The position numbers were made by a program, and so were the translations under genes. A stretch of 64,000 bases of DNA from Eutreptiella sp. 'Long Island Sound 2002'. Taxonomy: Eukaryota; Euglenozoa; Euglenophyceae; Eutreptiales; Eutreptiaceae. This document shows, piece by piece, positions 1 through 64,000 of the stretch (its first letter is position 1; every line of letters starts with the position of its first letter). Under the pieces are notes generated by a model, which searched no databases, was not told the DNA's origin, and saw only the letters and a list, made by a program, of their open reading frames with translations. The stretch spans positions 150,430,352 through 150,494,351 of the forward strand of contig OZ038381.1 of NCBI GenBank assembly GCA_964036045.1, read 5' to 3'.

Positions 1-62
1 AACACCTTCACTACTGCCGCCGCGAACAGGGGCCCACCAACCACCCCGGGTGGCGCGACGCT

Positions 63-1520
63 TTGGTCCACCTTTTCCACACCACCGGCACGCAGGACCC
101 CCGCCTGAGGCTCGTCCACCCCACGAGGGCTAAGCAGGACGCCCACACTGGCCCACGGGTGACCCCGGACGGCCTGCACTTTCACGTCGGGGGTTACCGC
201 CGTCAGGGCAGCCTATCCCCCCCCACGCAGGGGGCGGCATACCACCCACCGGCGGCCCTCCTGTACATCCCCCGCGACCTACTCGCCGACGGTGAGCATC
301 AAGAACCTAACGCGGATGTGGCGTGGCCCGAGCCTCTGTGCCCACGGCCCCACGCGCCGACGCCGGTGTGGTTAGTGACTACGGACGACCAGTGCACCCG
401 GGCGACGGAACAAGGGCAGCTCCAGGCCGAGTGGGTGATAGTGCAGGTGGAGGCAGGCCAGCCCAGGCCACGTGAGCTCCCCCGCGGCACCGCCCTGCTG
501 GTAGTTACGGACGTGCCGCACGACCCACACATGGCAGTGCAGGCGCTGGAGGACCAGCGGGAGGACACTGGACACCTGGTGGTACACCAGCGCGGAGGCC
601 GGGCGTGGCTGAGGGAACATGTGACGGCGCTCCGCTCTTGGGCGAGCACGATCGCTGGAGCCGACGTTGGACTACATGACCACCCGGCGGTCCGCCCCGG
701 CGACACCAGGGCGCTGAGCGTGCACCAACTGACCCCAAGCCACCCCGACGTCGGGTGGCACTCCGCTGACGTCAACGCGGGGTGGCTCAGCCCCAGCGGG
801 TTCTACTGGATCCGGGAGGCCTGGGGCCACACCTCCTCCGATGCTACAGGGGGCGGCTCCTGCAAGCACGCCACCAGCATCGCGCTTGCCGCCGAAGTCA
901 TCCTCCAGCTCCTGCCACACGCGGATCGCGAGCGGGCCACGGGGGTCACCGCGGGCGCGGCGAAGGTAGTCAACCAGATGCCCCTGCGATGGCTCCGGGA
1001 CGGCCTGCGCGCGCAAGGGCAACACGCCGAGCAGTTCTTTTGGTATGCCCGAGCCACCTCCCACCACAGCGACGCCCTAGTACACAAGGGAGACTGGGCG
1101 GCGTCCCAGGACACCGTCCTACAGAACACGCCCCCGGGCCCCAGCCACGCCCAGCTCATAGTCGCCGGTCATGACGGCCACCTCGACCTACGGCCCCCCG
1201 CGATGCGGACGCTCGGCGCAGTCGCGCAGCGGGCACAGCCAGACCATGCGCTGACGCACCGAGGACACACACCCCTAGGCGCGGCCCACGCCACAGCCTA
1301 TGTCCACGCCCAGGACCTCACCGCGACGGCCACCAACCACCGGGCGCTGCGGGCCAGGGACCGCCACACGCCGGTGCAACGCAGGCTCCGCATCCAAAGG
1401 GAGCGGCTCTCCGGCGTTGCCGTCCTCTCGCAGCCGTGCCTCCTGTGCGGCGGCCCGGAGGGGACCCCCGTGCACATGCACGTGGGATGCGCCCACTTGC
1501 GGCTCCTCTGGCCCCACTGA
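63..1520 (+). pseudogene. C-terminal part of a LINE-type reverse transcriptase ORF (CCHC tail)
   Basis: An open frame of 485 codons whose true start probably lies left of the window. Seen: a CX2CX10HX4C-like cluster at about residues 459-476 (CLLCGG...VHMHVGC) followed by LRLLW. In LINE polyproteins such a zinc motif sits after the RT, and often the RNase H, domain. A stretch near residues 150-205 with a TD and a later H could be a diverged RNase H, but this is weak. No RT motif is inside the window. The frame stops at 1518-1520, but a reading frame offset by one base continues the protein-like sequence, so a frameshift is likely. The rest of the 485 residues is not recognised. Confidence 0.5.
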
Positions 1521-2893
1521 GGCCAGGCGGTGGGTGGCCTCGTGGCGCTCCGCGGGCGCCGCGTGGACAGAAGTCTTCTGCTCCGGGCTCGTGCCCGAGG
1601 CGGCAGACGCACAGCTCCGCGGCATAGCCCGCTACGACCCGCCGGGGGGGACCTCCGTAGACGATTTCCTCCACCACATGCTCCGGCTGGGGGATTTGGC
1701 GTGGTGCTTCGCAATCACCGGCTGGAGCAACTCCTCCGCGAGCCCCTAAGTGCGTCGGCCCGGGTGCACCGATGGCTCACTGCGGCAGAGAGCAGCTACC
1801 CCCCCCCTCCCCCGCGCCCTGGCAAGGGATTCGTAGCCTCCCTCCGTGTTGTGTGTGGCACCCTGGAGTGCCCGTTGCAAGAGGACCCCCACCGATACCG
1901 GGACCTGCCGGGGGGTTTCTCGAAGCACCTACAAGACGCCCTCTTCCTACCGTGGATCATCGGGCGCGGCTCCATGACCGCATAGGAGGCCCGTATAGTG
2001 GGCAAGGAGTGGGCGCGCGAATGGGGCCGTTGGTGCGCTGCCACGCGCGCCCTGGAGGCCCCCGCACAACGGTACGCCGCCGTCCCGCTCGAGGGGCGGG
2101 GGCGGCACACCCAGCCACGGCCCACAATGATCCGCGGGGCGGGCCCCGACCACCCGTGGGACGTGGCGGCAGAGGAATGGCTACAGACGGCCCTGGAGCC
2201 ACAAGTGGGGTGGAGTAGGGACGTGTCCTCGCTCATCCGAGCGCCCCTCCCCCCCCCGCATCGTCCTCCACACCGCCAACGTGCTCCGATCCACTGAGAT
2301 ACACACCTGGGGACGCAACGCGGCCACCATCCGGTGGCTCCCCCCAGAGGGCGGAGCCGCCCGGCTCACCGTGGCGCACTTCAAAAATGGGGGGCCTGCG
2401 TACGACGACGCCTTGTCCCGGCTGACCGACATTCAGGGGGCCCCTCCTCCTCATGCTCCTCACGGACCTTGCAGCTGCGCTGCGCCAGGAGGTAGACAGC
2501 CGCGGAGGGCTGCGGGTAGGGTGGGAGGCGGTCGCAGACGGCAACCTACTGGCCCTCCTCCACCGGGACGCCGCGGACGAGTGCCAGTGGGGCGCTCTGG
2601 TGCCCCGCCTCACCGGGCGCCAAACGTATATGGCAACCCCCCCCAAGGGGCACCTCTGCCCGGCGTGGGCTGACCTCATCGCCGCCTTCCACGACCACGG
2701 GATTCTCCCTGACGACAAGTGGAAGGAGGTCTGGCAGAAGACGCTCGGCAGGGACTACCGGCGCCGCGTCCACGCCTGCCTGCTAGAGCTCCGGGACCCC
2801 CTTCGCCAGCGGTGGGACGACCTCTGGCTCCACGTCCGTCCCGCACATGTCGCACGTGTTCGGGCCCTGACCGCCACCCGCCGCCGCGCTTTG
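1501..2893 (+). pseudogene. Decayed continuation of the upstream X1 ORF
   Basis: Protein-like sequence continues after the zinc tail in several frames: 1501-1749, about 1998-2297 and 2453-2893. The last part ends in a tract rich in R and W (LWLHVRPAHVARV). It resembles the end of the truncated 5' ORF of X2 (LLWIHVHLRDP...HLSHVF), which also lies just upstream of ORF-A. That shared ending argues that this ORF belongs to the same element as ORF-A and ORF-B and is not an unrelated neighbour. Frames are broken by small indels and the product is not functional. No domain was recognised after the zinc motif. Confidence 0.4.
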
Positions 2894-2909
2894 CAGAGCC
2901 CGCAGCACC

Positions 2910-3085
2910 ATGCCTCGCCGACGGGGGGACGGGCTGGAGCACGCCAGAGCCCGATGCCGAGCGCACGAGGCGGCCGTCTGGGGCCTGGTGGCGAACGCAG
3001 TAAGAGAGGCGCACGAGGCACACGCTGCTGCCCAGCACGACCCGGCGGACAGCGCGAGGGCTTTCCCTCAGCGAGGCCGCCCTCC
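2910..3085 (+). pseudogene. X1 ORF-A, N-terminal fragment
   Basis: Begins MPRRRGDG and matches the first about 58 residues of X2 ORF-A (51709 downwards). Relative to X2 it has one extra C near 3071, which shifts the frame, and it is cut by A1 at 3085. The rest of the ORF lies at 21174-22233. Function is unknown; the N-terminus is rich in R and A. Confidence 0.6.
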
Positions 3086-3189
3086 AGTAAGAAAAAGTGC
3101 TTTTCCAATGCTTTAGGGTATACTTTAGTTGTATAAGAGGTGCTCTAAGCACTCTTGCATTTTTCTCATAGTATTGGCCCAACCAAAAG
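3086..3189 (+). repeat. 5' LTR of A1, left piece
   Basis: Begins AGTAAGAAAAAGTGC, as do the A1 3' LTR (20371) and the A2 LTR (61843, minus). The LTR breaks off after CCAACCAAAAG where TIR-1 is inserted; the uninterrupted LTRs read CCAACCAGAAGGGGTG across the same site. Confidence 0.9.
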
Positions 3190-3212
3190 CTTAGCCCACG
3201 CAAACTGCACCC
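3190..3212 (+). repeat. TIR-1 left terminal inverted repeat
   Basis: Reads CTTAGCCCACGCAAACTGCA then CCC; the reverse complement is at 10027-10049 without mismatch. Confidence 0.95.
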
Positions 3213-3529
3213 CCTTTTGGAATTGAAGGACCTAAAAAATGACCACCCGGAAAACTATTTTCTTTGGACATTTGCAGCACACATGACCCAGCTACCACTG
3301 AAAAAATACAATTTTACCCAATTTGCTGCTTTTTTCCACTTTTTGTTTATCGAAATAAACTATATTTTCTCTCATTTGAAGGGTGTGTTTTACCAATCTT
3401 GTCGTTTTTGTATTTCAAAACCCAACTGGTGCGTGCCTGTTCGGGACCTCATTTTCAAAGATGACATTCTGCGGGTCTCCAGTTGCACCTATGTTTGTCC
3501 TGCGAAATAAGTTGCTTTTTTATGTCCCT

Positions 3530-3553
3530 GAGTGCGCGAGGCTTCCCGCACTC
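3530..3553. repeat. TIR-1 palindrome copy 1
   Basis: GAGTGCGCGAGG/CTTCCCGCACTC; the right arm has two changes from consensus. Confidence 0.85.
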
Positions 3554-3690
3554 AAGGTCACGGAAACAATTGTGTACAGAAGGCAACACAAACAGGACAG
3601 GAAGTGCACAACATACAAACACTGAAATAAGAGCTCGGCAAAAATGTACAAGCCCTTAAGGGCATATAATTGCATTCGCGTCGAAGGCGA

Positions 3691-3710
3691 GTGCGCGAGG
3701 CCTCGCGCAC
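3691..3710. repeat. TIR-1 palindrome copy 2
   Basis: GTGCGCGAGGCCTCGCGCAC, a perfect 20-bp palindrome just downstream of the gene 1 stop. Confidence 0.9.
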
Positions 3711-4692
3711 ACATGACTGCAAAAAGAGGCGAAACACTTGGGTTAATGGTGACTTATTTCTTCTTCCCTCCAGCAACCTTAGCCAACCCGGAACCCAGGC
3801 TTCTTGCCACCGCGCTTGTCCCACTTGGAGAGGCAACGGAACCACAAGACGGCTGGGCACCAGAACGCGAGGGCGGCTTGAACTCTGCACTAGCGGTGGC
3901 GGCAGTCTTCGCTTTCTTCTTCGGCTGTTCCTTGCCAGATTCGGGGCTTGCATCGAAGTGAGCGGCGGGTGCCCGCTTGCGCTTCTGCTGCGTCTCCAGT
4001 ACTTGCTCCATATCCTCTTCTTCTCCCTCCTCGTCGGCATCGTCGTCGTCTGATTCCGCGGGATTGTCCGATTTCTTCTCTTTTCCTTCTGCCTGCTTCT
4101 TGCCGCCGGAGGGGGTTCCCTTTCCGGCTGCAGTACCCTGAGTTGGTACAAGTTTGGCAGTCTGCTTCACCTTGGTTTGCATTGGCAAGGTAGGTGCAGG
4201 CGCAACAGGCTCAGTGTCGTCAGCGGGGACCTCAGTCACGACATCTTCCCGGACAGCCTCTGCATCATGCACCTGCGGGTGCCCTTTGTGCCCTCGGTTG
4301 CTGTCCGAAACCCACAGTGGAATGCCACGCTGAAGCCACTCTTATTGAGTATCCCAAGTTGCAGCTGTTGCTCCCTGCTCCGTCTGATCATTCTCCAACA
4401 TGTACCGCATGATGATTGCATGCTGCAGAGCACCTCCAACGGCATTCCCAAGGTCTTTTTGCTTGTTCGTTGACACAGCCAGAAACGCCACTTTAGTACG
4501 GAGGTCGGACATCGCAATCTTTGCGGCCATGGCAGGCGTGTCGTCCACAACAACCACTGCATCAGAATACCCACTGCCCAAAGAATATTTGTCCAGGTAC
4601 CACAGCACGTGAATCAGAGGCATGAAAGCACCAAGGTTCTTGTTCTGCATCTCTTCGAAATGTCCAGCGGAATACGACACATAGTTCAGCAA

Positions 4693-4789
4693 CTGTAAAT
4701 GTGAGGTATAAAGACGAATAACGGAGCCACCAGTGCGCGAGGCCTCGCGCACACAACGGCATCATAACAGGCGAAAGAAGCAGATATAC
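4693..4789 (-). other. Intron 3 of TIR-1 gene 1 (97 bp)
   Basis: Donor CAG|GTATATCTG, acceptor ATTTACAG|TTG. Phase 0; removal joins ...RWDKQ to LLNYVSY... in frame. Palindrome copy 3 lies inside. Confidence 0.85.
4733..4752. repeat. TIR-1 palindrome copy 3 (in intron 3)
   Basis: GTGCGCGAGGCCTCGCGCAC, perfect, in the middle of intron 3. Confidence 0.9.
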
Positions 4790-5487
4790 CTGCTTATCCC
4801 AGCGACTCGTTGTTCCGAACCACATACAGTGCTCGTCGAACTGATACGTACTGCTGGTCACGGGACCCGATAACCAAGAGTATACCGGCAACCGAACATG
4901 GTAGAATCGCACTGTTGTTGGATCTTTCTCCTTCTTCATACGCCAGAGCCTCTGTATGTCGCGGCCAATACGCTGCACAACATCAGTCTCGCCATAGAAA
5001 ATGACGTCTTTGCCCAGCATCATCACATCGAACAGCCACTTCGGAACAAATCCTGCAGTGTCATATTCAACGAAAAGGTCAGCGTTAATGACCCACAACG
5101 GGTACTGCAGATCCCGGAAACGGGCTGGCAGTTTCTCTCCAATATCATCAATACGGCAGGCAATCAAAGAGAGTTTGCTCCCTTGCTGGTCCCGCTTGGA
5201 GACATTGATCACATCGCCAGTACTCAGCTGTGTCTGTGACGGTGCTGATGACAGTGCCTCAGTCTTCCTTTGCAGTTGTTTCCGCACGGCCAGCGTCTGT
5301 GGTAATGGAGGTGGGCCCTTGTCCCCAGTCCGCCACAGAGGTGCATTGGTCAACGTCTTCCATTTTGGCCACGGCTACCGATACTTCGTACTTGTTGCGT
5401 CCGGCCAGTAACCCCAATTTCCCAGGCCAATCTTATGTTGCGTCGTGCCCAGTGCTGCGACTTCTGCTCGGATCCTCGCATCGGCAG

Positions 5488-5558
5488 CTGTACGGATGCA
5501 AAAGCAGTGGTTGAGTGCGCGAGCCCTCCCGCACTGGAGCCGCGACACTGACGCATAC
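5488..5558 (-). other. Intron 2 of TIR-1 gene 1 (71 bp)
   Basis: Donor GCAG|GTATGCGT, acceptor CGTACAG|CTGCC. Removal joins ...NQTA to AADARIRAEV... in frame. Palindrome copy 4 lies centrally. Confidence 0.85.
5514..5535. repeat. TIR-1 palindrome copy 4 (in intron 2)
   Basis: AGTGCGCGAGC/CCTCCCGCACT; arms less perfect than in copies 2, 3 and 7. Confidence 0.85.
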
Positions 5559-5862
5559 CTGCGGTCTGGTTGACATACTGCTTATTGTCCGGATGGTCAA
5601 GATCGAACATAACCCATTGTTCCGTAATCTGCGCGACAATGTAGTTCTGGGTGGTGCGTAAGGTTGTGTCTTTCAGGTTCATGTGCGCACAGACTTTCTG
5701 CAATAAGCTCGGTAGATGCAGCCCCTCCAGCTTCTTGAAGGCTTTCCTTGTAACTTCCTCTTTCCTGCTCTTAGTCTCCAGGTTCCTCATGCCAGTAACC
5801 GCCTCACGACCGCAATAATAAGCCAGGGAGAAGATGTCCCTCCAAGTCTTGAATGTCGATTC

Positions 5863-5935
5863 CTGCGAGGGAAAACAGTGTCATGGAGTACGCGAGGCCT
5901 CTCGCACTGCAGCCGTGCGATACACGAATACATAC
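5863..5935 (-). other. Intron 1 of TIR-1 gene 1 (73 bp)
   Basis: Donor ACA|GTATGTATT, acceptor CCCTCGCAG|GAATC. Removal joins ...EEAGHT to ESTFKTWRD... and runs straight into the next exon. Palindrome copy 5 lies inside. Confidence 0.88.
5887..5908. repeat. TIR-1 palindrome copy 5 (in intron 1)
   Basis: AGTACGCGAGG/CCTCTCGCACT; one change in each arm. Confidence 0.85.
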
Positions 5936-6865
5936 TGTGTGTCCTGCTTCCTCCAAAGTCTCGGGTGCAAGAAACGCAGAGATGACGGCAGCCTGGACAA
6001 CAGCAATCTTGAACCGCTCAAAATCCTGTGGCTCTTTTTCCCACTTCTGGTCCTCAATGTACAACAACATGTTGTCCAGCGCCTCAGACAGCGGAATCCA
6101 CGTCACAGACTGGCTGCCAGCTTGTTGCAATCCTGCAACCTTGGCCCGGATCCTCCAAGGTGTTTCGTATTTCAGAATGTCAACGTAGCAGAACTCCTGC
6201 CAGTCCTCCAATTCTTTGCCTTCTGCGAGACGCAGTTCCTGAATCTTTCTGCATGTTTCTGTGCCATGTTGACCATTCAGACCGTAAAGTGAGCCATCTG
6301 CAAAGCAAATCACGTACCGAAGCAAAGAGAAGAAACATCGTCGATCGAACGCGAAGCGAGTCATACCACTATCCTCCGACGCCATTACGCGCAACGGTCC
6401 AGCTGGTGGCAGTGCTTGGTATCCCGTCACTTTCCTGGCAACGTCGTCATAGTTGATGGATCGGATCTGTCCGCGCTCTTTGGTCTTGTCAATTCTCAAC
6501 TCAGCAATCTTTACCTTCACGGCTTTACCATTCTCCTGCCGCTGCCACTGTTGCACGTCAACTGTGAGCTTCATCTCTGGTATTGGCTTCTTCTCAGCCA
6601 TCTTTTTTCGTCCTTTCTTCGGCGTGTCCCCTTGGTCGGTCCCTGGTGACGACTCCATGGCCTCTGCGTCTGGTGCTGGACCTTCTGGCGACCCTGGTTC
6701 ACTCATGATGCCCAAAAATACCTAAAGAGGACAAAAGGCATGACATGAAACACGGTCATTTGAACTCTGAAATCAGTCGAAACGGTATTTTGCAGGTCTT
6801 TTTCGCAAATCCGTTCCACAACAGTCTTTGTGGTGACTAATTCCACGGGACTTAGCGAACTACTC

Positions 6866-6887
6866 AGTGCGCGAGACCTCGCGCACT
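6866..6887. repeat. TIR-1 palindrome copy 6 (between the genes)
   Basis: AGTGCGCGAGA/CCTCGCGCACT, in the 249-bp spacer between gene 2 and gene 1. Confidence 0.85.
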
Positions 6888-6922
6888 CATATCGCATTAC
6901 ATACCTGTTTTTCGTAACCTTT

Positions 6923-6944
6923 AGTGCGCGAGGCCTCGCGCACT
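6923..6944. repeat. TIR-1 palindrome copy 7 (between the genes)
   Basis: AGTGCGCGAGG/CCTCGCGCACT, a perfect 22-bp palindrome 12 bp after the gene 2 stop. Confidence 0.9.
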
Positions 6945-6955
6945 GCGGGCGTCAG

Positions 6956-8952
6956 TTACAGCAACTGTTGCCGCACGTTGCGTGTTGCTGCTTCCTGTCT
7001 GTCGGCATCCATGTCTGTTCTCTGCCCCACAACAGCATCCAGTTTCTGTTTTAGTTGGTTGGTGGGACTTGTTTTCTGGTCGATGAGGGCATCTAGTACG
7101 CTGTGACCAAGTAGCCGACAGTGGTTGTAACCAAGGGGTTGTGTAGGTGATGGCGGAAATCTCAGTAACCTCCGCGGCCACGAAGTTGCAACAGTGCTGA
7201 CTCTGTCCGACTCCCATTCCACATAGGCCATGCAAATCCGGTCCGTCGCCAAAAGTCTTGTCAGTCGTTGTCGCATCCTGTGTACCAGCTTCTTGGGAAC
7301 GTTTTGTACCCCCACGTGTTTGCCACCAGGACCAACCTTTAGTAACAAGTAATGGTTTTGCACCTCCTCAACAGTAACAGAACCCGTGTTTCTCGCCTTG
7401 TCCCGCACCAACTTGCTCAGCATCCCTTCTCCAAACCTCTCTGAGTGTGCCTGACCGGGCAGGTCCTGGTGCCACTTGCTGTTGTACAACAATGTGCACA
7501 TGATTGTGCGTTCGTACTTCAGTACGGTGTCACACGGTCCTCGACGCAGCCTCCTCAACAGACACAAACTCAACTGCAACACCTCCTGAGCTCGTGACCC
7601 TGTACCGTTGTTTTCCCGTGACCAGTTGCATTCCCGTACCACGTGGCCCAAGTACAACAACAACGGGCACCATTCCGACAACAAATGCAGAACTGCGTTT
7701 GCCACTGCTGCCCTGTTGGCATGCGCAGACTCACGACCACTGATCGCGGTTGCAGCTTGTGCCTTGCGCCGATACCGGCGTAGTATTCGGGTGTGGCAAG
7801 CATCAGCGCAGCAATATTTTGTTCCATAACTATCAGTTTGGGGTATGATAGTATGGTGGAACCAGGTCGTAGCAAACCTTTCCGTAGGTAGGTTAGAATA
7901 GGCCAGAACACCCGAAAAGTTTGAGTAACAACGAACTTGTAGGCATGCCAGACACCGTAAACTACAGGCACGTAACGTAGGTACGCACGCATGTTCCATC
8001 GTTGGTTCTTGGCACCGTACAACAACTTTAGTATCGTGTAGTGTATGTTTTCGTCAACCAACAGCGGTAGAACTCTGTTTGTCTGTTGTGCTGTGTCCTT
8101 TGCAAAGTGTAACAAGTTTAACAGACCAACGCCACCAGTTACCTCTTCTTTTGACAGGGCAAACAGGCGCCACACCGGTGCCTGCACAGTCCTTGCATCC
8201 CTCCTCACATCCAACGGTGCTCTCACGTTTCCGGTGTCTGGTACACACCCATCTGCATACCCCATGTCGCGCAAAGTCTGGGGGATCATCCTTTCACGCT
8301 GTTGCAGAGCCCTTGCGACTGTCGTTATCCGTGCTGCCAGGTCCTCAATGGCTGGATGTCCTGCCCAATATGTGGGCCTCTGTTTCAGTTGAAGTACTGC
8401 CATTGCAGTACAGTTTTGCGAACGGTCACTTTCGTCTGGGTGTGTCGTGTATTGTGCCCGGTACCAGTTGTCTATCCACAGCACGCAACACGACGAAAGC
8501 AGCAGTGACCACGTTGCTTTAAGTGCTGCTGCTGCCTGTTCGTCCACTGTATCTGCGGCAGCGCCTGCTCTCCCAAGTCGTACTTTTGTTCGTCTTTCTG
8601 TTTGCGTTAGGTACCCTGTTTTGTTTCCCGGTTTTTTCCTTTTTGGTACTGCCCGTTGACGCATCAACAGGTACAGGTTCCAGCCCTCCTGTCGCAAAAT
8701 GCGCACCCAGCACTTGTCCTCCTGCCTTTTAGCTGCTGGTAAACTGTGGCGTGTTCGTTTGTTGGACCTGAGTCGCTGTGCAAATGTTAAAACCAGTTGC
8801 GCCGCCAGGTCGTTTCGTTTGAGTCCTTTCCACAGGTCGTCTGCTGTTTGGTATGCTTGTTCTGCCGCGCATGCCTCTCGTAGTGCTGCTGCTATTTTGC
8901 TTACTGCTGCTATCATTCGATGTGTTACGGATTTTCTGGCTCGAAGTGGCAT
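6956..8952 (-). pseudogene. TIR-1 gene 2: candidate transposase of unknown family, one frameshift
   Basis: Starts at ATG 8952 (MPLRARKSV) and reads to about 7745. A frame offset by one base then carries on to the stop at 6956 (...TRNVRQQLL). Together this is about 660 residues without introns, upstream of gene 1 on the same strand. Seen: a basic, A-rich N-terminus; a central part with LPLLVDENIHYTILKLLYG, VVYGVWHAYKFVV and KLIVMEQNIAALMLATP. These have spaced D, E and H residues of the kind expected in DDE-type catalytic cores. I do not recognise the family, so the transposase role rests on position, size and being the only other gene in a TIR element. The shift near 7745 could be decay; no intron fits there. 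Confidence 0.55.
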
Positions 8953-9421
8953 TTTGCGTCTTTCTCTGTGGAATCAGATGTGCGCAAATATTTTGGTTAT
9001 TGTTTCGCACAGCGATCTTTAACAAAAGTATGTTTGAAAACATCTGGCCTTTTCCTGTCGTCATTTGTGGTGCGCGTGCTGCCGCCGCAAATTGTATTTG
9101 GTGTCTGCGTGCGCTCCGTTCCCAGTAACCGAAAACCGTTTTCGCAACCACAATTTCCTATTCTGTTTCCCTCTTTAAACCCAGTTGGAAAAAAAAACTA
9201 TATCTATCGGGCAGCGAAGGCTACGGCCGCTATTACCACCGGACTCGTCTGCCATTGAGTGGCTGTTGGAAAAAAGCAAATCATTCCCCTGATCCCCTGA
9301 AAATTATGACGAAGGTTACCGATGTATAATTGATTGTCACAGGTGGTAGCCGTGAAAGGGAATGTAAATACCGGCGTGCCTGACCTGACCTGCCTGCTAT
9401 TTCATTTTCTTCCGTCGTTTA

Positions 9422-9443
9422 AGTGCGCGAGGCCTCGTGCACT
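9422..9443. repeat. TIR-1 palindrome copy 8
   Basis: AGTGCGCGAGG/CCTCGTGCACT; one right-arm change. Confidence 0.85.
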
Positions 9444-9605
9444 GATTGTTTCCTTGGGACAATGTTCTATACCTCGTTATATCTGACCAACATGGTGTCT
9501 ACACACACATACAGCGGAAAAATCAAATGTGTTTGTCCGTCTGGTACTGTACCTGCGATTGTACGCGTTGTTTACATCCTGCAAATTCAATACATAACGT
9601 GACCT

Positions 9606-9629
9606 GAGTGCGCGAGGCCTCGCGGACTC
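9606..9629. repeat. TIR-1 palindrome copy 9
   Basis: GAGTGCGCGAGG/CCTCGCGGACTC; one right-arm change. Confidence 0.85.
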
Positions 9630-9830
9630 CGGATGCCTAAATTTGTATTTTATTTTCACTTTACAGTACATGTGTTTCCCCTAACATGGGAAGTCCGACA
9701 GTCATACACTTCCAATGCTCCTTGGGCAACACTATCCTACTTTTAATACCATGTGGGAGCTGCGTATTTCCGCAAACGCCAGTCCTTACGGGTTTTTAGG
9801 TTTTGTGATAAACTCCACTTTGAATATCTT

Positions 9831-9854
9831 GAGTGCGCGAGGCCTTGCGCACTC
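9831..9854. repeat. TIR-1 palindrome copy 10
   Basis: GAGTGCGCGAGG/CCTTGCGCACTC; one right-arm change. Confidence 0.85.
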
Positions 9855-10026
9855 AGAACGCCAGAGAAATGTAAAAAACGTCACATTGAGGAACACAAAG
9901 TTGCGTAACAATAAAAAGGCAATTTATTTCACTACGTCTAAAATCACGTTCATCAAAAATCCAAAAAAATAGTCTTTTTGCCCTGTTGCGAACCGGTCCT
10001 TTTCTGCGCGTTCGGCACGCAAAACA

Positions 10027-10049
10027 GGGTGCAGTTTGCGTGGGCTAAG
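10027..10049 (-). repeat. TIR-1 right terminal inverted repeat
   Basis: Exact reverse complement of 3190-3212, followed by the AAAAG duplication at 10050-10054. Confidence 0.95.
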
Positions 10050-10054
10050 AAAAG

Positions 10055-10743
10055 GGGTGATAACACATTTTGACCTATGGAACCAAACACTAAATCAGGA
10101 TGTGATGTGAACCCCTTTATTCCCAAGCTATAGGCACTAAAACATCTCTTCCTGGGTTGCTGAGGCACTGATATACTGAAGGCAGAGCCTATGAATTTAT
10201 CTATGTTTTCTCATGAGCTATTGGCTATCCTAGTGGTATGCACCCTAGGGGGCTGGGGCACCTCTTATTGAGAGGTCCTGGGTTCAATACCCAGTCAGCC
10301 TAGCTAAGTACGAATATCCCATGTGACATGGCATTGACCTCATCGCCACAAGCCATGCCACCTCAGCAGCTATGGGACCCAAAAAGAAAGAGTTCACATC
10401 TCAAGATGGCACTGTCGATGAGAGTGAGCCCTTGGGGCAGTTTTCCAATCAGTTTTTCTCAAACATGTAAAATATTTCCTCCTGAGTTGCAATGTATGCT
10501 AATTGCTGTGGTCTATTTGTTGATAGCTGTCTTTATCTAAATCTTTGTGACTGTAACCATTCATGCTTTGATCCTGATCTTTTTCTACTTGCTTTTCTCT
10601 GGCTTGGGTTATCCTGGATTGGTTGTATTTCAAGAATAAAACATTTTCCTCATCAAAAACAAGCAGCAGGAACCCTACACCAGCAGCAAGCAGCAGGGAA
10701 GGCACAACAAACACACAGTGTTGAAATCACTATAAACCTTTCT
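10055..10743 (+). repeat. 5' LTR of A1, right piece
   Basis: Continues the LTR after the TIR-1 insertion (GGGGTGATAACACATTTTG...) and ends CTATAAACCTTTCT. The last T overlaps the first base of the primer-binding site. Aligned with 20475-21167 it shows many small differences, so the insertion is not recent. Confidence 0.88.
10223..10300 (+). promoter_or_regulatory. tRNA-like sequence with A-box/B-box inside A1 5' LTR
   Basis: Contains TAGTGGTATGC (A-box-like) and GGGTTCAATACCC (B-box). It can fold a D-arm (CCTAG/CTAGG), an anticodon-type arm (ACCTC-TTATTGA-GAGGT) and a perfect T-arm (CTGGG-TTCAATA-CCCAG). The acceptor arm pairs only partly and the spacing after the D-arm is too long for a normal tRNA. 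It may act as an internal pol III promoter or be a relic of a tRNA-derived SINE. Confidence 0.6.
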
Positions 10744-10754
10744 GGTAGCAGAGG
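10743..10754 (+). promoter_or_regulatory. A1 primer-binding site (initiator tRNA-Met)
   Basis: TGGTAGCAGAGG directly after the LTR. It is complementary to the 3' end of eukaryotic initiator tRNA-Met (…CCTCTGCTACCA). The same 12 bases follow the LTRs of B1, C and D. Confidence 0.9.
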
Positions 10755-10838
10755 CAGACAGTCTCTGCGTACCGGCAGCAACCCCGTGCCGTACATCCAG
10801 TGCCCCGAGATCTGTCATATATAAGCAAGAAGGGCAGA

Positions 10839-13341
10839 TATGGACACAAAGAAGGAGGACACCGACGTGAAGACGGCGCCTGAGGCACCAGCAATGCCAG
10901 CAACTGGTGAACCTGGACCTGGAACTAGCGCTGTACCTTCGGTTCCCTCTACATGGGCCAGTGGACGTGGCGGATGATTCGCTGGAAGGACTTCAGTCGG
11001 CCTCCCGGGCCCTCTCAGTCGAGGAGGTGGACACCAATCCTGTGAAGAGAAAGAGGGAGAGAGAGAATGATGCTGGAGAAAGCATGGCAGACAAAGGAGT
11101 AGACCATGGGCACGACCCGACGAGTGAGTCGACGTTCGAGGGCGCACCAAGCGCTTCTGGCCTCCATGCATCACCCTCTCCTACAACCACCACACTCCCA
11201 ACTCCAGACCCAGCCGCTACAACATCCACTCCGATAACCAACCCGCCTATGGCTGAGGGCACAGGCTTTACTGTTATGCCTACCTACCCTGCCTATGGTG
11301 TGAACCCACCTACCACTGCGTTTCTGGGGGCAACTACTACCAGTGAGCCGGTGGCCTTCAGTTCTGCGCCGCGATGGTATGCGGCTGACTATCGACATCC
11401 TCTACCCGCTACGGGAGCCTATGTGGATGTTCCTGGGTACGCAACCCTGAGTGGGCTGAGGAGAGGACCTGAGTCATGCGGGAGCAGGAGTAGAGGATCA
11501 GGGGGATCCTCCAACAGGTCCCTGACGCGATCGGAGATTAAAGAGGCTCTCCGAGGAGCAACCTCTGAACTTGTGGGCGATCTCACTCAAGAGATTCGGG
11601 CTAAACTAGAGCCCCTGATTCCGCCCCAAGCATCACCTACCATGGTGGGAATTTGACCCCATCGAGTACAGGCTAACCACCTGGTGGCAGGGTTGACAAA
11701 CACCCTGGGGAGCCTGAGGAGCCGACCGATGCCGACCCCTGCAGCGATACCGAGAAGCCCTTTCGTACCGAGAACGGCCCAGCCACCCTACAGCCATGTG
11801 GGGAATTCTACGAGAGCCGAGCTGGACCGGCTGGGGCTGACAGCCCTGAGGGCAATGATTGACGTTGAGCCCTATGGCTCTAGTGATCTAGGCAGAGACC
11901 CCTCCGATGATGAGCCGCCGTCGATGACTTCTGCTTCGCCCTCGGAGGACGATGACCCTGAGGACCCTGAGAACCCAAGTGGACAGGAGAAAAAGAAGAA
12001 GAGGAAGACCCGGCGCCCTGAGGGACGCAGGTCTCAGGAGGCTAAGGCCATTGCCACCTCCAAGATCGTGGTGAACTTGCCTGCGTTCACAGGCAAGGAC
12101 CTCAGCGAGTTCGCTGAGAATTTTGGCCGGTTCCTTCGATTGACCGGCCAAACCCACGCTGATGGACGGGTCAAGTGCGATCTGCTCCCGCAGTGTTGCA
12201 AGACCAAGTACCTGGAGAAGCAGGTCAAGAAGATCGTGACTAAGTCCGCCACCTTTGCCGATGTGTTGGTTGCCTTGGAGAGGCAGTACCCGACCTATGA
12301 AACCAACCTCTCCATCAGGGCCGAGATCCAGAACCTGGCCGTGCTGCCCAACAACCCCAAACCTGGCAGGGTCTCTGAGCTATTGGCTGACCTGGATCAC
12401 TGGGCTGGACGATTGACGCCCTGTTCCTACAGCAGCGATGACCTGCTTTTCTGGTTGTGACTCAGTTTGTGGCTAAGCTCCCCCGAGAGCTGTGGGACGA
12501 GTGCCGTTCAAAGGCAGAGCGCAAGGCTAGAGCCCTTCACTACGGAGGTTTTACGTGTACTACTCCTGGAGCTGGCGCTGGAGAAAGAAAGCGACCAGCA
12601 CCTGAACAACTACCGTCCTGGAGGGGGAGGCTCTGGAATCAAAAGCAAAGGCTACCAAGGATCCAGACCTGGACAGGGGACTACACCCAAACACGCCCGT
12701 ATCATGGAAACCGTCAAGGAGCTCTTCTGGTGTCATGCCAGAGGGGAGCAGGGCTACCTGCAGCACGCCCCAGACTGCGAGCAGCGAGACTGATTCGTAG
12801 TCCAAGGGAAGAAGCAGGAGACCAACACCGGCGCCAAGGCAAGATGCCGGATCACTACAGGTGTACTAATACCTGTGCCTTCTGTGGGAAGAGGAAGCAC
12901 TATGAGGATGAGTGCTACCACAAGCAGCGCCTGTCGGCGAAGCTGAAGGGTGAGGATCCTGGCAAAGGCTCTGGCAAAGGTGGAGGCAAAGGCAAAGGCA
13001 ACGACTCCGGCAAGGGCAAGTCGAAAGGGCGTGGACAAGGGCAAGACAAGAGTCAAGGTGGACGAGGAGGAGGCGCTAACCGCCAGCCAGACAAGGACAA
13101 CAAGAACCCGGACAAGAACGGAGGCAACCCCAACCCTAATCCAGGGGGGAACTCCGAGCCCTCTGGGGGGCAGTCTGGTCCAACCACACGCTCACAAACG
13201 CAGGCCCAGCGAGAACAAGGGGCTAACCGTGAGCATGAAGGCGGTGATGACGGCAACGCTAAGAGGAGAAGCCGTTTCATGAGGTTGGCCCGCAAATTGC
13301 CGAACAAGGGGTTCGAAGTGACCTGTCCCGCGGAGTTCTGA
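10839..13341 (+). pseudogene. gag: A1 gag (capsid region and CCHC nucleocapsid), broken
   Basis: Likely start ATG 10839 (MDTKKEDTD). The first frame stops at about 10975; the protein continues in the frame of 10907-11656, passes an in-frame TGA at 11654, and continues to 12460. It then shifts frame (VTQFVAKLPRELWDECR) and shifts again near 12550 and 12790. Seen: acidic/P-rich N-terminus, a capsid-like helical region (about 12060-12600) and one zinc knuckle CX2CX4HX4C (CAFCGKRKHYEDEC) at 12874-12915. The tail is rich in G, K and N. Gag would package the element RNA. Element C has the same layout (58317-56377), including the knuckle CGYCGKRRHYEDEC. At least one stop and three frameshifts: not functional. 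Confidence 0.8.
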
Positions 13342-13408
13342 CGGGGACGCTCCGGTGGCACCCAAGACCTGGTGTTCTGGGTACATATCCGAATAGGGGG
13401 ACGTGAAT

Positions 13409-14204
13409 AACTGGGGGTATTGGATACTGGGGCCACCATATCTATAGTGGCCAAGAGAACTTTACCTTGTGGGAGCCTGAAGAACACCATGACCACCGCG
13501 GCTATACGAATGGGGAATGGGCATGTGGTGCACAGCTGCGGGGACTGTGAAGGGGAGTTACCTATGGGCTCCCGAACGATCGCCCATCGGTTCTATGTGA
13601 TGGACACTAAGGCCTTCGACTTTGTATTGGGGACTGATTTCTTCGTGCAGCAGTCCCAGATACAATCACTGACGCTGCAAGCGCCCTACCTCCTCTACGT
13701 GGACCACGGAGAGGGCAGAGAGTCCGTGCCACTGGAGCAGTCTGAGCACACCTCGAGCTACCTGAGGGTATCCAAGGAGGAGCCCTCAAATATGATGGCG
13801 GCCTCCAAATCTGAGGACTATCAACTATTGGGGGAAGTCCTAGACCAAGGTCTGAAGGGGTTGGGTTACTCTAGAGAAGACCTGAGTGTGGAGTTGTTCG
13901 CAAGCAACAAGCAACATGTCCTGGACCTCTACTGCAGCAAGGGGAAGAACTGCAGCTACAAATTTTATTGGCCCACTTTCGGGATGGCCTACAGGAACCC
14001 CAGGTTCAGTGAACTGGGGAGGGTGCTGACCAAGGTGGCCTTGGAACATTCCCGTATGGTCCTGTGTTCCCCCAATTGGGGAGCCCATGGGGGCAACGAG
14101 TACTGGCGAACCCTCCTGGACAGGCTGACGTTCAGCTCTGTTCGGTTACCTGATGAGGCCATCTACGTGCCTTTGGGGCGTAAGACGCCTATGAGGAAAC
14201 CCGG
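13409..14204 (+). pseudogene. A1 aspartic protease plus adenine-methyltransferase-like domain
   Basis: Protease: active-site motif LDTGATISIV near 13417-13450 and the second strand motif DFVLGTDFF near 13620, typical for retropepsins. After about 110 residues the same frame runs into a domain with ELFASNKQHVLDLYCS, YRNPRFSELGRVLTKV, a V/L-rich strand ending in CSPNWG, then YWRTLLDRL and LPDEAIYVP. This order resembles the Dam-type N6-adenine methyltransferase domain of DIRS-like elements, where the catalytic motif is NPPF. Here NPRF replaces it, so activity is unlikely. C has the same domain with an intact NPPF. Confidence 0.7.
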
Positions 14205-14884
14205 ATGGGGAGTATGCTCAGCTTGGTGGACAGAGGTCTTACCTCCATCCCCTGGGAAGACCTGGACTCCACTCTGGTCCAGGCTATACAACGAGAAAGC
14301 GATGGACTCGCCTTGGGTGACTTGAAGGATCGACTACGACCTCAAGATGCTATTGAGACTATACCCGGAGGAGATGAATACGTCGTGACTAACACCAACG
14401 CTCCCAACTCTCCCTGCCATGTACCTGTTCCTGATGGAGTCTCTGAGTGTGGACTGTCCGAGCTCCCCAGCTCTATCCACTCAGATGACGAAACTGAGCA
14501 TGACGCCTTCTTCGTGCAGACTTGCGTGGAGGAAGTGGAGAACGCCGAGTACGTCGCCCCACTGAAATTCCTACTTTCCATGAGGGTGGAAGACCCGGTG
14601 GACGAAGAGCTGGACCCCAGATCCAGACTAAGGGAGTATGTGGACTCCAAGAGGAGGTTGGTGGCAAAAAAGCTATGCTACGCTAAGCCTACCCGCAGCT
14701 CATGGCCATTGAAGCAAGGACGTAAGGGAGATCTATCCCAATTGAAGGAGGACCCCGAACAGAAGATCACCACCTGGCAAAGGGAGGTAGATCTTAAGCT
14801 CATGAAGAGCGTGTGGGGTGCCCATGTGAGGACCCCAGAGGTCTATTACTCAGGGGGCCAGCAACTTCCCCTTCCGACGAGGAC
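14205..14884 (+). pseudogene. A1 linker region between methyltransferase-like domain and RT
   Basis: A frame change near 14205 continues the protein (SLVDRGLTSIPWEDLDSTLVQ...). It matches the corresponding part of C (PLCDLDQLLLKELMAENRRLTLCDLKKR), so it belongs to pol. It is acidic and low in recognisable domains. A further shift near 14880 leads into the RT frame. Confidence 0.6.
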
Positions 14885-15601
14885 ATGGAGGACAAGATCA
14901 AGCTATTAGACCCGCGGGTGCAGACGCTTATAAGGACCTATCTTGAGGTGTTCGGAGAACTACCCCCTCCAGGCTCATGTGACCAGCTGGTACAGATGGA
15001 CCTCAAGCTGAAACCCGAGTTCGTGGGTCACAAGATCCGGAGGAGACCCTATCCAGCTCCTAAAGAGCAGGCCGACGAGATTGAGCGACAGATACAAGAA
15101 TGTATCGACGCTGGCCTAGTCCTGGAGTACAAGGACGGGGACTACCCGCAACACTGCAGCCCCTGTTTCCTGGTGGCTAAACCTGGGTCTACAGCCAAAC
15201 GGCTGGTAGTGGACTACGGAGAGCTGAACAAGACAACGCTGAACCACTCAGGGTCCATTCCTAATATGGAGTCTACCCTTGAGAAGATAGCCTCCTGTCG
15301 CTACAAGACCAAGATGGACAAGAGGAGCGGATTCTGGCAGGTGGACCTGACGCCCAACGCTCAGGAGCTACTAGCTTTCATCACCCCTCAGGGGAGGGTG
15401 TTCAAGTGGAAGGTCATGCCGTTTGGCGTGGCCAACGCACCCGCTCTATTCCAAGAGCTGATGAAAAAGATCTTGTCCATCCTACGAAGGAGACCTAATG
15501 TGCAGGAACTTATATCCCGTGGGGCCCAGATGGAAGCACACATCGACGATGTATGCCTCGGGACCAATACCCAGGAGGATCACCTAATCCTCTTTGGGTG
15601 A
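14885..15601 (+). pseudogene. pol: A1 reverse transcriptase, N-terminal and palm part
   Basis: Ty3/gypsy RT with the usual opening (VQMDLKLKP, RRRPYPAP, ECIDAGLV), LVVDYGELNK, KMDKRSGFWQVDL, FKWKVMPFGVANAPALFQ and the catalytic box as AHIDDVCLG. The last is unusual, since most gypsy RTs have Y/F-x-DD; C has the same IDDV. The frame is lost at 15599-15601 by a small indel and resumes at 15594 in another frame (EFFAVCQENHTRLKLEKCEF). Confidence 0.88.
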
Positions 15602-17417
15602 GTTCTTTGCGGTCTGCCAAGAGAACCACACACGACTCAAGCTGGAGAAGTGTGAGTTCATGCAGGAGACCATGCAGTACCTGGGGTTTGACGTCCGCTA
15701 TGGGTGGTGGACCCCAGCGGCCTCTAAGGCCAAATCCCTGATGGATGCTAAGGTACGACACAAAGACCCCAAGAAAGGACTTCATGATGTACGCAGTTTC
15801 ATTGGGGCGTGCAACTTCTATCGCCGCTATATCAAAAATTTCACCTACACCAGCGCCATTCTGACGGACTTGATCAAGAAGAGTACTACTTGGCGCTGGG
15901 GCCCACAAGAGCAACAAGCGTTTGAAGAGCTCAAAGACAAGGTGGCCAACGCTAAGTGCTTGGGCGTGCCTAGGGCACAAGGGAAGATTATCCTGGTGAC
16001 CGACGCCAGCAATGTAGGCGGTCGTCGAACGTTGTTCCAACGGCAAGCACTAGAGAACGAGGAGTTCGACTCGGCTCTTTCCCAATGGGGGACTGAGGGT
16101 CTCAACCGAGATGCAACTCTCAAGCACAGCTACCCTGATGACAAGTGGGTCCTAGTACCCCTCGGCCACTGGAACTGGAAAAGGAACCAGGCCAGGGGGA
16201 ACTACTCCACCTATGAGCAGGAATTGCTCGCGGGTATGCTGGTGCTATCCTCTCAGGCACGACTGTTGGGGAGTAGCCCTGTGGTCTGGCTGTGCGACCA
16301 AGAACCGGTCCGCACTTTCCCGAAGGGTCCCCCACCTGAGAAGGCCAAGCTACGGCGCTGGTGGGCCTACCTCAGCCAACTACGGCTGACGGTACACCAT
16401 ATCCAGGGAGTGAAGAACGAGTGTGCAGACTACATCAGCCGCAACAACTTCGACGCCCTGATTGGTGCCCGGTCTGAAGCGCTGGCTAAGGAGGCGTTCA
16501 GCCGTATGGACGTCCACTTGGACCTCAACATGACTATGATACGCCCCCTGGCTGGATTCCAACAATCGGAGTACCTGAAGGAGTTTCGGGATATCTACAA
16601 GTGCCTGGAGAAACGCCTTGAACCCCTCCTGGTCAACCAAGATCAGTGGAAGAGGGACAAGAGCTACCTCTGGCACGAGGACCGCATCGTGGTACCCAGT
16701 GACAGAGTCCCAGCGCTGCTGAAGTGGACCCATGAGTCCAGCGGTCATTTCGGTGCTGACCGTACCCTGAGGCTATTCAAGCAGTGGTTCCACACTGCGT
16801 GGACTGACGACCAACTGCGGAAAACCCTCCAGCCTATCGTTGATAAGTGCCCGTGTAGATCCTGCAAACCAGGGGATATCAGGGAGAGGGGTCTCTACTC
16901 GACCCTGCCCATCCCCGACTGTGCTAATAGTGTTCTATACGTGGACTACACGCAGATGCCGAAGTTCGGGTGCTATGACTTCGCGATCGTGGTACCCTGT
17001 GGGTTGACCAGGTTTACCAGGGTGTTTGCATGTACCAAGCACATTACCGGGGAGGAGACTATCAAGATACTCTTGGAGGAGTGGTTTCGTGTCAATGGGG
17101 CGCCCAAGGAGATCAACTCCGATGAGGATGTACGAGTGCGCTCAGATACCGGCTTGTATAAGAGGGTCCTGAGATCCCTCAATGTCCAGGTGTCTACGGG
17201 GATACCCTACTCTCACACGAGCAACCCCCTATGTGAGCGACAGATTCTTGTCCTCAAGGAGAATGTAAGGATATGGTGCAAAGCTGAACGCACCAGAGAC
17301 TGGGTGAGACTACTCCCCGTCATATCTTTGATGATGAACTCCCAAGAGAGTTCGGCTACTGGCTACTCGCCCCATGAGCTATTCCTAGGGCGCCAGGTGT
17401 GGTTCCTACATGCCTAA
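15594..17417 (+). pseudogene. pol: A1 RT thumb, RNase H and integrase core
   Basis: RT thumb/connection (KCEFMQETMQYLGF, RSFIGACNFYRRYI). RNase H with LVTDASNVGG, TYEQELLAGMLVLSS, WLCDQEPV and ECADYISRNN, giving the D-E-D-D set. Integrase zinc finger HESSGHFG...CPCRSC. Catalytic core: VLYVDYTQ, NSDEDVRVRSD and NPLCERQ, the third acid being E. The second block SDEDVRVRSD differs from the common SDNGxxF pattern but is shared with C. An in-frame TAA at 17415 ends the frame; protein-like sequence continues after it. Confidence 0.88.
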
Positions 17418-18161
17418 TATTCAGAGGACACCCATTTTTCCGTGGGTGAGTGGGTCCAAGAGCAACAAGCGGAGGTGGACAAGGCCAAGGCTATGCTGCA
17501 GAGAGTGAGGGAGCGTCAGTGGAACAAGAAGAACAAGCACTGAGTACCGGCCACCTATCAAGAGGGGGACTGGGTGCTGGTGTACCACAGCCGACTACGC
17601 GCCTGGCCACGCTGTACCAGCGATGACCCATACTTCGGGCCCTACAAGATTCTATCTGTGGATGGACATCGTATAACCGTGCGGTGTTCTCCCCGTCTAG
17701 GGGGGACCCTGGTGTGCGCTGCTCAACACCTGAAGCGCTACTATGATCCTGAATACCTCTGTGGGGAGGAGTGAGAGCTGAACGACGAGGAAATCGCCGC
17801 CCTAGACCTACAAGGGGCTGCCAGCCCTATGGAAGTTGAAGGGGAACTCCCCGACATGAACGCCGAGGAGATGGCTAAGGAGGGCTTGTACCTGGTGAAG
17901 TCTGTCCTACGCCACCGCTATCACCAGGGGTGGCGCTTCCTCACCCTCTGGGAACGGTTTGGAGTCAAAGAGGCCACCTGGGAGCCCTTCTCTGCGTTTG
18001 TTCTACCTGAGGGACACCTAAACGCAGTTCTGGTTGACTACTTGGCCCACAACAACCTTGGTGAGTTGCTGAGGCTCGCTGAGACGCTTGCTTCCAAGAC
18101 TAAAGCTAGGAACTTTTTTTTTTTACGTAGACCAGTTCCAACAAAGTTCTGGGCCGGGGCA
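17418..18161 (+). pseudogene. pol: A1 integrase C-terminal region and chromodomain-like tail
   Basis: Continues past the TAA with two more stops (TGA near 17541 and at 17772). Seen: SH3-like part (DWVLVYHSRLR...DPYFGPYKILSVDG) and then a chromodomain-like segment LYLVKSVLRHRYHQGWRFLTLW...ATWEPFSAFV at about 17887-17998. In chromoviruses this module steers integration to particular chromatin. C ends in a matching segment (45090-44960, minus). Confidence 0.8.
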
Positions 18162-18911
18162 CCACCCCATGCTAAGTACATTTGTTGGGGGTATAACATA
18201 CAAGAGGGACTGAACCTTACTCCTAAGTGTGCTACGTATGTCTGTGTGTGTCTCACCTCTCTCCCAGGCGTGGCTCCTGAATCAACGGGCTTCGCTGACG
18301 TCGGACCGAAGGTCCTAGTCAGTTACTAGTAGCACTCCTATGGCGCCCAATTTCTGTGCTGGCGCCTATCCATGGGGGAAGACGGCAAAAGTGCTACCTA
18401 CTAGAGGGGAGGGGTGGCCACATCTGCTAATGGCATACAAAACGCCCAATTGTGCTAAAGGCCAAACGCTAACGCACTCCCCTGCCCACGTGGAAAGGCA
18501 CGCGGGACAGGAGACACCACTACTCTACACTCCCTACCTACAGTGGCACCATCCTGGTGGGCGAGCACTTTTGCAACAGGCTGAAGCCCCCACTCAGGAC
18601 TACCACTCCTACACGCACGCTCTACTGGGTGGCGTTGAGGATGAAGACAAGAGCCCTAGCGGCTCACCTGTGAGAGTGCAAGAAAACACAGAGCTACTAA
18701 GCTTCTGTGGCCTAACAGGGACGCCACAACACGTTTCCCTGCTAGGGCTTGTAGGGAAGGGGTGCTCTTGTTGCTTGCAAAGCGTGAATGTTGAAGATGT
18801 CGGGCTACGCTTGCCACTCCTGGCTGAGTCGTAGCTTGTTGTTTGTGTGATCAGCGCCGTATATTTTAGCACGGCTCAAGGGACTGCACCAGTTCACCCT
18901 GACCTTCCCAC

Positions 18912-19247
18912 CTGAAGAGCAAAGGCGGACGAAGGAGCGTTTGCAGCAGGGGAACCAAGACCATCTCCACGTATTATACGCTTCTCAGATGGCCCTGTAA
19001 TACGCTGTCCACAAACGCCCCTATCAAGCAAGCAGGCTTAAGGAACTCCACCCGTTCTCTTATAGAACGTGGGGTGGAGCCCCTGGGTAACCTAAACAAG
19101 GTTTACTGTGCGCATTTGGCGTGGCCTACCCTTTAATGCGTGTGTGAATGCACGAGCATGCACGGGTTTACCGTCAACCTCTGTTTTTCTTCCTAATCTT
19201 GTCCACAATCACGAACTCCACCAGGGGGTGGCCCCACCTGGGCTTAC
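18912..19247 (-). other. Candidate antisense intron in A1 3' region
   Basis: Minus strand: donor-like GTAAGCCCAGG at 19247 (another, GTGAGTAAGG, at 19260) and an acceptor CCTTTGCTCTTCAG|GTGGG at 18912. Equivalent sites occur at matching places in C (43291/43633) and A2 (62969/63316), giving 336, 343 and 348 bp. The structured block lies inside. No transcript evidence is available from sequence alone. Confidence 0.4.
18959..19084. ncRNA. Conserved structured block in A1 3' region
   Basis: Two interleaved 8-bp inverted repeats (GACCATCT with AGATGGCC; GTATTATA with TGTAATAC, 18959-19003) followed by a long hairpin (19042-19084, CTCCACCC with GGGTGGAG around CGTTCT/AGAACG). The same layout is at 43465-43586 and 63143-63269 with compensatory stem changes. 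Strand of action unknown. Confidence 0.65.
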
Positions 19248-20360
19248 CTACCTTACTCACCGCTGGAGAGTGAAGCAAGGAGAAGGAAAAACGAGACACA
19301 AGCGAGAAACAACGCTATGCATATATGTGTATGTTCAATCAGCCTGGACTTACCTCTAATCATCTGCAATCATTCTAATCTATCCCTCTATCGTTTGTTA
19401 GCGCTGCTACAAGGCACGTTCACGGAGACACGAGACGAGCAATGTGCATGCTGCATACGAGACGAGCACACCTGTGGTTTATACCTGATTCATTGAAGTC
19501 CTTCTGCTGATTTTTGAAATCTTGAATCTTGAACTCTTTCTGCCAATGTGGGTGGAATCTTTATGTTGCTCTATTTATGTGTGGTTCGTCATTTTCGTCA
19601 TTCTGCGTAACATTCGTTTATAATCTCATTATTTCTTTATTTTCCGGAGCTTTGCTAGGAGCCGCTCCTGCGCGGCGCCTTTTTCTGTGTTAGAATTTCT
19701 TGATTCAGAAAATCAAGAGATGACTACAAATTTTATAAAAATGTGCATCTGATGCACAATTGGATTCTGTTCAGGTGTGTGCCTTCAGAAAAATTCTAGG
19801 TCGTCATTTGACGAATTTAGGTGTTGTCGCTTCGCGTTTGCGTGGATTCGTCTCTCATCCTCCCATTCCTCTGTTGTACAGACCTCCTCGCAAAGCCTCG
19901 TTGAGTAGGCGGCTGTTCTGGACAAAAAGCAGCAGCAGGAGACTGAACCTGAATCAAGACCCCTCCAAGGACCAATTCTAATTAAAACAGCGCACCCTCG
20001 CCCCAGTACCAGGACAGGTGTCTCCATCAGGTTCCTTGAGACTTGGGTCGAGCGTCCTATGAGAGTCTGGCGTTGGGTTGTGTTACGCTGCAGCTTGCAG
20101 GGAGGGATTCACATGCATATCGTCTTGGCATGCCCTACTCTAACCCCACCAAGCCACAGGAACCCCGGCAGCGCCAAGAGCGCTGAGGTTTCTGTTGGAG
20201 ATTGTCATCAACAATGCAGCAAGAGTCGCTGGCCATGGTAAAGCGCTCTTTTCCAGTGTTGGGGAGGCCACAGGTATTTTAAAGTAGATGTGGAAAACCA
20301 AGGAAAGGGCAAGAAAAAATCCCTTTTTCCTGAAAATGCGACAGTGGTGGCCACCACAGC

Positions 20361-20370
20361 ACAGGGGGGG
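20361..20370 (+). promoter_or_regulatory. A1 polypurine tract
   Basis: ACAGGGGGGG directly before the 3' LTR. The same tract precedes the LTR in A2 and, as CCAGGGGGG, in C. Confidence 0.85.
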
Positions 20371-21167
20371 AGTAAGAAAAAGTGCTTTTCCAATGCTTTA
20401 GGGTCTACGGTAGTTGTATAAGAGGTGCTCTAAGCACTCATGCATTTTGATCTTAGTATTGGCCCAACCAGAAGGGGTGATAACACATTTTGACCTATGG
20501 AACCAAACACTAAATCAGGATGTGATGTGGACCCCTTTATCCCCAAGCTATAGGCACTAAAACATCTTTTCCTGGGTTGCTGAGGCACTGATATACTGAA
20601 GGCAGAGCCTATGAATTTATCTATGTTTTCTCATGAATTCTTAGCTACCCTAGTGGTATGCATCCTAGGGGGCTGAGGCACCTCTTTCTGAGAGGTCCTA
20701 GCTGGGTTCAATACCCAGTCAGCCTAGCTAAGTAGCAATATCCCATGTGACATGGCAGTGACCTCATCGCCACAAGCCATGCCACCTGAGCACCTATGGG
20801 ACCCAAAATCAAAGAGTGCACATCTCAAGATGGCACTGTGGATGAGAGTGAGCCCTTGGGGCAGTTTTCCAATCAGCTTTTCTCAAAAATGCAAAATATT
20901 TCCTCCTGAGTTGCAATGTATGCTAATTGCTGTGGTCTATTTGTTGATAGTTGTATTTATCTAACTATTTGTGACTGCAGCCCTTCATGCTTTGATCCTG
21001 ATCTTTTTCTACTTGTTTATCTCTGGCTTGGGTTATCCTGGATTGGTTGTATTTCAACAATAAAAGATTTTCCTCATCAAAAACAAGCAGCAGGAACCCT
21101 ACACCAGCAGCAAGCAGCAGGAGAGGCACAACAAACACACAGTGTTGAAACCACTATAAAACCTTCT
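20371..21167 (+). repeat. 3' LTR of A1 (797 bp)
   Basis: Begins AGTAAGAAAAAG and ends ACCTTCT. Intact, and shows the empty TIR-1 site near 20465-20475. Followed by the target duplication CCCTCC and the resumption of X1. Confidence 0.92.
20643..20724 (+). promoter_or_regulatory. tRNA-like sequence in A1 3' LTR
   Basis: Same fold as at 10223-10300. The anticodon-type loop is TTTCTGA here and the variable part has four extra bases. The T-arm GGGTTCAATACCC is unchanged. Confidence 0.6.
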
Positions 21168-21173
21168 CCCTCC

Positions 21174-22233
21174 CGGCCATCTGCGCCCCGAACGGAGCGG
21201 GGCCCCTACGCTGCTCCCGGCGATGCACCGGATCGTGAACGCTGTCCAGCCGGGGCTCATCAGCCCGGAGGCAGCCCTCTACGGTCACTGGATGGAGTGG
21301 CGCACGTCGAACCGGTCAGGCCGGCCCCTGTCCATGGGGAACACTCTGCGAGTGACGGGCGCGGGGTCCGCCATGTCCCTCCACAGCAGCGCCCCAGCCC
21401 TGCTGCACGCCCTCAGGACGCGCTGCCCCGGAGACATAGCCCCGTACCTGGACCAGGCGCGGGCCACGTAGGCGGGAGGAGTGTCTGAATTCGATGCGGC
21501 ACTCCACCTTCTACATCTGCCGGACGAGGATCTGGAGGTGGGCAAAATCGCGGTATACGTGGAAGGCGCGGACGAGGCGCTCACCCGCCCCCGCCCGACC
21601 CACCCAGTGTACGACGGCGCGAGGCCGACCCCCCCATACGCCGTCATGTGTGAGGCGTTCCCCAGGGAGCCCACCTGGTGCCCCGACCTCCCACCGGGGA
21701 CGCAAGCACCCCACAGCTGGGCCAGCCAGCATCTGTCTGCCCCCCTCTCCAGGAACAGGGGTGCTCACCGCAGGGGGCAGGTCCTCTGCCAAGAGCGCCC
21801 GGGCACCCCCCTGCTCCTCCTCGTCGTCACGACCCGCAGAGACCAGGAGCGGGTCCTGGGGGTCACCCCCACCCACCTGTACGGGGTGGGGCCCGTGCCC
21901 CGCCCCCCCCTCCCAGCGCCCGCGGCGCGGGACGGGGTACACACCTTCCTGCGAACACAGGAGGTCACCGCCGTTACGAGGGTCCACCTAGGGCGGCTCC
22001 CCTCGGCACCACCCGACGACCCCCGGGGGCCCAGGGCCCTGAGCCCCGCCCCACAATGGGAGCGGTGGCGCGACGTGTGGGCCGCGTGGCTCACCCGCCT
22101 CCCGCCCCAGTGCCGATGGATGGCCACCGGCCCCCGCCCGCACGGGGTCAATGCCACCGCCGGCCCCCCCTCCCCTCCCCCCCTCCCCCCTGGGGAGCAC
22201 TGCACGGCACTACCCACGGCACACCACAGATGA
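21174..22233 (+). pseudogene. X1 ORF-A, C-terminal part
   Basis: Continues ORF-A from 2910-3085. MHRIVNAVQPGLISPEAAL at 21223 onward aligns with X2 ORF-A. An in-frame TAG at 21469-21471 replaces the Tyr found in X2 (RATYPGG). The frame then runs to TGA at 22231-22233, overlapping the ORF-B start as ATGA. No domain recognised; rich in P, R and A. Confidence 0.6.
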
Positions 22234-23624
22234 GCCAGGAGGTAGTGGAGAGGGCAGGCCTGCCACCACGCATTCCTACCAGGGTAACAGTGATGTCGGA
22301 CTCCGATGGCTCCCCCCAGCGGGAAGACCGCCACCACCGCCGGTCCCGCTCCCGCTCCCCCGTCTCCCCGGGATGCACGGGGGAGACCCTCGCGGAGCGC
22401 CAGGAGCGGCGGCTGGCGGAGGCAGCGGTGCTGGTCGAGCTGCTGGCTGGGCAGCCCTGGGCGGCCCCTGCCGACACCGAGCCGTCAACCAGGGGACCTG
22501 CGCCGGCAGAGGAGACCGCCTCCGCCGCCCAGGCCACAAGCCCTGCCGCCCCGCCCCCGGAGGGGGCCCCAGGCACACAGAGAGCCGAGACAGCAGCCCC
22601 AGCAAGCCGCGCTGCGGCCCCGACCGCGGCCCCCGGCACGCCGCCAGCGCGGGGGGTGGCCCCGGCGCGGGCCCCGGGCGCCTCGCTGGGAGCCGCCACA
22701 GCCGCAGCGGAGGGCAGGGAGGGCGCGAAGTACCGCGCCCACACGAACCCCAGCCACACGCACACCAGCCCCCCTCAAGCCGTACCCACCCAAGGCTGCC
22801 TTCCCTACGGCACGGCCGCGGCCTGTCCGCCCCCCGGCGCCGGAGCGTACGCCACCAGGCGTCACGCTGCCGCAGCTGCAGCGGCAACAGGACGCCCGGC
22901 GCGTGATCCGGGAGGGGGAGGGACAGCGCGCAGGCGGGGCAGGGTGCCGACCACGCGAACGCGGAGCGAGGGACGGGAGGCAACAAGCGGAGTGCCCAAG
23001 GACAAGCGCAGGGGACAGGCCTGGGGCCACGCTGCAAGGAGCGAGGGCGAAAGCGTTGGCAGGGCGCCAAGGCCAGCGGCAGCGGAGGGGGACAGAACAC
23101 GGGCAGCGGAAGGCACGACGCGGGACACAAAGCAGGGAATGGGCAAGGGCACCGGAAGGACACGCAGGGGCGCGAGCAGGGCGCCAAGGGGGGCGGCCAC
23201 GGAGCGCATGGAGTGGAGGGGGGCGCGGTCGGCGAACGTGGGCGCAGCCAAGGGCATGGGCACGGACACGGGAAGGATACGGGCGCCGGCGGTGCGGGCC
23301 AGGGCGCAGGTGACGGTGGGCGGGACCCACGGCTTGGACAGGGTGAGAAAGGCAAGGGGGCCAGGAAGGGACCCATGGGCAAGGGCAAGGGCGACGTGGG
23401 CCCCCGGGGACAGACAGGACGGGGCACGGGAGCCGCGGGGGGAGGGCAGGGCGAAGGGAGGGGGACGGGGGGCGGGGCGCCCCCGCAGCCGGACGTACAG
23501 GCAGTGCGGTGCATCCCCCCCGACATCCAACAAATGCCAGCGCACCACACCCACCACCACCACCACCACCACGCCCACCTCTACAACATCGACCCCGACA
23601 CCGGAGACCTCATCCCCCCCCAAA
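22230..23624 (+). pseudogene. X1 ORF-B, RS-rich, truncated and frameshifted
   Basis: Starts MSQEVVERAGLPP at 22230. The N-terminus has an RS-type run (HRRSRSRSPV), then A/P-rich, then G/K/R-rich low-complexity sequence, then a histidine run (about 23545-23575) with LYNIDPDTG. Compared with X2 there are frame changes near 22775 and 23215. The C-terminal domain present in X2 is missing because X1 ends here. Likely an RNA-binding, gag-like protein of the element. Confidence 0.55.
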
Positions 23625-24143
23625 CTTGCCCTGATGCCCAATACATCATGTTGTGCGGCACACTTGAACTCAATTATTGAAAACCGCTTGATTGAACAAG
23701 TCTCAGGTTTCTAACTGACGTGTGGCTTAGCTACTTTCAAGTTGATGTCCGAATGCTTCAATGCCTTGACACCCAAAGAGACCCACGCCCACACCATAGT
23801 TGAAAAGCAGCCTCCGGTTTGGAGTTCTATGCGAAGCGCAGTTCACTGATTGTGTTACAATGTCTCTGTTTTTTGTTAACTTTTTTCACCCGCAGCAAAG
23901 CGTGCACAATCGGGCTAGCACCACGGCCAATTGCTACAAAGCGGCGTTGGCCATCTAGCTTCTACAGAAATCGCCCTCCTTTTAGGGCCCTACGAAGGCT
24001 CTTCTGATCTTCCGTTGTATAGCTCCACAAGTAGTCTTTGGGCCGAGTCCTTGGTAGAGAGCCCTGCACCAGAAGCTGCAATCTCTTCTTCAAGTCTTTT
24101 TTCAAACTTCTCTGGTGTACCTCCAAAGTTGCTTACACGTGGC
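23625..24143 (-). other. Unassigned segment with minus-strand exon-like frame
   Basis: Between X1 and B1. On the minus strand an open frame runs up to the B1 junction and ends at a stop at 23992-23990 (…KFEKRLEEEIAASGAG…LLVELYNGRSEEPS). If B1 and one TGGC copy are removed it continues into 37321-37339, just after a good acceptor (TTTTACTCTCAG). This may be the last exon of a disrupted gene. The product is not recognised. Confidence 0.4.
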
Positions 24144-26500
24144 TGAAGCCGGTTCGGACCCCCGTGGCCATCTTGGGGTCACTTGGGGTGTGTATCTATG
24201 TGCCGGCAAGCCGCCATTGGCTGATATCATACTCTTCCATCCACCTGACCTAACCCGATGTGATAGTGTGATAGGTTGGGCCATTCCGGCTATGAGCGGC
24301 CATATTCAGTACCGAGGCACCGCCAGCAGAGATTTATATATCGGAATATCAGGAATCAACAGGGTTTTATTATCATAATGTTTCCGTAATTTTTCAGCCT
24401 TTCGTTCTGATGGTCAATGTATCGGCGACTGTCAGTTGGCTCGCGATTTTGCGTTAACTGATTGGTTAACTGTTATTTCCAGATATTTTGGCGGATATTC
24501 CGTTGAAGGGTCAGATTTCATCAGCAAAGGGTTTGTTGCATCCGCAATTCTCTAAAAAAAAACTGGAAATTTTAATCAGAATTTTTCGCGATGTCGCAAT
24601 CGGATTTTCGACTTCGACATCGCCGCACTTGATTTGGACTTCTTCGAGTGGTCGTACTCTTTTCCCTATGCCTGAATCAGGTTTCCCTTATACTTGCCAC
24701 CCATTTGACTTGGAGATATAAGGGAAACAAAAGCGAATCGTGGGACCACTTTGAAGAGCCATATCTACGAGCGAGTGTGAGGAAAGAGAATAGGGAAGGT
24801 TGGGTTGGAACTGCCTTGGTCTCAACTTAATTCAGGAAGCATCAAACGCTTTTGGTGTGCACACATGCCTGATATAGCAAGGGATAATGGTCAAGAGGGT
24901 ATAAAGTGATATATAACTCTTGGACCGTGCAACCGAACACTTTATTGTGACTTTCGAGTGTACCGCATGAGTGTTGGGGTTGCATAGCAACTTTCCTTGG
25001 GTTCCTACGTATTTTTAACGTGAAGTTATGTCAATGGAGGGACATGGCATATCATGGTGGGAGCCATATTTTGAGGGTATGTGTTGTATGCATGGTATAT
25101 GTATGATATACTCACGCCCATGTTATATATCTTCGTGTGGCCGAAGAGAAGGGGAGCCATACGTGACAAGGGCTTTGCCCATGTCCCAATTGTGGAATTC
25201 AAAGCGCTAGACCAAGTCTACCGCGTATGTATTGCTCATGGTATGTTTGACAAAGAGATCCATGGGTGCACTCCCATTTTGATGGGGCATGTAGATATTA
25301 GTGGCGAAGGTATCTCCATGCGCCTGATTGGGGATCCAAGTGGGGGAATTGTTCGCAAATGGTTTCAATCGTTTGTGTATTGAACCATGAGCGGATATCA
25401 TGGGCGAGCATAGAGATATACTATCATGACAACTTTGTATTTGGTCATATTTTCATGTTTTTGACCTCAATTGTTGCTCATTTTTGCGTTTTGTGTACTC
25501 ACTTGGTCAGCAAACAGCAAGAAACCTATGGAGAGTCGAACCATGGCATGTTGTTCATATGCTGGCATATGCTATGGAGTTGAACACCACCATATGCCGG
25601 AGCGCGTACTCCATTTGGCTTGGCGCACGAAGGATTATAAGAATGGGTCTCAAGATCATGGGCTGACTTGGGCAGTGCGTGGCGCCCATATCCGAAAGGG
25701 TTTCGAGAGTAAAATGGGGATGTACATGGGCATTGGTCTTTGGTCTCTATCCTCCATGAATACTAGACTTCGATTCCATGCATGCTTTGAGCCTTCGGAT
25801 AAGTAGTAACTTCAATTTTGAGCATATTTTTGATATCTGGCCAATATGGTGTGAATTGGCAGTTTTTTGGCATGTTATGAGTTCAAACTCATAGGTCATT
25901 TCTCCAAGCCCAATCGACTCCAAGTCCAACCAAGGTTATGTCAGGGTAGGGTATGGTCCTGAGTGCCACTCTAGGCCATGACACGCCACCTCCCCCATTG
26001 GGCTAGGATTTAGAGGCTTGGGGGTGAACACATGTTTGGGGTTTGTGTAGTGACTTTTGATACATGGCATTTAACCATCTTATTGGACTGGGTTCAGGGC
26101 ATCATGTTGGTGAGTCAAGGGAAGGTCTTGAGTCCAGGGAATGAGGGGTCTATGGCTGTGATTGTGTAAGTTTCCATCCTTCCCCAACTTTGCTTTCTTT
26201 GTGTTCATATGCCAATTTCAGGGCTTTCTTCCTTGGTGCAATTCTTGTACATGCCCGCCACCGTGGGAATACCGGTGTACTGAACGAAAGCCCGCAGCCT
26301 GATTTGGATTGTGAATTGGGTTATTGCTGTATTTGTGGGATCTGGTTGCCATTCAGGGTTGAAGGAGGATTTTATTTTCTATATTTTTGGATTTGGAACC
26401 TTGGATTTTGATAAATGCAATCGTTGATCAGGAGCAAGTCAGCAGGGGTTACTGGCGGAAGGGGCACAGCGGGGGCCGGTCCTGGTAGGGACCTTCTTTA
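24144..26500 (+). repeat. 5' LTR of B1 (2,357 bp)
   Basis: Begins TGAAGCCGGTT and ends ACCTTCTTTA, directly before the PBS. Contains a TATA-like TTTATATATCGG near 24330. No tRNA-like sequence was seen. Confidence 0.95.
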
Positions 26501-29500
26501 TGGTAGCAGAGGCTTACCTGCTGCCCCTACCTACCGCCGACCCGGGGACTTGGGCCCTTATCAGCCCTGCCCAAGTACGCCCCGGGTGCGTATTGTGGAC
26601 TCGGTGGAGACCACGCCGGAGATTGGAGCCATAGAAGGACCGAGACGTTCAAGAGCATGGCGAACTCCGGAAGTAGAAGCCCGAAGAGAAGAACGACACT
26701 CGGGAAGAGGAGGACGTGACATGGAGGACCTGGTCTCCATGTGTGAGCGTCGCTGCCGAAAGGCATGCAACCTCCGCTCCGCCGCGGAGGACTCTGATGG
26801 GGCCTGCCATTCAGGCAGCAGTGGAGGACGGGCCCGGCGCTACCGGAAGCGCGGGTCACCCAAGTCCGCGGCAAGGGACGCCGGGGCTATGGACACGGAC
26901 CCCAGCCCGGTCAGGCTGTGGGAATCCGAGGGTCACTCCGAGGGCTATCGGACAGCCCACGAGCCACCTTCGGATCCGGAGATGTCCGCGCCGATCGCCA
27001 GGGCGCATACGGCCCCCGAGCCCGCCCTCCAGCACGACGCCGAGGGCTTGGAGAGGCCAGCAAGGGCCCGGACGGCACCTGTGCCCCGGCATACGGGACC
27101 TGAGACGGACGCCATAGGCGATACGCCCATGGGCGATGAGTCCGAGGCGCCGAGAACCGCGGGATGCGCTGGATCAGGCGGACAGCACGCCGCGTGCCAC
27201 TGTGAGCACGTGTCCTTCCTCATGGGCAAGTACCCGAAGATGGGGATGGACGCCATCGTGCGTCACCTTGACCGCCTGGACAACGCCAAGGACGCTCTAG
27301 AGGAGGACGTCGCGGGGATCCTGGACGACCAGTCGGCCGCGGAGAACCACATGGAGGAGCTGCGAGCGGATCAGGCCCGGTACCGGGAGAATCTGGAGCT
27401 GGCCCTGCAGAAGCAGCAACAAGTGGTGCAGTGGTGGAGAGCCTCCTCCACTTAGTGGAGGACATGTCGGGACGCCTGAGAAGGCTAGAGGAGCGACAGC
27501 CCCTCGCCTCGGGTCCGGAGCTCCCGGCAAAGCCGGCCGCGGTAGAGCTGGTGGAGCGGGTTAAGACCCTCAGGAGCGCCATGGAGAAACCCATGGGCGG
27601 CCCTGCAGAGGCACCCTACGCGCCTCCGCGTGTTGACCCGGGTGCGCTGCCGTATGTTCCCCTGTTCAGCGAATCCACAATGCTCGGGGAACACACGGCA
27701 CCGCCTGGGTCCATGCGGGAAGGGCACGTGACCACGGACCCGAGGAGCCTGACGGTACAGATGTCCCATGCCGCCCAGGATGTACCGCTCACGACGAATA
27801 TGCCAGTCTATGCGGAAGAGAAGATCGAGATCCAGAACCAGACCATGCAGGGGCGAACCATGGGAAGCGCCGACGGACATGGTCGAGGCCATCCAAGCGG
27901 AAACCTGTGGGCGAAGGATCCCAATACAGGGATATGGACGGCCGATGGGGCAAATCCTTCCCGCATTCCAAACCCCATGGGTTCAGGCCCAACTGGACCG
28001 CACTCCATGGAGGAGAGGGATGTACGGGGAGTGTACTCACACCCCCCGGCCACAGGTGGTATCCGTCTCGGTGGAGTGGTCGCTGGAGACGTCGGAGACG
28101 CCATCACGATTGACGACCTCAGGGGAATCAAAATCCCCTATTACGACGGGAACCCGTCCAACCTGGATGACTTCATCCTGGACTGGGAGGACTTCGCCGA
28201 GGAGGTCGTCGGCGAGATGCGGGGAGCGCCGCGGGACAAGTGGGTATGCCGGACATTCCCACACGGGCTGGCGCAGGACCTCAAGGAGGAGCTGCGGGAT
28301 CAGATCCGGGAAGGATTGATCCGCACGGAGCAGGCCTGCCTCCAGTGGCTGGAGGATGAGGAGCGGGTGGACGCTCCGAATCAGAAGCTGGAGGACCTGT
28401 GGTCCATTCCACTGCCGCTGGACCGCGGTGAGTTGCGGGTCCGGGAGTAGAACCGGTATCTGCGGAAGTACCGCAGATGCCTCAAGCTGGTGGAAGACTG
28501 GAACGAGGCCAGTGAAATCCGCCACTTGCTGAAGGACGTCCTCCCCAGCAACTGGAAGAGGCGAGTGGAGGACGAGGAGAAGAAGCGCGCCAAGAAGCGG
28601 GTGGCGGTGCGGATCATGGCGGCGGAGGATACCCATTCGGGTATCATTGAGTTCTTCAGGAGGAACCTGGGCGAACCCAACCGGATGTTGGGCCTGAAGA
28701 AAGCCGTGTACGTGGAAGTATTTTGGGACTCCATGGGGCAAAGGTTGTTGCGCCTCAACAACGTGGAGTGGAGGCGCGGGGAGCCGCTGAGGATGCAAGT
28801 AATCTTCGCCCGCATGAGCCTGGACGAGATCGTGAGGTACATCACGGTGGAGTTGAAGCTCAATGCGAAGAACGAGGCCCACGTGCAGGATCGACATGGT
28901 CATGGACAACTAGGCCACCGAGAAGACTGCCATCATCGGGAGATCCAGGAAGACACGGCCAACTCCGCGGAGGATGGTAGTGGAAGTGGGCAGGACCACT
29001 GGTCCCGGGAGGATCACGAGGAGGCCCATTTCTTTGCGTTTGTGGCGCACAACGTGAAGAACAATCGGCAGGATCGGTCCAGATGGAACCGGGCGGGACC
29101 AAGGGGCAATGAGCCAAGGAGGATTGGGAACCCACCGCTCTCATTCCGGGAGTACAGGTCGCAGCATGACGGGTGCTGGGTCTGTTATGGCAAGGGAAAC
29201 AACCATACACACGACCACCGTCAGTGCAAGGTGTATGAGGCGGACAAGGAGGCCTACTTCGCCGCTCACCCCGAGAAGAAGCCCAAGGAGCAGCGGATTT
29301 CCGATTGGAAGGCGAAGGGCGGAGACGGGGGAAAAGGCCAAGGCAAAGGCCAAGGAAAAGGTGGAGGAAGAGGCTATGGTGGTGGACCTGGCCAAGACCG
29401 ACGAGTGAGGTCGATCGAGGAAGTTGCTGAGGACATGTTGAGGACGTTGGAGGAACTCAAAGCCCAGCAACGTGGTGGACAAAGTCCTGGCGGATCGCAG

Positions 29501-29530
29501 CCGGAAGGGGCTGCGGGAAGCCAAGTCTAG
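26415..29530 (+). pseudogene. gag: B1 gag, opening inside the 5' LTR
   Basis: An open frame starts at ATG 26415 within the LTR, reads through the PBS as YGSRG and continues to 27455. An internal start at 26721 (MEDLVSMCERRC) is the alternative. The frame shifts near 27430 (MVESLLHLVEDMSG…), then runs to TAG at 28448-28450 and on to TAG at 29528-29530. Seen: R/E-rich N-terminus, a coiled-coil-like stretch (27290-27560), capsid-like helices (about 28100-28860), and a zinc knuckle variant CWVCYGKGNNHTHDHRQC near 29173-29227, with two extra residues between the second C and the H. The tail is G/K-rich. The gag stop is in frame with the protease. Confidence 0.75.
26501..26512 (+). promoter_or_regulatory. 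B1 primer-binding site (initiator tRNA-Met)
   Basis: TGGTAGCAGAGG immediately after the 5' LTR, identical to the PBS of A1, C and D. Confidence 0.92.
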
Positions 29531-30970
29531 AGGAGCCCCGACGGGAGTGGGACCTCGGAGGTCTCTCATCCGAAAATCAGTGGAATCCCTGAGAAAGCAA
29601 AGGCACATCGGGTGCCAAAAAAGGCTCCGGAAGAGCCAAAACCACTGAGTTTCGCCACTCCCAACCCCTGGAGCGCCCTGCCAAGGGAAGTACATGTGGG
29701 TACGGGACATGGCAACAAGGAAGGAGCGACCACGGAGAGCCCCGTGGACGGGCAGGACCAACCCAAGATCTACACCATCCGTGACCATACCCTTGAAGTC
29801 CTGATGCACCCGTACGTGCTAGAGTTGCATGCCGTGAGAGTCGTCCATACACCTCATGGCGACGAGCGGCAGTTGCACTTGAAAGTGCGAGTACGGTGCG
29901 GACGAGAGGAGAAGGTGGTGGATGTGTTGGTGGATACGGGTGCCCAGGTGAGCCTGGTCCGGAGAGGGTTGTTCAAGGAGGAACTCGTGCAGCCCAGCCG
30001 TAGACCGGTACGCCTGAAGGTCGCCAACGGAGAGATCATGGGTGGGGGCACCCATGAGGCCACTATCAGTATGGAATTCTGGGAACATGAGCGCTTGAAC
30101 CGCCCTGATCAGGCGAAGAGAAGCACTCTATCCGGGAACTTCTATGTGGCCGACATTACTGATTGGGATATGATCATGGGGTATGACTTCATGGTGGCAA
30201 ATGCCATTGGAGCCCTTCCCCATCGTGCAACGCTGGTCCGGGAGGATGATGAATGCCTCACATGGCTGTCCACGGACTATGCATGCGGATCATCCCAATG
30301 GAATGCTGAGGAAGAGGATCGGATCGTCCAAGCGGTGCAAGCTGTGGGTGCCAAGTCCAGAGGAGACCGTGGAGCTCAGCTCACGGAGTATGGAATGGCG
30401 CCGCAGGTGTATGCCAGGATGATCCAGACGCTGGGAGCCGAAGCGCCCGAGACGGACGTCTTCGCTTCCCGGGATGCCCCACTTTTGCGGAAGTGTAGGA
30501 GGCATTGGCATCGAGGAGACTCAGCCTGGCACAGGCATTGGGGTTTGAAGGAGTGGGGACCCATGTATTGGCATGGCTCCCTGGACAATACCAGACGTAC
30601 GGTGGAGAAGATCATCGCGGATAGGGCGAAGGGGATCCTGGTCATAACCGGCATAGGATCCACCCCATGTCCGCTGGAGGGTCTCAAGTTGACGCTGGAC
30701 TCCATCACCCTGAACGAGATGTCATTCGGGCCAGAGGAGGAGTTGTTCATCGACGCCAAGGGTGTATCAATGCCCTCCCCGGGTCAAGCGTGGGGTACCA
30801 AGGCTTTCCTGGCCGATGGGGCGCAAGCCCAGCCCACGGGTGATGAAGCATTCATCCGTAGGGTGGAGGCGGTGCCCATGAAGGTCATGTTTGAGCCCAA
30901 GGAGGGGACGGATCAGCCAATTGATGGCATTGACGTCCTGTCCCAACTACATGCGGATGGGGATGCATGA
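29531..30970 (+). pseudogene. B1 protease and degenerate methyltransferase-like domain
   Basis: Follows gag in the same frame after a single TAG. Protease motif VDTGAQVSLV near 29932-29962 and DMIMGYDFM near 30168. After it: ETDVFASRDAPLLRKC, then a region in the place of the NPPF motif that reads MYWHGSLDN, a hydrophobic strand GILVITGIG and a C-terminal P-W region. The order matches the Dam-like domain of A1 and C but the catalytic motif is gone. The frame ends at 30968-30970; RT continues after a +1 change near 30960. Confidence 0.65.
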
Positions 30971-33653
30971 CTGTGTGGCAGCCAAGAAGAGGCGGGCCAT
31001 GGTCACATCTCCGCATTGGTGGGATGACAAGATGTTGGTCACCGGCAAGTACGAGAAGGATGAGTTCGTGGCGAGGGTCATGGACCACATCGCGGACCAA
31101 TACGATGGTGCGGTTGGGTCGGACCCACCAACGTGGGGTTTTCCAAGAGTGGGAACCGGTAGCAACGAGAACCAGCCCGAGGCCGCAAATTTTCGAAGAT
31201 TATCGGTGGGAAGCGCGCCCCACGACGATGAAGACGGCATATCGGACGAGGAGAAGTCAGACTCGGACCCAGAAGAGGCCTATACCGCAGTGCGGTCGGT
31301 TGTATCGATACCGAAGCAAGCGGCTGAAGAGGCCCAGGAGAACCCGAAGGTTGCCGAGCTGAAGGAGAGGCTGATCAAGGCCTATCCGCGGCTATTCAGT
31401 GGCGTGGCCAACAAGAACCCTCCAGATCGTGGGAGGTTTGGTACAGCGAAGATCAAGCTGAAGCCGAACCCGAGGATCTATCGTCATCGGGAGTACCAAC
31501 TTCAGGGCGATCGGGCCGAGGCCATGAAGAAGCTGTTGGCCGAGTTCATTGAGCGGGGATGGATCGAACCCTCCGACAGTGAGTGGGCCAGCCCAGCCTT
31601 CATCGTGCCCAAGAAGGAGAAGGGCGAGTGGAGGTTGGTGGTTGATTACAGAGGTTTGAACGAGCAGACCGAGCACGACCCGTACTCGCTTCCCCTGATC
31701 GACTCCATCCTCCAAAAGCAACAGAAAAAGCGGATTTTCACGGTGTTGGACCTGAAACACGGTTACCACCAGATGCCGCTACACCCGGACTCCAGGCCCT
31801 GCACAGCGATGTCGACGCCGCTGGGGCCCATGCAGTGGAAAGTGGTGCCTATGGGCGCCAAAAATGGCAACGCCGCTTTCCAGCGCATGATGGAGGACCT
31901 ACTCGGTCCTGTCCGGGACTGTGCCGATCCCTTCGTGGATGACATCATCATCGGGTCCGGCACGGAGAACATGACTGAGGACGAGCTCATCGACGCGCAT
32001 GAGAAGGATCTGCGCCGAGTGCTCAGCGAGTTGGACAAGCACAACATGGTGTGCAAGCCCACCAAAGCCTCACTCTTCGTGAAGGAAGTGGAGTTCGCGG
32101 GTCACGTGGTTGGTCACGGGCAACGCCGTCCCATTCTTGGGAGACTGGCGTCCCTGCACCACTGGGAGAAGCCCCAGACCATCAGCGAAATCCGGTCCTT
32201 CATGGGGTTCTGCAATTACTATTCGGGCTACGTCCGGATGTATGCAGAACTCTCGGGGCCGCTGCACAAGATGCTGCAAGTGGGCAAGTTCGATGGCCAG
32301 AAGAGGGGCAAGAAGAAGCTTGCCTGGACCCCTGAGGCTGAGGATGCGTTCAGGCGCCTGAAGGAGCGACTCCTGGGGCAGTTGGGGCTATTCCTGGTGG
32401 ACCCGGACAAGGGATTCGTGCTACGGACAGACGCCTCGGACTATGCTGTGGGGGCAGTCCTCGAGCAAGTCCGGGACGACGGGACTCATGTTCCCGTGGC
32501 GTTTTGGAGCAGGATCCTGGCCGAGGGCCAACGCCGAACATGGACCGCGAGGGAGAAGGAGACATACGCCATTGAATGTGCGCTGAGGAAGTGGTCTGGC
32601 CACATCGGACTGCAGCCGGTGGTGGTTTGCACGGACCACCAGTCCCTACAGAGCTGGCACAAGGAGCATGTCGACACCCCCTCAGGACCAGCGGCTAGGA
32701 GGGCCCGATGGCACGAGACGTTCGCCAAGTTCGACCTCAGCGTCGTATACGTCCCGGGGAAGGACAACACTGTGGCAGATTGCCTCAGTCGGTGGGCCTA
32801 CCCCGCGGGCAAGGCTTGGATGGACATATCCAGCCATGGCGACGCCGAGGAGACCGAGGAGGCCAAGCGCATCATCGAGATGGAGAAGGTCATGGAGCAG
32901 GAGGGGGTCAAGTGCTTTGTGGTGATGGCAAACCGTACGGACCTGGCCAAGTTCCGGGGTACCCGCGTCCAAGCTATTCGACAGGAAACGCTCGAGCAAT
33001 GGATGGTGGCCCCTGTAGAGCTAGTCAGGTCGGTGCTCACAGAGGACTGGTCGGATGACTACGCGGCATCCGAGCACTGGAGCAAGTACTGGAATGCCGT
33101 GAGCGCCCCGTCGGACGACGAATGGCCCGAGGGCTTGACCGAGGATGGGGACAAGTTGTTCCTCAAGGACAAGCTGCCCGTGCCCGAGAACCGAGTCGAA
33201 GAGCTCATTGACCATTGGCACAACGCCCAGCTCATGTACCCTGGCCGAGACAAGATGCAGCAGGACTTGGAGTGGCGTTTCAAGTTCCCTCCGGGGTACT
33301 ACGCCATCCTGGATAGGTACTGCAGCGACTGTGCCGTGTGTCGGGCCACCAAGAGCCCCAACCACTCCACAGCGGGCAACCCGGTGTACACGGCTATACC
33401 GGAGGCCCCTATGCGGTCCGTTGCCATGGATGTATTCGCCATGCCTGAGGTCACCGTGGAAGGAGAGACCTACGACTGTGTCATCCTGGCGGTGGATAGG
33501 CACAGTGGGTATATCGTGGCGGTCCCTGGCAAGAAGTCCAAGAAGAAGGACAAGAAGGACAAGCATGGAGTGGGGCTGCAGGCCAAGACCGTCGCTAATG
33601 CCATGATCAGGCATTGGCTGACGATTTCCCGATGTCCCGGCTGTCATCTGTAG
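30891..33653 (+). pseudogene. pol: B1 reverse transcriptase, RNase H and integrase N-terminal half
   Basis: A long, well kept frame of 920 codons; the meaningful part begins near 30960. RT: WRLVVDYRGLNEQT, FTVLDLKHGYHQMPL, MGAKNGNAAFQRMM, FVDDIIIG, GHVVGHGQRR, FCNYYSGYVRM. RNase H: LRTDASDYAVGAVL, YAIECALRKW, CTDHQSLQSW, KDNTVADCLSRW. Integrase: zinc finger H…H…YCSDCAVC, first catalytic D in VAMDVFAMP. The frame is lost at 33651 just before the second catalytic D (CSDRGSQF), which lies in the next frame. Confidence 0.93.
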
Positions 33654-34517
33654 CGATCGGGGCAGTCAATTCGTGGGGACGTGGTTCAAGACGATGTCTA
33701 AGCACATGGGGATTCGGCACGCCAAGACCGTGGCTTACCATAGCCGGGCGAATGGCCGTGCTGAAGTGGCCGGGCGGCAGATGTTCGAGAAGTTTCGCCA
33801 GCTGCACATTGACGAACCGGGCCGGAACTGGTATAACTCGCTGTGGAGAGTGCTCCAGGCGTATCACGACCTTCCGGGACCCACTGGACTGTCGCCCCAT
33901 CGTATCCTGTTCCTACGGGATCGAGTGTCACGCACTCTCCCGTGGATGAAACATGGCAAAGTGGCCCGGGATGCGAACGCTATGATGGCTGAGGCGGACG
34001 ACACGGCGGCCAAGGTGTACAAGGCACTTCAGGACGAGCATGACAAGAGGGCCAAGTACTTCAAGCAGGGAAAAGTCCAGAAGTATGCTCTCCAAGACAG
34101 CGTGTGGGTGGAGCGGCACCACAAGGATGTCCTGTCCAGGCATCAGCAGGCATCTTGGTATGTGCCGGGGGTAAGGTCGGGCAGGATTTGTATGCGGTTC
34201 GTGTGGGGGATAACAAGATCCTGGACCGCGACCATACCCAGCTTCGTCCCCGAGCACCAGACCCTAGCGGACGTCCGGTCACCTTCGAGTTCACGGCCGG
34301 CGTTGTGGACTCGGACGACGAGGGTGAGGACGACGACTTCACCGCCGAGAAGATCCTGGCGGACAAGCCGGACCCGGGGATGCCTGGGGGTAGGCTTTAC
34401 AAAGTCCGTTGGAAGGGTTTCGCCGCATCCAGGGATTCGTGGGAACCTCCGAGCAGTTTCGTGCCGAGGTATACCACGGTCTGGATGGACTACCTAAAGA
34501 AAAATAATATTTCTTAG
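33654..34517 (+). pseudogene. pol: B1 integrase C-terminal half and chromodomain
   Basis: CSDRGSQFVGTWF and NGRAEVAG give the second D and the E of the DDE triad. Then GLSPHRILFLRDRV and the GPY-like region. A frame change near 34175 leads to the chromodomain: EKILADKPDPG…RLYKVRWKGFAASRDSWEPPSSFV, ending at the TAG at 34515-34517. B2 (60269-61057, minus) has the same region without the frame break, supporting the join. Confidence 0.88.
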
Positions 34518-34948
34518 GATGTCAAGGACGTATTGGTCCATTTGGTTCCTGCTGTAGCGACGTAATGGATCCCCCTTGGCATTTTGTTTGTTTCTGTGAA
34601 TGGGGAGACAAGTGAGGGCGTTCATCCGGGGATTTTTCGGCCTTGATCGGCCATATACCCCCTTCACTCGATCTCCACATATATATTGCATTGTGGTATA
34701 CTTATTTAGGTCGACCGACGACGTTTTTCTATCTTTGATCCCCTTGGTCCATGTTGTAGATCAAGAGGAGACCGGATATGGCGTAGGGCGCTGATTATCA
34801 GTGTCCTCACCCCTCCCTTGGGGCATGGGGGACGCCTACGACGTGTGTGGGGCCTCCATGTGTCCTTGGGACATGGAGGGGGGGGTTGGAGCCCATTGGG
34901 GTCCTCCCGTCCTCTCTTCATTGGTTTCCGAGCAGGATACAACGCTCT
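34518..34948 (+). other. B1 3' non-coding region
   Basis: About 430 bp between the pol stop and the PPT; nothing else recognised. Confidence 0.6.
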
Positions 34949-34959
34949 GAGAAGGGGGG
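34949..34959 (+). promoter_or_regulatory. B1 polypurine tract
   Basis: GAGAAGGGGGG abutting the 3' LTR. Confidence 0.88.
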
Positions 34960-37316
34960 TGAAGCCGGTTCAGACCCCCGTGGCCATCTTGGGGTCACTT
35001 GGGGTGTGTATCTATGTGCCGGCAAGCCGCCATTGACTGATATCATACTCTCCCATCCACCTGACCTAACCCGATGTGATAGTGTGATAGGTTGGGCCAT
35101 TCCGGCTATGAGCGGCCATATTCAGTACCGAGGCACCGCCAGCGGAGATTTATATATCGGAATATCAGGAATCAACAGGGTTTTATTATCATAATGTTTC
35201 CGTAATTTTTCAGCCCTTCGTTCTGATGGTCAATGTATCGGCGACTGTCAGTTGGCTCGCGATTTTGCGTTAACCGATTGGTTAACTGTTATTTCCAGAT
35301 ATTTTGGCGGATATTCCGTTGAAGGGTCAGATTTCATCAGCAAAGGGTTCGTTGCATCCGCAATTCTCTAAATAAGCACTCGAAATTTTAATCAGAATTT
35401 TTCGCGATGTCGAAATCGGATTTTGGACTTCGACATCGCCGCACTTGATTTGGACTTCTTCGAGTGGTCGTACTCTTTTCCCTATGCCTGAATCAGGTTT
35501 CCCTTATACTTGCCACCCATTTGACTTGGAGATATAAGGGAAACAAAAGCGAATCGTGGGACCACTTTGAAGAGCCATATCTACGAGCGAGTGTGAGGAA
35601 AGAGAATAGGAAAGGTTGCGTTCAAACTGCCTTGGTCTCAACTTAATTTAGGAAGCATCAAACGCCTTTGGTGTGCACACATGCCCGATATAGCAAGGGA
35701 TGATGGTCAAGAGGGTATAAAGTGATATATAACTCTTGGACCGTGCAACCGAACACTTTATTGTGACTTTCGAGTGTACCGCATGAGTGTTGGGGTTGCA
35801 TAGCAACTTTCCTTGGGTTCCTACGTATTTTTAACGTGAAGTTATGTCAATGGAGGGACATGGCATATCATGGTGGGAGCCATATTTTGAGGGTATGTGT
35901 TGTATGCATGGTATATGTATGATATGCTCACGCCCATGTTATATATCTTCGTGTGGCCGAAGAGAAGGGGAGCCATACGTGACAAGGGCCTTGCCCATGT
36001 CCCAATTGTGGAATTCAAAGCGCTAGACCAAGTCTACCGCGTATGTATTGCTCATGGTATGTTTGACAAAGAGATCCATGGGTGCACTCCCATTTTCATG
36101 GGGCATGTAGATATTAGTGGCGAAGGTATCTCCATGCGCCTGATTGGGGATCCAAGTGGGGGAATCGTTCGCAAATGGTTCCAATCGTTTGTGTTTTGAA
36201 CCATGAGCGGATATCATGGGCGAGCATAGAGATATACTATCATGACAAGTTTGTATTTGGTCATATTTTCATGTTTTTGACCTCAATTTTTGCTCATTTT
36301 TGCGTTTTGTGTACTCACCTGCTCAGCAAACAGCAAGAAACCTATGGAGAGTCGAACCATGGTATGTTGTTCATATGTTGGCATATGCTATGGAGTTGAA
36401 CACCACCATATGCCGGAGCGCGTACTCCATTTGGCTTGGCGCACGAAGGATTATAAGAATGGGTCTCAAGATCATGGCCTGACTTGGGCAGTGCGTGGCG
36501 CCCATATCTGAAGGGGTTTCGAGAGTAAAATGGGGATGTACATGGGCATTGACATTTGGTCTCTATCCTCCATGAATACTAGACTTCGATTCCATGCATG
36601 CTTTGAGCCTTCGGATAAGTAGTAACTTCAATTTTGAGCATATTTTTGATATATGGCCAATATGGTGTGAATTGTCAGTTTTTTGGCATGTTATGAGTTC
36701 AAACTCATAGGTCATTCCTCCAAGCCCAATCGACTCCAAGTCCAACCAAGGTTATGTCAGGGTAGGGCATGGTCCTGAGTGTCACTCTACGCCATGACAC
36801 GCCACCTCCCCTATTGGGCTAGGATTTAGAGGCTTGGGGGTGAACACATGTTTGGGGTTTATGTAGTGACTTTTGATACATGGCATTTAACCATCTTATT
36901 GGACTGGGTTCAGGGCATCATGTTGGTGAGTCAAGGGAAGGTCTTGATTCCAGGGAATGAGGAGTCTATGGCTGTGATTGTGTAAGTTTCCATCCTTCCC
37001 CAACTTTGCTTTTTTTGTGTTCATATGCCAATTTCAGGGCTCTCTTCCTTGGTGCAATTCTTGTACATGCCCGCCACCGTGGGAATACCGGTGTACTGAA
37101 CGAAAGCCCGCAGCCTGATTTGGATTGTGAATTGGGTTATTGCTGTATTTGTGGGATCTGGTTGCCATTCAGGGTTGAAGGAGGATATTATTTTCTATAT
37201 TTTTGGATTTGGAACCTTGGATTTTGATAAATGCAATCGTTGATCAGGAGCAAGTCAGCAGGGGTTACTGGCGGAAGGGGCACAGCGGGGGCCGGTCCTG
37301 GTAGGGACCTTCTTTA
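34960..37316 (+). repeat. 3' LTR of B1 (2,357 bp)
   Basis: Same length and ends as the 5' LTR. Followed by TGGC at 37317-37320. Confidence 0.95.
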
Positions 37317-37320
37317 TGGC

Positions 37321-37563
37321 CAAGCAGTGAGTTTCAAAGCTGAGAGTAAAAGATTGAAGAGAAGTAGGCAAAATACGTCTAGCGGAATAGTAGGACTGCT
37401 ATTTGCCGAACAACTTATACTGTTCGACAAGACTTAGGAGTTCTTCCACGAGACGTACTGAGTCAACTGGAACATAATGAAGGTCCGTAGGACGGGCCCT
37501 TGCCATTGTGCGTGGTCTACCCCCTATTACCGATTTCTCTGGCTTCTTCCCCGTTACTCCCAT
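37321..37563 (-). other. Candidate exons of a gene disrupted by B1
   Basis: Minus strand: ATG at 37563 opens MGVTGKKPEKSV…LHYVPVDSVRLVEELLSLVE. A donor GTATAAG is at 37420 and an acceptor CTTTTACTCTCAG at 37340, so the next exon starts at 37339 and would continue at 24143 across the B1 insertion. With this donor the joined frame stops after about 20 codons. A different phase gives the longer open frame ending at 23990. Exon structure is therefore uncertain and no family is recognised. Confidence 0.35.
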
Positions 37564-40542
37564 CGTTCTTGATCTCCCATGGTTCACCAAAACAAAACCA
37601 AAAATCCAAATTCCAAAAATATCCCGCAAGTACACCCCTTGGCAACCCTTGGCACTAAATCCAAATACGTGGTCCACCAATCTTAATGGGCTTGAGTTGA
37701 GGACGGAGACACTTGAGTTCATTGATACATGAAAGTCATGGAGAAGGGAACAAATAATGACAACGTGGGGCAAAGGGAAACAGATGTAGAAGTGGAGATG
37801 AAGCACTGGAATAAGATATGCGATTATCGAAGACGATGTTGTATCCCTACTCCAGGAATCGATATTATATACCATGCACACTCGAACTATGCGTTCTGTT
37901 ATTGACGTGTGACGCCATGCAAGCACAACCTCGATACAACGGCTTAAGGAAACACATTGGTTCACGCAAGATCATGCATGAGACAATGAACTCAATACCA
38001 TCCATTAAGTGCATGGCAAACACAAAGAAAATCATATAAAAAACAATGGCATTATTGGGTTCCTCGCGAAGCTCGGGCACACATGGCCCATCCTCACCCT
38101 TGCCCACAGCACGGTAAAATGGAGTAATAGACATGGGTACCAAACATAAGAAATGTTCTCACCGTTCATCAACCATTACACCATGGCCACCATGAACACA
38201 AAAGTACGGCATGGCCACATACATGACTTCTCCACCCTGGTGAGTCACCAATATGCACAGTTGAGGAACTTGCAATGAGGATCACCAAATATGAGTCAGG
38301 AGAGTGACCTCACGGCAATGGCAACCACTACCTGACGCCTGGCATGTGTGACATGGTTATCGTCATGATGGCAATGCATCGGTACTTTACACTGGACGCC
38401 GGGTGCCCGTCACCCGGCAATATCATGCACAATGGCAAGCAAGTGAATAAGCTTGGCGGGTTTACTTGCTGCTTGCAAAGAAGACATCAATAAGGGCGGG
38501 CCCACCAAAGCACACATGTCTAGTGTATGCTACATACCAATTGCTGATGGCTGGGCCCCCTACGGTAAGAGTGTCGCGAACCAAAGACATGAATAGAAAC
38601 GCCCACACACAACGAATGTCTGATGCCCTCAGATCCTTAGACATGCCACTCGGTCCCACCACCTGGGTGCCTGATTGCTTTGGACCCGACGGCATACGCA
38701 AACACAATTCTCATGTGCATTGGAAACAATCCAGACATGAACATGTGACATCAATATTGCCTATTTGCATGTTTTTGTGACACCGAGCCGTTTCAACACA
38801 TGCTACTTGGAGAGAGATTGGGTAAGAAGATTGGGATCCCAATGCTCTGGGTCACATGTAGAGACCTAGACTTGGCCTGCAGAGTGAGTGCACAAAGAGA
38901 GATATCCCGAGTCCAATGAGAGCACATCCATGTGAGATTGTCCCATCCCAAAGACAAGTGGATGCGAGAGAGATGGAAGACAGATGGTCCCGCCCCAGTC
39001 CATGCCCGGAGACAGAACGTAACCAATCCATGACCCAGGAGGGAGAACCTAACCAATCCATGGCCCGGGAGGGAGAACCTAACCTATCACCAATCCATGG
39101 CCCAGGAGGGAGAACCTTAGCAAAACCCAATCCCGAGAGCACACATATGGAGAGAGTGCTTCGCCTAGCCATGACCGAGAAGGGCATACGTGCACTTGGA
39201 GTGAGAACCCGCAACCATGACCGAGGATTGTCCCTGTATCGAATGGCCAAATTAATTGAACTCTTGCCCTACTGCTTGCTGCCAAGAGAAGGATAGTGGA
39301 TTACCAAGCATGTTTGAGCAATGATATGAATTCACTGAAGGTCCACAAAGTAAGACGGCAAATGAGAGGTTAGCAACCGTGGCATAAATGCAATTCTCCA
39401 CCTTTAGCCTGCTCACCCACTGCACGTGCAGACAACATGCTCAACACACGCGGTCACCAAAGATTCACCCCTTTTGATTCCATGGAAGATCAAGTTGTCA
39501 CGACACATGCAACGCAAATATATGATAAGCCAACGAATGAAGACTTGCTTCCTCTTGCGGAGGAACGACCGCCTTACTTTTCTCCCAGCCGGTGCGCCTA
39601 CCTCAGTCACCTCCACCTCAACTCCTCTTCCACTAGGGCTCCTTGAGCTTCAAGGGACTTGTGATCCCCCATACACGTAGGTGTGGCAAAAGCCGAAGCA
39701 AATGCGGCCATTAACCTGTACCAATCGCCTGAAGGGGGACAGCCTATGTGGGCGGAGGCGACACACCAGGTTTTAGCCAGATGATGATTTTGGGCCTTCC
39801 ATCATCCACTGGAGCTGCCCTAGCTTCCAATTTGCATCCACTTCCGCAACAGGATAGAATCTAACACTATTAGCACCCGTTGAGAAGAATTTTCGATCGG
39901 CCAGCAGTGAGGAACAGAGAGCATGCGCACGCCGCTATGAACACGAGAAGGGCGCGCGCACACACAGCAGGCCTGGTCCGAACCAGAAATGTGAAATTCT
40001 CCATCCTGTGAATTCTAAATAATATAAATTCGGAATTCTGCTGAATTTATACCTGAAACCGCTGAAATCGAGGAAATCGGGGAAGTGTAGGGTACAGTGC
40101 AGCCTAATCGGATCCAAACCAGCTTCAGCCCCCTTCCCAGAGCATTGTCACGAGCTCGGAAAGACATGGACAGGACGGGAGGATCCCGGTCGTGCCCTTG
40201 GCACTCCTCTCATTGTGGGAGGGCACCAGATACACAATGGCCGCCTGCCCGAGAAATCGGGGGGGAGGTAGGATAAGAACTCAAACGAATGAAGTCCCTC
40301 TAGTCACCACTTAGCCCAAAGGCATAGGCTCGGCGGATCACAGGTAAACAAAAGCAACGTCGTCAACTAGTCTACATAAAAGACCAGAAACAGGTATATG
40401 ATGCTTGGCATGCACAGCATTAACGCCTTGCATGACCTGCGCTCCCAGCAAGAGACATGAAGGAATTGGATCACCTCCAGCAGACATTGGCACTCGTGGG
40501 AGGGAGATGACACTGCACCATTGAAGCAGCTGACAACCCCAG
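37564..40542. other. Unassigned region
   Basis: Moderate GC, no long conserved ORF, no LTR or TIR recognised. Contains a 30-bp tandem repeat (39021-39117). It could be intergenic host DNA or old repeats. Confidence 0.4.
39021..39117. repeat. 30-bp tandem repeat, three units
   Basis: Units at 39021-39050 and 39051-39080, and a longer third unit at 39081-39117, built on AACCAATCCATGGCCCAGGA followed by GGGAGAACCT. Confidence 0.8.
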
Positions 40543-40855
40543 GCTAGCATATTGCCCCTAAGGGATCATTATATGACCCTATATATGGGACTATTGTATA
40601 TTATATTGCATTTCCTTGTTAGGAACATAGGATGTGGGATCGATAAGGCAATCTGGGATCTTTCATAGTTATATGAATTAGTGGATGACAGGGTGGATTT
40701 TACATGTGTGCATATCAGGTATTCCATTGGCTATGTATATCATATCTGTTTGCAGGATACTAAACAGCTTTCAGAGTCGTTATGTCTTCTATGCCAAGTA
40801 ATGTTGCTGCCCATGCCGCTGCGACCTCTGCTCCTGACCCCTTGGTTTGGTTTCA
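40543..40855 (+). repeat. 5' LTR of element D (about 313 bp)
   Basis: Matches 59102-59418. Ends TTTCA directly before a PBS. The exact 5' boundary is uncertain (shared sequence starts at about 40543-40553). Confidence 0.75.
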
Positions 40856-41517
40856 TGGTAGCAGAGGAAACAATGTTTCGTCTCTGTTGGGCGCTTGGCA
40901 TCGCAGAAAGCGATCCATCCGCGTAATCATGGACCAAATTCAGATCAAAATCTCTTCCCCGGGAGGGATAGCTGAGCGTGCCCAGGTCCCCGCTCTCAGT
41001 ACGTCCTCTGCCCTGACCCCATCGACCGGGCAAGGGCGGCAAAAACGGGCCAAGCCCCTGGTGGCTACCAATCCAAAGTCTCCAAAATCCCGGAGTGTTC
41101 CCATTGGGGCCCCCGATCCTCGAGATCCAGCTGGTGTATGTGGGTTGATTGAGGGGGGGAAGGGACAGTCACCTTCAGAGAGAGCTAAGTGGACCAGGAT
41201 TGCCTTTTCCAGGCACCGGAACCGTTGCTAGCGCCCCTAAGCGGGCAATAATCGAACCATCTACTAGGATGATCGAGCGTACGGACGCTGCACCCTCAGT
41301 CACTGTCAACTGGGGTACGATGGCCTCGCCATTGGCTCCCATCGTGGTTGGCTCTGACACTCCTCCGTTGCTAGGGGGGTCGCCAAAGCCCCAGGTCAGG
41401 AAGAACCTGTTTGCGGCAGGGCCCATCAGCCCAATTGTTGACCACCTCGACACCGAAAACCGTCGAGTCGGCCCGCCGATACCTGACCCCCACGGCCATC
41501 TGGGACGGGCGCCAGAA
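40782..41517 (+). pseudogene. Element D gag fragment, opening inside the LTR
   Basis: ATG 40782 lies in the LTR (MSSMPSNVAAHAAATSAPD; the same start is in the second LTR at 59345). The frame reads through the PBS as HGSRGNN and continues to 41231. A second frame (from about 41200) carries on to 41517, where element C begins. P/S-rich, no knuckle present. Probably the start of gag of a retroelement whose pol is missing. Confidence 0.45.
40856..40867 (+). promoter_or_regulatory. Element D primer-binding site (initiator tRNA-Met)
   Basis: TGGTAGCAGAGG directly after the LTR. Confidence 0.88.
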
Positions 41518-41987
41518 GCCTCCAAATTAGCATCAAGCACCTCAAGTGCACTTTTTCGGATGTAATGATGTTGGTTAGGAATGTGGGGCGAAGTCGTTAG
41601 GCCAGACACAGAATATGACTTGGCCAAGCAACTGAAATCAGAAACAGTTGAAAGGTAGAACCACAATAAGTGGTACAATCAGTTGAGTATAGGGGTCTTG
41701 AGGTGCAGGACCACTAGGCTTAACCTCCGAGGCCTTAGGCATGAAATGCCTACTTTATTTCGGTATAACCTCCATGAAGGAAGATACCTCCGCTCTGTTG
41801 AGTGTTAGGGGTGAATTTCATGGGGGGCTAGGGTTATAACCCGAGATTTTATGAGAGGGTGTACTTTAAACCTCAAAAGAGAGATAAAAATGCTTAAGTA
41901 GGTCCCAGCATCAACAAAAGGGTTTTAGGGGGGGCTTGGCCTGGATCAAGCCCTCCAAGAAAGACATGGTAGTGACTTTTTCTTACT
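41518..41987 (-). repeat. 3' LTR of C, truncated (470 bp)
   Basis: Matches 58632-59101 base for base in length; the terminal about 240 bp (58392-58631 counterpart) is absent and the sequence passes directly into element D. Confidence 0.88.
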
Positions 41988-41996
41988 CCCCCCTGG
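41988..41996 (-). promoter_or_regulatory. C polypurine tract
   Basis: CCAGGGGGG on the minus strand before the LTR start AGTAAGAAAAAG. Confidence 0.8.
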
Positions 41997-43290
41997 AGTA
42001 CTAGTTGATCAAGCTAGTAGGACCGAGGAAGAAGGCTCAAATTTCCCCAAAATTACCTCAGAAAATGCATTAAACCAGCCAAAAACATTCCCATCAGTTC
42101 ATAGAAGCCCCTCAAACTGTAGGTACCCTCAAAAAACAGTGTAATGTACCGTGAATGATGTCCCTTCGATGGGACATTCCTCAAACGTCGCCAGCGTGCG
42201 GCGAAACCTTTTGATAAAAATTTGGGGGTAGTGGGGTTTGAACTCAGGACTCCCTCCCTAGAGCACACATGCTTGCCCACTAGGGTACAGTCGAACGCTC
42301 TAATGCGGACGGCAATCGCTGTATAAACAGCGTTTTAGTAAATGTCCTGACCAAGGGCCAGGGCGGAGCAATACTCCTAATGGAGGGCACGAATCTCCAG
42401 GACCTGAAATAAATAGTAAATGGAACCAACAAGGAGTGAATCCTGTGGTTTAGCGAAAGGGGTAGCAACTTAAGAAGTGGAATCGCCAAAATTTGACGAA
42501 ACGACGTTAGAATTCGTCATTTTTTGACTAAGACCTATTGTCGCAGACAAGTGCAACAGAAGCAGACTCCCGAAAAGAGTTGCGCAAGCGTAAACGGCTC
42601 CAGAAACAGAAGGTATGAGCCGTAGTTTTTACAGTTTTTGAAAGAAATTTTTACACAGTTGCCCCAAATGTTTCTAAACTTTAGGAAAACGTATTGAACA
42701 GAAACCCACGCCACAGAGCAGGTGGACAACCCACCTCTCAGGTATGTTAGTGTCATGTCACGCGAATGTATTGCGTCTGTGGTGGTTGCTTCGTTGAAAC
42801 GCTAGCATTGTCACCGTTGTGTTTGTTGGGGGTTGGGGTGTTCAGTTCCTCCGCTCTGCACAGGTCAAAACTGAAATGCAAGGTATGCGAAAAGAATGGA
42901 GCACGCAGCGCGCACGTAGGGTTAGTGTATGCGCTGTGCTCGCGATGCATGTGCCTAATCTAGGCATTCACACGTTGTGTTGCTTTCTCTGTTCCCCAAT
43001 CCCTTCTTCTCTTCTCTTCATAGGTCAAAAGGAAAAGTGCTTGCTCGTGTTTGTGTTGCCGTTGCGTTAAAATATGGTTGCTTAAAACGCTCAGGCTCGT
43101 TTTGCGCTGTGCAGTGCGCCATTCCTTCTCTTTTTTCTGCAGGAAACAAGGTTAGAATTGCATGCACGACACACAATGCATTAATCGATTAGGGTTGTTT
43201 ATCATTCGCCGTAGGGTTGTTTAAACACTTAAGGTTGCTTTGCGTTTGTGTTCCCTCCGACATTCACATGATGCGTGGCGAGTAAGGTTG

Positions 43291-43633
43291 GTAAGCCCAG
43301 GAGGAGCTCACCTCCCTGGTTGAGGCACGCGCTGATAGGTTGTTAATGAAAAATGGTCGAAAAAGGTTTAGTAAATCGCCTCCCTTCCCTTCATAAACAC
43401 GATGCAATAGAGGGATATAGGCCACGCGCAGTGAACAGGGTATAACTCTTGCTTAGGCTACCCAGGGCTCCGCCCTACGTTCTATAAGAGAACGGGCGGA
43501 GTCCTTAAGCTTGCTTGCTTGCGGCCAGGTTAGAGGACAGTGTATTATAGGTCAGCCTGAGAAGCGTATAATACGTGGAGGCTGACTTGGTTCCTCAGCC
43601 GCTAACCTGGTCTGAACTGCCTTTGCTTTACAG
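43291..43633 (+). other. Candidate antisense intron in C 3' region
   Basis: Donor-like TTG|GTAAGCCCAGG at 43291 and acceptor CTTTGCTTTACAG|GTGGGC at 43633. Same arrangement as in A1 and A2; contains the structured block. Confidence 0.4.
43465..43586. ncRNA. Conserved structured block in C 3' region
   Basis: Hairpin 43465-43504 (CTCCGCCC with GGGCGGAG, AGAACG/CGTTCT) followed by interleaved inverted repeats 43542-43586: GTATTATA with TATAATAC and GTCAGCCT with AGGCTGAC, all perfectly complementary. Confidence 0.65.
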
Positions 43634-44840
43634 GTGGGCAACGTCAGGGTGATTGGTGCAGCAGCAGTTGCCTTCGACGACTTTGGAATTTTCTGCCCAA
43701 GCGCAGATCACACAAACAAATTGGGTCAGAGAACACCTTCTTCATGGACAACCCTTACTACACGCTGTGCACACGGCACTCCTTCCCTTAAAGCCCTGTC
43801 AGGCAAACACGCGTGGGCGTCCCTGGCAGGCCACAGTTGCCTAGCAGCGCTGTGTTCTCTTGTTATTTCACAGGAGGTTCAATAGGGCCCAAGACCTCTT
43901 TGTCATGGACACCCAGTAGCATGTGTAGGTGTTACGGTCAGCAAGCCTGGCAGGTGCTGAGTGGTGGTGCTGAGTGCTCACCCTGCCTTCGAAGGCTGGT
44001 TCTGGCGGTAGTGAGTGTAGTGTAGTGGTGTCTCCTGTCCCGCGTGCTTTTCCTCGTGGGCAGGGGGGTGCGTCAGTTTTTGGCCCTTAGAGAAAATCGG
44101 CGTTTTGTATGCCCTTAGCACACCTGGCCACCCCTCCCTTCTAGTAAGTAGGGCTTTTGCCGTCTTCCCCCAAGGATAGGCGTCAGCACAGAAACTGGGC
44201 GCCAGAGGAGTGGTAATAGTACCTGATTACGACCTTCGGTCCGACGTCAGCGACGCCCGGTCTCCGGGAGCCACACTGGGGAGTGAAGTGGGACACATAC
44301 AGACATACGTAGCACATTTAGGGGTATGGTAGACCCTGTAAGGAAGGGTAGAACCCCATGGGTCTGGACCAGTCAGGGGTCCTAACTGTGGGCACGCTTG
44401 TCCCCAAGGAGGGTGGATGCACCTTGCTTCATAACACCTTGCTTGTCATTGCCCCGTGGAGTAGAAAGCCACCGCTCTTTGTTGGCTCCCCAAGGTCATT
44501 ACATCACGGCAGTTCCCGCGCAACACATGGTCGGGAAGGCACAAACTCGCTTGGTGGCCGCAAACCTGATAAGCGGCCACCTGGTTCACGCTGGTAACCA
44601 TAAGCATGGGACTGCAGAGCACAGCCATGGCAGGAGCAGTGCTCCGCAAGCAGCGGATGTGTAGGTGTCTGGAGTGCCGAACCCCACTGAGGGTGGAAGC
44701 TAGTACATTCACCCTAAATGGAGGTCTACAGGAGTTCTGAACCTGTCCTGGCACACACTGAGTAGGCCTAGCTATTCAGCACAAGAGTGCTCATCGCCCC
44801 TGGGAGGTTAGAAAACAGTGGATATGTAGGCACAAGAAGA

Positions 44841-45520
44841 TTAGTTGTTCTTCTTTCGCTGGGACAGAGTCTCAGCACGGGTTAGTAGCTGTCCCTCGTT
44901 GTTCGGAATGAGGTAGGAGCAAAAGATGGGGTTGATACTCCCATCTGGCTGTATAAAGGCGGACACGGGTTCCCAGGTCGCCTCAGATAGCCCATAGCCA
45001 TCCCACAGGGTTGGGAATTTCCAGCCCCGTCTATACTGGTGGCGGGCAATACCTGCCACCACGTAGTAGCCATCGACTTTGATCTCATCGGCAGTCATCT
45101 CTTCGAGTTCGTCTGCCTCCTCTGCGCTGGCAGCGTTCTCTAGGTCGATACGCTCAACCTCACTCTCGCTGAGGCGCCACTCTTCCCAGGACAAATCGTC
45201 AGGGGAACGATAGTGCCTCAACTGCTCAGGCGCACAAAGGAGTTCACCACCTAGACGTGGACTGCACCTGACATGGATTCTAGATCCATCTATCCTGATG
45301 ATACAATAGGGCCCAAAATAAAGGTCCTGTAGGCAGTTACGGGGCCAGGAAGGTGAGCGTGAGGGGTGAACCAAAACAAGGGCACCAACCTTGAAACTGG
45401 CGGGTCGCCGTAGGCGATTTCGCCGGCTCAGTTCACGTTCATGAATATGTCTCCGGTTAGTCCCAGCCTGGTTAGCCATAGACAGCCTGTGTTCCAACCA
45501 ATTCCCAACAGGGCTCTTGA
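44841..45520 (-). pseudogene. pol: C integrase C-terminal region and chromodomain-like tail
   Basis: Continues the integrase ORF on the far side of X2 (FKSPVGNWLEHRLS…). SH3-like part (ALVLVHPSRSPSWP…YFGPYCIIRIDG), acidic linker, then YYVVAGIARHQYRRGWKFPTLW…SEATWEPVSAF, a chromodomain-like fold as in A1. Ends RKKNN at a stop at 44841-44843. This part has no internal stop. Confidence 0.85.
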
Positions 45521-45535
45521 AGTCCTCAGGAAAGG
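45521..45535. repeat. X2 target-site duplication, left copy
   Basis: AGTCCTCAGGAAAGG; the right copy is at 52009-52023. The last two bases could also belong to the element, so the duplication is 13-15 bp. Confidence 0.88.
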
Positions 45536-48456
45536 TTTGAGGTTTGAGGTTTGATTTTGCGGGTACTAGACGCCTTTCGGCCCCGGGGGGCCACCTGGTC
45601 GGGCCAGGTGATATCCTCCCCACCGGGTCCTAGTGGGGGGCCCTCCAAGACGCACCTCCTGCCTGGTGGCGGAGTCCCCCGGGTTCACAGAGCTCGGAGC
45701 CCCGTCCTTCCCCGGCGTCCCCGTTTCGCCACTCCCCGGTCAGTGCATCAATTCGCAGCCGTGGCCGCGGGCGCTTACCCACTGCGTCGCCCCCCTAATG
45801 CGTGGTCGCCCGGGGCACCGGCGCCGCCGGGCCCGTGCTACTGGCTTGTCGCCAGTGGGACCCCCTTGGGCTGGCGCGGTGGCTGCCTAGCCTAGGGGTT
45901 GGGGCGTGGCGCTGTGCGCCACTACTGCCTTGGCGGGTGCAGTGTCCCGTCTGTGTGTGCGCGGCGCTCGCGGCCGGTTCGGGGGGGTTCGGGCCGGTAC
46001 CTGGTGTTGTGTTTCCCCTTCTTCCCCCTTCCCGCCCCGCGTATCCCGCGTTGCGTGTGGCGGGCCGTCCCGTCCGGGTGTCCCTTACCCTCGCTCGCTG
46101 GTACGCCATTCCAGGTGGTCTGTGCGTTCCGCGCGCTCGGTCCGGTTGCCCTTCTGGTGGTCCCCGCGTGTCCTTTTCGTGTGTGTGCGCTCGCGCTCTC
46201 GCGGTGTCCGCTCCCCGCTGGGTGGTGTGGCGCGCGCATCTCGCGTGGTCCCGGCACTGGGCGCTGGTAGGGCCGTTCCATGTGGTCCGTGCCCCTCCGC
46301 GTGTCCTGCCCCGGTCCCGTGCTCCGTCTGGCGTGCTTGGGGGGGGGTGGTCCGGTCCCGGTTCCCCCCTACTTGGCTTGGGGTTGCGGGGGCGGCGGCT
46401 GGGCGTCCCCGGGGGGGTGCCCTCGTCCGCGGGAGTCTCTTACGCCACTGAGGGGTGTCGTCGGCTATGTATCCTGCCCTGAGGGTGGGGCTGTGCGCCG
46501 TCCACGCGCAGTCCACGCGCACGGGGTCGGGACTGGGGAGGGGGCTGGGTGGGGTGCGTTGGATCGCCGACTGACGTGCACTGGGGTAAGAGGCGGGCAG
46601 TAGCACCACCGGGTCGCCGACTGACTGTAGGGCGGGGGGTCGCTCTGTCTCCTTCCGCCCCTCTGCCTTCCCTGGGCAGGCAACAAAGCGGGCGTCACTG
46701 GCGTTGCGCTGTCCATGGGGGGCGTGGCCCCCCATACCACTCCGGTTCGTGTTCACCCAGCCTCTCCGGGTACGATCTGTGCGGCGTCCCTGTGCGCAGG
46801 CGTGGGCCCGTTTGTTCTTCGCGGCCCCCTTGTGGGCCGGCGGCCGGAGCGGGGGGGCGGGTCACACCCCGGCCCCCCTCCCGGGTGGGGGGGCCCATTC
46901 CCCTTGCCTCGGGGGGGGTGTCGCGCTGCGGCCTCCCCGCTCTCGTTCCGGGCGGCGGCCTGTGGTACCCCTTTCTGGCCCTCCCCTTTGGCGCGCGCGT
47001 GCGGTCGGGGCTGACGTGCCGCCCCGGGGCGGGGGGGGGTGAGGGGCGGCCCGTGGACCGCTCCCCTGGGGGCCCCGGCTGACCTGCAAACCCCCCCTCT
47101 TTCCCCTCGGAGTGGGCTGTGGTCACGGGAGGGTCATGTGGGGCGCGGCCTCCTTCGTGCTCCGTTGTGCGCGTTGCTCCGGCACGCCGGTGTGGGTTCG
47201 TGGGGGCAGGTCCAGCCGCCGCTGCCCTTACCGTGTCGCCGTTCCTCCTGTGGGTGGGGGCGCCCCCCCGGCCCTGGGGGGGCGGAGGGCCGCGCCTGTG
47301 GCTCCCCAGCTGGGGTGGGTGCGGGGGGGGGGGGGGGGGGGCACCCCGCCTGCTCTCGGGCCTGTGTGGGAGGGGGGGGGGGGGGGAGTGGGGGGGGGTC
47401 CTCCGGCTCCCTGGCGATGCCCCCTGTCGGCCAAAAAAAAAGGGGGGGGGGGCGGCTTGGCGGTCCCAGCCCCGGGGGCCAGCCATCGGCCAGGGGGGTC
47501 GCGCCCTTCCCCCGCCCCCCTCTACCGAGTGCCGGATCCTCCCGCAGTCCCTCCCTGGGGCCTCTCATCTCCCGGCCGTTGCCGCGCGGCGCTGGCCGGC
47601 CGGGGGTGGCCGTGAGGGTCAGCGGTCAGTGGTTAGCGGGTTGCGGGGCCGCCTTCCCTGGGTAGGTAACAAAGCGGGCGTCCCTTGGCGTCGTGCTGTC
47701 CATGGGGGGCGTGGCCACCCATACCATTCCGGTTCGCGGCTGGGGCGTCGGGGCGGGTCACACTCCGGCTCCCCTCTCGGGCGGGGGGGTCCGTCCCTTC
47801 AGCCTCGGGGGGTGGGGGCCGGGGTCCCTGCGGCCGGCGGGCCGGCGGGGGGGCGGGGGGGGGGGGGGGTGTCGCGCCGCGGCCTCCCTGCTCTCGTTCC
47901 AGGCGGCGGCCTGTGGCACTCCTTCCCGGCTCTCTCCGCGTCGCCGGTGCTCTCCCTTCCGGCGCGCGCTTGCGGTCGGGGCTGAAGTGCCGCCCCGTGG
48001 TGGGGGGGGTGAGGGGCGGCCCGTGGACCGCCCCCCTGGGGGCCTCATCTGACTTGACACCCTCCCTCCGTCACCTCGGAGCGGGCTGTGGTTACGGGGG
48101 GGTCATGTGGGGCGCGGCCTCCTTCCTGCTCCGTCGTGCACGTTGGGGGGGGGCGGGGGCGGCATGGCGGCCCTGGTCCCGGGGGCCAGCCCCTACCGAG
48201 AGCTGGATGCCCGCGCAGGCCCTCGCCGGGGCCCTCACCTCCCCGGCCGTTGCCGCGCGGCGCCGGCCGGCCGGGGGTGGCTGATGGTTAGCGGTCAGTG
48301 GTTAGCAGGTTGCGGGGCAGCCGGTTCCTCCCCGCGCTTGGCGCCCCCGCACTCCCTCCCGCGGGTGGCGGCGCATCCCCGCACGTCGTGCCGTACCGTG
48401 GGGGGGGCGTGGGTCAGGGGGCCCATCCCCCCCTCCCGCGCCCGCCGTCTGGGCCT
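45536..48456 (-). other. X2 3' non-coding region, GC-rich
   Basis: No coding sequence in sense beyond ORF-B. Runs of up to about 18 G on the plus strand (47320-47400, 47850), so G-quadruplex or assembly problems are likely. Contains a tandem duplication (46660-48330) and the terminal (GGTTTGA)3 at 45534-45554. The many long frames here are products of high GC. Confidence 0.65.
46660..48330. repeat. Tandem duplication in X2 3' region, two units of about 0.7-1 kb
   Basis: GCCTTCCCTGGGCAGGCAAC at 46666 recurs as GCCTTCCCTGGGTAGGTAAC at 47652. Both are followed by GTCCATGGGGGGCGTGGCC, and later by shared blocks such as GAGGGGCGGCCCGTGGACCG. Units differ by substitutions and a large indel. Confidence 0.75.
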
Positions 48457-50477
48457 TCACTTGCGCCGCCGCTTGTGTGGGGGCTGGGGCTGCGGCGGCG
48501 GCGGGTTGTGCCGGCGGTAGCGCCAGTGGGCGAGGGCGCTACGCAGAGCCCGGGGGAGCCAGTTGTTGGCGTCCGCATCCGTGATGCGGAGCACCGCCCC
48601 CCCCTCCAGGAAGGCCGGCCACGTCAGCTCCCTGTCGGGCCACCCGCCCGGATCACTGACCTGAGGACCCTCTCGTGGTCCTCTGGTGCCGCCCACCCCC
48701 CCGGGGGTGCCTCCCGGTGTCCTCCGTCCCTCCGGAGGAGCACGGCATCGAAGGGCCGGTTCCGCGACCTCCTGGAGGTCCCCTGGTTGGCCCAGCACAA
48801 CCACCCGTACACTTCCCCCACCAGGGGGAGGGTCTCCCCCCCCAGCGGGTCCGGGACTGCGCCCCAGTCCACGTTCCACGGCCGGCTCTCCTCCGCCCCC
48901 TGTGCCGGCCCCCCTCGCTGCTCCTGCACCTGCGGCGCCGATGCCACGCCCCGTCCCCCCTCCGCCGAGGCCACCCGCGCCGGCTCCGCCCTCGGCGCGG
49001 GGGGGGCTTGCTGGTGCTGGTGTCGTGAGGGTTGGGGGGGGATGAGCTCGCCGGCGTCAGGGTCGATGTTGTAGAGGTGGTGGTGGTGGTGGTGGTGGTG
49101 GTGGTAGGTGTGGTGTGCCGGCATCTGTTGGATGCCGGGGGGGATGCACCTCACCGGCTGCACTTCCGGCTGCGGGGGTGCCCCGCCCTCTGCCCCCCTC
49201 CCCTCGCCCCGCCCTCCCCCCTGGGCTCCCGTGCCCCGTCCCTCCTGTCCCTTGGGGCCCTTGCCCTTGCCCTTGCCCTTGCCCTTGGGCCCCTTTCCGG
49301 TCCCGTGCCCATGTCGCGGGTCCCGCCTCTCGTCCCCCACACCCCGGCCCGCTCGCTCTCCCATCCCCCCTTGTCCAGCCCCCTGCGCCTGGGTACCCTG
49401 CCCGCGCCCCTGAACACCCTTCCCGTGCCCTGGCCCCTCCCCGACCCCCTGCCCGTGTCGCGGGTCCCGCCTCTCGTCCACCACGCCCCGGCCCGCTCGC
49501 CCTCCCACCACCCCTCGCTCCGTCCCCTGCACCTGGGCCTCCTGCCCGCGCTCCCGCGCGCCCTTCCCGTGCCCCGACCCCTCCCCCGCCCCCTGCCTGT
49601 CACGCCGTCCGCCGCTCCCCTCCCCCTCGCCGCTGCGCCCTTCCTGGACCACTCGCCGGGCGTCCCGCTGCCTTTGCAGTTGCGGCAGCGTGACGCCCGG
49701 CGGTGAGCGCTCGCGCTTCGGGGGGCGGTCATGCCGCTCCCGCCCCGGGGGGAAGGGCTTGGGGGGGTACGGCTTGGGGGGGCTGGTGTGGGTGTGGGCG
49801 GGGTTGGCGTGGGCGCGGTACTTCTCGCTCTCCCTGCCCACTGCCGCTGCTGCGGCGGCCGCCGGCGAGGCGTCCGCGGCCCGTGCGGGGTTCTTCCCCC
49901 GCTTCTTCCCCCGCGCTTCTTCCCCCGCACTCTCCTTCGCTGCCGCGGCGGCCGCCGACGAGGCGCCCGTGGCCGCGGTCGCAGACTCTCGCACATCCTT
50001 CTCGGTCTTCGCTGCTGCCGCGGCGGCCGTCGTCGAGGCGCCCACGGCCCGTGCAGGGCCCGTCGCAACCCCTCTTGCGCCCTGCTTGCTCTCCTGCGCT
50101 GCCCCCCTTGCCGGCGGTGTGCCGGGGGCCGCGGCCGGGGCCGCGGCGTGGCTCGCCGCGGTCTCCGCCTCCTGCGCGTCAGGGCGGGGCGGGGCGGCGG
50201 GGCTGGCCGCTTGGGCGGCGGGGGCGGCCGTCTCGGCTGGCCCAGGTTCCCGGGCCGGCAGCGGCGGTCCGACCACCGCCGCCTCCGCCAGCCTCCGCTC
50301 CTCGCGCTCCGCGAGGGTCTCCCCCGTCCACTCTGGGGAGGAGACGGGGGAGCGGGAGCGGGACCGGCGGTGGTGGCGGTCGTCCCGCCCGAGGGACCCA
50401 TCGGAGTCTGCCATTACTGTCACTCTGGTAGGCATGCGTGGTGGCAGGCGCGCCCTTCCCACTACCTCCTGGTGCAT
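48457..50477 (-). pseudogene. X2 ORF-B: RS-rich, His-run, LINE ORF1-like C-terminus
   Basis: ATG at 50477 (MHQEVVGRARLPP) overlaps the ORF-A stop as TGATG. Order: RS-type run HRRSRSRSPV near residue 35; A/P-rich; G/R/Q-rich repeats; a nine-histidine run with LYNIDPDAG (about 49075-49110); then WNVDWGAVPDPLGG and, after a frame change near 48665, LEGGAVLRITDADANNWLPRALRSAL, ending KRRRK at 48457. The last part resembles the RRM-like or DUF4780-like region of some LINE ORF1 proteins (a G-x-L strand followed by D-x-x-WL). The likely role is RNA binding. One frameshift relative to an intact ORF. Confidence 0.55.
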
Positions 50478-51709
50478 CAGTGCCGTGCCGTGGGCAGTGC
50501 CGTGTGGTGCTCTGCGGGGGGGGGGGGGGGAGGGGGTGGGGGGCCGGCTGTGGCGTCAGCCCCGCATGGCCGGGGGTCCGCGGCCATCCACCGGCATTGG
50601 GAGGGGAGGCGGGGGAGCCACGCGGCCCACGCGTCGCGCCACAGCTCCCAGTCTGGGGCGGGGCTCAGGGCCCTGGGCCCCCGGGGGTCGTCGAGCGGTG
50701 CCGGGGGCAGCCGCACCAGATGGACCCCCGTAACGGCGGTGACCTCCTGTGTGCGCAGGAAGGTGTGTACTCCGTCCCGCGCCGCGGGCGCCGGGAGGGG
50801 GGGGCGGGGTACAGGTGTGGCCCCATAGAGGTGGGTGGGGGTGATCCCCAGGATCCGCCCCGAGCCCCCGCGGGACGCGACGACGAGGAGGAGGAGGGGG
50901 GTGCCAGGGCACTCTTGCCAGAGGACCTGCCCCCTGTGGTGGGCACCCCTGGTCCTGGAGAGGGGGGGGGACAGGTCTGGGTTAGCCCAGCCGCGGGGCG
51001 CGTGCGTCGCCGGTGGGAGGGCGGGGCACCAAGTGGGCTCCCTGGGGAACGCCTCGTAGACGACGGCGTACGGGGGGGTAGGCCCGGTGCCGTCATACAC
51101 CGGGTTGGTCGGCCGGGGGCGGGCGGACGCCTCGTCCGCGCCTTCCACGAACACCGTGACCTCGCCCACCTCTAGGTCCTCGTCCGGCGGGTGTAGAAGG
51201 TGGAGCGCCGCATCAAGCTCGGACACTCCCCCCGGGTACGTGGCCCGCGCCTGGTTCAGGTACGGGGCCGCGTCCCCGGGGTAGCGCGTCCTGAGGGCGT
51301 GCAGCAGGGCTGGGGCGCTACTGCGGAGGGACATGGCAGACCCCGCTCCCGTCAGCCGGAGGGCGTCCCCCATGGACAGGGGCCGGCCCGACCGATTGGA
51401 CTCGCGCCACTCCATCCAGTGCCCGTAGAGGGCCGCTTCCGGGCTGATGAGCCCCGGCCGGACAGCGTTCACGATCCGGTGCATTGCCGGGAGCAACGTA
51501 GGGGCTCCCGCTCCGTTCAGGGCGCGGACGGCCGGGAGGGCGGTCTCGTTGAGGAAGGCCCTCGCACTGCCCTCCAGGTCGCACCGTGCGGCAGCGTGCG
51601 CTCCTTTTGCCTCCGCCACCGCGTCCGCCACCAGGCCCCGGACGGCCGCCTCCTGCGCTCTGCGGCGGGCCCTGGCGTGCCCCGGCCCATCCCCCCGTCG
51701 GCGTGGCAT
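50477..51709 (-). CDS. X2 ORF-A, unknown protein (410 aa)
   Basis: An open frame with start ATG 51709 (MPRRRGDGPGH) conserved with X1. No stop or shift inside, unlike most coding parts in the window. N-terminal R/A-rich part, then ALYGHWMEWRESNRSGRPLS and LDAALHLLHPPDEDLEVGEV, a middle β-rich-looking stretch (TPLLLLVVASRGG, TPTHLYGATPVP), and a P-run before the C-terminus. No known domain recognised. It ends at TGA 50479-50477, overlapping ORF-B by one base, which suggests coupled translation. Confidence 0.55.
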   Translation of the reverse strand: MPRRRGDGPGHARARRRAQEAAVRGLVADAVAEAKGAHAAARCDLEGSARAFLNETALPAVRALNGAGAPTLLPAMHRIVNAVRPGLISPEAALYGHWMEWRESNRSGRPLSMGDALRLTGAGSAMSLRSSAPALLHALRTRYPGDAAPYLNQARATYPGGVSELDAALHLLHPPDEDLEVGEVTVFVEGADEASARPRPTNPVYDGTGPTPPYAVVYEAFPREPTWCPALPPATHAPRGWANPDLSPPLSRTRGAHHRGQVLWQECPGTPLLLLVVASRGGSGRILGITPTHLYGATPVPRPPLPAPAARDGVHTFLRTQEVTAVTGVHLVRLPPAPLDDPRGPRALSPAPDWELWRDAWAAWLPRLPSQCRWMAADPRPCGADATAGPPPPPPPPPAEHHTALPTARH

Positions 51710-51746
51710 GGTGCTGCGGGCTCTGCAAAGGGCGGCGGCGGGTGGG

Positions 51747-52008
51747 GGTTAGGGGGCGAACACGTGCGACAGGTGCGCAATGGATGTGGGGTCCCGCAGG
51801 TGCACGTGGATCCACAGAAGGGCAGCGCCCGCGGGGCCCGCCTGTTCGTGTGAGGGGGTGTGTGCCCCCTCGATGCGCCGGCGCAAGGCCTCCTCCTCTG
51901 TGCGCCTGCGCGGACCTGCGGGAGGTTCGGGCCAGGGGCACGCGGCTACCTGGGTGCACCGCTCGCACCTGTTGGCGCCTGTCGCTGCTGCGGAGGACAC
52001 CGTGTCAC
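51747..52008 (-). pseudogene. X2 truncated 5' ORF end
   Basis: Open from the insertion point; contains a CERC…C pattern and ends LLWIHVHLRDP…HLSHVF at TAA. The ending resembles X1 2780-2890. It is fused in frame with the interrupted integrase of C, by chance. Confidence 0.45.
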
Positions 52009-52276
52009 AGTCCTCAGGAAAGGGGGTTTCGAAGAACCAAGCAGGTCGTCCTCCATGAAACAGCTCGTCGGGGGTGAAACCCGTAGAGGAGCTCCTCTGA
52101 GAGTTCATGGTCAGCACTGCCCAGGGCACTAGGCGTACCCAATCCTTGGTACACTCCTGCTTCATCAGGACGCTCAGGTTCTGTTCCACCACACGATTTT
52201 GTCTCTTGCAAAGAGGATTAGACGTGTGCGTATAGGGCACACCTGTGGTTACCTCAACGTTGAGGGCATTCAGCAC
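52009..52276 (-). pseudogene. pol: C integrase, part around the third catalytic residue
   Basis: LNVEVTTGVPYTHTSNPLCKRQ…WVRLVPWAVLTMNSQ…FTPDELFHGG, then cut by X2 after FPED. In A1 the corresponding motif is NPLCERQ; here Lys replaces the catalytic Glu. A TGA in front (52277-52279) replaces the Arg codon of A1 (YKRVL). Confidence 0.85.
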
Positions 52277-53923
52277 TCATTTGTACCATCCTGCGTCACT
52301 GCGGATGCGCACATCCTCATCAGAGTGCACCTGCTTAGGTGCTCCATATGGTTCGAACCATTGTTCGACCAGCATTTTCACAGTCTGCTCACCTGTGATT
52401 TTCGTATTGCAGGGGAACACACGGGTGAAGCGGGACAGGCCGCAGGTGACCACTACGCAACTATCATAGCCGCCGAAGCCAGGTAGGCCGTGGATGAAAT
52501 CCACGTAGAGAAGAGAGTTAGTACAATAGGGTATGGGTAGGCTGGAAATCAGTCCCCTATCCCTACTATCTCTCTGCTTGCTGGCATGACAGCCACAAGC
52601 ATCAACAATGGTCTGCATTCGGGACCTCAGTTCAGTCAGGGTTAGACTAGAGTAGAAACACTCCCGCAAGAATTCCTCTGAAGGATTAGCGCCAGTGTGA
52701 CCTGAGCTGAGATGGGACCATTGTAGACACCCATCAAGTCGTGCCTCAGGCACGACTATGCGGTCCTCGTAGAAGAGGCACTGGTTATTTCTATACCACT
52801 GGTGCCCGTCAATGACACTGGGCTCGAGACCAGTGCTGAGGGTCTGGAGAATTTCTTTATATTCTGACTGATAGTCGATTAGGCTTTGACCCTCAAGGAT
52901 TCCAGCAGTCCGCATAGACAGGTCAAGCTGGACATCCATACGCTGGACAGCCTCTTTGGCGAGTGCTTCAGAGCTCTCACCGATAAGCGCATCGAAGATG
53001 TTGCGCGATATATAGTCAGACAGTTCATTTTTTATACCAGGGATATGATGAACTGTCAGCCTGAACTGGCTCAGGTAAGTCCACCATCGTTTTAGTTTCG
53101 CTTTCTCTGGTGGTAGGCCCTTCTGAAAGGACTTCACCGGTTCCTGGTCACAGAGCCAGACAATAGGTTTAGATCCCAATAGTCGGGACTGTGAGGAGAG
53201 CACCAACATACCGGCCAGGAGCTCCTGGTCGTAGGTGCTGTAATTGGAACGCGCCTGGTTCCATTTCAAGTTCCAGTGTCCCAGTGGCACAAGTCGCCAC
53301 CCACTGGAAGGATAGTCGTGCTTCAAGGAGCCATCACGGTTCAGTCCACTGGTACGATGATGGCAGTGGGTTAGTTCAGCTGGGTTAAGCTCCTGCCATT
53401 GGTATATCGTTCCACCCCCCCCTACATCACTGGCATCAGTGATCAGGACTATCTCACCCTTAGGGCGGGGTACGCCCAAGCAGTTGGAGGAGGCAATTTT
53501 CTTCTTCAATTCCTGGAAACACTCCTCTCTGGCGGTCAACCTCCAGGGAGTAGTTTTCTGGATTAGGTCAGTGAGAGGGGCGGAGCGGTAGGTAAAATTG
53601 TGGATGTGTCGCCTATAGAAGTTACAGGCGCCCACAAAACTCCTCACGTCGTGTAGACCCTTCTTAGGGTCACCGCGAAACTGCATGTCCTGTAGGGGCT
53701 GCATCTTAGACGCGGCTGGTTTCCACCAGCCATACTCCACATCGAAACCCAAATACTGCATCTCCTCTTTCATGAACTCACATTTTTCGAGTTTGATTCG
53801 GAGATGGTATTCCTGACAAACAATGAAAAACTCACAGACGAGAAGGGCATGGTCCTCATGGGTATTGGTACCCAAACTCACGTCATCGATGTGGGCCTCC
53901 ATTTCTGCCCCACGGGAAATCAA
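52277..53923 (-). pseudogene. pol: C RT palm, RNase H and integrase core
   Basis: 548 codons without a stop. RT box AHIDDVSLG, then KCEFMKEEMQYLGF, RSFVGACNFYRRHI. RNase H: LITDASDVGGGG, TYDQELLAGMLVLSS, WLCDQEPV, ELSDYISRN. Integrase: HLSSGHTG…CGCH, LLYVDFIHG, HSDEDVRIRSD. Preceded by an in-frame TAG (53926-53924) where A1 has Glu (VQELISRG). Confidence 0.9.
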
Positions 53924-54484
53924 CTACTGTACTAGAAGTCTGCGCCTCAGTATGTACAAAAGTTTGTTCATCAGTTCTTGGAAGAGTGCCGGGGAATTAG
54001 TCACCCCAAAAGGCATGACCCTCCACTTAAACACACGACCCTTAGGGGTTATAAAGGCCAGCAGTTCCTGAGCTGCGGCTGTTAGGTCAACCTGCCAGAA
54101 ACCACTGCGTTTGTCCATTTTGGTTTTGTACCGGCATTTGGCGATATGCTCCAGGGTGTTTTCCATGTTGGGAATACTCCCTGAGTGGTTTTGGGTTTTC
54201 TTGTTGACCTCATCATAGTCAACAACCACTCGCAGGGCAGTCGATCCTGGTTTAGCGACCACGAAGCAAGGACTGCAGTCGTGGGGGTAGTCCCCCTTCT
54301 TATATTCCTCAACGAGGCCAGCATCAATACATTCCTGGATCTGGCGCTCGATTTGGTCAACCTGTTCCTGAGGAGCGGGGTAGGGGCGACGTCTCACTCG
54401 CGTCTTCTCAAATTCGGGTTTCAGTTTCAGGTCCATCTGGACCACTTTTTTGCAAGACAGGGGAGGCGGCCGGGCGCCGAACAC
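53924..54484 (-). pseudogene. pol: C RT, N-terminal part
   Basis: VQMDLKLKPEF, RRRPYPAP, ECIDAGLVEEY, RVVVDYDEVNK, KMDKRSGFWQVDL, FKWRVMPFGVTNSPALFQ. Separated from the upstream linker (54485-54808, LRKLLLTYD) by TAG, aligned with the Glu codon of A1 (YLEVFG). Confidence 0.9.
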
Positions 54485-54808
54485 CTAATCATAGGTTAGG
54501 AGCAGTTTCCTCAGTCGGGGGTCAAGGTTCAGACTCTCCATTTTCTGCAGGAAATCCTCCTCAGCATGGAAGTTGCTCTTACCACGCTCCTTCTTTTTCT
54601 GCCGATCAGCCGTTTCGGCAGGTACTGAGCCATCATCCCATTCAGGGGGACTTTGTTGCCCATAGTGCAGAGAATACACTAGGGGTACCTCAGGGTCAGG
54701 TAGCGTGTAGGAATCATCGTCCTCCTCAGACCAGATGGAGGGTTTCCAGGTCTGTCTGAGGTATTGCAGCCGTTTCTGGCGCTCAATACCTTCTGCCCTC
54801 AGGTACAA
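54485..54808 (-). pseudogene. C linker region before RT
   Basis: Charged region (AEGIERQKRLQYLRQTW, ADRQKKKERGKSNF) ahead of the RT, in frame with it except for the TAG. Corresponds to A1 14600-14950. Confidence 0.6.
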
Positions 54809-54814
54809 CAGCCG

Positions 54815-55612
54815 TCAGAGTTCCTGAGTGTCACACTCCGACAGTGGCATGTTATTAGAAGCAGGCCGCGCTGGAGCATCAGGACTCTGAGCCATGGGTT
54901 CACCTGAGCAAGTATGCTGCATGTGAAGCACAGGCTTTCCAACAGGGGAAGTTGGTTCTGAGGTTGACCCTAGGTCTGGGTCCTCCAGCAGAAGCCTGGC
55001 CAAGAAGGCACTGTGATTGAGTTCAACACAGCTGGGATCAACAGCAGGGATAGAGGTGGCGATTTCAGACAGTTGCTCGTCAGCATCCCTCTTCACAGCA
55101 GCAGGTTCCAGATCGCCATCAGGGGATTCACACCCTGTAAGTGTGGTAGATAGGTGCTCAGGAGATCGTTTTTTGAGATCACAAAGGGTCAAGCGACGAT
55201 TTTCGGCCATAAGCTCTTTCAGTAGCAGCTGATCCAGATCACACAGGGGTACAGGGTTGATGGATCCATCGACACTGGAAAAGAAACTGGCCCATTCAGA
55301 GGCCTGCATAGCTGTGTCTGAATCCTCAGGCACATAAACAGGACCGTCGGGGAGTTGCACTCTTCCCACCGTCATTTGGTCCAGCATTCGGCGCCAATAA
55401 GCGTGTTCACCTGAATAACCCCAGTCACGGGTGCACATGACAACCCTTCCTCCTTCATAAGCGATTTTGGTTAGAACCTTCGCGAGCAGGGAGAAGGGAG
55501 GGTTAGCATACGCTAGGCCCATTGCTTTCCAGAAGAAACGGAAATCGTTATTCACATGTTTCGAGCAATACAACTGCATGATGTGCTGTTGTTGGCTCGT
55601 GAACAATTTCAC
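54815..55612 (-). pseudogene. C adenine-methyltransferase-like domain and linker
   Basis: KLFTSQQQHIMQLYCS, FWKAMGLAYANPPFS (catalytic-type NPPF intact), LLAKVLTKI, a strand ending MCTRDWG, YWRRMLDQM, LPDGPVYVP and ASEWASFF. The order and NPPF match the Dam-type domain of DIRS-like elements, placed here between protease and RT of a gypsy element. The rest is an acidic linker. The reading frame is intact over the domain; the whole pol is not. Confidence 0.7.
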
Positions 55613-55738
55613 CTAGATCTCATCCAGGGGTACCTGAAGGGCCGCCAGTCCATGTTCAAGAACGTGACGGGCCGATTGGTAGTTTTCAGTACGATAGTTA
55701 GTCTTGGCTGCATAGCGCAGCCCAGACTCTTTTTGTCC

Positions 55739-56101
55739 TTACAGCTCCAAAGGTACGGAGAAGAGCCCACTGCCAAAGTCGCAGTGCAGGGAATAGGGGC
55801 GTTGGAGAGACAACATTTTTACCCGGGGGTTTCTTCGTAGGAAGTCGGTGCCAATGAGGATGTCAAAGGCGTCAGTGTCCAACACTCTGCAGTGTTGGGT
55901 CACTCTTTCGTCGCCAAGACAAAAAGTCACAAGGACAGCCCCCAAAGAAATGGTACTACCATCCCCTAGTCTTATCCCCACCGTCTTAGTGTTCCTGAAG
56001 GTCTTCAGCAGGCGCCGCGCCACTATAGAGAGTGTTGCGCCGGTGTCAAGCACTGCTCTAAAAAAATGATCCCCGCTTTTCACAGCGATCCAGAAAACCA
56101 A
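55739..56101 (-). pseudogene. C aspartic protease
   Basis: Retropepsin with AVLDTGATLSIVARR and FDILIGTDFLRRN at the expected distance of about 55 residues. Ends FSVPLEL at a stop; the methyltransferase-like domain follows in another frame after about 130 bp. Confidence 0.88.
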
Positions 56102-56376
56102 GTCCTCCTCTCCAGAGCCGCCCCCCTACCCCTCAGCAGAGAATTTCACATAAACCCATGCAGCCATGAGGGACTTAGCCATCCAGGCCAGTCGCCTCTT
56201 CTTGCAGTTAGACCCCTCAGGGGAGGAGTTATCCCCCTGTGGGCGCTTCTTGGGGTCAACATCGGCAGGAGAGGGAGAAATAGCGGGCGCCGATGAGCGT
56301 CTCTGGCAGTTGGGGTTTCCCCCCTTGCCACATCCCTTGCCTCCTTATCCCCATTCTGGGGAGTTCTGGGGGGTTT

Positions 56377-56841
56377 TTAAGCCTTCTGGCGATCAGCCCC
56401 CTGCCGTTTGTGTTTGTCACTCTCTCGTTTTTTTATGTGACATTCGTCCTCGTAGTGACGACGTTTGCCACAGTAACCACAGGTGATGGTACACCTGAAA
56501 TGGTCCTGATGGGTCACTGTTTTCCCATCTGTAGTGTGCTGCTGTCGTTTCAGTTGCAGCATACAACCACTGCGGTGGTCGCAGTCAGTGGCATGACAGG
56601 GTCCTCCCTTGTCATTGACAGATTTACAGTAGAGGAGTGGGGGTGTACCTGTTTCGGGTTTAACCTCATTCATGGCGCGCAGGTTACCCCCCCCCTTTAC
56701 CACCACCCTTGTTGGTGTTAGTGGGATTTTGAGGTCCCTTCCCTTCGCCACATTCAGGGGTAGGGGCGCCACCTCCACCCAGGTGTCTCTCGAGGATTTT
56801 ATCCATATGGGAGTCATTCTCCCTCTCAAGGGCCAGCTCAA
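56377..56841 (-). pseudogene. gag: C nucleocapsid part of gag (CCHC knuckle)
   Basis: TITCGYCGKRRHYEDECH: zinc knuckle CX2CX4HX4C at 56440-56481. Followed by a K/R-rich tail (KKRESDKHKRQ). Confidence 0.85.
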
Positions 56842-58317
56842 TCAGCAGGTCCACAAGGTCATCGTACGTGTGGGTTCCACTCTCTGAGGTGGTACGGCAA
56901 CCGTCCCACGTACGTGTAGGGATTTTACTCATGAGCCATAGGTGGGCTTCTGTGGCTCCATAGGAACCAAGGTTCATTCGTGAGAGCAGATACTCCGGGT
57001 CGCACACATATTCAGAGACTCGCGCAGCGGAAGGAAACTCAGGGAGCATAGGGAGCTGCTCAATCTCTGTGCGTACACTGAGGTCAGTTTCATAGACCGG
57101 GAAAGTGTTCTCCAGTCTTTGGAGAACCTCGGCCCATGTTGAACAGGTTTTCACAATCTGCTTCACCTCTTTTTGCAAAATGTTCTTTTTGCATGAGCGT
57201 TTCAAAAGGCAACATCTAGTGGCTACATCCACATGAGATTGGCCGGTAAGCAAAAGAAACTCGGCCAATTCCTCTGCCCATTCGGGCAGGTGTTTCGGGT
57301 CAAACTCTGGCAATTCCAGCTGGATGTTCGCCTGGGCAATTGTTTTGCCACTCTTCCCACCCCCTAGGGTTAGGCCTGAAGGGCAGGGAGGTACGCCAGC
57401 TAGGGGTGCCAGAGCTGTTAGCCCCTTTTTCTCAGTCTCTGTCGCGGGCACGTCCTGTAGCTCAGCTTTGGGGACTGTCCTGGTACGGGGATGAAAAGGG
57501 CTCGGGCAAGTGACTTTCGGTAGCAACCTGGACACCCTTGATCGTTTGAGATTTCAGCAAGCGTGCTGAATCCAGGAGAGGGTGAGGCCGGTGCTGGCTT
57601 GGGTAAGGGTTCAGTGATACCCAATTTTGCCTTGACAGCCTCAGACAGGGCTGTCACATCTCGATCCTTGGACCCAGACAGTAGTTTGGCCAGTAGTTCG
57701 GCCGTACGCTCGAGGGCACCATAAGTTGGCTCTGGGAGATGAGAATCCTCCACATAAGCTGGACACACCTCAGGGTTCCTGCTAGTGGTTGGCAGCTCTC
57801 GACGTAATGCTGGCCCTCTCGGTCGCCTGGCTAGAGACACAGTGTCGGCCAGGACCGTAGTTGGGCCGGAGTAAGGGTAGGAACCCATGTCCGTATGTGG
57901 TGGGGATCCCAAGGCTTTGAGTGGTTCCTCTCCATCCTCCCCTCGGACAGACTTGTAGTACTCTTCGTGTAGCAGGTACTCGTCCATTCTCCTTCTCAGT
58001 TCGTCCTGTTCCTCAGAGCCTCCAACTGCCGCAGACGAAGATGCAGGGCAGGCTGAACGGGAGATGGAGACAGCAACTCTTCGGCGAACGCGCTGCAGGT
58101 TGTCACCACGGGCCGCTAAGGCCTCTGTGGTTAAGGGTATTGGTATTTCTCTGGGCGCTTCTTGTTCCGCGCTTCTGTGAAGTGGATCTTCTTGAGACCC
58201 AGATGCAACTCTGAGCTTGGGCTCACTCATTGAGATGCGCCCACTGCTGCCCAGTTGTACTTGTACACTCCGAATTAGCCAAGTGCTGGCGGACAGTAAT
58301 ACTGATGGGGTGGACAT
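56684..58317 (-). pseudogene. gag: C gag, N-terminal and capsid part
   Basis: Start ATG 58317 (MSTPSVLLS), or 58228 (MSEPKLRVAS), about 65 bp after the PBS. First frame to about 57490; capsid-like part in the frame 57535-56684 (LPEFDPKHLPEWAEELAEFLLLTGQSH…). This part corresponds to A1 LPAFTGKDLSEFAENFGRFL. One frame change joins the two. Confidence 0.8.
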
Positions 58318-58380
58318 TTTGTTTGCTGGGTTTTTACTTGTGTACTTCTCAGAGTCGGTTCAAAAGGTTCTCAAGGGTTG

Positions 58381-58392
58381 CCTCTGCTACCA
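58381..58392 (-). promoter_or_regulatory. C primer-binding site (initiator tRNA-Met)
   Basis: Minus strand TGGTAGCAGAGG; the first T is shared with the LTR end CTTTCT, as in A1. Confidence 0.88.
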
Positions 58393-59101
58393 GAAAGATG
58401 TCCTTGATTAGTGCCCTAATAGTTTTGATGAAATCCTGCAGGTTTTGGTGTTGGAAAACAGAGCCAAAGCAGCAAGTAGAGCAAGAAAAAGATGCGGATC
58501 GAATCATTGAATAGTTTTGAAATCGAGTGTATCAGAGAAGGGCTGCAGATAGACAAAACAGGCATACGTACAAAGATTCAATCACAAATGGATAAAACAA
58601 ATGATTTTATGTAAAAACTCGCATGACTCTTGCCTCCAAATTAGCATCAAGCACCTCAAGTGCACTCTTTCGGATGTAATGGTGTTGGTTAGGAATGTGG
58701 GGCGAAGTCGTTAGGCCAGACACAGAATATGACTTGGCCAAGCAACTGAATTCAGAAACAGTTAAAACGTAGAACCACAATAAGTGGTAGAATCAGTTGA
58801 GTATAGGGGTCTTGAGGTGGGGGACCACTAGGCTTAACGTCCAAGGCCTTAGGCATGAAATGCCTACTTTATTTCGGTATAACCTCCATGAAGGAAGATA
58901 CCTCCGCTCAGTTGAGTGGTGGGGGTGAACTTCATGGGGGGCTAGAGTAATCACCCTAGTTACTATGAGAACGTGCACTTCCAACTTCAAAAGAGAGAGA
59001 AAAATGCTGAAGTAGGTCCGAGCATCAACAAAAGGGCTTTAGGGGGGGCTTGGCCTGGATCAAGACCTCCAAGAAAGACATGGCAGTGAGTCTTTTTTAC
59101 T
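58392..59101 (-). repeat. 5' LTR of C (710 bp)
   Basis: Starts AGTAAAAAAGACTCAC (59101) and ends CTTTCT (58392). Its first 470 bp match 41518-41987. Confidence 0.88.
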
Positions 59102-59418
59102 TTACCCTAACACATTACCCCTAAGGGATCATTATATGACCCTATATATGGGACTATTGTGTATTGTATTCCATTTCCTTGTTAGGAACATAGGATGTGG
59201 GATAGATAAGGCAATCTTGGATCTTTTATAGTTATATGAATCAGTGGATGATAGGGTGGATTTTACATATGTGCATATCAGGTATTTCAATAGCTATGTG
59301 TATCATATCTGATTGCAGGATACTAAACAGCTTTCACAATCATCATGTCTTCTATGCCAAGCAATGTTGCTGCCCATGCCACTGCGACCTCTGCTCCTGA
59401 CCCCTCGGTCCGGGTTCA
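59102..59418 (+). repeat. 3' LTR of element D
   Basis: Matches 40543-40855 (CCCCTAAGGGATCATTATAT…) and ends GGGTTCA. It lies directly against the 5' LTR of C, so element C occupies the interior of D. Confidence 0.75.
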
Positions 59419-60268
59419 CCATGACAAGCGTACACACGAACAATGGAAAAAGAATTTTGCTTTCGGAAAAAAAGGGTTCCAAAAATTTCTTTTTTGGGCG
59501 GTCCAATGTTCGGATTCTGGCTCCACGCGCCAGTTCAGCTGGAACACACGTCAGCATCGCGTCCAGCTTGAAGAAAAATGGTCATGGATCCGGTCGGATT
59601 GTCTCAGGGTGCCCAAAATACGGAGATATGAGAAAAACATGTTCTAGTAGAAATAATAACATTTGTTACTAAAAACAGCACAAGCGAAAAACTGAAATCT
59701 CGAAACTGAGGGACCCTGGAGGGAAACCGACCTCGCGAATGCAAGGACGACAGCTATCGGGTGGCTGCGGATTCAGACGAAAGGCGAAACAGGGCCGGTG
59801 GGAACGAGTTCTAAAAATGGAAATTTTGCTGCTTAGAATAGAACACGTGTCCAAAAAATAGAACTTGGTGTGCTCGAAATACAAATGGCACCCAGGGAGG
59901 GATTTAGCACAACCGTTGGTCCCCATCGTGTCCGGCAACCTCCAAATAGGTCCCATCGCTTCAAAAAATGGCGAAATCAAAGCAACAGGGCAAAGTTGGT
60001 GCGGAGATCAAAACAAAAAAATATCAACTTGATATCGCCGTAGACTCTGGAATTCCAACCCAGAACTCCACGAACGATCCCATATAGCGGAAGGGTCGCT
60101 CCCGCCAATGCACTTACCAAAGGCTCCACCCGGAAAAAAAATAGGAAATGATGAGGGGTTCTTGAGAACCATGGTTCGGTGGGAATCCCCTGAGCCAGCG
60201 GTGACCGATTGCGCAAACAAAAAGATATGAACCCAACCCAAGACTGATCTTGGTTCCAAATGCTCGTC
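59419..60268. other. Unassigned region, probably 3' part of B2
   Basis: No repeat boundary or ORF recognised. By position it would be the 3' non-coding region of fragment B2 (minus strand), but it does not visibly match B1 34518-34948. Confidence 0.35.
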
Positions 60269-61057
60269 TCACGTAAATGTAGTTGGGGTGGGGGGTACTT
60301 GAGAGGTTCCGACCCCTGGCACGTGCATCCCTGCAGCAAAGAAAGGAAATGCAAGTATGTGAATGCACTTAAATATGCATAAGGAGTGATGGCCTCTATC
60401 TCGTTCGCCCATGACCAAGGGAACCGGCACATCCTTGACATCCAACTTGATTTTCTTGGCCTTGAGGTAGTTCAACCACACAGAGGTGTACCGCGGCAAA
60501 AAGCTGCTTGGAGGCTCCCACAAGTCCCTCAATGCAGCACAGCCCTTCCGTCGGACCTTGTATAGCCGTTGCCCCGATGTGGACGGATCACGCTTGTCGT
60601 AGTAGATTTGCTCGTCGGTGTACTTGTCCTCCTCCCCGTCGTTGTCAGAGTTGAAGGCGTCCGCGGTGAACTCAAAGGTGATGGCACCGCTATGGGGATC
60701 CGGTTCCCGCGGGAGCAACTGGGTGTGATCCTGCTCTACAGTTTTGTTGTTCCCCACTTTGATCATATACAAATCTTGCCCGGTTTTCCGCAATATGACA
60801 CCCGGTATGTAGCAGAACTGCTGCCGGTGTCGGGACAGGATGTCCTTGTGGTGCCGCTCCACCCACACGGTGTACTTGAGCCGATATTTGTGAGCTTCCC
60901 CGGATTGGAAGTACTCGGCCCTCTTCGCATGTTCCGCCACCATAGCATCACACTGTTTCTTCGCCATGACGTCGGCTTCGGACATCATGGCATTGGCCTC
61001 CCTTGCCACACTACCATGGTTCATCCACGGGAGCGCACGTAAAACTCGATCCCGCAA
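60269..61057 (-). pseudogene. B2: integrase C-terminus and chromodomain of a B-type gypsy element
   Basis: Open frame of 262 codons, closely similar to B1 33900-34517: RDRVLRALPWMNHGSVARE, VWVERHHKDILSRHRQQFCYIPGV, GQDLYMIKVGNNKTVEQDHTQL. The chromodomain is RLYKVRRKGCAALRDLWEPPSSFLPRYTSVWLNYLK (B1 has RWKG…DSWEPP). The C-terminus runs on past the B1 stop by about 50 codons. The 5' side is cut by A2 at 61057, so only the last part of pol remains. Confidence 0.85.
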
Positions 61058-61843
61058 GAAAGTTTTATAGTGATTTCAACACTGTGTTTGTGCCTCTCCT
61101 GCTGCTTGCTGCTGGTGTAGGGTTTCCTGCTGCTTGTTTTATGATGAGTAAAATGTTTTATTTGTTGAACAACAATCAATCCGGGATAGCCCAAGCCAGA
61201 GATAAGCAAGTAGAAGAGAATCAGGATCATAGCATGAAGGGCTGCAGTGTAAACAGTGAAAGATGAAAGGATATTCACAGAAACTGCAACCCAGGGCACT
61301 TCGGATTGCATATTCACAAAGATACCTGAAATGTTTTGGAAAAAGAGTTGGAAAATTGCCCCATGGTCACTCAATCTCCATAGTGCCATCTCAGGAGATG
61401 TGCACTCTTTGTTTTGGGTCCCATATGTGCTGAGGTGGCAGGGCATGTGGCGATGAGGTCACTGCCATGTCACATGGGATCTTCCTACTTAGCTAGGCTG
61501 ACCGGGAATTGAACCCAGGACCTCTCAAAAAGAGGTGCCCAGCCCCGTAGGGTGCATACCACTAGGACAGCTAAGAATTCATGAGAAAACATAGATGAAT
61601 TCATAGGCTCTGCCCTGGATATGTCAGTTCTCAGTCAACCCAGGAAAAGATGAATTGCCTCACCTTGATAGGGGATTAAGGGGTCCACTCCATATCCTGA
61701 TTTAGTGTTTGGTTCCATAGGTCAAAATGTGTTATCACCACTTTTGGTTGGGCCAATACTAAGATAGAAATGCCTGTGTGCTCAGTGCATCTCTAATAAA
61801 GTAGAGTATGCCTCCAAGCATTGGAAAAGCACTTTTTCTTACT
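61058..61843 (-). repeat. 3' LTR of A2 (786 bp)
   Basis: Starts AGTAAGAAAAAGTGC at 61843 and ends ACTTTCT at 61058. Same family as the A1 LTRs. Confidence 0.9.
61496..61573 (-). promoter_or_regulatory. tRNA-like sequence in A2 LTR
   Basis: Minus strand: D-arm, anticodon-type arm ACCTC-TTTTTGA-GAGGT, and T-arm with GGGTTCAATTCCC. Third example of the fold seen in A1. Confidence 0.6.
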
Positions 61844-61850
61844 CCCCCCC
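61844..61850 (-). promoter_or_regulatory. A2 polypurine tract
   Basis: GGGGGGG before the LTR start, preceded by ACA as in A1. Confidence 0.82.
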
Positions 61851-62968
61851 TGTGCTGTGGTGGCCACCACTGTCGCACTTTCAGGAAAAAGGGATTTTTT
61901 CTTGGCCTTTCCTTGGTTTCCACATCTACTTTAAAATACCTATAGTTTCCCTCACACAGAAAAATGGACGCTCACCATGGCTGGCGCCTTTTTGCTGCTT
62001 TGTTTGTGACATTTCCTACAGAAAGCTCAGCGCTCATGGCGCTGCCGGGGTTCCTGTAGCTTGGTGGGGTTAATTTGGGAGCATGCCAAAACATGTGTAT
62101 GTGCATCCCTCCCTCCAAGACGCAGCGCGACATAAACCCAACGCCAGACACAATATACACAGTCGCATGGGTTCTCGTAAACCTGCTGGCGACCTGTGAC
62201 CTGTCTCAGGGCAAAGGGAGTCGTTAAAAAAATTAAATTGCCCCTTGATGCAGTCTTCGGTTCTGCTCAGTCTCTCGAGGCTGCTGCGTTTCGGCCCAAA
62301 CACGGCCTACTCAGCGAGGCTGCGCGTAGGTATCTGTACAGACAGGAATGGGAGAGTTATGGACGAATCGACGCAAACGCGAAGCGACAACACCTAAGTC
62401 CGTCAAATGACGGCCTAGAATTTTTCTAAGACAACACACCTGAGCAGAATCCAATTCTGCATCAGAAGCACATTTTTATAAAAATTGTAGTCATCTCTCG
62501 ATTTTTTAAATCATGAAATTCCTATGCATAAAAAGGCGGCGCGCAGGAGCGGCTCCTAGCGAAGCGCCGGAAAATACAGAAATAATGGGATTAGAAACGT
62601 ATGTCTCACGTAGACTGGAAAATAACGAGACACACATTAATAAATAAACAGACAGATTCCACCCACACTGACAGTAAAAATCAAAAATCCAAGAATTCGA
62701 AAATCAACGAAAAGACTTCAATGAATCAGGTATAAAACTCAGGTGTGCTCGTCTCGTATGCAGCATACACATTGCTCGTCTTGTGTCTCCGTGAACGAGT
62801 CTTGTAGCAGCGCTAACAAACGATAGAGGGCTAGATTAGAAAGATTGCAGATGATTAGAGGTCAGATCAGGGTGATTAGACATACACACAAGTGCATAGC
62901 GACGTTTTTCGCTTGCGCCTCGTTTCACGTTCCCACTTGCTCTCTCTCTCCAGCGGCAGGTAAGGCAG

Positions 62969-63316
62969 GTAAGCCCAGGTGGGGCCACCCCCTGGTAGAG
63001 TCCGTGATTGTGGGTAAGATTAGGCAACAAGACCGAGATTGGCTCAGGTTGTTCACAAACTCGTGCATGCTCGTGCATTCACACACGCATTAAAGGGTAG
63101 GCCACGCGAAATGCGCACGCTAAACCTTGTTTAGGTTACCCAGGGGCTCCTCGGTACGTTCTTTAAGAGAACCCGAGGAGTCTCTTAACACTTGCTTGCT
63201 TGACAGGGCGTGTTTGAGGACAGTGTATTATAGGTCACACTGAGAAGCGTATAATACGTGGAGTGTGGCTTGGTTCCTCAGCCTCAAAAACCCCTTCATT
63301 CGCCTTTGTCTTACAG
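62969..63316 (+). other. Candidate antisense intron in A2 3' region
   Basis: Two consensus donors CAG|GTAAGG (62960) and CAG|GTAAGC (62969), and an acceptor CCTTTGTCTTACAG|GTGGG (63316). The structured block lies inside. Confidence 0.42.
63143..63269. ncRNA. Conserved structured block in A2 3' region
   Basis: Hairpin 63143-63184 (CTCCTCGG with CCGAGGAG) followed by interleaved repeats 63225-63269: GTATTATA with TATAATAC and GTCACACT with AGTGTGGC (one G-T wobble). Confidence 0.65.
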
Positions 63317-64000
63317 GTGGGTAGGTAGGGTGATTCGTGCAGCAGCATACCATTTTTTTCTAGCCCTGCTAAACAAGGGCGCTGATCACACGAACAATTG
63401 ACTGCACCTCCGCCAGGAGTGGCGAGGGCAGTTCGACTCCATCGACATCCATGCTGTGCACGCAACAAGAGCACCTCTTCCCTCCAAGCCCTAGCAGGGG
63501 AAATGCGTTGTGGCGTCCCCTGTTAGGCCACAGCTGCTTAGCAGCGCTGTGTTCTCTTGTCTTCTTCACAGGAGGGTCATTGGGACTCACGACTTGACCT
63601 CCAACAACACCCAGTAGAGCGTGAGTGTAGGAGTGGTAATCCCGAGTGGGGGCTTGAGCCAGTTGCAGAAGTGCTCGCCCACCAGGATGGTGCCACTGTA
63701 CGTAGGGTGTGTAGTGTAGTGGTGTCTCCTGTCCCGCGTGCTTTTCCTCGTGGGCAGGCGAGTGCGTTAGCTTTTGGCCTTTAGCAAAAATGGGCGTTTT
63801 TTATGCCCTTAGCACACCTGGCCACCCCTCCCCTCTAGTAGGTAGGGCTTTTGCCATCTTCCCCCAAGGATAGGCGCCAGCACAGACATTGGGCGCCATA
63901 GGAGTGGTACCAGTACCTGACTAGGACCTTCGGTCCGACATCAGCGAAGCCCGGTCTCCGGGAGCCACGCCCGGGAGAGAAGTGAGACACACACAGACAT

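Follow-up and report, generated by a model that had tools for sequence, protein, structure and literature searches.

Why should a single transposon carry one short palindrome ten times, and place a copy in every intron of its own gene? The question is raised by a stretch of 64,000 nt, here called the window, from the genome of Eutreptiella sp. 'Long Island Sound 2002' (GCA_964036045.1, contig OZ038381.1, positions 150,430,352-150,494,351, forward strand). An initial annotation had described a DNA transposon in this window and offered three explanations for its palindromes: binding sites that spread into introns, units with which the introns themselves were acquired in the manner of introners, or hairpins that aid splicing.

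The element at 3190..10049 is a genuine DNA-transposon insertion, as had been claimed. Both terminal inverted repeats (TIRs) and a target-site duplication (TSD), the marks of class II (TIR) elements, are present, and the borders are exact according to the TIR alignment and the comparison with empty sites in the window. The TIR pair is 30 bp long (93% matching), its sequence is CTTAGCCCACGCAAACTGCACCC, and the element ends read CTTAGCCC. The target was a host repeat, two uninterrupted copies of which, elsewhere in the window, reveal the 5-bp TSD. The surrounding genome is repeat-rich. The features of the insertion are as follows:

3190..10049, unstranded: entire insertion of the DNA transposon, 6860 bp, based on TIRs, TSD and two empty paralogous sites
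3190..3219, plus strand: left TIR, starting CTTAGCCCACGC, 28/30 identical to the right end
10020..10049, minus strand: right TIR, pairing with the left TIR
3185..3189, unstranded: left copy of the TSD AAAAG, found as a single occurrence at each empty site, as AGAAG and AAAAG
10050..10054, unstranded: right copy of the TSD AAAAG, from the empty-site comparison
20371..21167, plus strand: empty paralogous site 1, 92-94% identical to the element flanks
61057..61843, minus strand: empty paralogous site 2, 81-84% identical to the element flanks

The repeated motif is a 22-bp palindrome of two-fold symmetry, AGTGCGCGAGGCCTCGCGCACT, present in ten copies within this 6.9-kb element, each with 0-2 mismatches (all listed without strand):

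3531..3552: copy 1, left subterminal, 2 mismatches
3690..3711: copy 2, 42 nt beyond the gene 1 stop, 1 mismatch (T22>A, as in copy 3)
4732..4753: copy 3, within gene 1 intron 3, 1 mismatch
5514..5535: copy 4, within gene 1 intron 2, 2 mismatches
5887..5908: copy 5, within gene 1 intron 1, 2 mismatches
6866..6887: copy 6, within the predicted 5'UTR intron of gene 1, 1 mismatch
6923..6944: copy 7, perfect, between the gene 2 stop and the donor of predicted intron 0
9422..9443: copy 8, on the upstream side of gene 2, 1 mismatch
9607..9628: copy 9, right subterminal, 1 mismatch
9832..9853: copy 10, right subterminal, 1 mismatch

The earlier count of ten copies in 6.86 kb was borne out: elsewhere in the 64-kb window the best 22-mer has 6 mismatches to the palindrome, and when the element was shuffled 300 times with dinucleotides preserved, no 22-mer with four or fewer mismatches arose. 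The ten 22-mers together are 94.5% identical to the perfect palindrome (12 mismatches in 220); one is perfect, and the other nine carry one or two mismatches.

Gene 1 is read from the minus strand and comprises the following parts:

5936..6706, minus strand: exon 1, from frame and codon scoring
5863..5935, minus strand: intron 1, 73 nt, GTATGT...CGCAG, donor the weakest of the set (7/9 consensus)
5559..5862, minus strand: exon 2, leave-one-out score +0.10 in frame
5488..5558, minus strand: intron 2, 71 nt, GTATGC...TACAG
4790..5487, minus strand: exon 3, with an in-frame TAG at 5375-5377
4693..4789, minus strand: intron 3, 97 nt, GTATAT...TACAG
3754..4692, minus strand: exon 4, with an in-frame TAA at 4342-4344 and the stop at 3754-3756
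6722..6904, minus strand: predicted intron 0 in the 5'UTR, 183 nt, CAG/GTATGT...CTCTTTAG, with a TTTAG acceptor at 6722

Leave-one-exon-out codon scores for exons 1-4 were +0.19, +0.10, +0.16 and +0.18 bits/codon, positive solely in the joined frame, with the other five frames negative for each exon. Because this scoring ignores the palindromes, it supports the introns independently of them. With exon 1 as its sole training set, a sliding scan followed the proposed frame changes for exons 1, 3 and 4; its signal was weak in exon 2, for which the open frame gives better guidance. The predicted introns have GT-AG borders, and their removal restores the frame; the prediction of three short introns (71-97 nt) with one palindrome each, as previously described, is supported in this way. 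The joined frame is not open through 904 codons, as had been stated, because the TAG in exon 3 and the TAA in exon 4 interrupt it. Reading TAA and TAG as glutamine would open gene 1; this was set aside. As no other use of such a changed genetic code was seen, the in-frame stops are taken as decay, and the element appears to be a now slightly decayed two-gene transposon, whose cut-and-paste mode we infer from its ends and TSD.

The donor of predicted intron 0, at 6904, shares the top score among 434 GT sites of that strand; its acceptor was picked by inspection. The palindrome at 6866 is therefore probably also intronic. The two copies said to lie between the genes may accordingly be one intergenic and one intronic copy. 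A single palindrome, at 17-36 nt from the donor, is present per intron, for the three introns and the predicted fourth alike. Five patterns for dinoflagellate spliced-leader relics gave no match.

The second gene of the element has a simpler structure:

6956..8952, minus strand: gene 2, about 665 codons, without visible intron or palindrome, with a frame change around 7700-7760; candidate transposase

An intron was considered as the cause of the frame change and rejected, as the two GT...AG pairs noticed on inspection from 7734 (22 or 39 nt) leave the frame unrestored. Neither gene has a credible domain match in Pfam, PHROGs or NCBIfam. The best matches for genes 1 and 2 were weak and incoherent: CDC45 in Pfam (E 0.82), families of unknown function in PHROGs (E 0.052 and 0.065), hits far under the cut-offs in NCBIfam (E 0.018 and 0.085), and 1rty in PDB (E 0.005). 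Single-sequence structure models made without alignments, for the 460-aa ORF of gene 2 and a 300-aa ORF beginning with gene 1 exon 1, gave no usable fold (mean pLDDT 36.9 and 34.4). Relatives were also sought in viral contigs, where 1, 12 and 1 stretches fitted the search patterns and none was related by tblastn, and in a collection of genome contigs from which this genome is absent, where 4 stretches fitted and none was a relative.

All ten copies lie outside predicted coding sequence, in agreement with the previous description of them as non-coding; the chance of this is ~9e-6 if sites spread evenly and 4706 of the 6860 bp are counted as coding. Two copies lie between the gene 1 stop and the left end, three between the gene 2 start and the right end, two in the intergenic region, ahead of gene 1, and three in the introns. 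The stretch 6945-9421 (2.5 kb), mostly gene 2, is palindrome-free. Given ten non-coding copies, occupation of all three introns has a probability of 0.012, which is only modestly small; as a site in every intron is somewhat above what non-coding placement provides, introns may be special.

In our estimation there is about an even chance (0.5) that this is a two-gene transposon with ten sites bound by its own dimeric protein, multiplied inside the element and kept where they are untranslated. A dimeric DNA-binding protein encoded by the element, be it its transposase or the product of gene 1, would bind the palindromes, with the sites near both ends contributing to the assembly of transposition and those ahead of both genes to the regulation of these genes. 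The increase in the number of sites within the element would be due, at least in part, to duplicated segments extending beyond the palindrome itself. They would persist solely in untranslated sequence, which would explain why, within gene 1, they occupy introns; the introns would be places where the site is tolerated, and splicing would be independent of it. Of the explanations offered at the outset, the spread of such putative binding sites into introns fits best because the palindrome, within the window, occurs inside the element alone, is common to subterminal, intergenic and intron sequence, is missing from the predicted coding sequence, and shows little sign of selection at the RNA level. 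The weak protein matches, the 2.5-kb gap, the site in every intron and the flank tests without significance were counted against it, and no further copy of the element came to light. If the sites do bind a protein of the element, the transposon would carry binding sites throughout its own gene, with introns as the permitted places; binding sites spread via introns within a transposon gene are a layout not met in the literature among the matches listed.

The sequences flanking the palindromes bear on how the copies multiplied. Most flanks are unrelated to each other. The highest-scoring gapped pair of flanks falls short of significance (p 0.0575), as does a local test without anchoring across 190 pairs (lowest per-pair p 0.0037). 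Taken jointly, the top three pairs of flanks are above chance (top-3 sum p 0.0075), an excess which fits duplication of short units. Introns 1 and 2 are alike on the donor-side flank, with 19/30 ungapped matches (family-wise p 0.0035), where 30 nt is the best of six lengths tried; under a null allowing overlaps, family-wise p was 0.68, 0.14, 0.11, 0.10, 0.03 and 0.008 at 8, 12, 16, 20, 25 and 30 nt. With the first 6 nt dropped, the gapped flank comparison of these introns gave p 0.0145 (one of six comparisons). Such likeness hints that palindrome-bearing units may have been duplicated. Moreover, copy 2, just past the gene 1 stop, and copy 3, in intron 3, have T22>A in common, which occurs in no other copy, and are 85% identical over 47 nt including the palindrome.

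These similarities speak for an introner-like origin, in which the gene 1 introns were copied from the non-coding DNA of the element, for instance while a gap left by excision was being repaired, so that palindrome and intron arrived together. The regular position of one palindrome per intron, the predicted fourth included, agrees with it, as does gene 2, which has neither introns nor palindrome. We nevertheless consider this origin rather unlikely. Intron 3 shows no alignable similarity to either of the other two introns (p 0.50-0.89), and six of the ten palindromes are in no intron, observed or predicted. No target duplication beyond the splice-site CAG was found at the introns, and no terminal inverted repeats were seen when their ends were compared by eye. 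Shared substitutions can arise twice, since copies 3531 and 5514 have G16>C in common with dissimilar flanks, and a sample of three introns is too small to settle their history. A combined history, in which the introns of gene 1 were born of the transposon's own palindrome-bearing non-coding DNA and added protein-binding sites meanwhile, is somewhat more doubtful again. If introns and palindromes did come together, the locus would show directly how introns are born within a mobile element, and further family copies in the genome, should any exist, would serve as replicates of that event.

The 22-mer might instead be a selfish, self-spreading palindrome, with the transposon merely as its host. 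Its restriction to intergenic DNA and introns resembles what the Volvox carteri organelle palindromes mostly show (PMC2670323), and the mostly unrelated flanks would suit independent spreading. Its confinement to the element within the 64 kb, where no other 22-mer has fewer than 6 mismatches, speaks against this reading, which we consider improbable. Furthermore, the 20-mer core is absent from a viral contig collection and has a single occurrence in each of 5 prokaryote contigs, regarded as chance; neither collection includes this genome.

Slightly more improbable is a role of the palindromes as pre-mRNA hairpins which join splice sites or control splicing and 3' ends. Copies are present in every intron and shortly after the stop of each gene, and Amoebophrya introners are reported to carry hairpin-forming inverted repeats at intron ends (PMC7789003). 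The predicted 5'UTR intron (a stretch of 140 of its 183 nt) folds well (z -4.37), as do copies 3531 (z -6.39), 9832 (z -2.72) and 6923 (z -2.44), and the lowest-energy folds of introns 2 and 3 include the hairpin. Against this, introns 1-3 are not unusually stable relative to shuffles (z 0.13, 0.40 and -0.16), the fold of intron 1 lacks the hairpin, copies 3690, 9422 and 9607 have z of -0.65, -1.33 and -0.90, some copies lie in subterminal DNA beyond any gene model, and none of the 12 substitutions across the ten copies is compensated on the other arm. The ordinary folding of introns 1-3 and the uncompensated changes make a site acting at the DNA level likelier than a splicing hairpin, and the suggestion that hairpins aid splicing is weakened accordingly.

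It is very improbable that the palindromes set chromatin or DNA-methylation marks on the element, with the gene 1 product recruiting or writing them: each symmetric 22-bp site is CpG-rich, with four CpGs, and gene 1 contains an NGQH stretch that we take to be typical of ParB/sulfiredoxin-like domains, but Pfam and NCBIfam scans of the element genes gave no ParB or methyltransferase match.

Among known systems, CACTA/En-Spm elements have subterminal repeats bound by the transposase and a 3-bp TSD. Like them, the present element is a TIR transposon that encodes more than one product and in which a single short motif recurs many times towards either end; it differs in that the motif is a 22-bp palindrome, which is also found in introns and between genes. 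Membership of this group, mentioned for comparison in the initial annotation, is not supported by the CTTAGCCC ends, which are not CACTA, or by the TSD of 5 bp instead of 3. Transib and some hAT groups are DNA transposons with a 5-bp TSD, and they share with the element the combination of TIRs and such a TSD; the terminal sequence here is different from the ends that we associate with them, and no transposase domain was recognized.

Introners (PMC9860276 and PMC7789003) resemble the introns of gene 1 in being short, in having a common unit with hairpin-capable sequence, and in their mobile-DNA context. According to PMC9860276, a TSD was found in 49 of 130 introner families and a TIR in 72 of 177. 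Here, only two of the three introns look alike, and these in part, neither TSD nor TIR was seen at the intron ends, and the unit is also present in non-intron DNA of the transposon. The Volvox carteri palindromes (PMC2670323) are located in intergenic DNA and introns, with one mtDNA exception; these repeats make up ~80% of organelle non-coding DNA and occur in group I and II introns. The Eutreptiella palindromes share this restriction to intergenic DNA and introns, and differ in numbering ten copies, in belonging to one transposon as far as seen, and in being associated with GT-AG introns.

A scan of the whole window found ten copies of the 22-bp palindrome AGTGCGCGAGGCCTCGCGCACT, each with 0-2 mismatches and together spanning 3531-9853, which bears out the count of ten palindromes given by the initial annotation for the two-gene TIR DNA transposon at 3190-10049. 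Among 22-mers outside these copies, the closest in the 64-kb window lies six mismatches from the palindrome, and in 300 dinucleotide-shuffled versions of the element no 22-mer came within four mismatches of it. Half-sites with ≤2 mismatches number 44, against 18.0 expected from shuffles of the window. The genes and introns are as follows, with palindrome copies designated by their start positions.

6706 to 3754, minus strand: gene 1, four exons
5863-5935, minus strand: gene 1 intron 1, holding copy 5887
5488-5558, minus strand: gene 1 intron 2, holding copy 5514
4693-4789, minus strand: gene 1 intron 3, holding copy 4732
8952-6956, minus strand: gene 2, with a frame change around 7700-7760

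Leave-one-exon-out codon scoring of the joined gene 1 frame gave +0.19, +0.10, +0.16 and +0.18 bits per codon for exons 1-4, and all other frames on both strands were negative. With exon 1 as its only training set, a sliding scan tracked the proposed frames through exons 1, 3 and 4; across exon 2 its scores were near zero and did not single out the proposed frame, which is the sole stop-free one there. Because the exon 1 frame is open across intron 1, reaching a stop at 5804, intron 1 rests on the exon 2 frame and the splice sites. The gene had been described as 904 codons in one frame; the phase holds and the openness does not, as exons 3 and 4 each contain one in-frame stop. These stops and the gene 2 frame change mark this copy as somewhat decayed. 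Searches with both genes returned CDC45 as the best Pfam match (E 0.82; a second scan gave no matches), only unknown-function families in PHROGs (E 0.052 and 0.065), NCBIfam matches far below cut-offs (E 0.018 and 0.085) and a weak best PDB match, 1rty (E 0.005). A stretch around NGQH in gene 1 exon 1 (5936-6706) may resemble ParB/sulfiredoxin-like domains; the Pfam and NCBIfam scans gave no such match.

None of the ten palindromes overlaps predicted coding sequence (probability by chance about 9e-6), and neither intron nor palindrome was seen in gene 2. Given non-coding placement, the chance that all three introns hold one palindrome is 0.012, or 0.0055 with a predicted fourth intron that was picked after its palindrome had been seen. 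With chances of this size, the palindrome-intron link exceeds plain exon avoidance only modestly.

To assess the donor of the fourth intron, 434 minus-strand GT sites were scored against a nine-base consensus, (A/C)AG|GTATG(T/C), partly derived from the known introns. The top two scores belong to the intron 2 donor and to site 6904, upstream of gene 1; the intron 3 donor matches at 8 of 9 bases, equal to unrelated site 7877, and the intron 1 donor at 7, level with other sites. Reading on from the 6904 donor, copy 6866 follows after 17 nt, and the last base of an acceptor-like TTGTCCTCTTTAG is 6722, which lies 15 nt ahead of the gene 1 start codon. If real, 6904-6722 would be a 183-nt 5'UTR intron of gene 1 with one palindrome.

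All readings of function are based on a single element copy. Shuffled sequences fold as well as introns 1-3 do (z 0.13, 0.40 and -0.16). Folding z is -4.37 for stretch 6765-6904 of the predicted 5'UTR intron, -6.39, -2.72 and -2.44 at copies 3531, 9832 and 6923, and -1.33, -0.90 and -0.65 at copies 9422, 9607 and 3690. Much of the low energy in the predicted 5'UTR intron comes from a second hairpin (6768-6845, minus strand), longer than the palindrome. Only one of the ten copies, 6923, is a perfect palindrome; the 12 substitutions in the set broke 12 pairs and restored none. Decay is uneven, with three mismatches in left arms and nine in right arms, three of the latter at position 16. Of the two readings, a DNA site recognised by a dimer is a better fit than a hairpin in RNA, though the substitutions are too few to make this preference firm.

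The palindrome flanks are mostly unrelated, and an unanchored local test of 190 flank pairs found none beyond chance (best per-pair p 0.0037). Palindrome-anchored comparison singled out three pairs, namely the right flank of 3531 with the left flank of 6923, the donor-side flanks of introns 2 and 1, and the right flanks of 3690 and 4732. Family-wise p is 0.0575 for the best gapped pair taken singly and 0.0075 for the three best combined. Ungapped, the donor-side flanks of introns 1 and 2 are identical at 19 of 30 positions (family-wise p 0.0035, at the most favourable of six lengths tried). In six uncorrected alignments, introns 1 and 2 gave p 0.0145 on the donor side and a weaker 0.0725 on the acceptor side, and intron 3 aligned with neither. 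T22>A is common to copies 3690 and 4732; G16>C is common to 3531 and 5514, whose flanks are dissimilar. There are hints here that some copies moved within units longer than the palindrome.

That 3190-10049 is an insertion bearing TIR DNA transposon ends is settled. The terminal inverted repeat is 30 nt (3190-3219 versus 10020-10049, 93% complementary), and self-comparison of the window showed two uninterrupted copies of the host repeat, 20371-21167 and 61843-61057. AAAAG closes the left flank and opens the right one, the empty-site pentamers being AGAAG and AAAAG; since both flanks meet on the same five bases, the insertion comprises 3190-10049 with a 5-bp duplication, AAAAG. A CACTA-type assignment was rejected, as the ends differ and the TSD is 5 bp. 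The host repeat (20371-21167, 61057-61843, 10050-10743) is perhaps SINE-related, judging from a stretch, GGTTCAATACC, that by inspection resembles a tRNA-type B box.

Elsewhere in the window, direct repeats of 2363 bp (24141-26503 and 34957-37319; 97.8% identical) are probably the LTRs of a young Ty3-type retrotransposon; between them, ORFs at 30882-34494 match reverse transcriptase and RNase H, with weak integrase matches. Two more retrotransposon regions (14936-16525 and 54496-52920; 15588-17414, 52280-53923) have RNase H and integrase-type matches and are 69% alike in DNA. A GC-rich inverted repeat pair (21168-22656/51540-50102) reaches 77% GC per kb and is 82% identical over 1.5 kb. The window contained no hits to five patterns for dinoflagellate spliced-leader relics.

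Passages of PMC9860276, PMC7789003, PMC10666404 and PMC2670323 do not describe a transposon carrying its own repeat in its own introns, and literature searches in a library with few subscription papers turned up no such layout in titles or abstract openings. Systems related in kind do occur in those passages, among them introners (PMC9860276, PMC7789003) and the Volvox organelle palindromes (PMC2670323).
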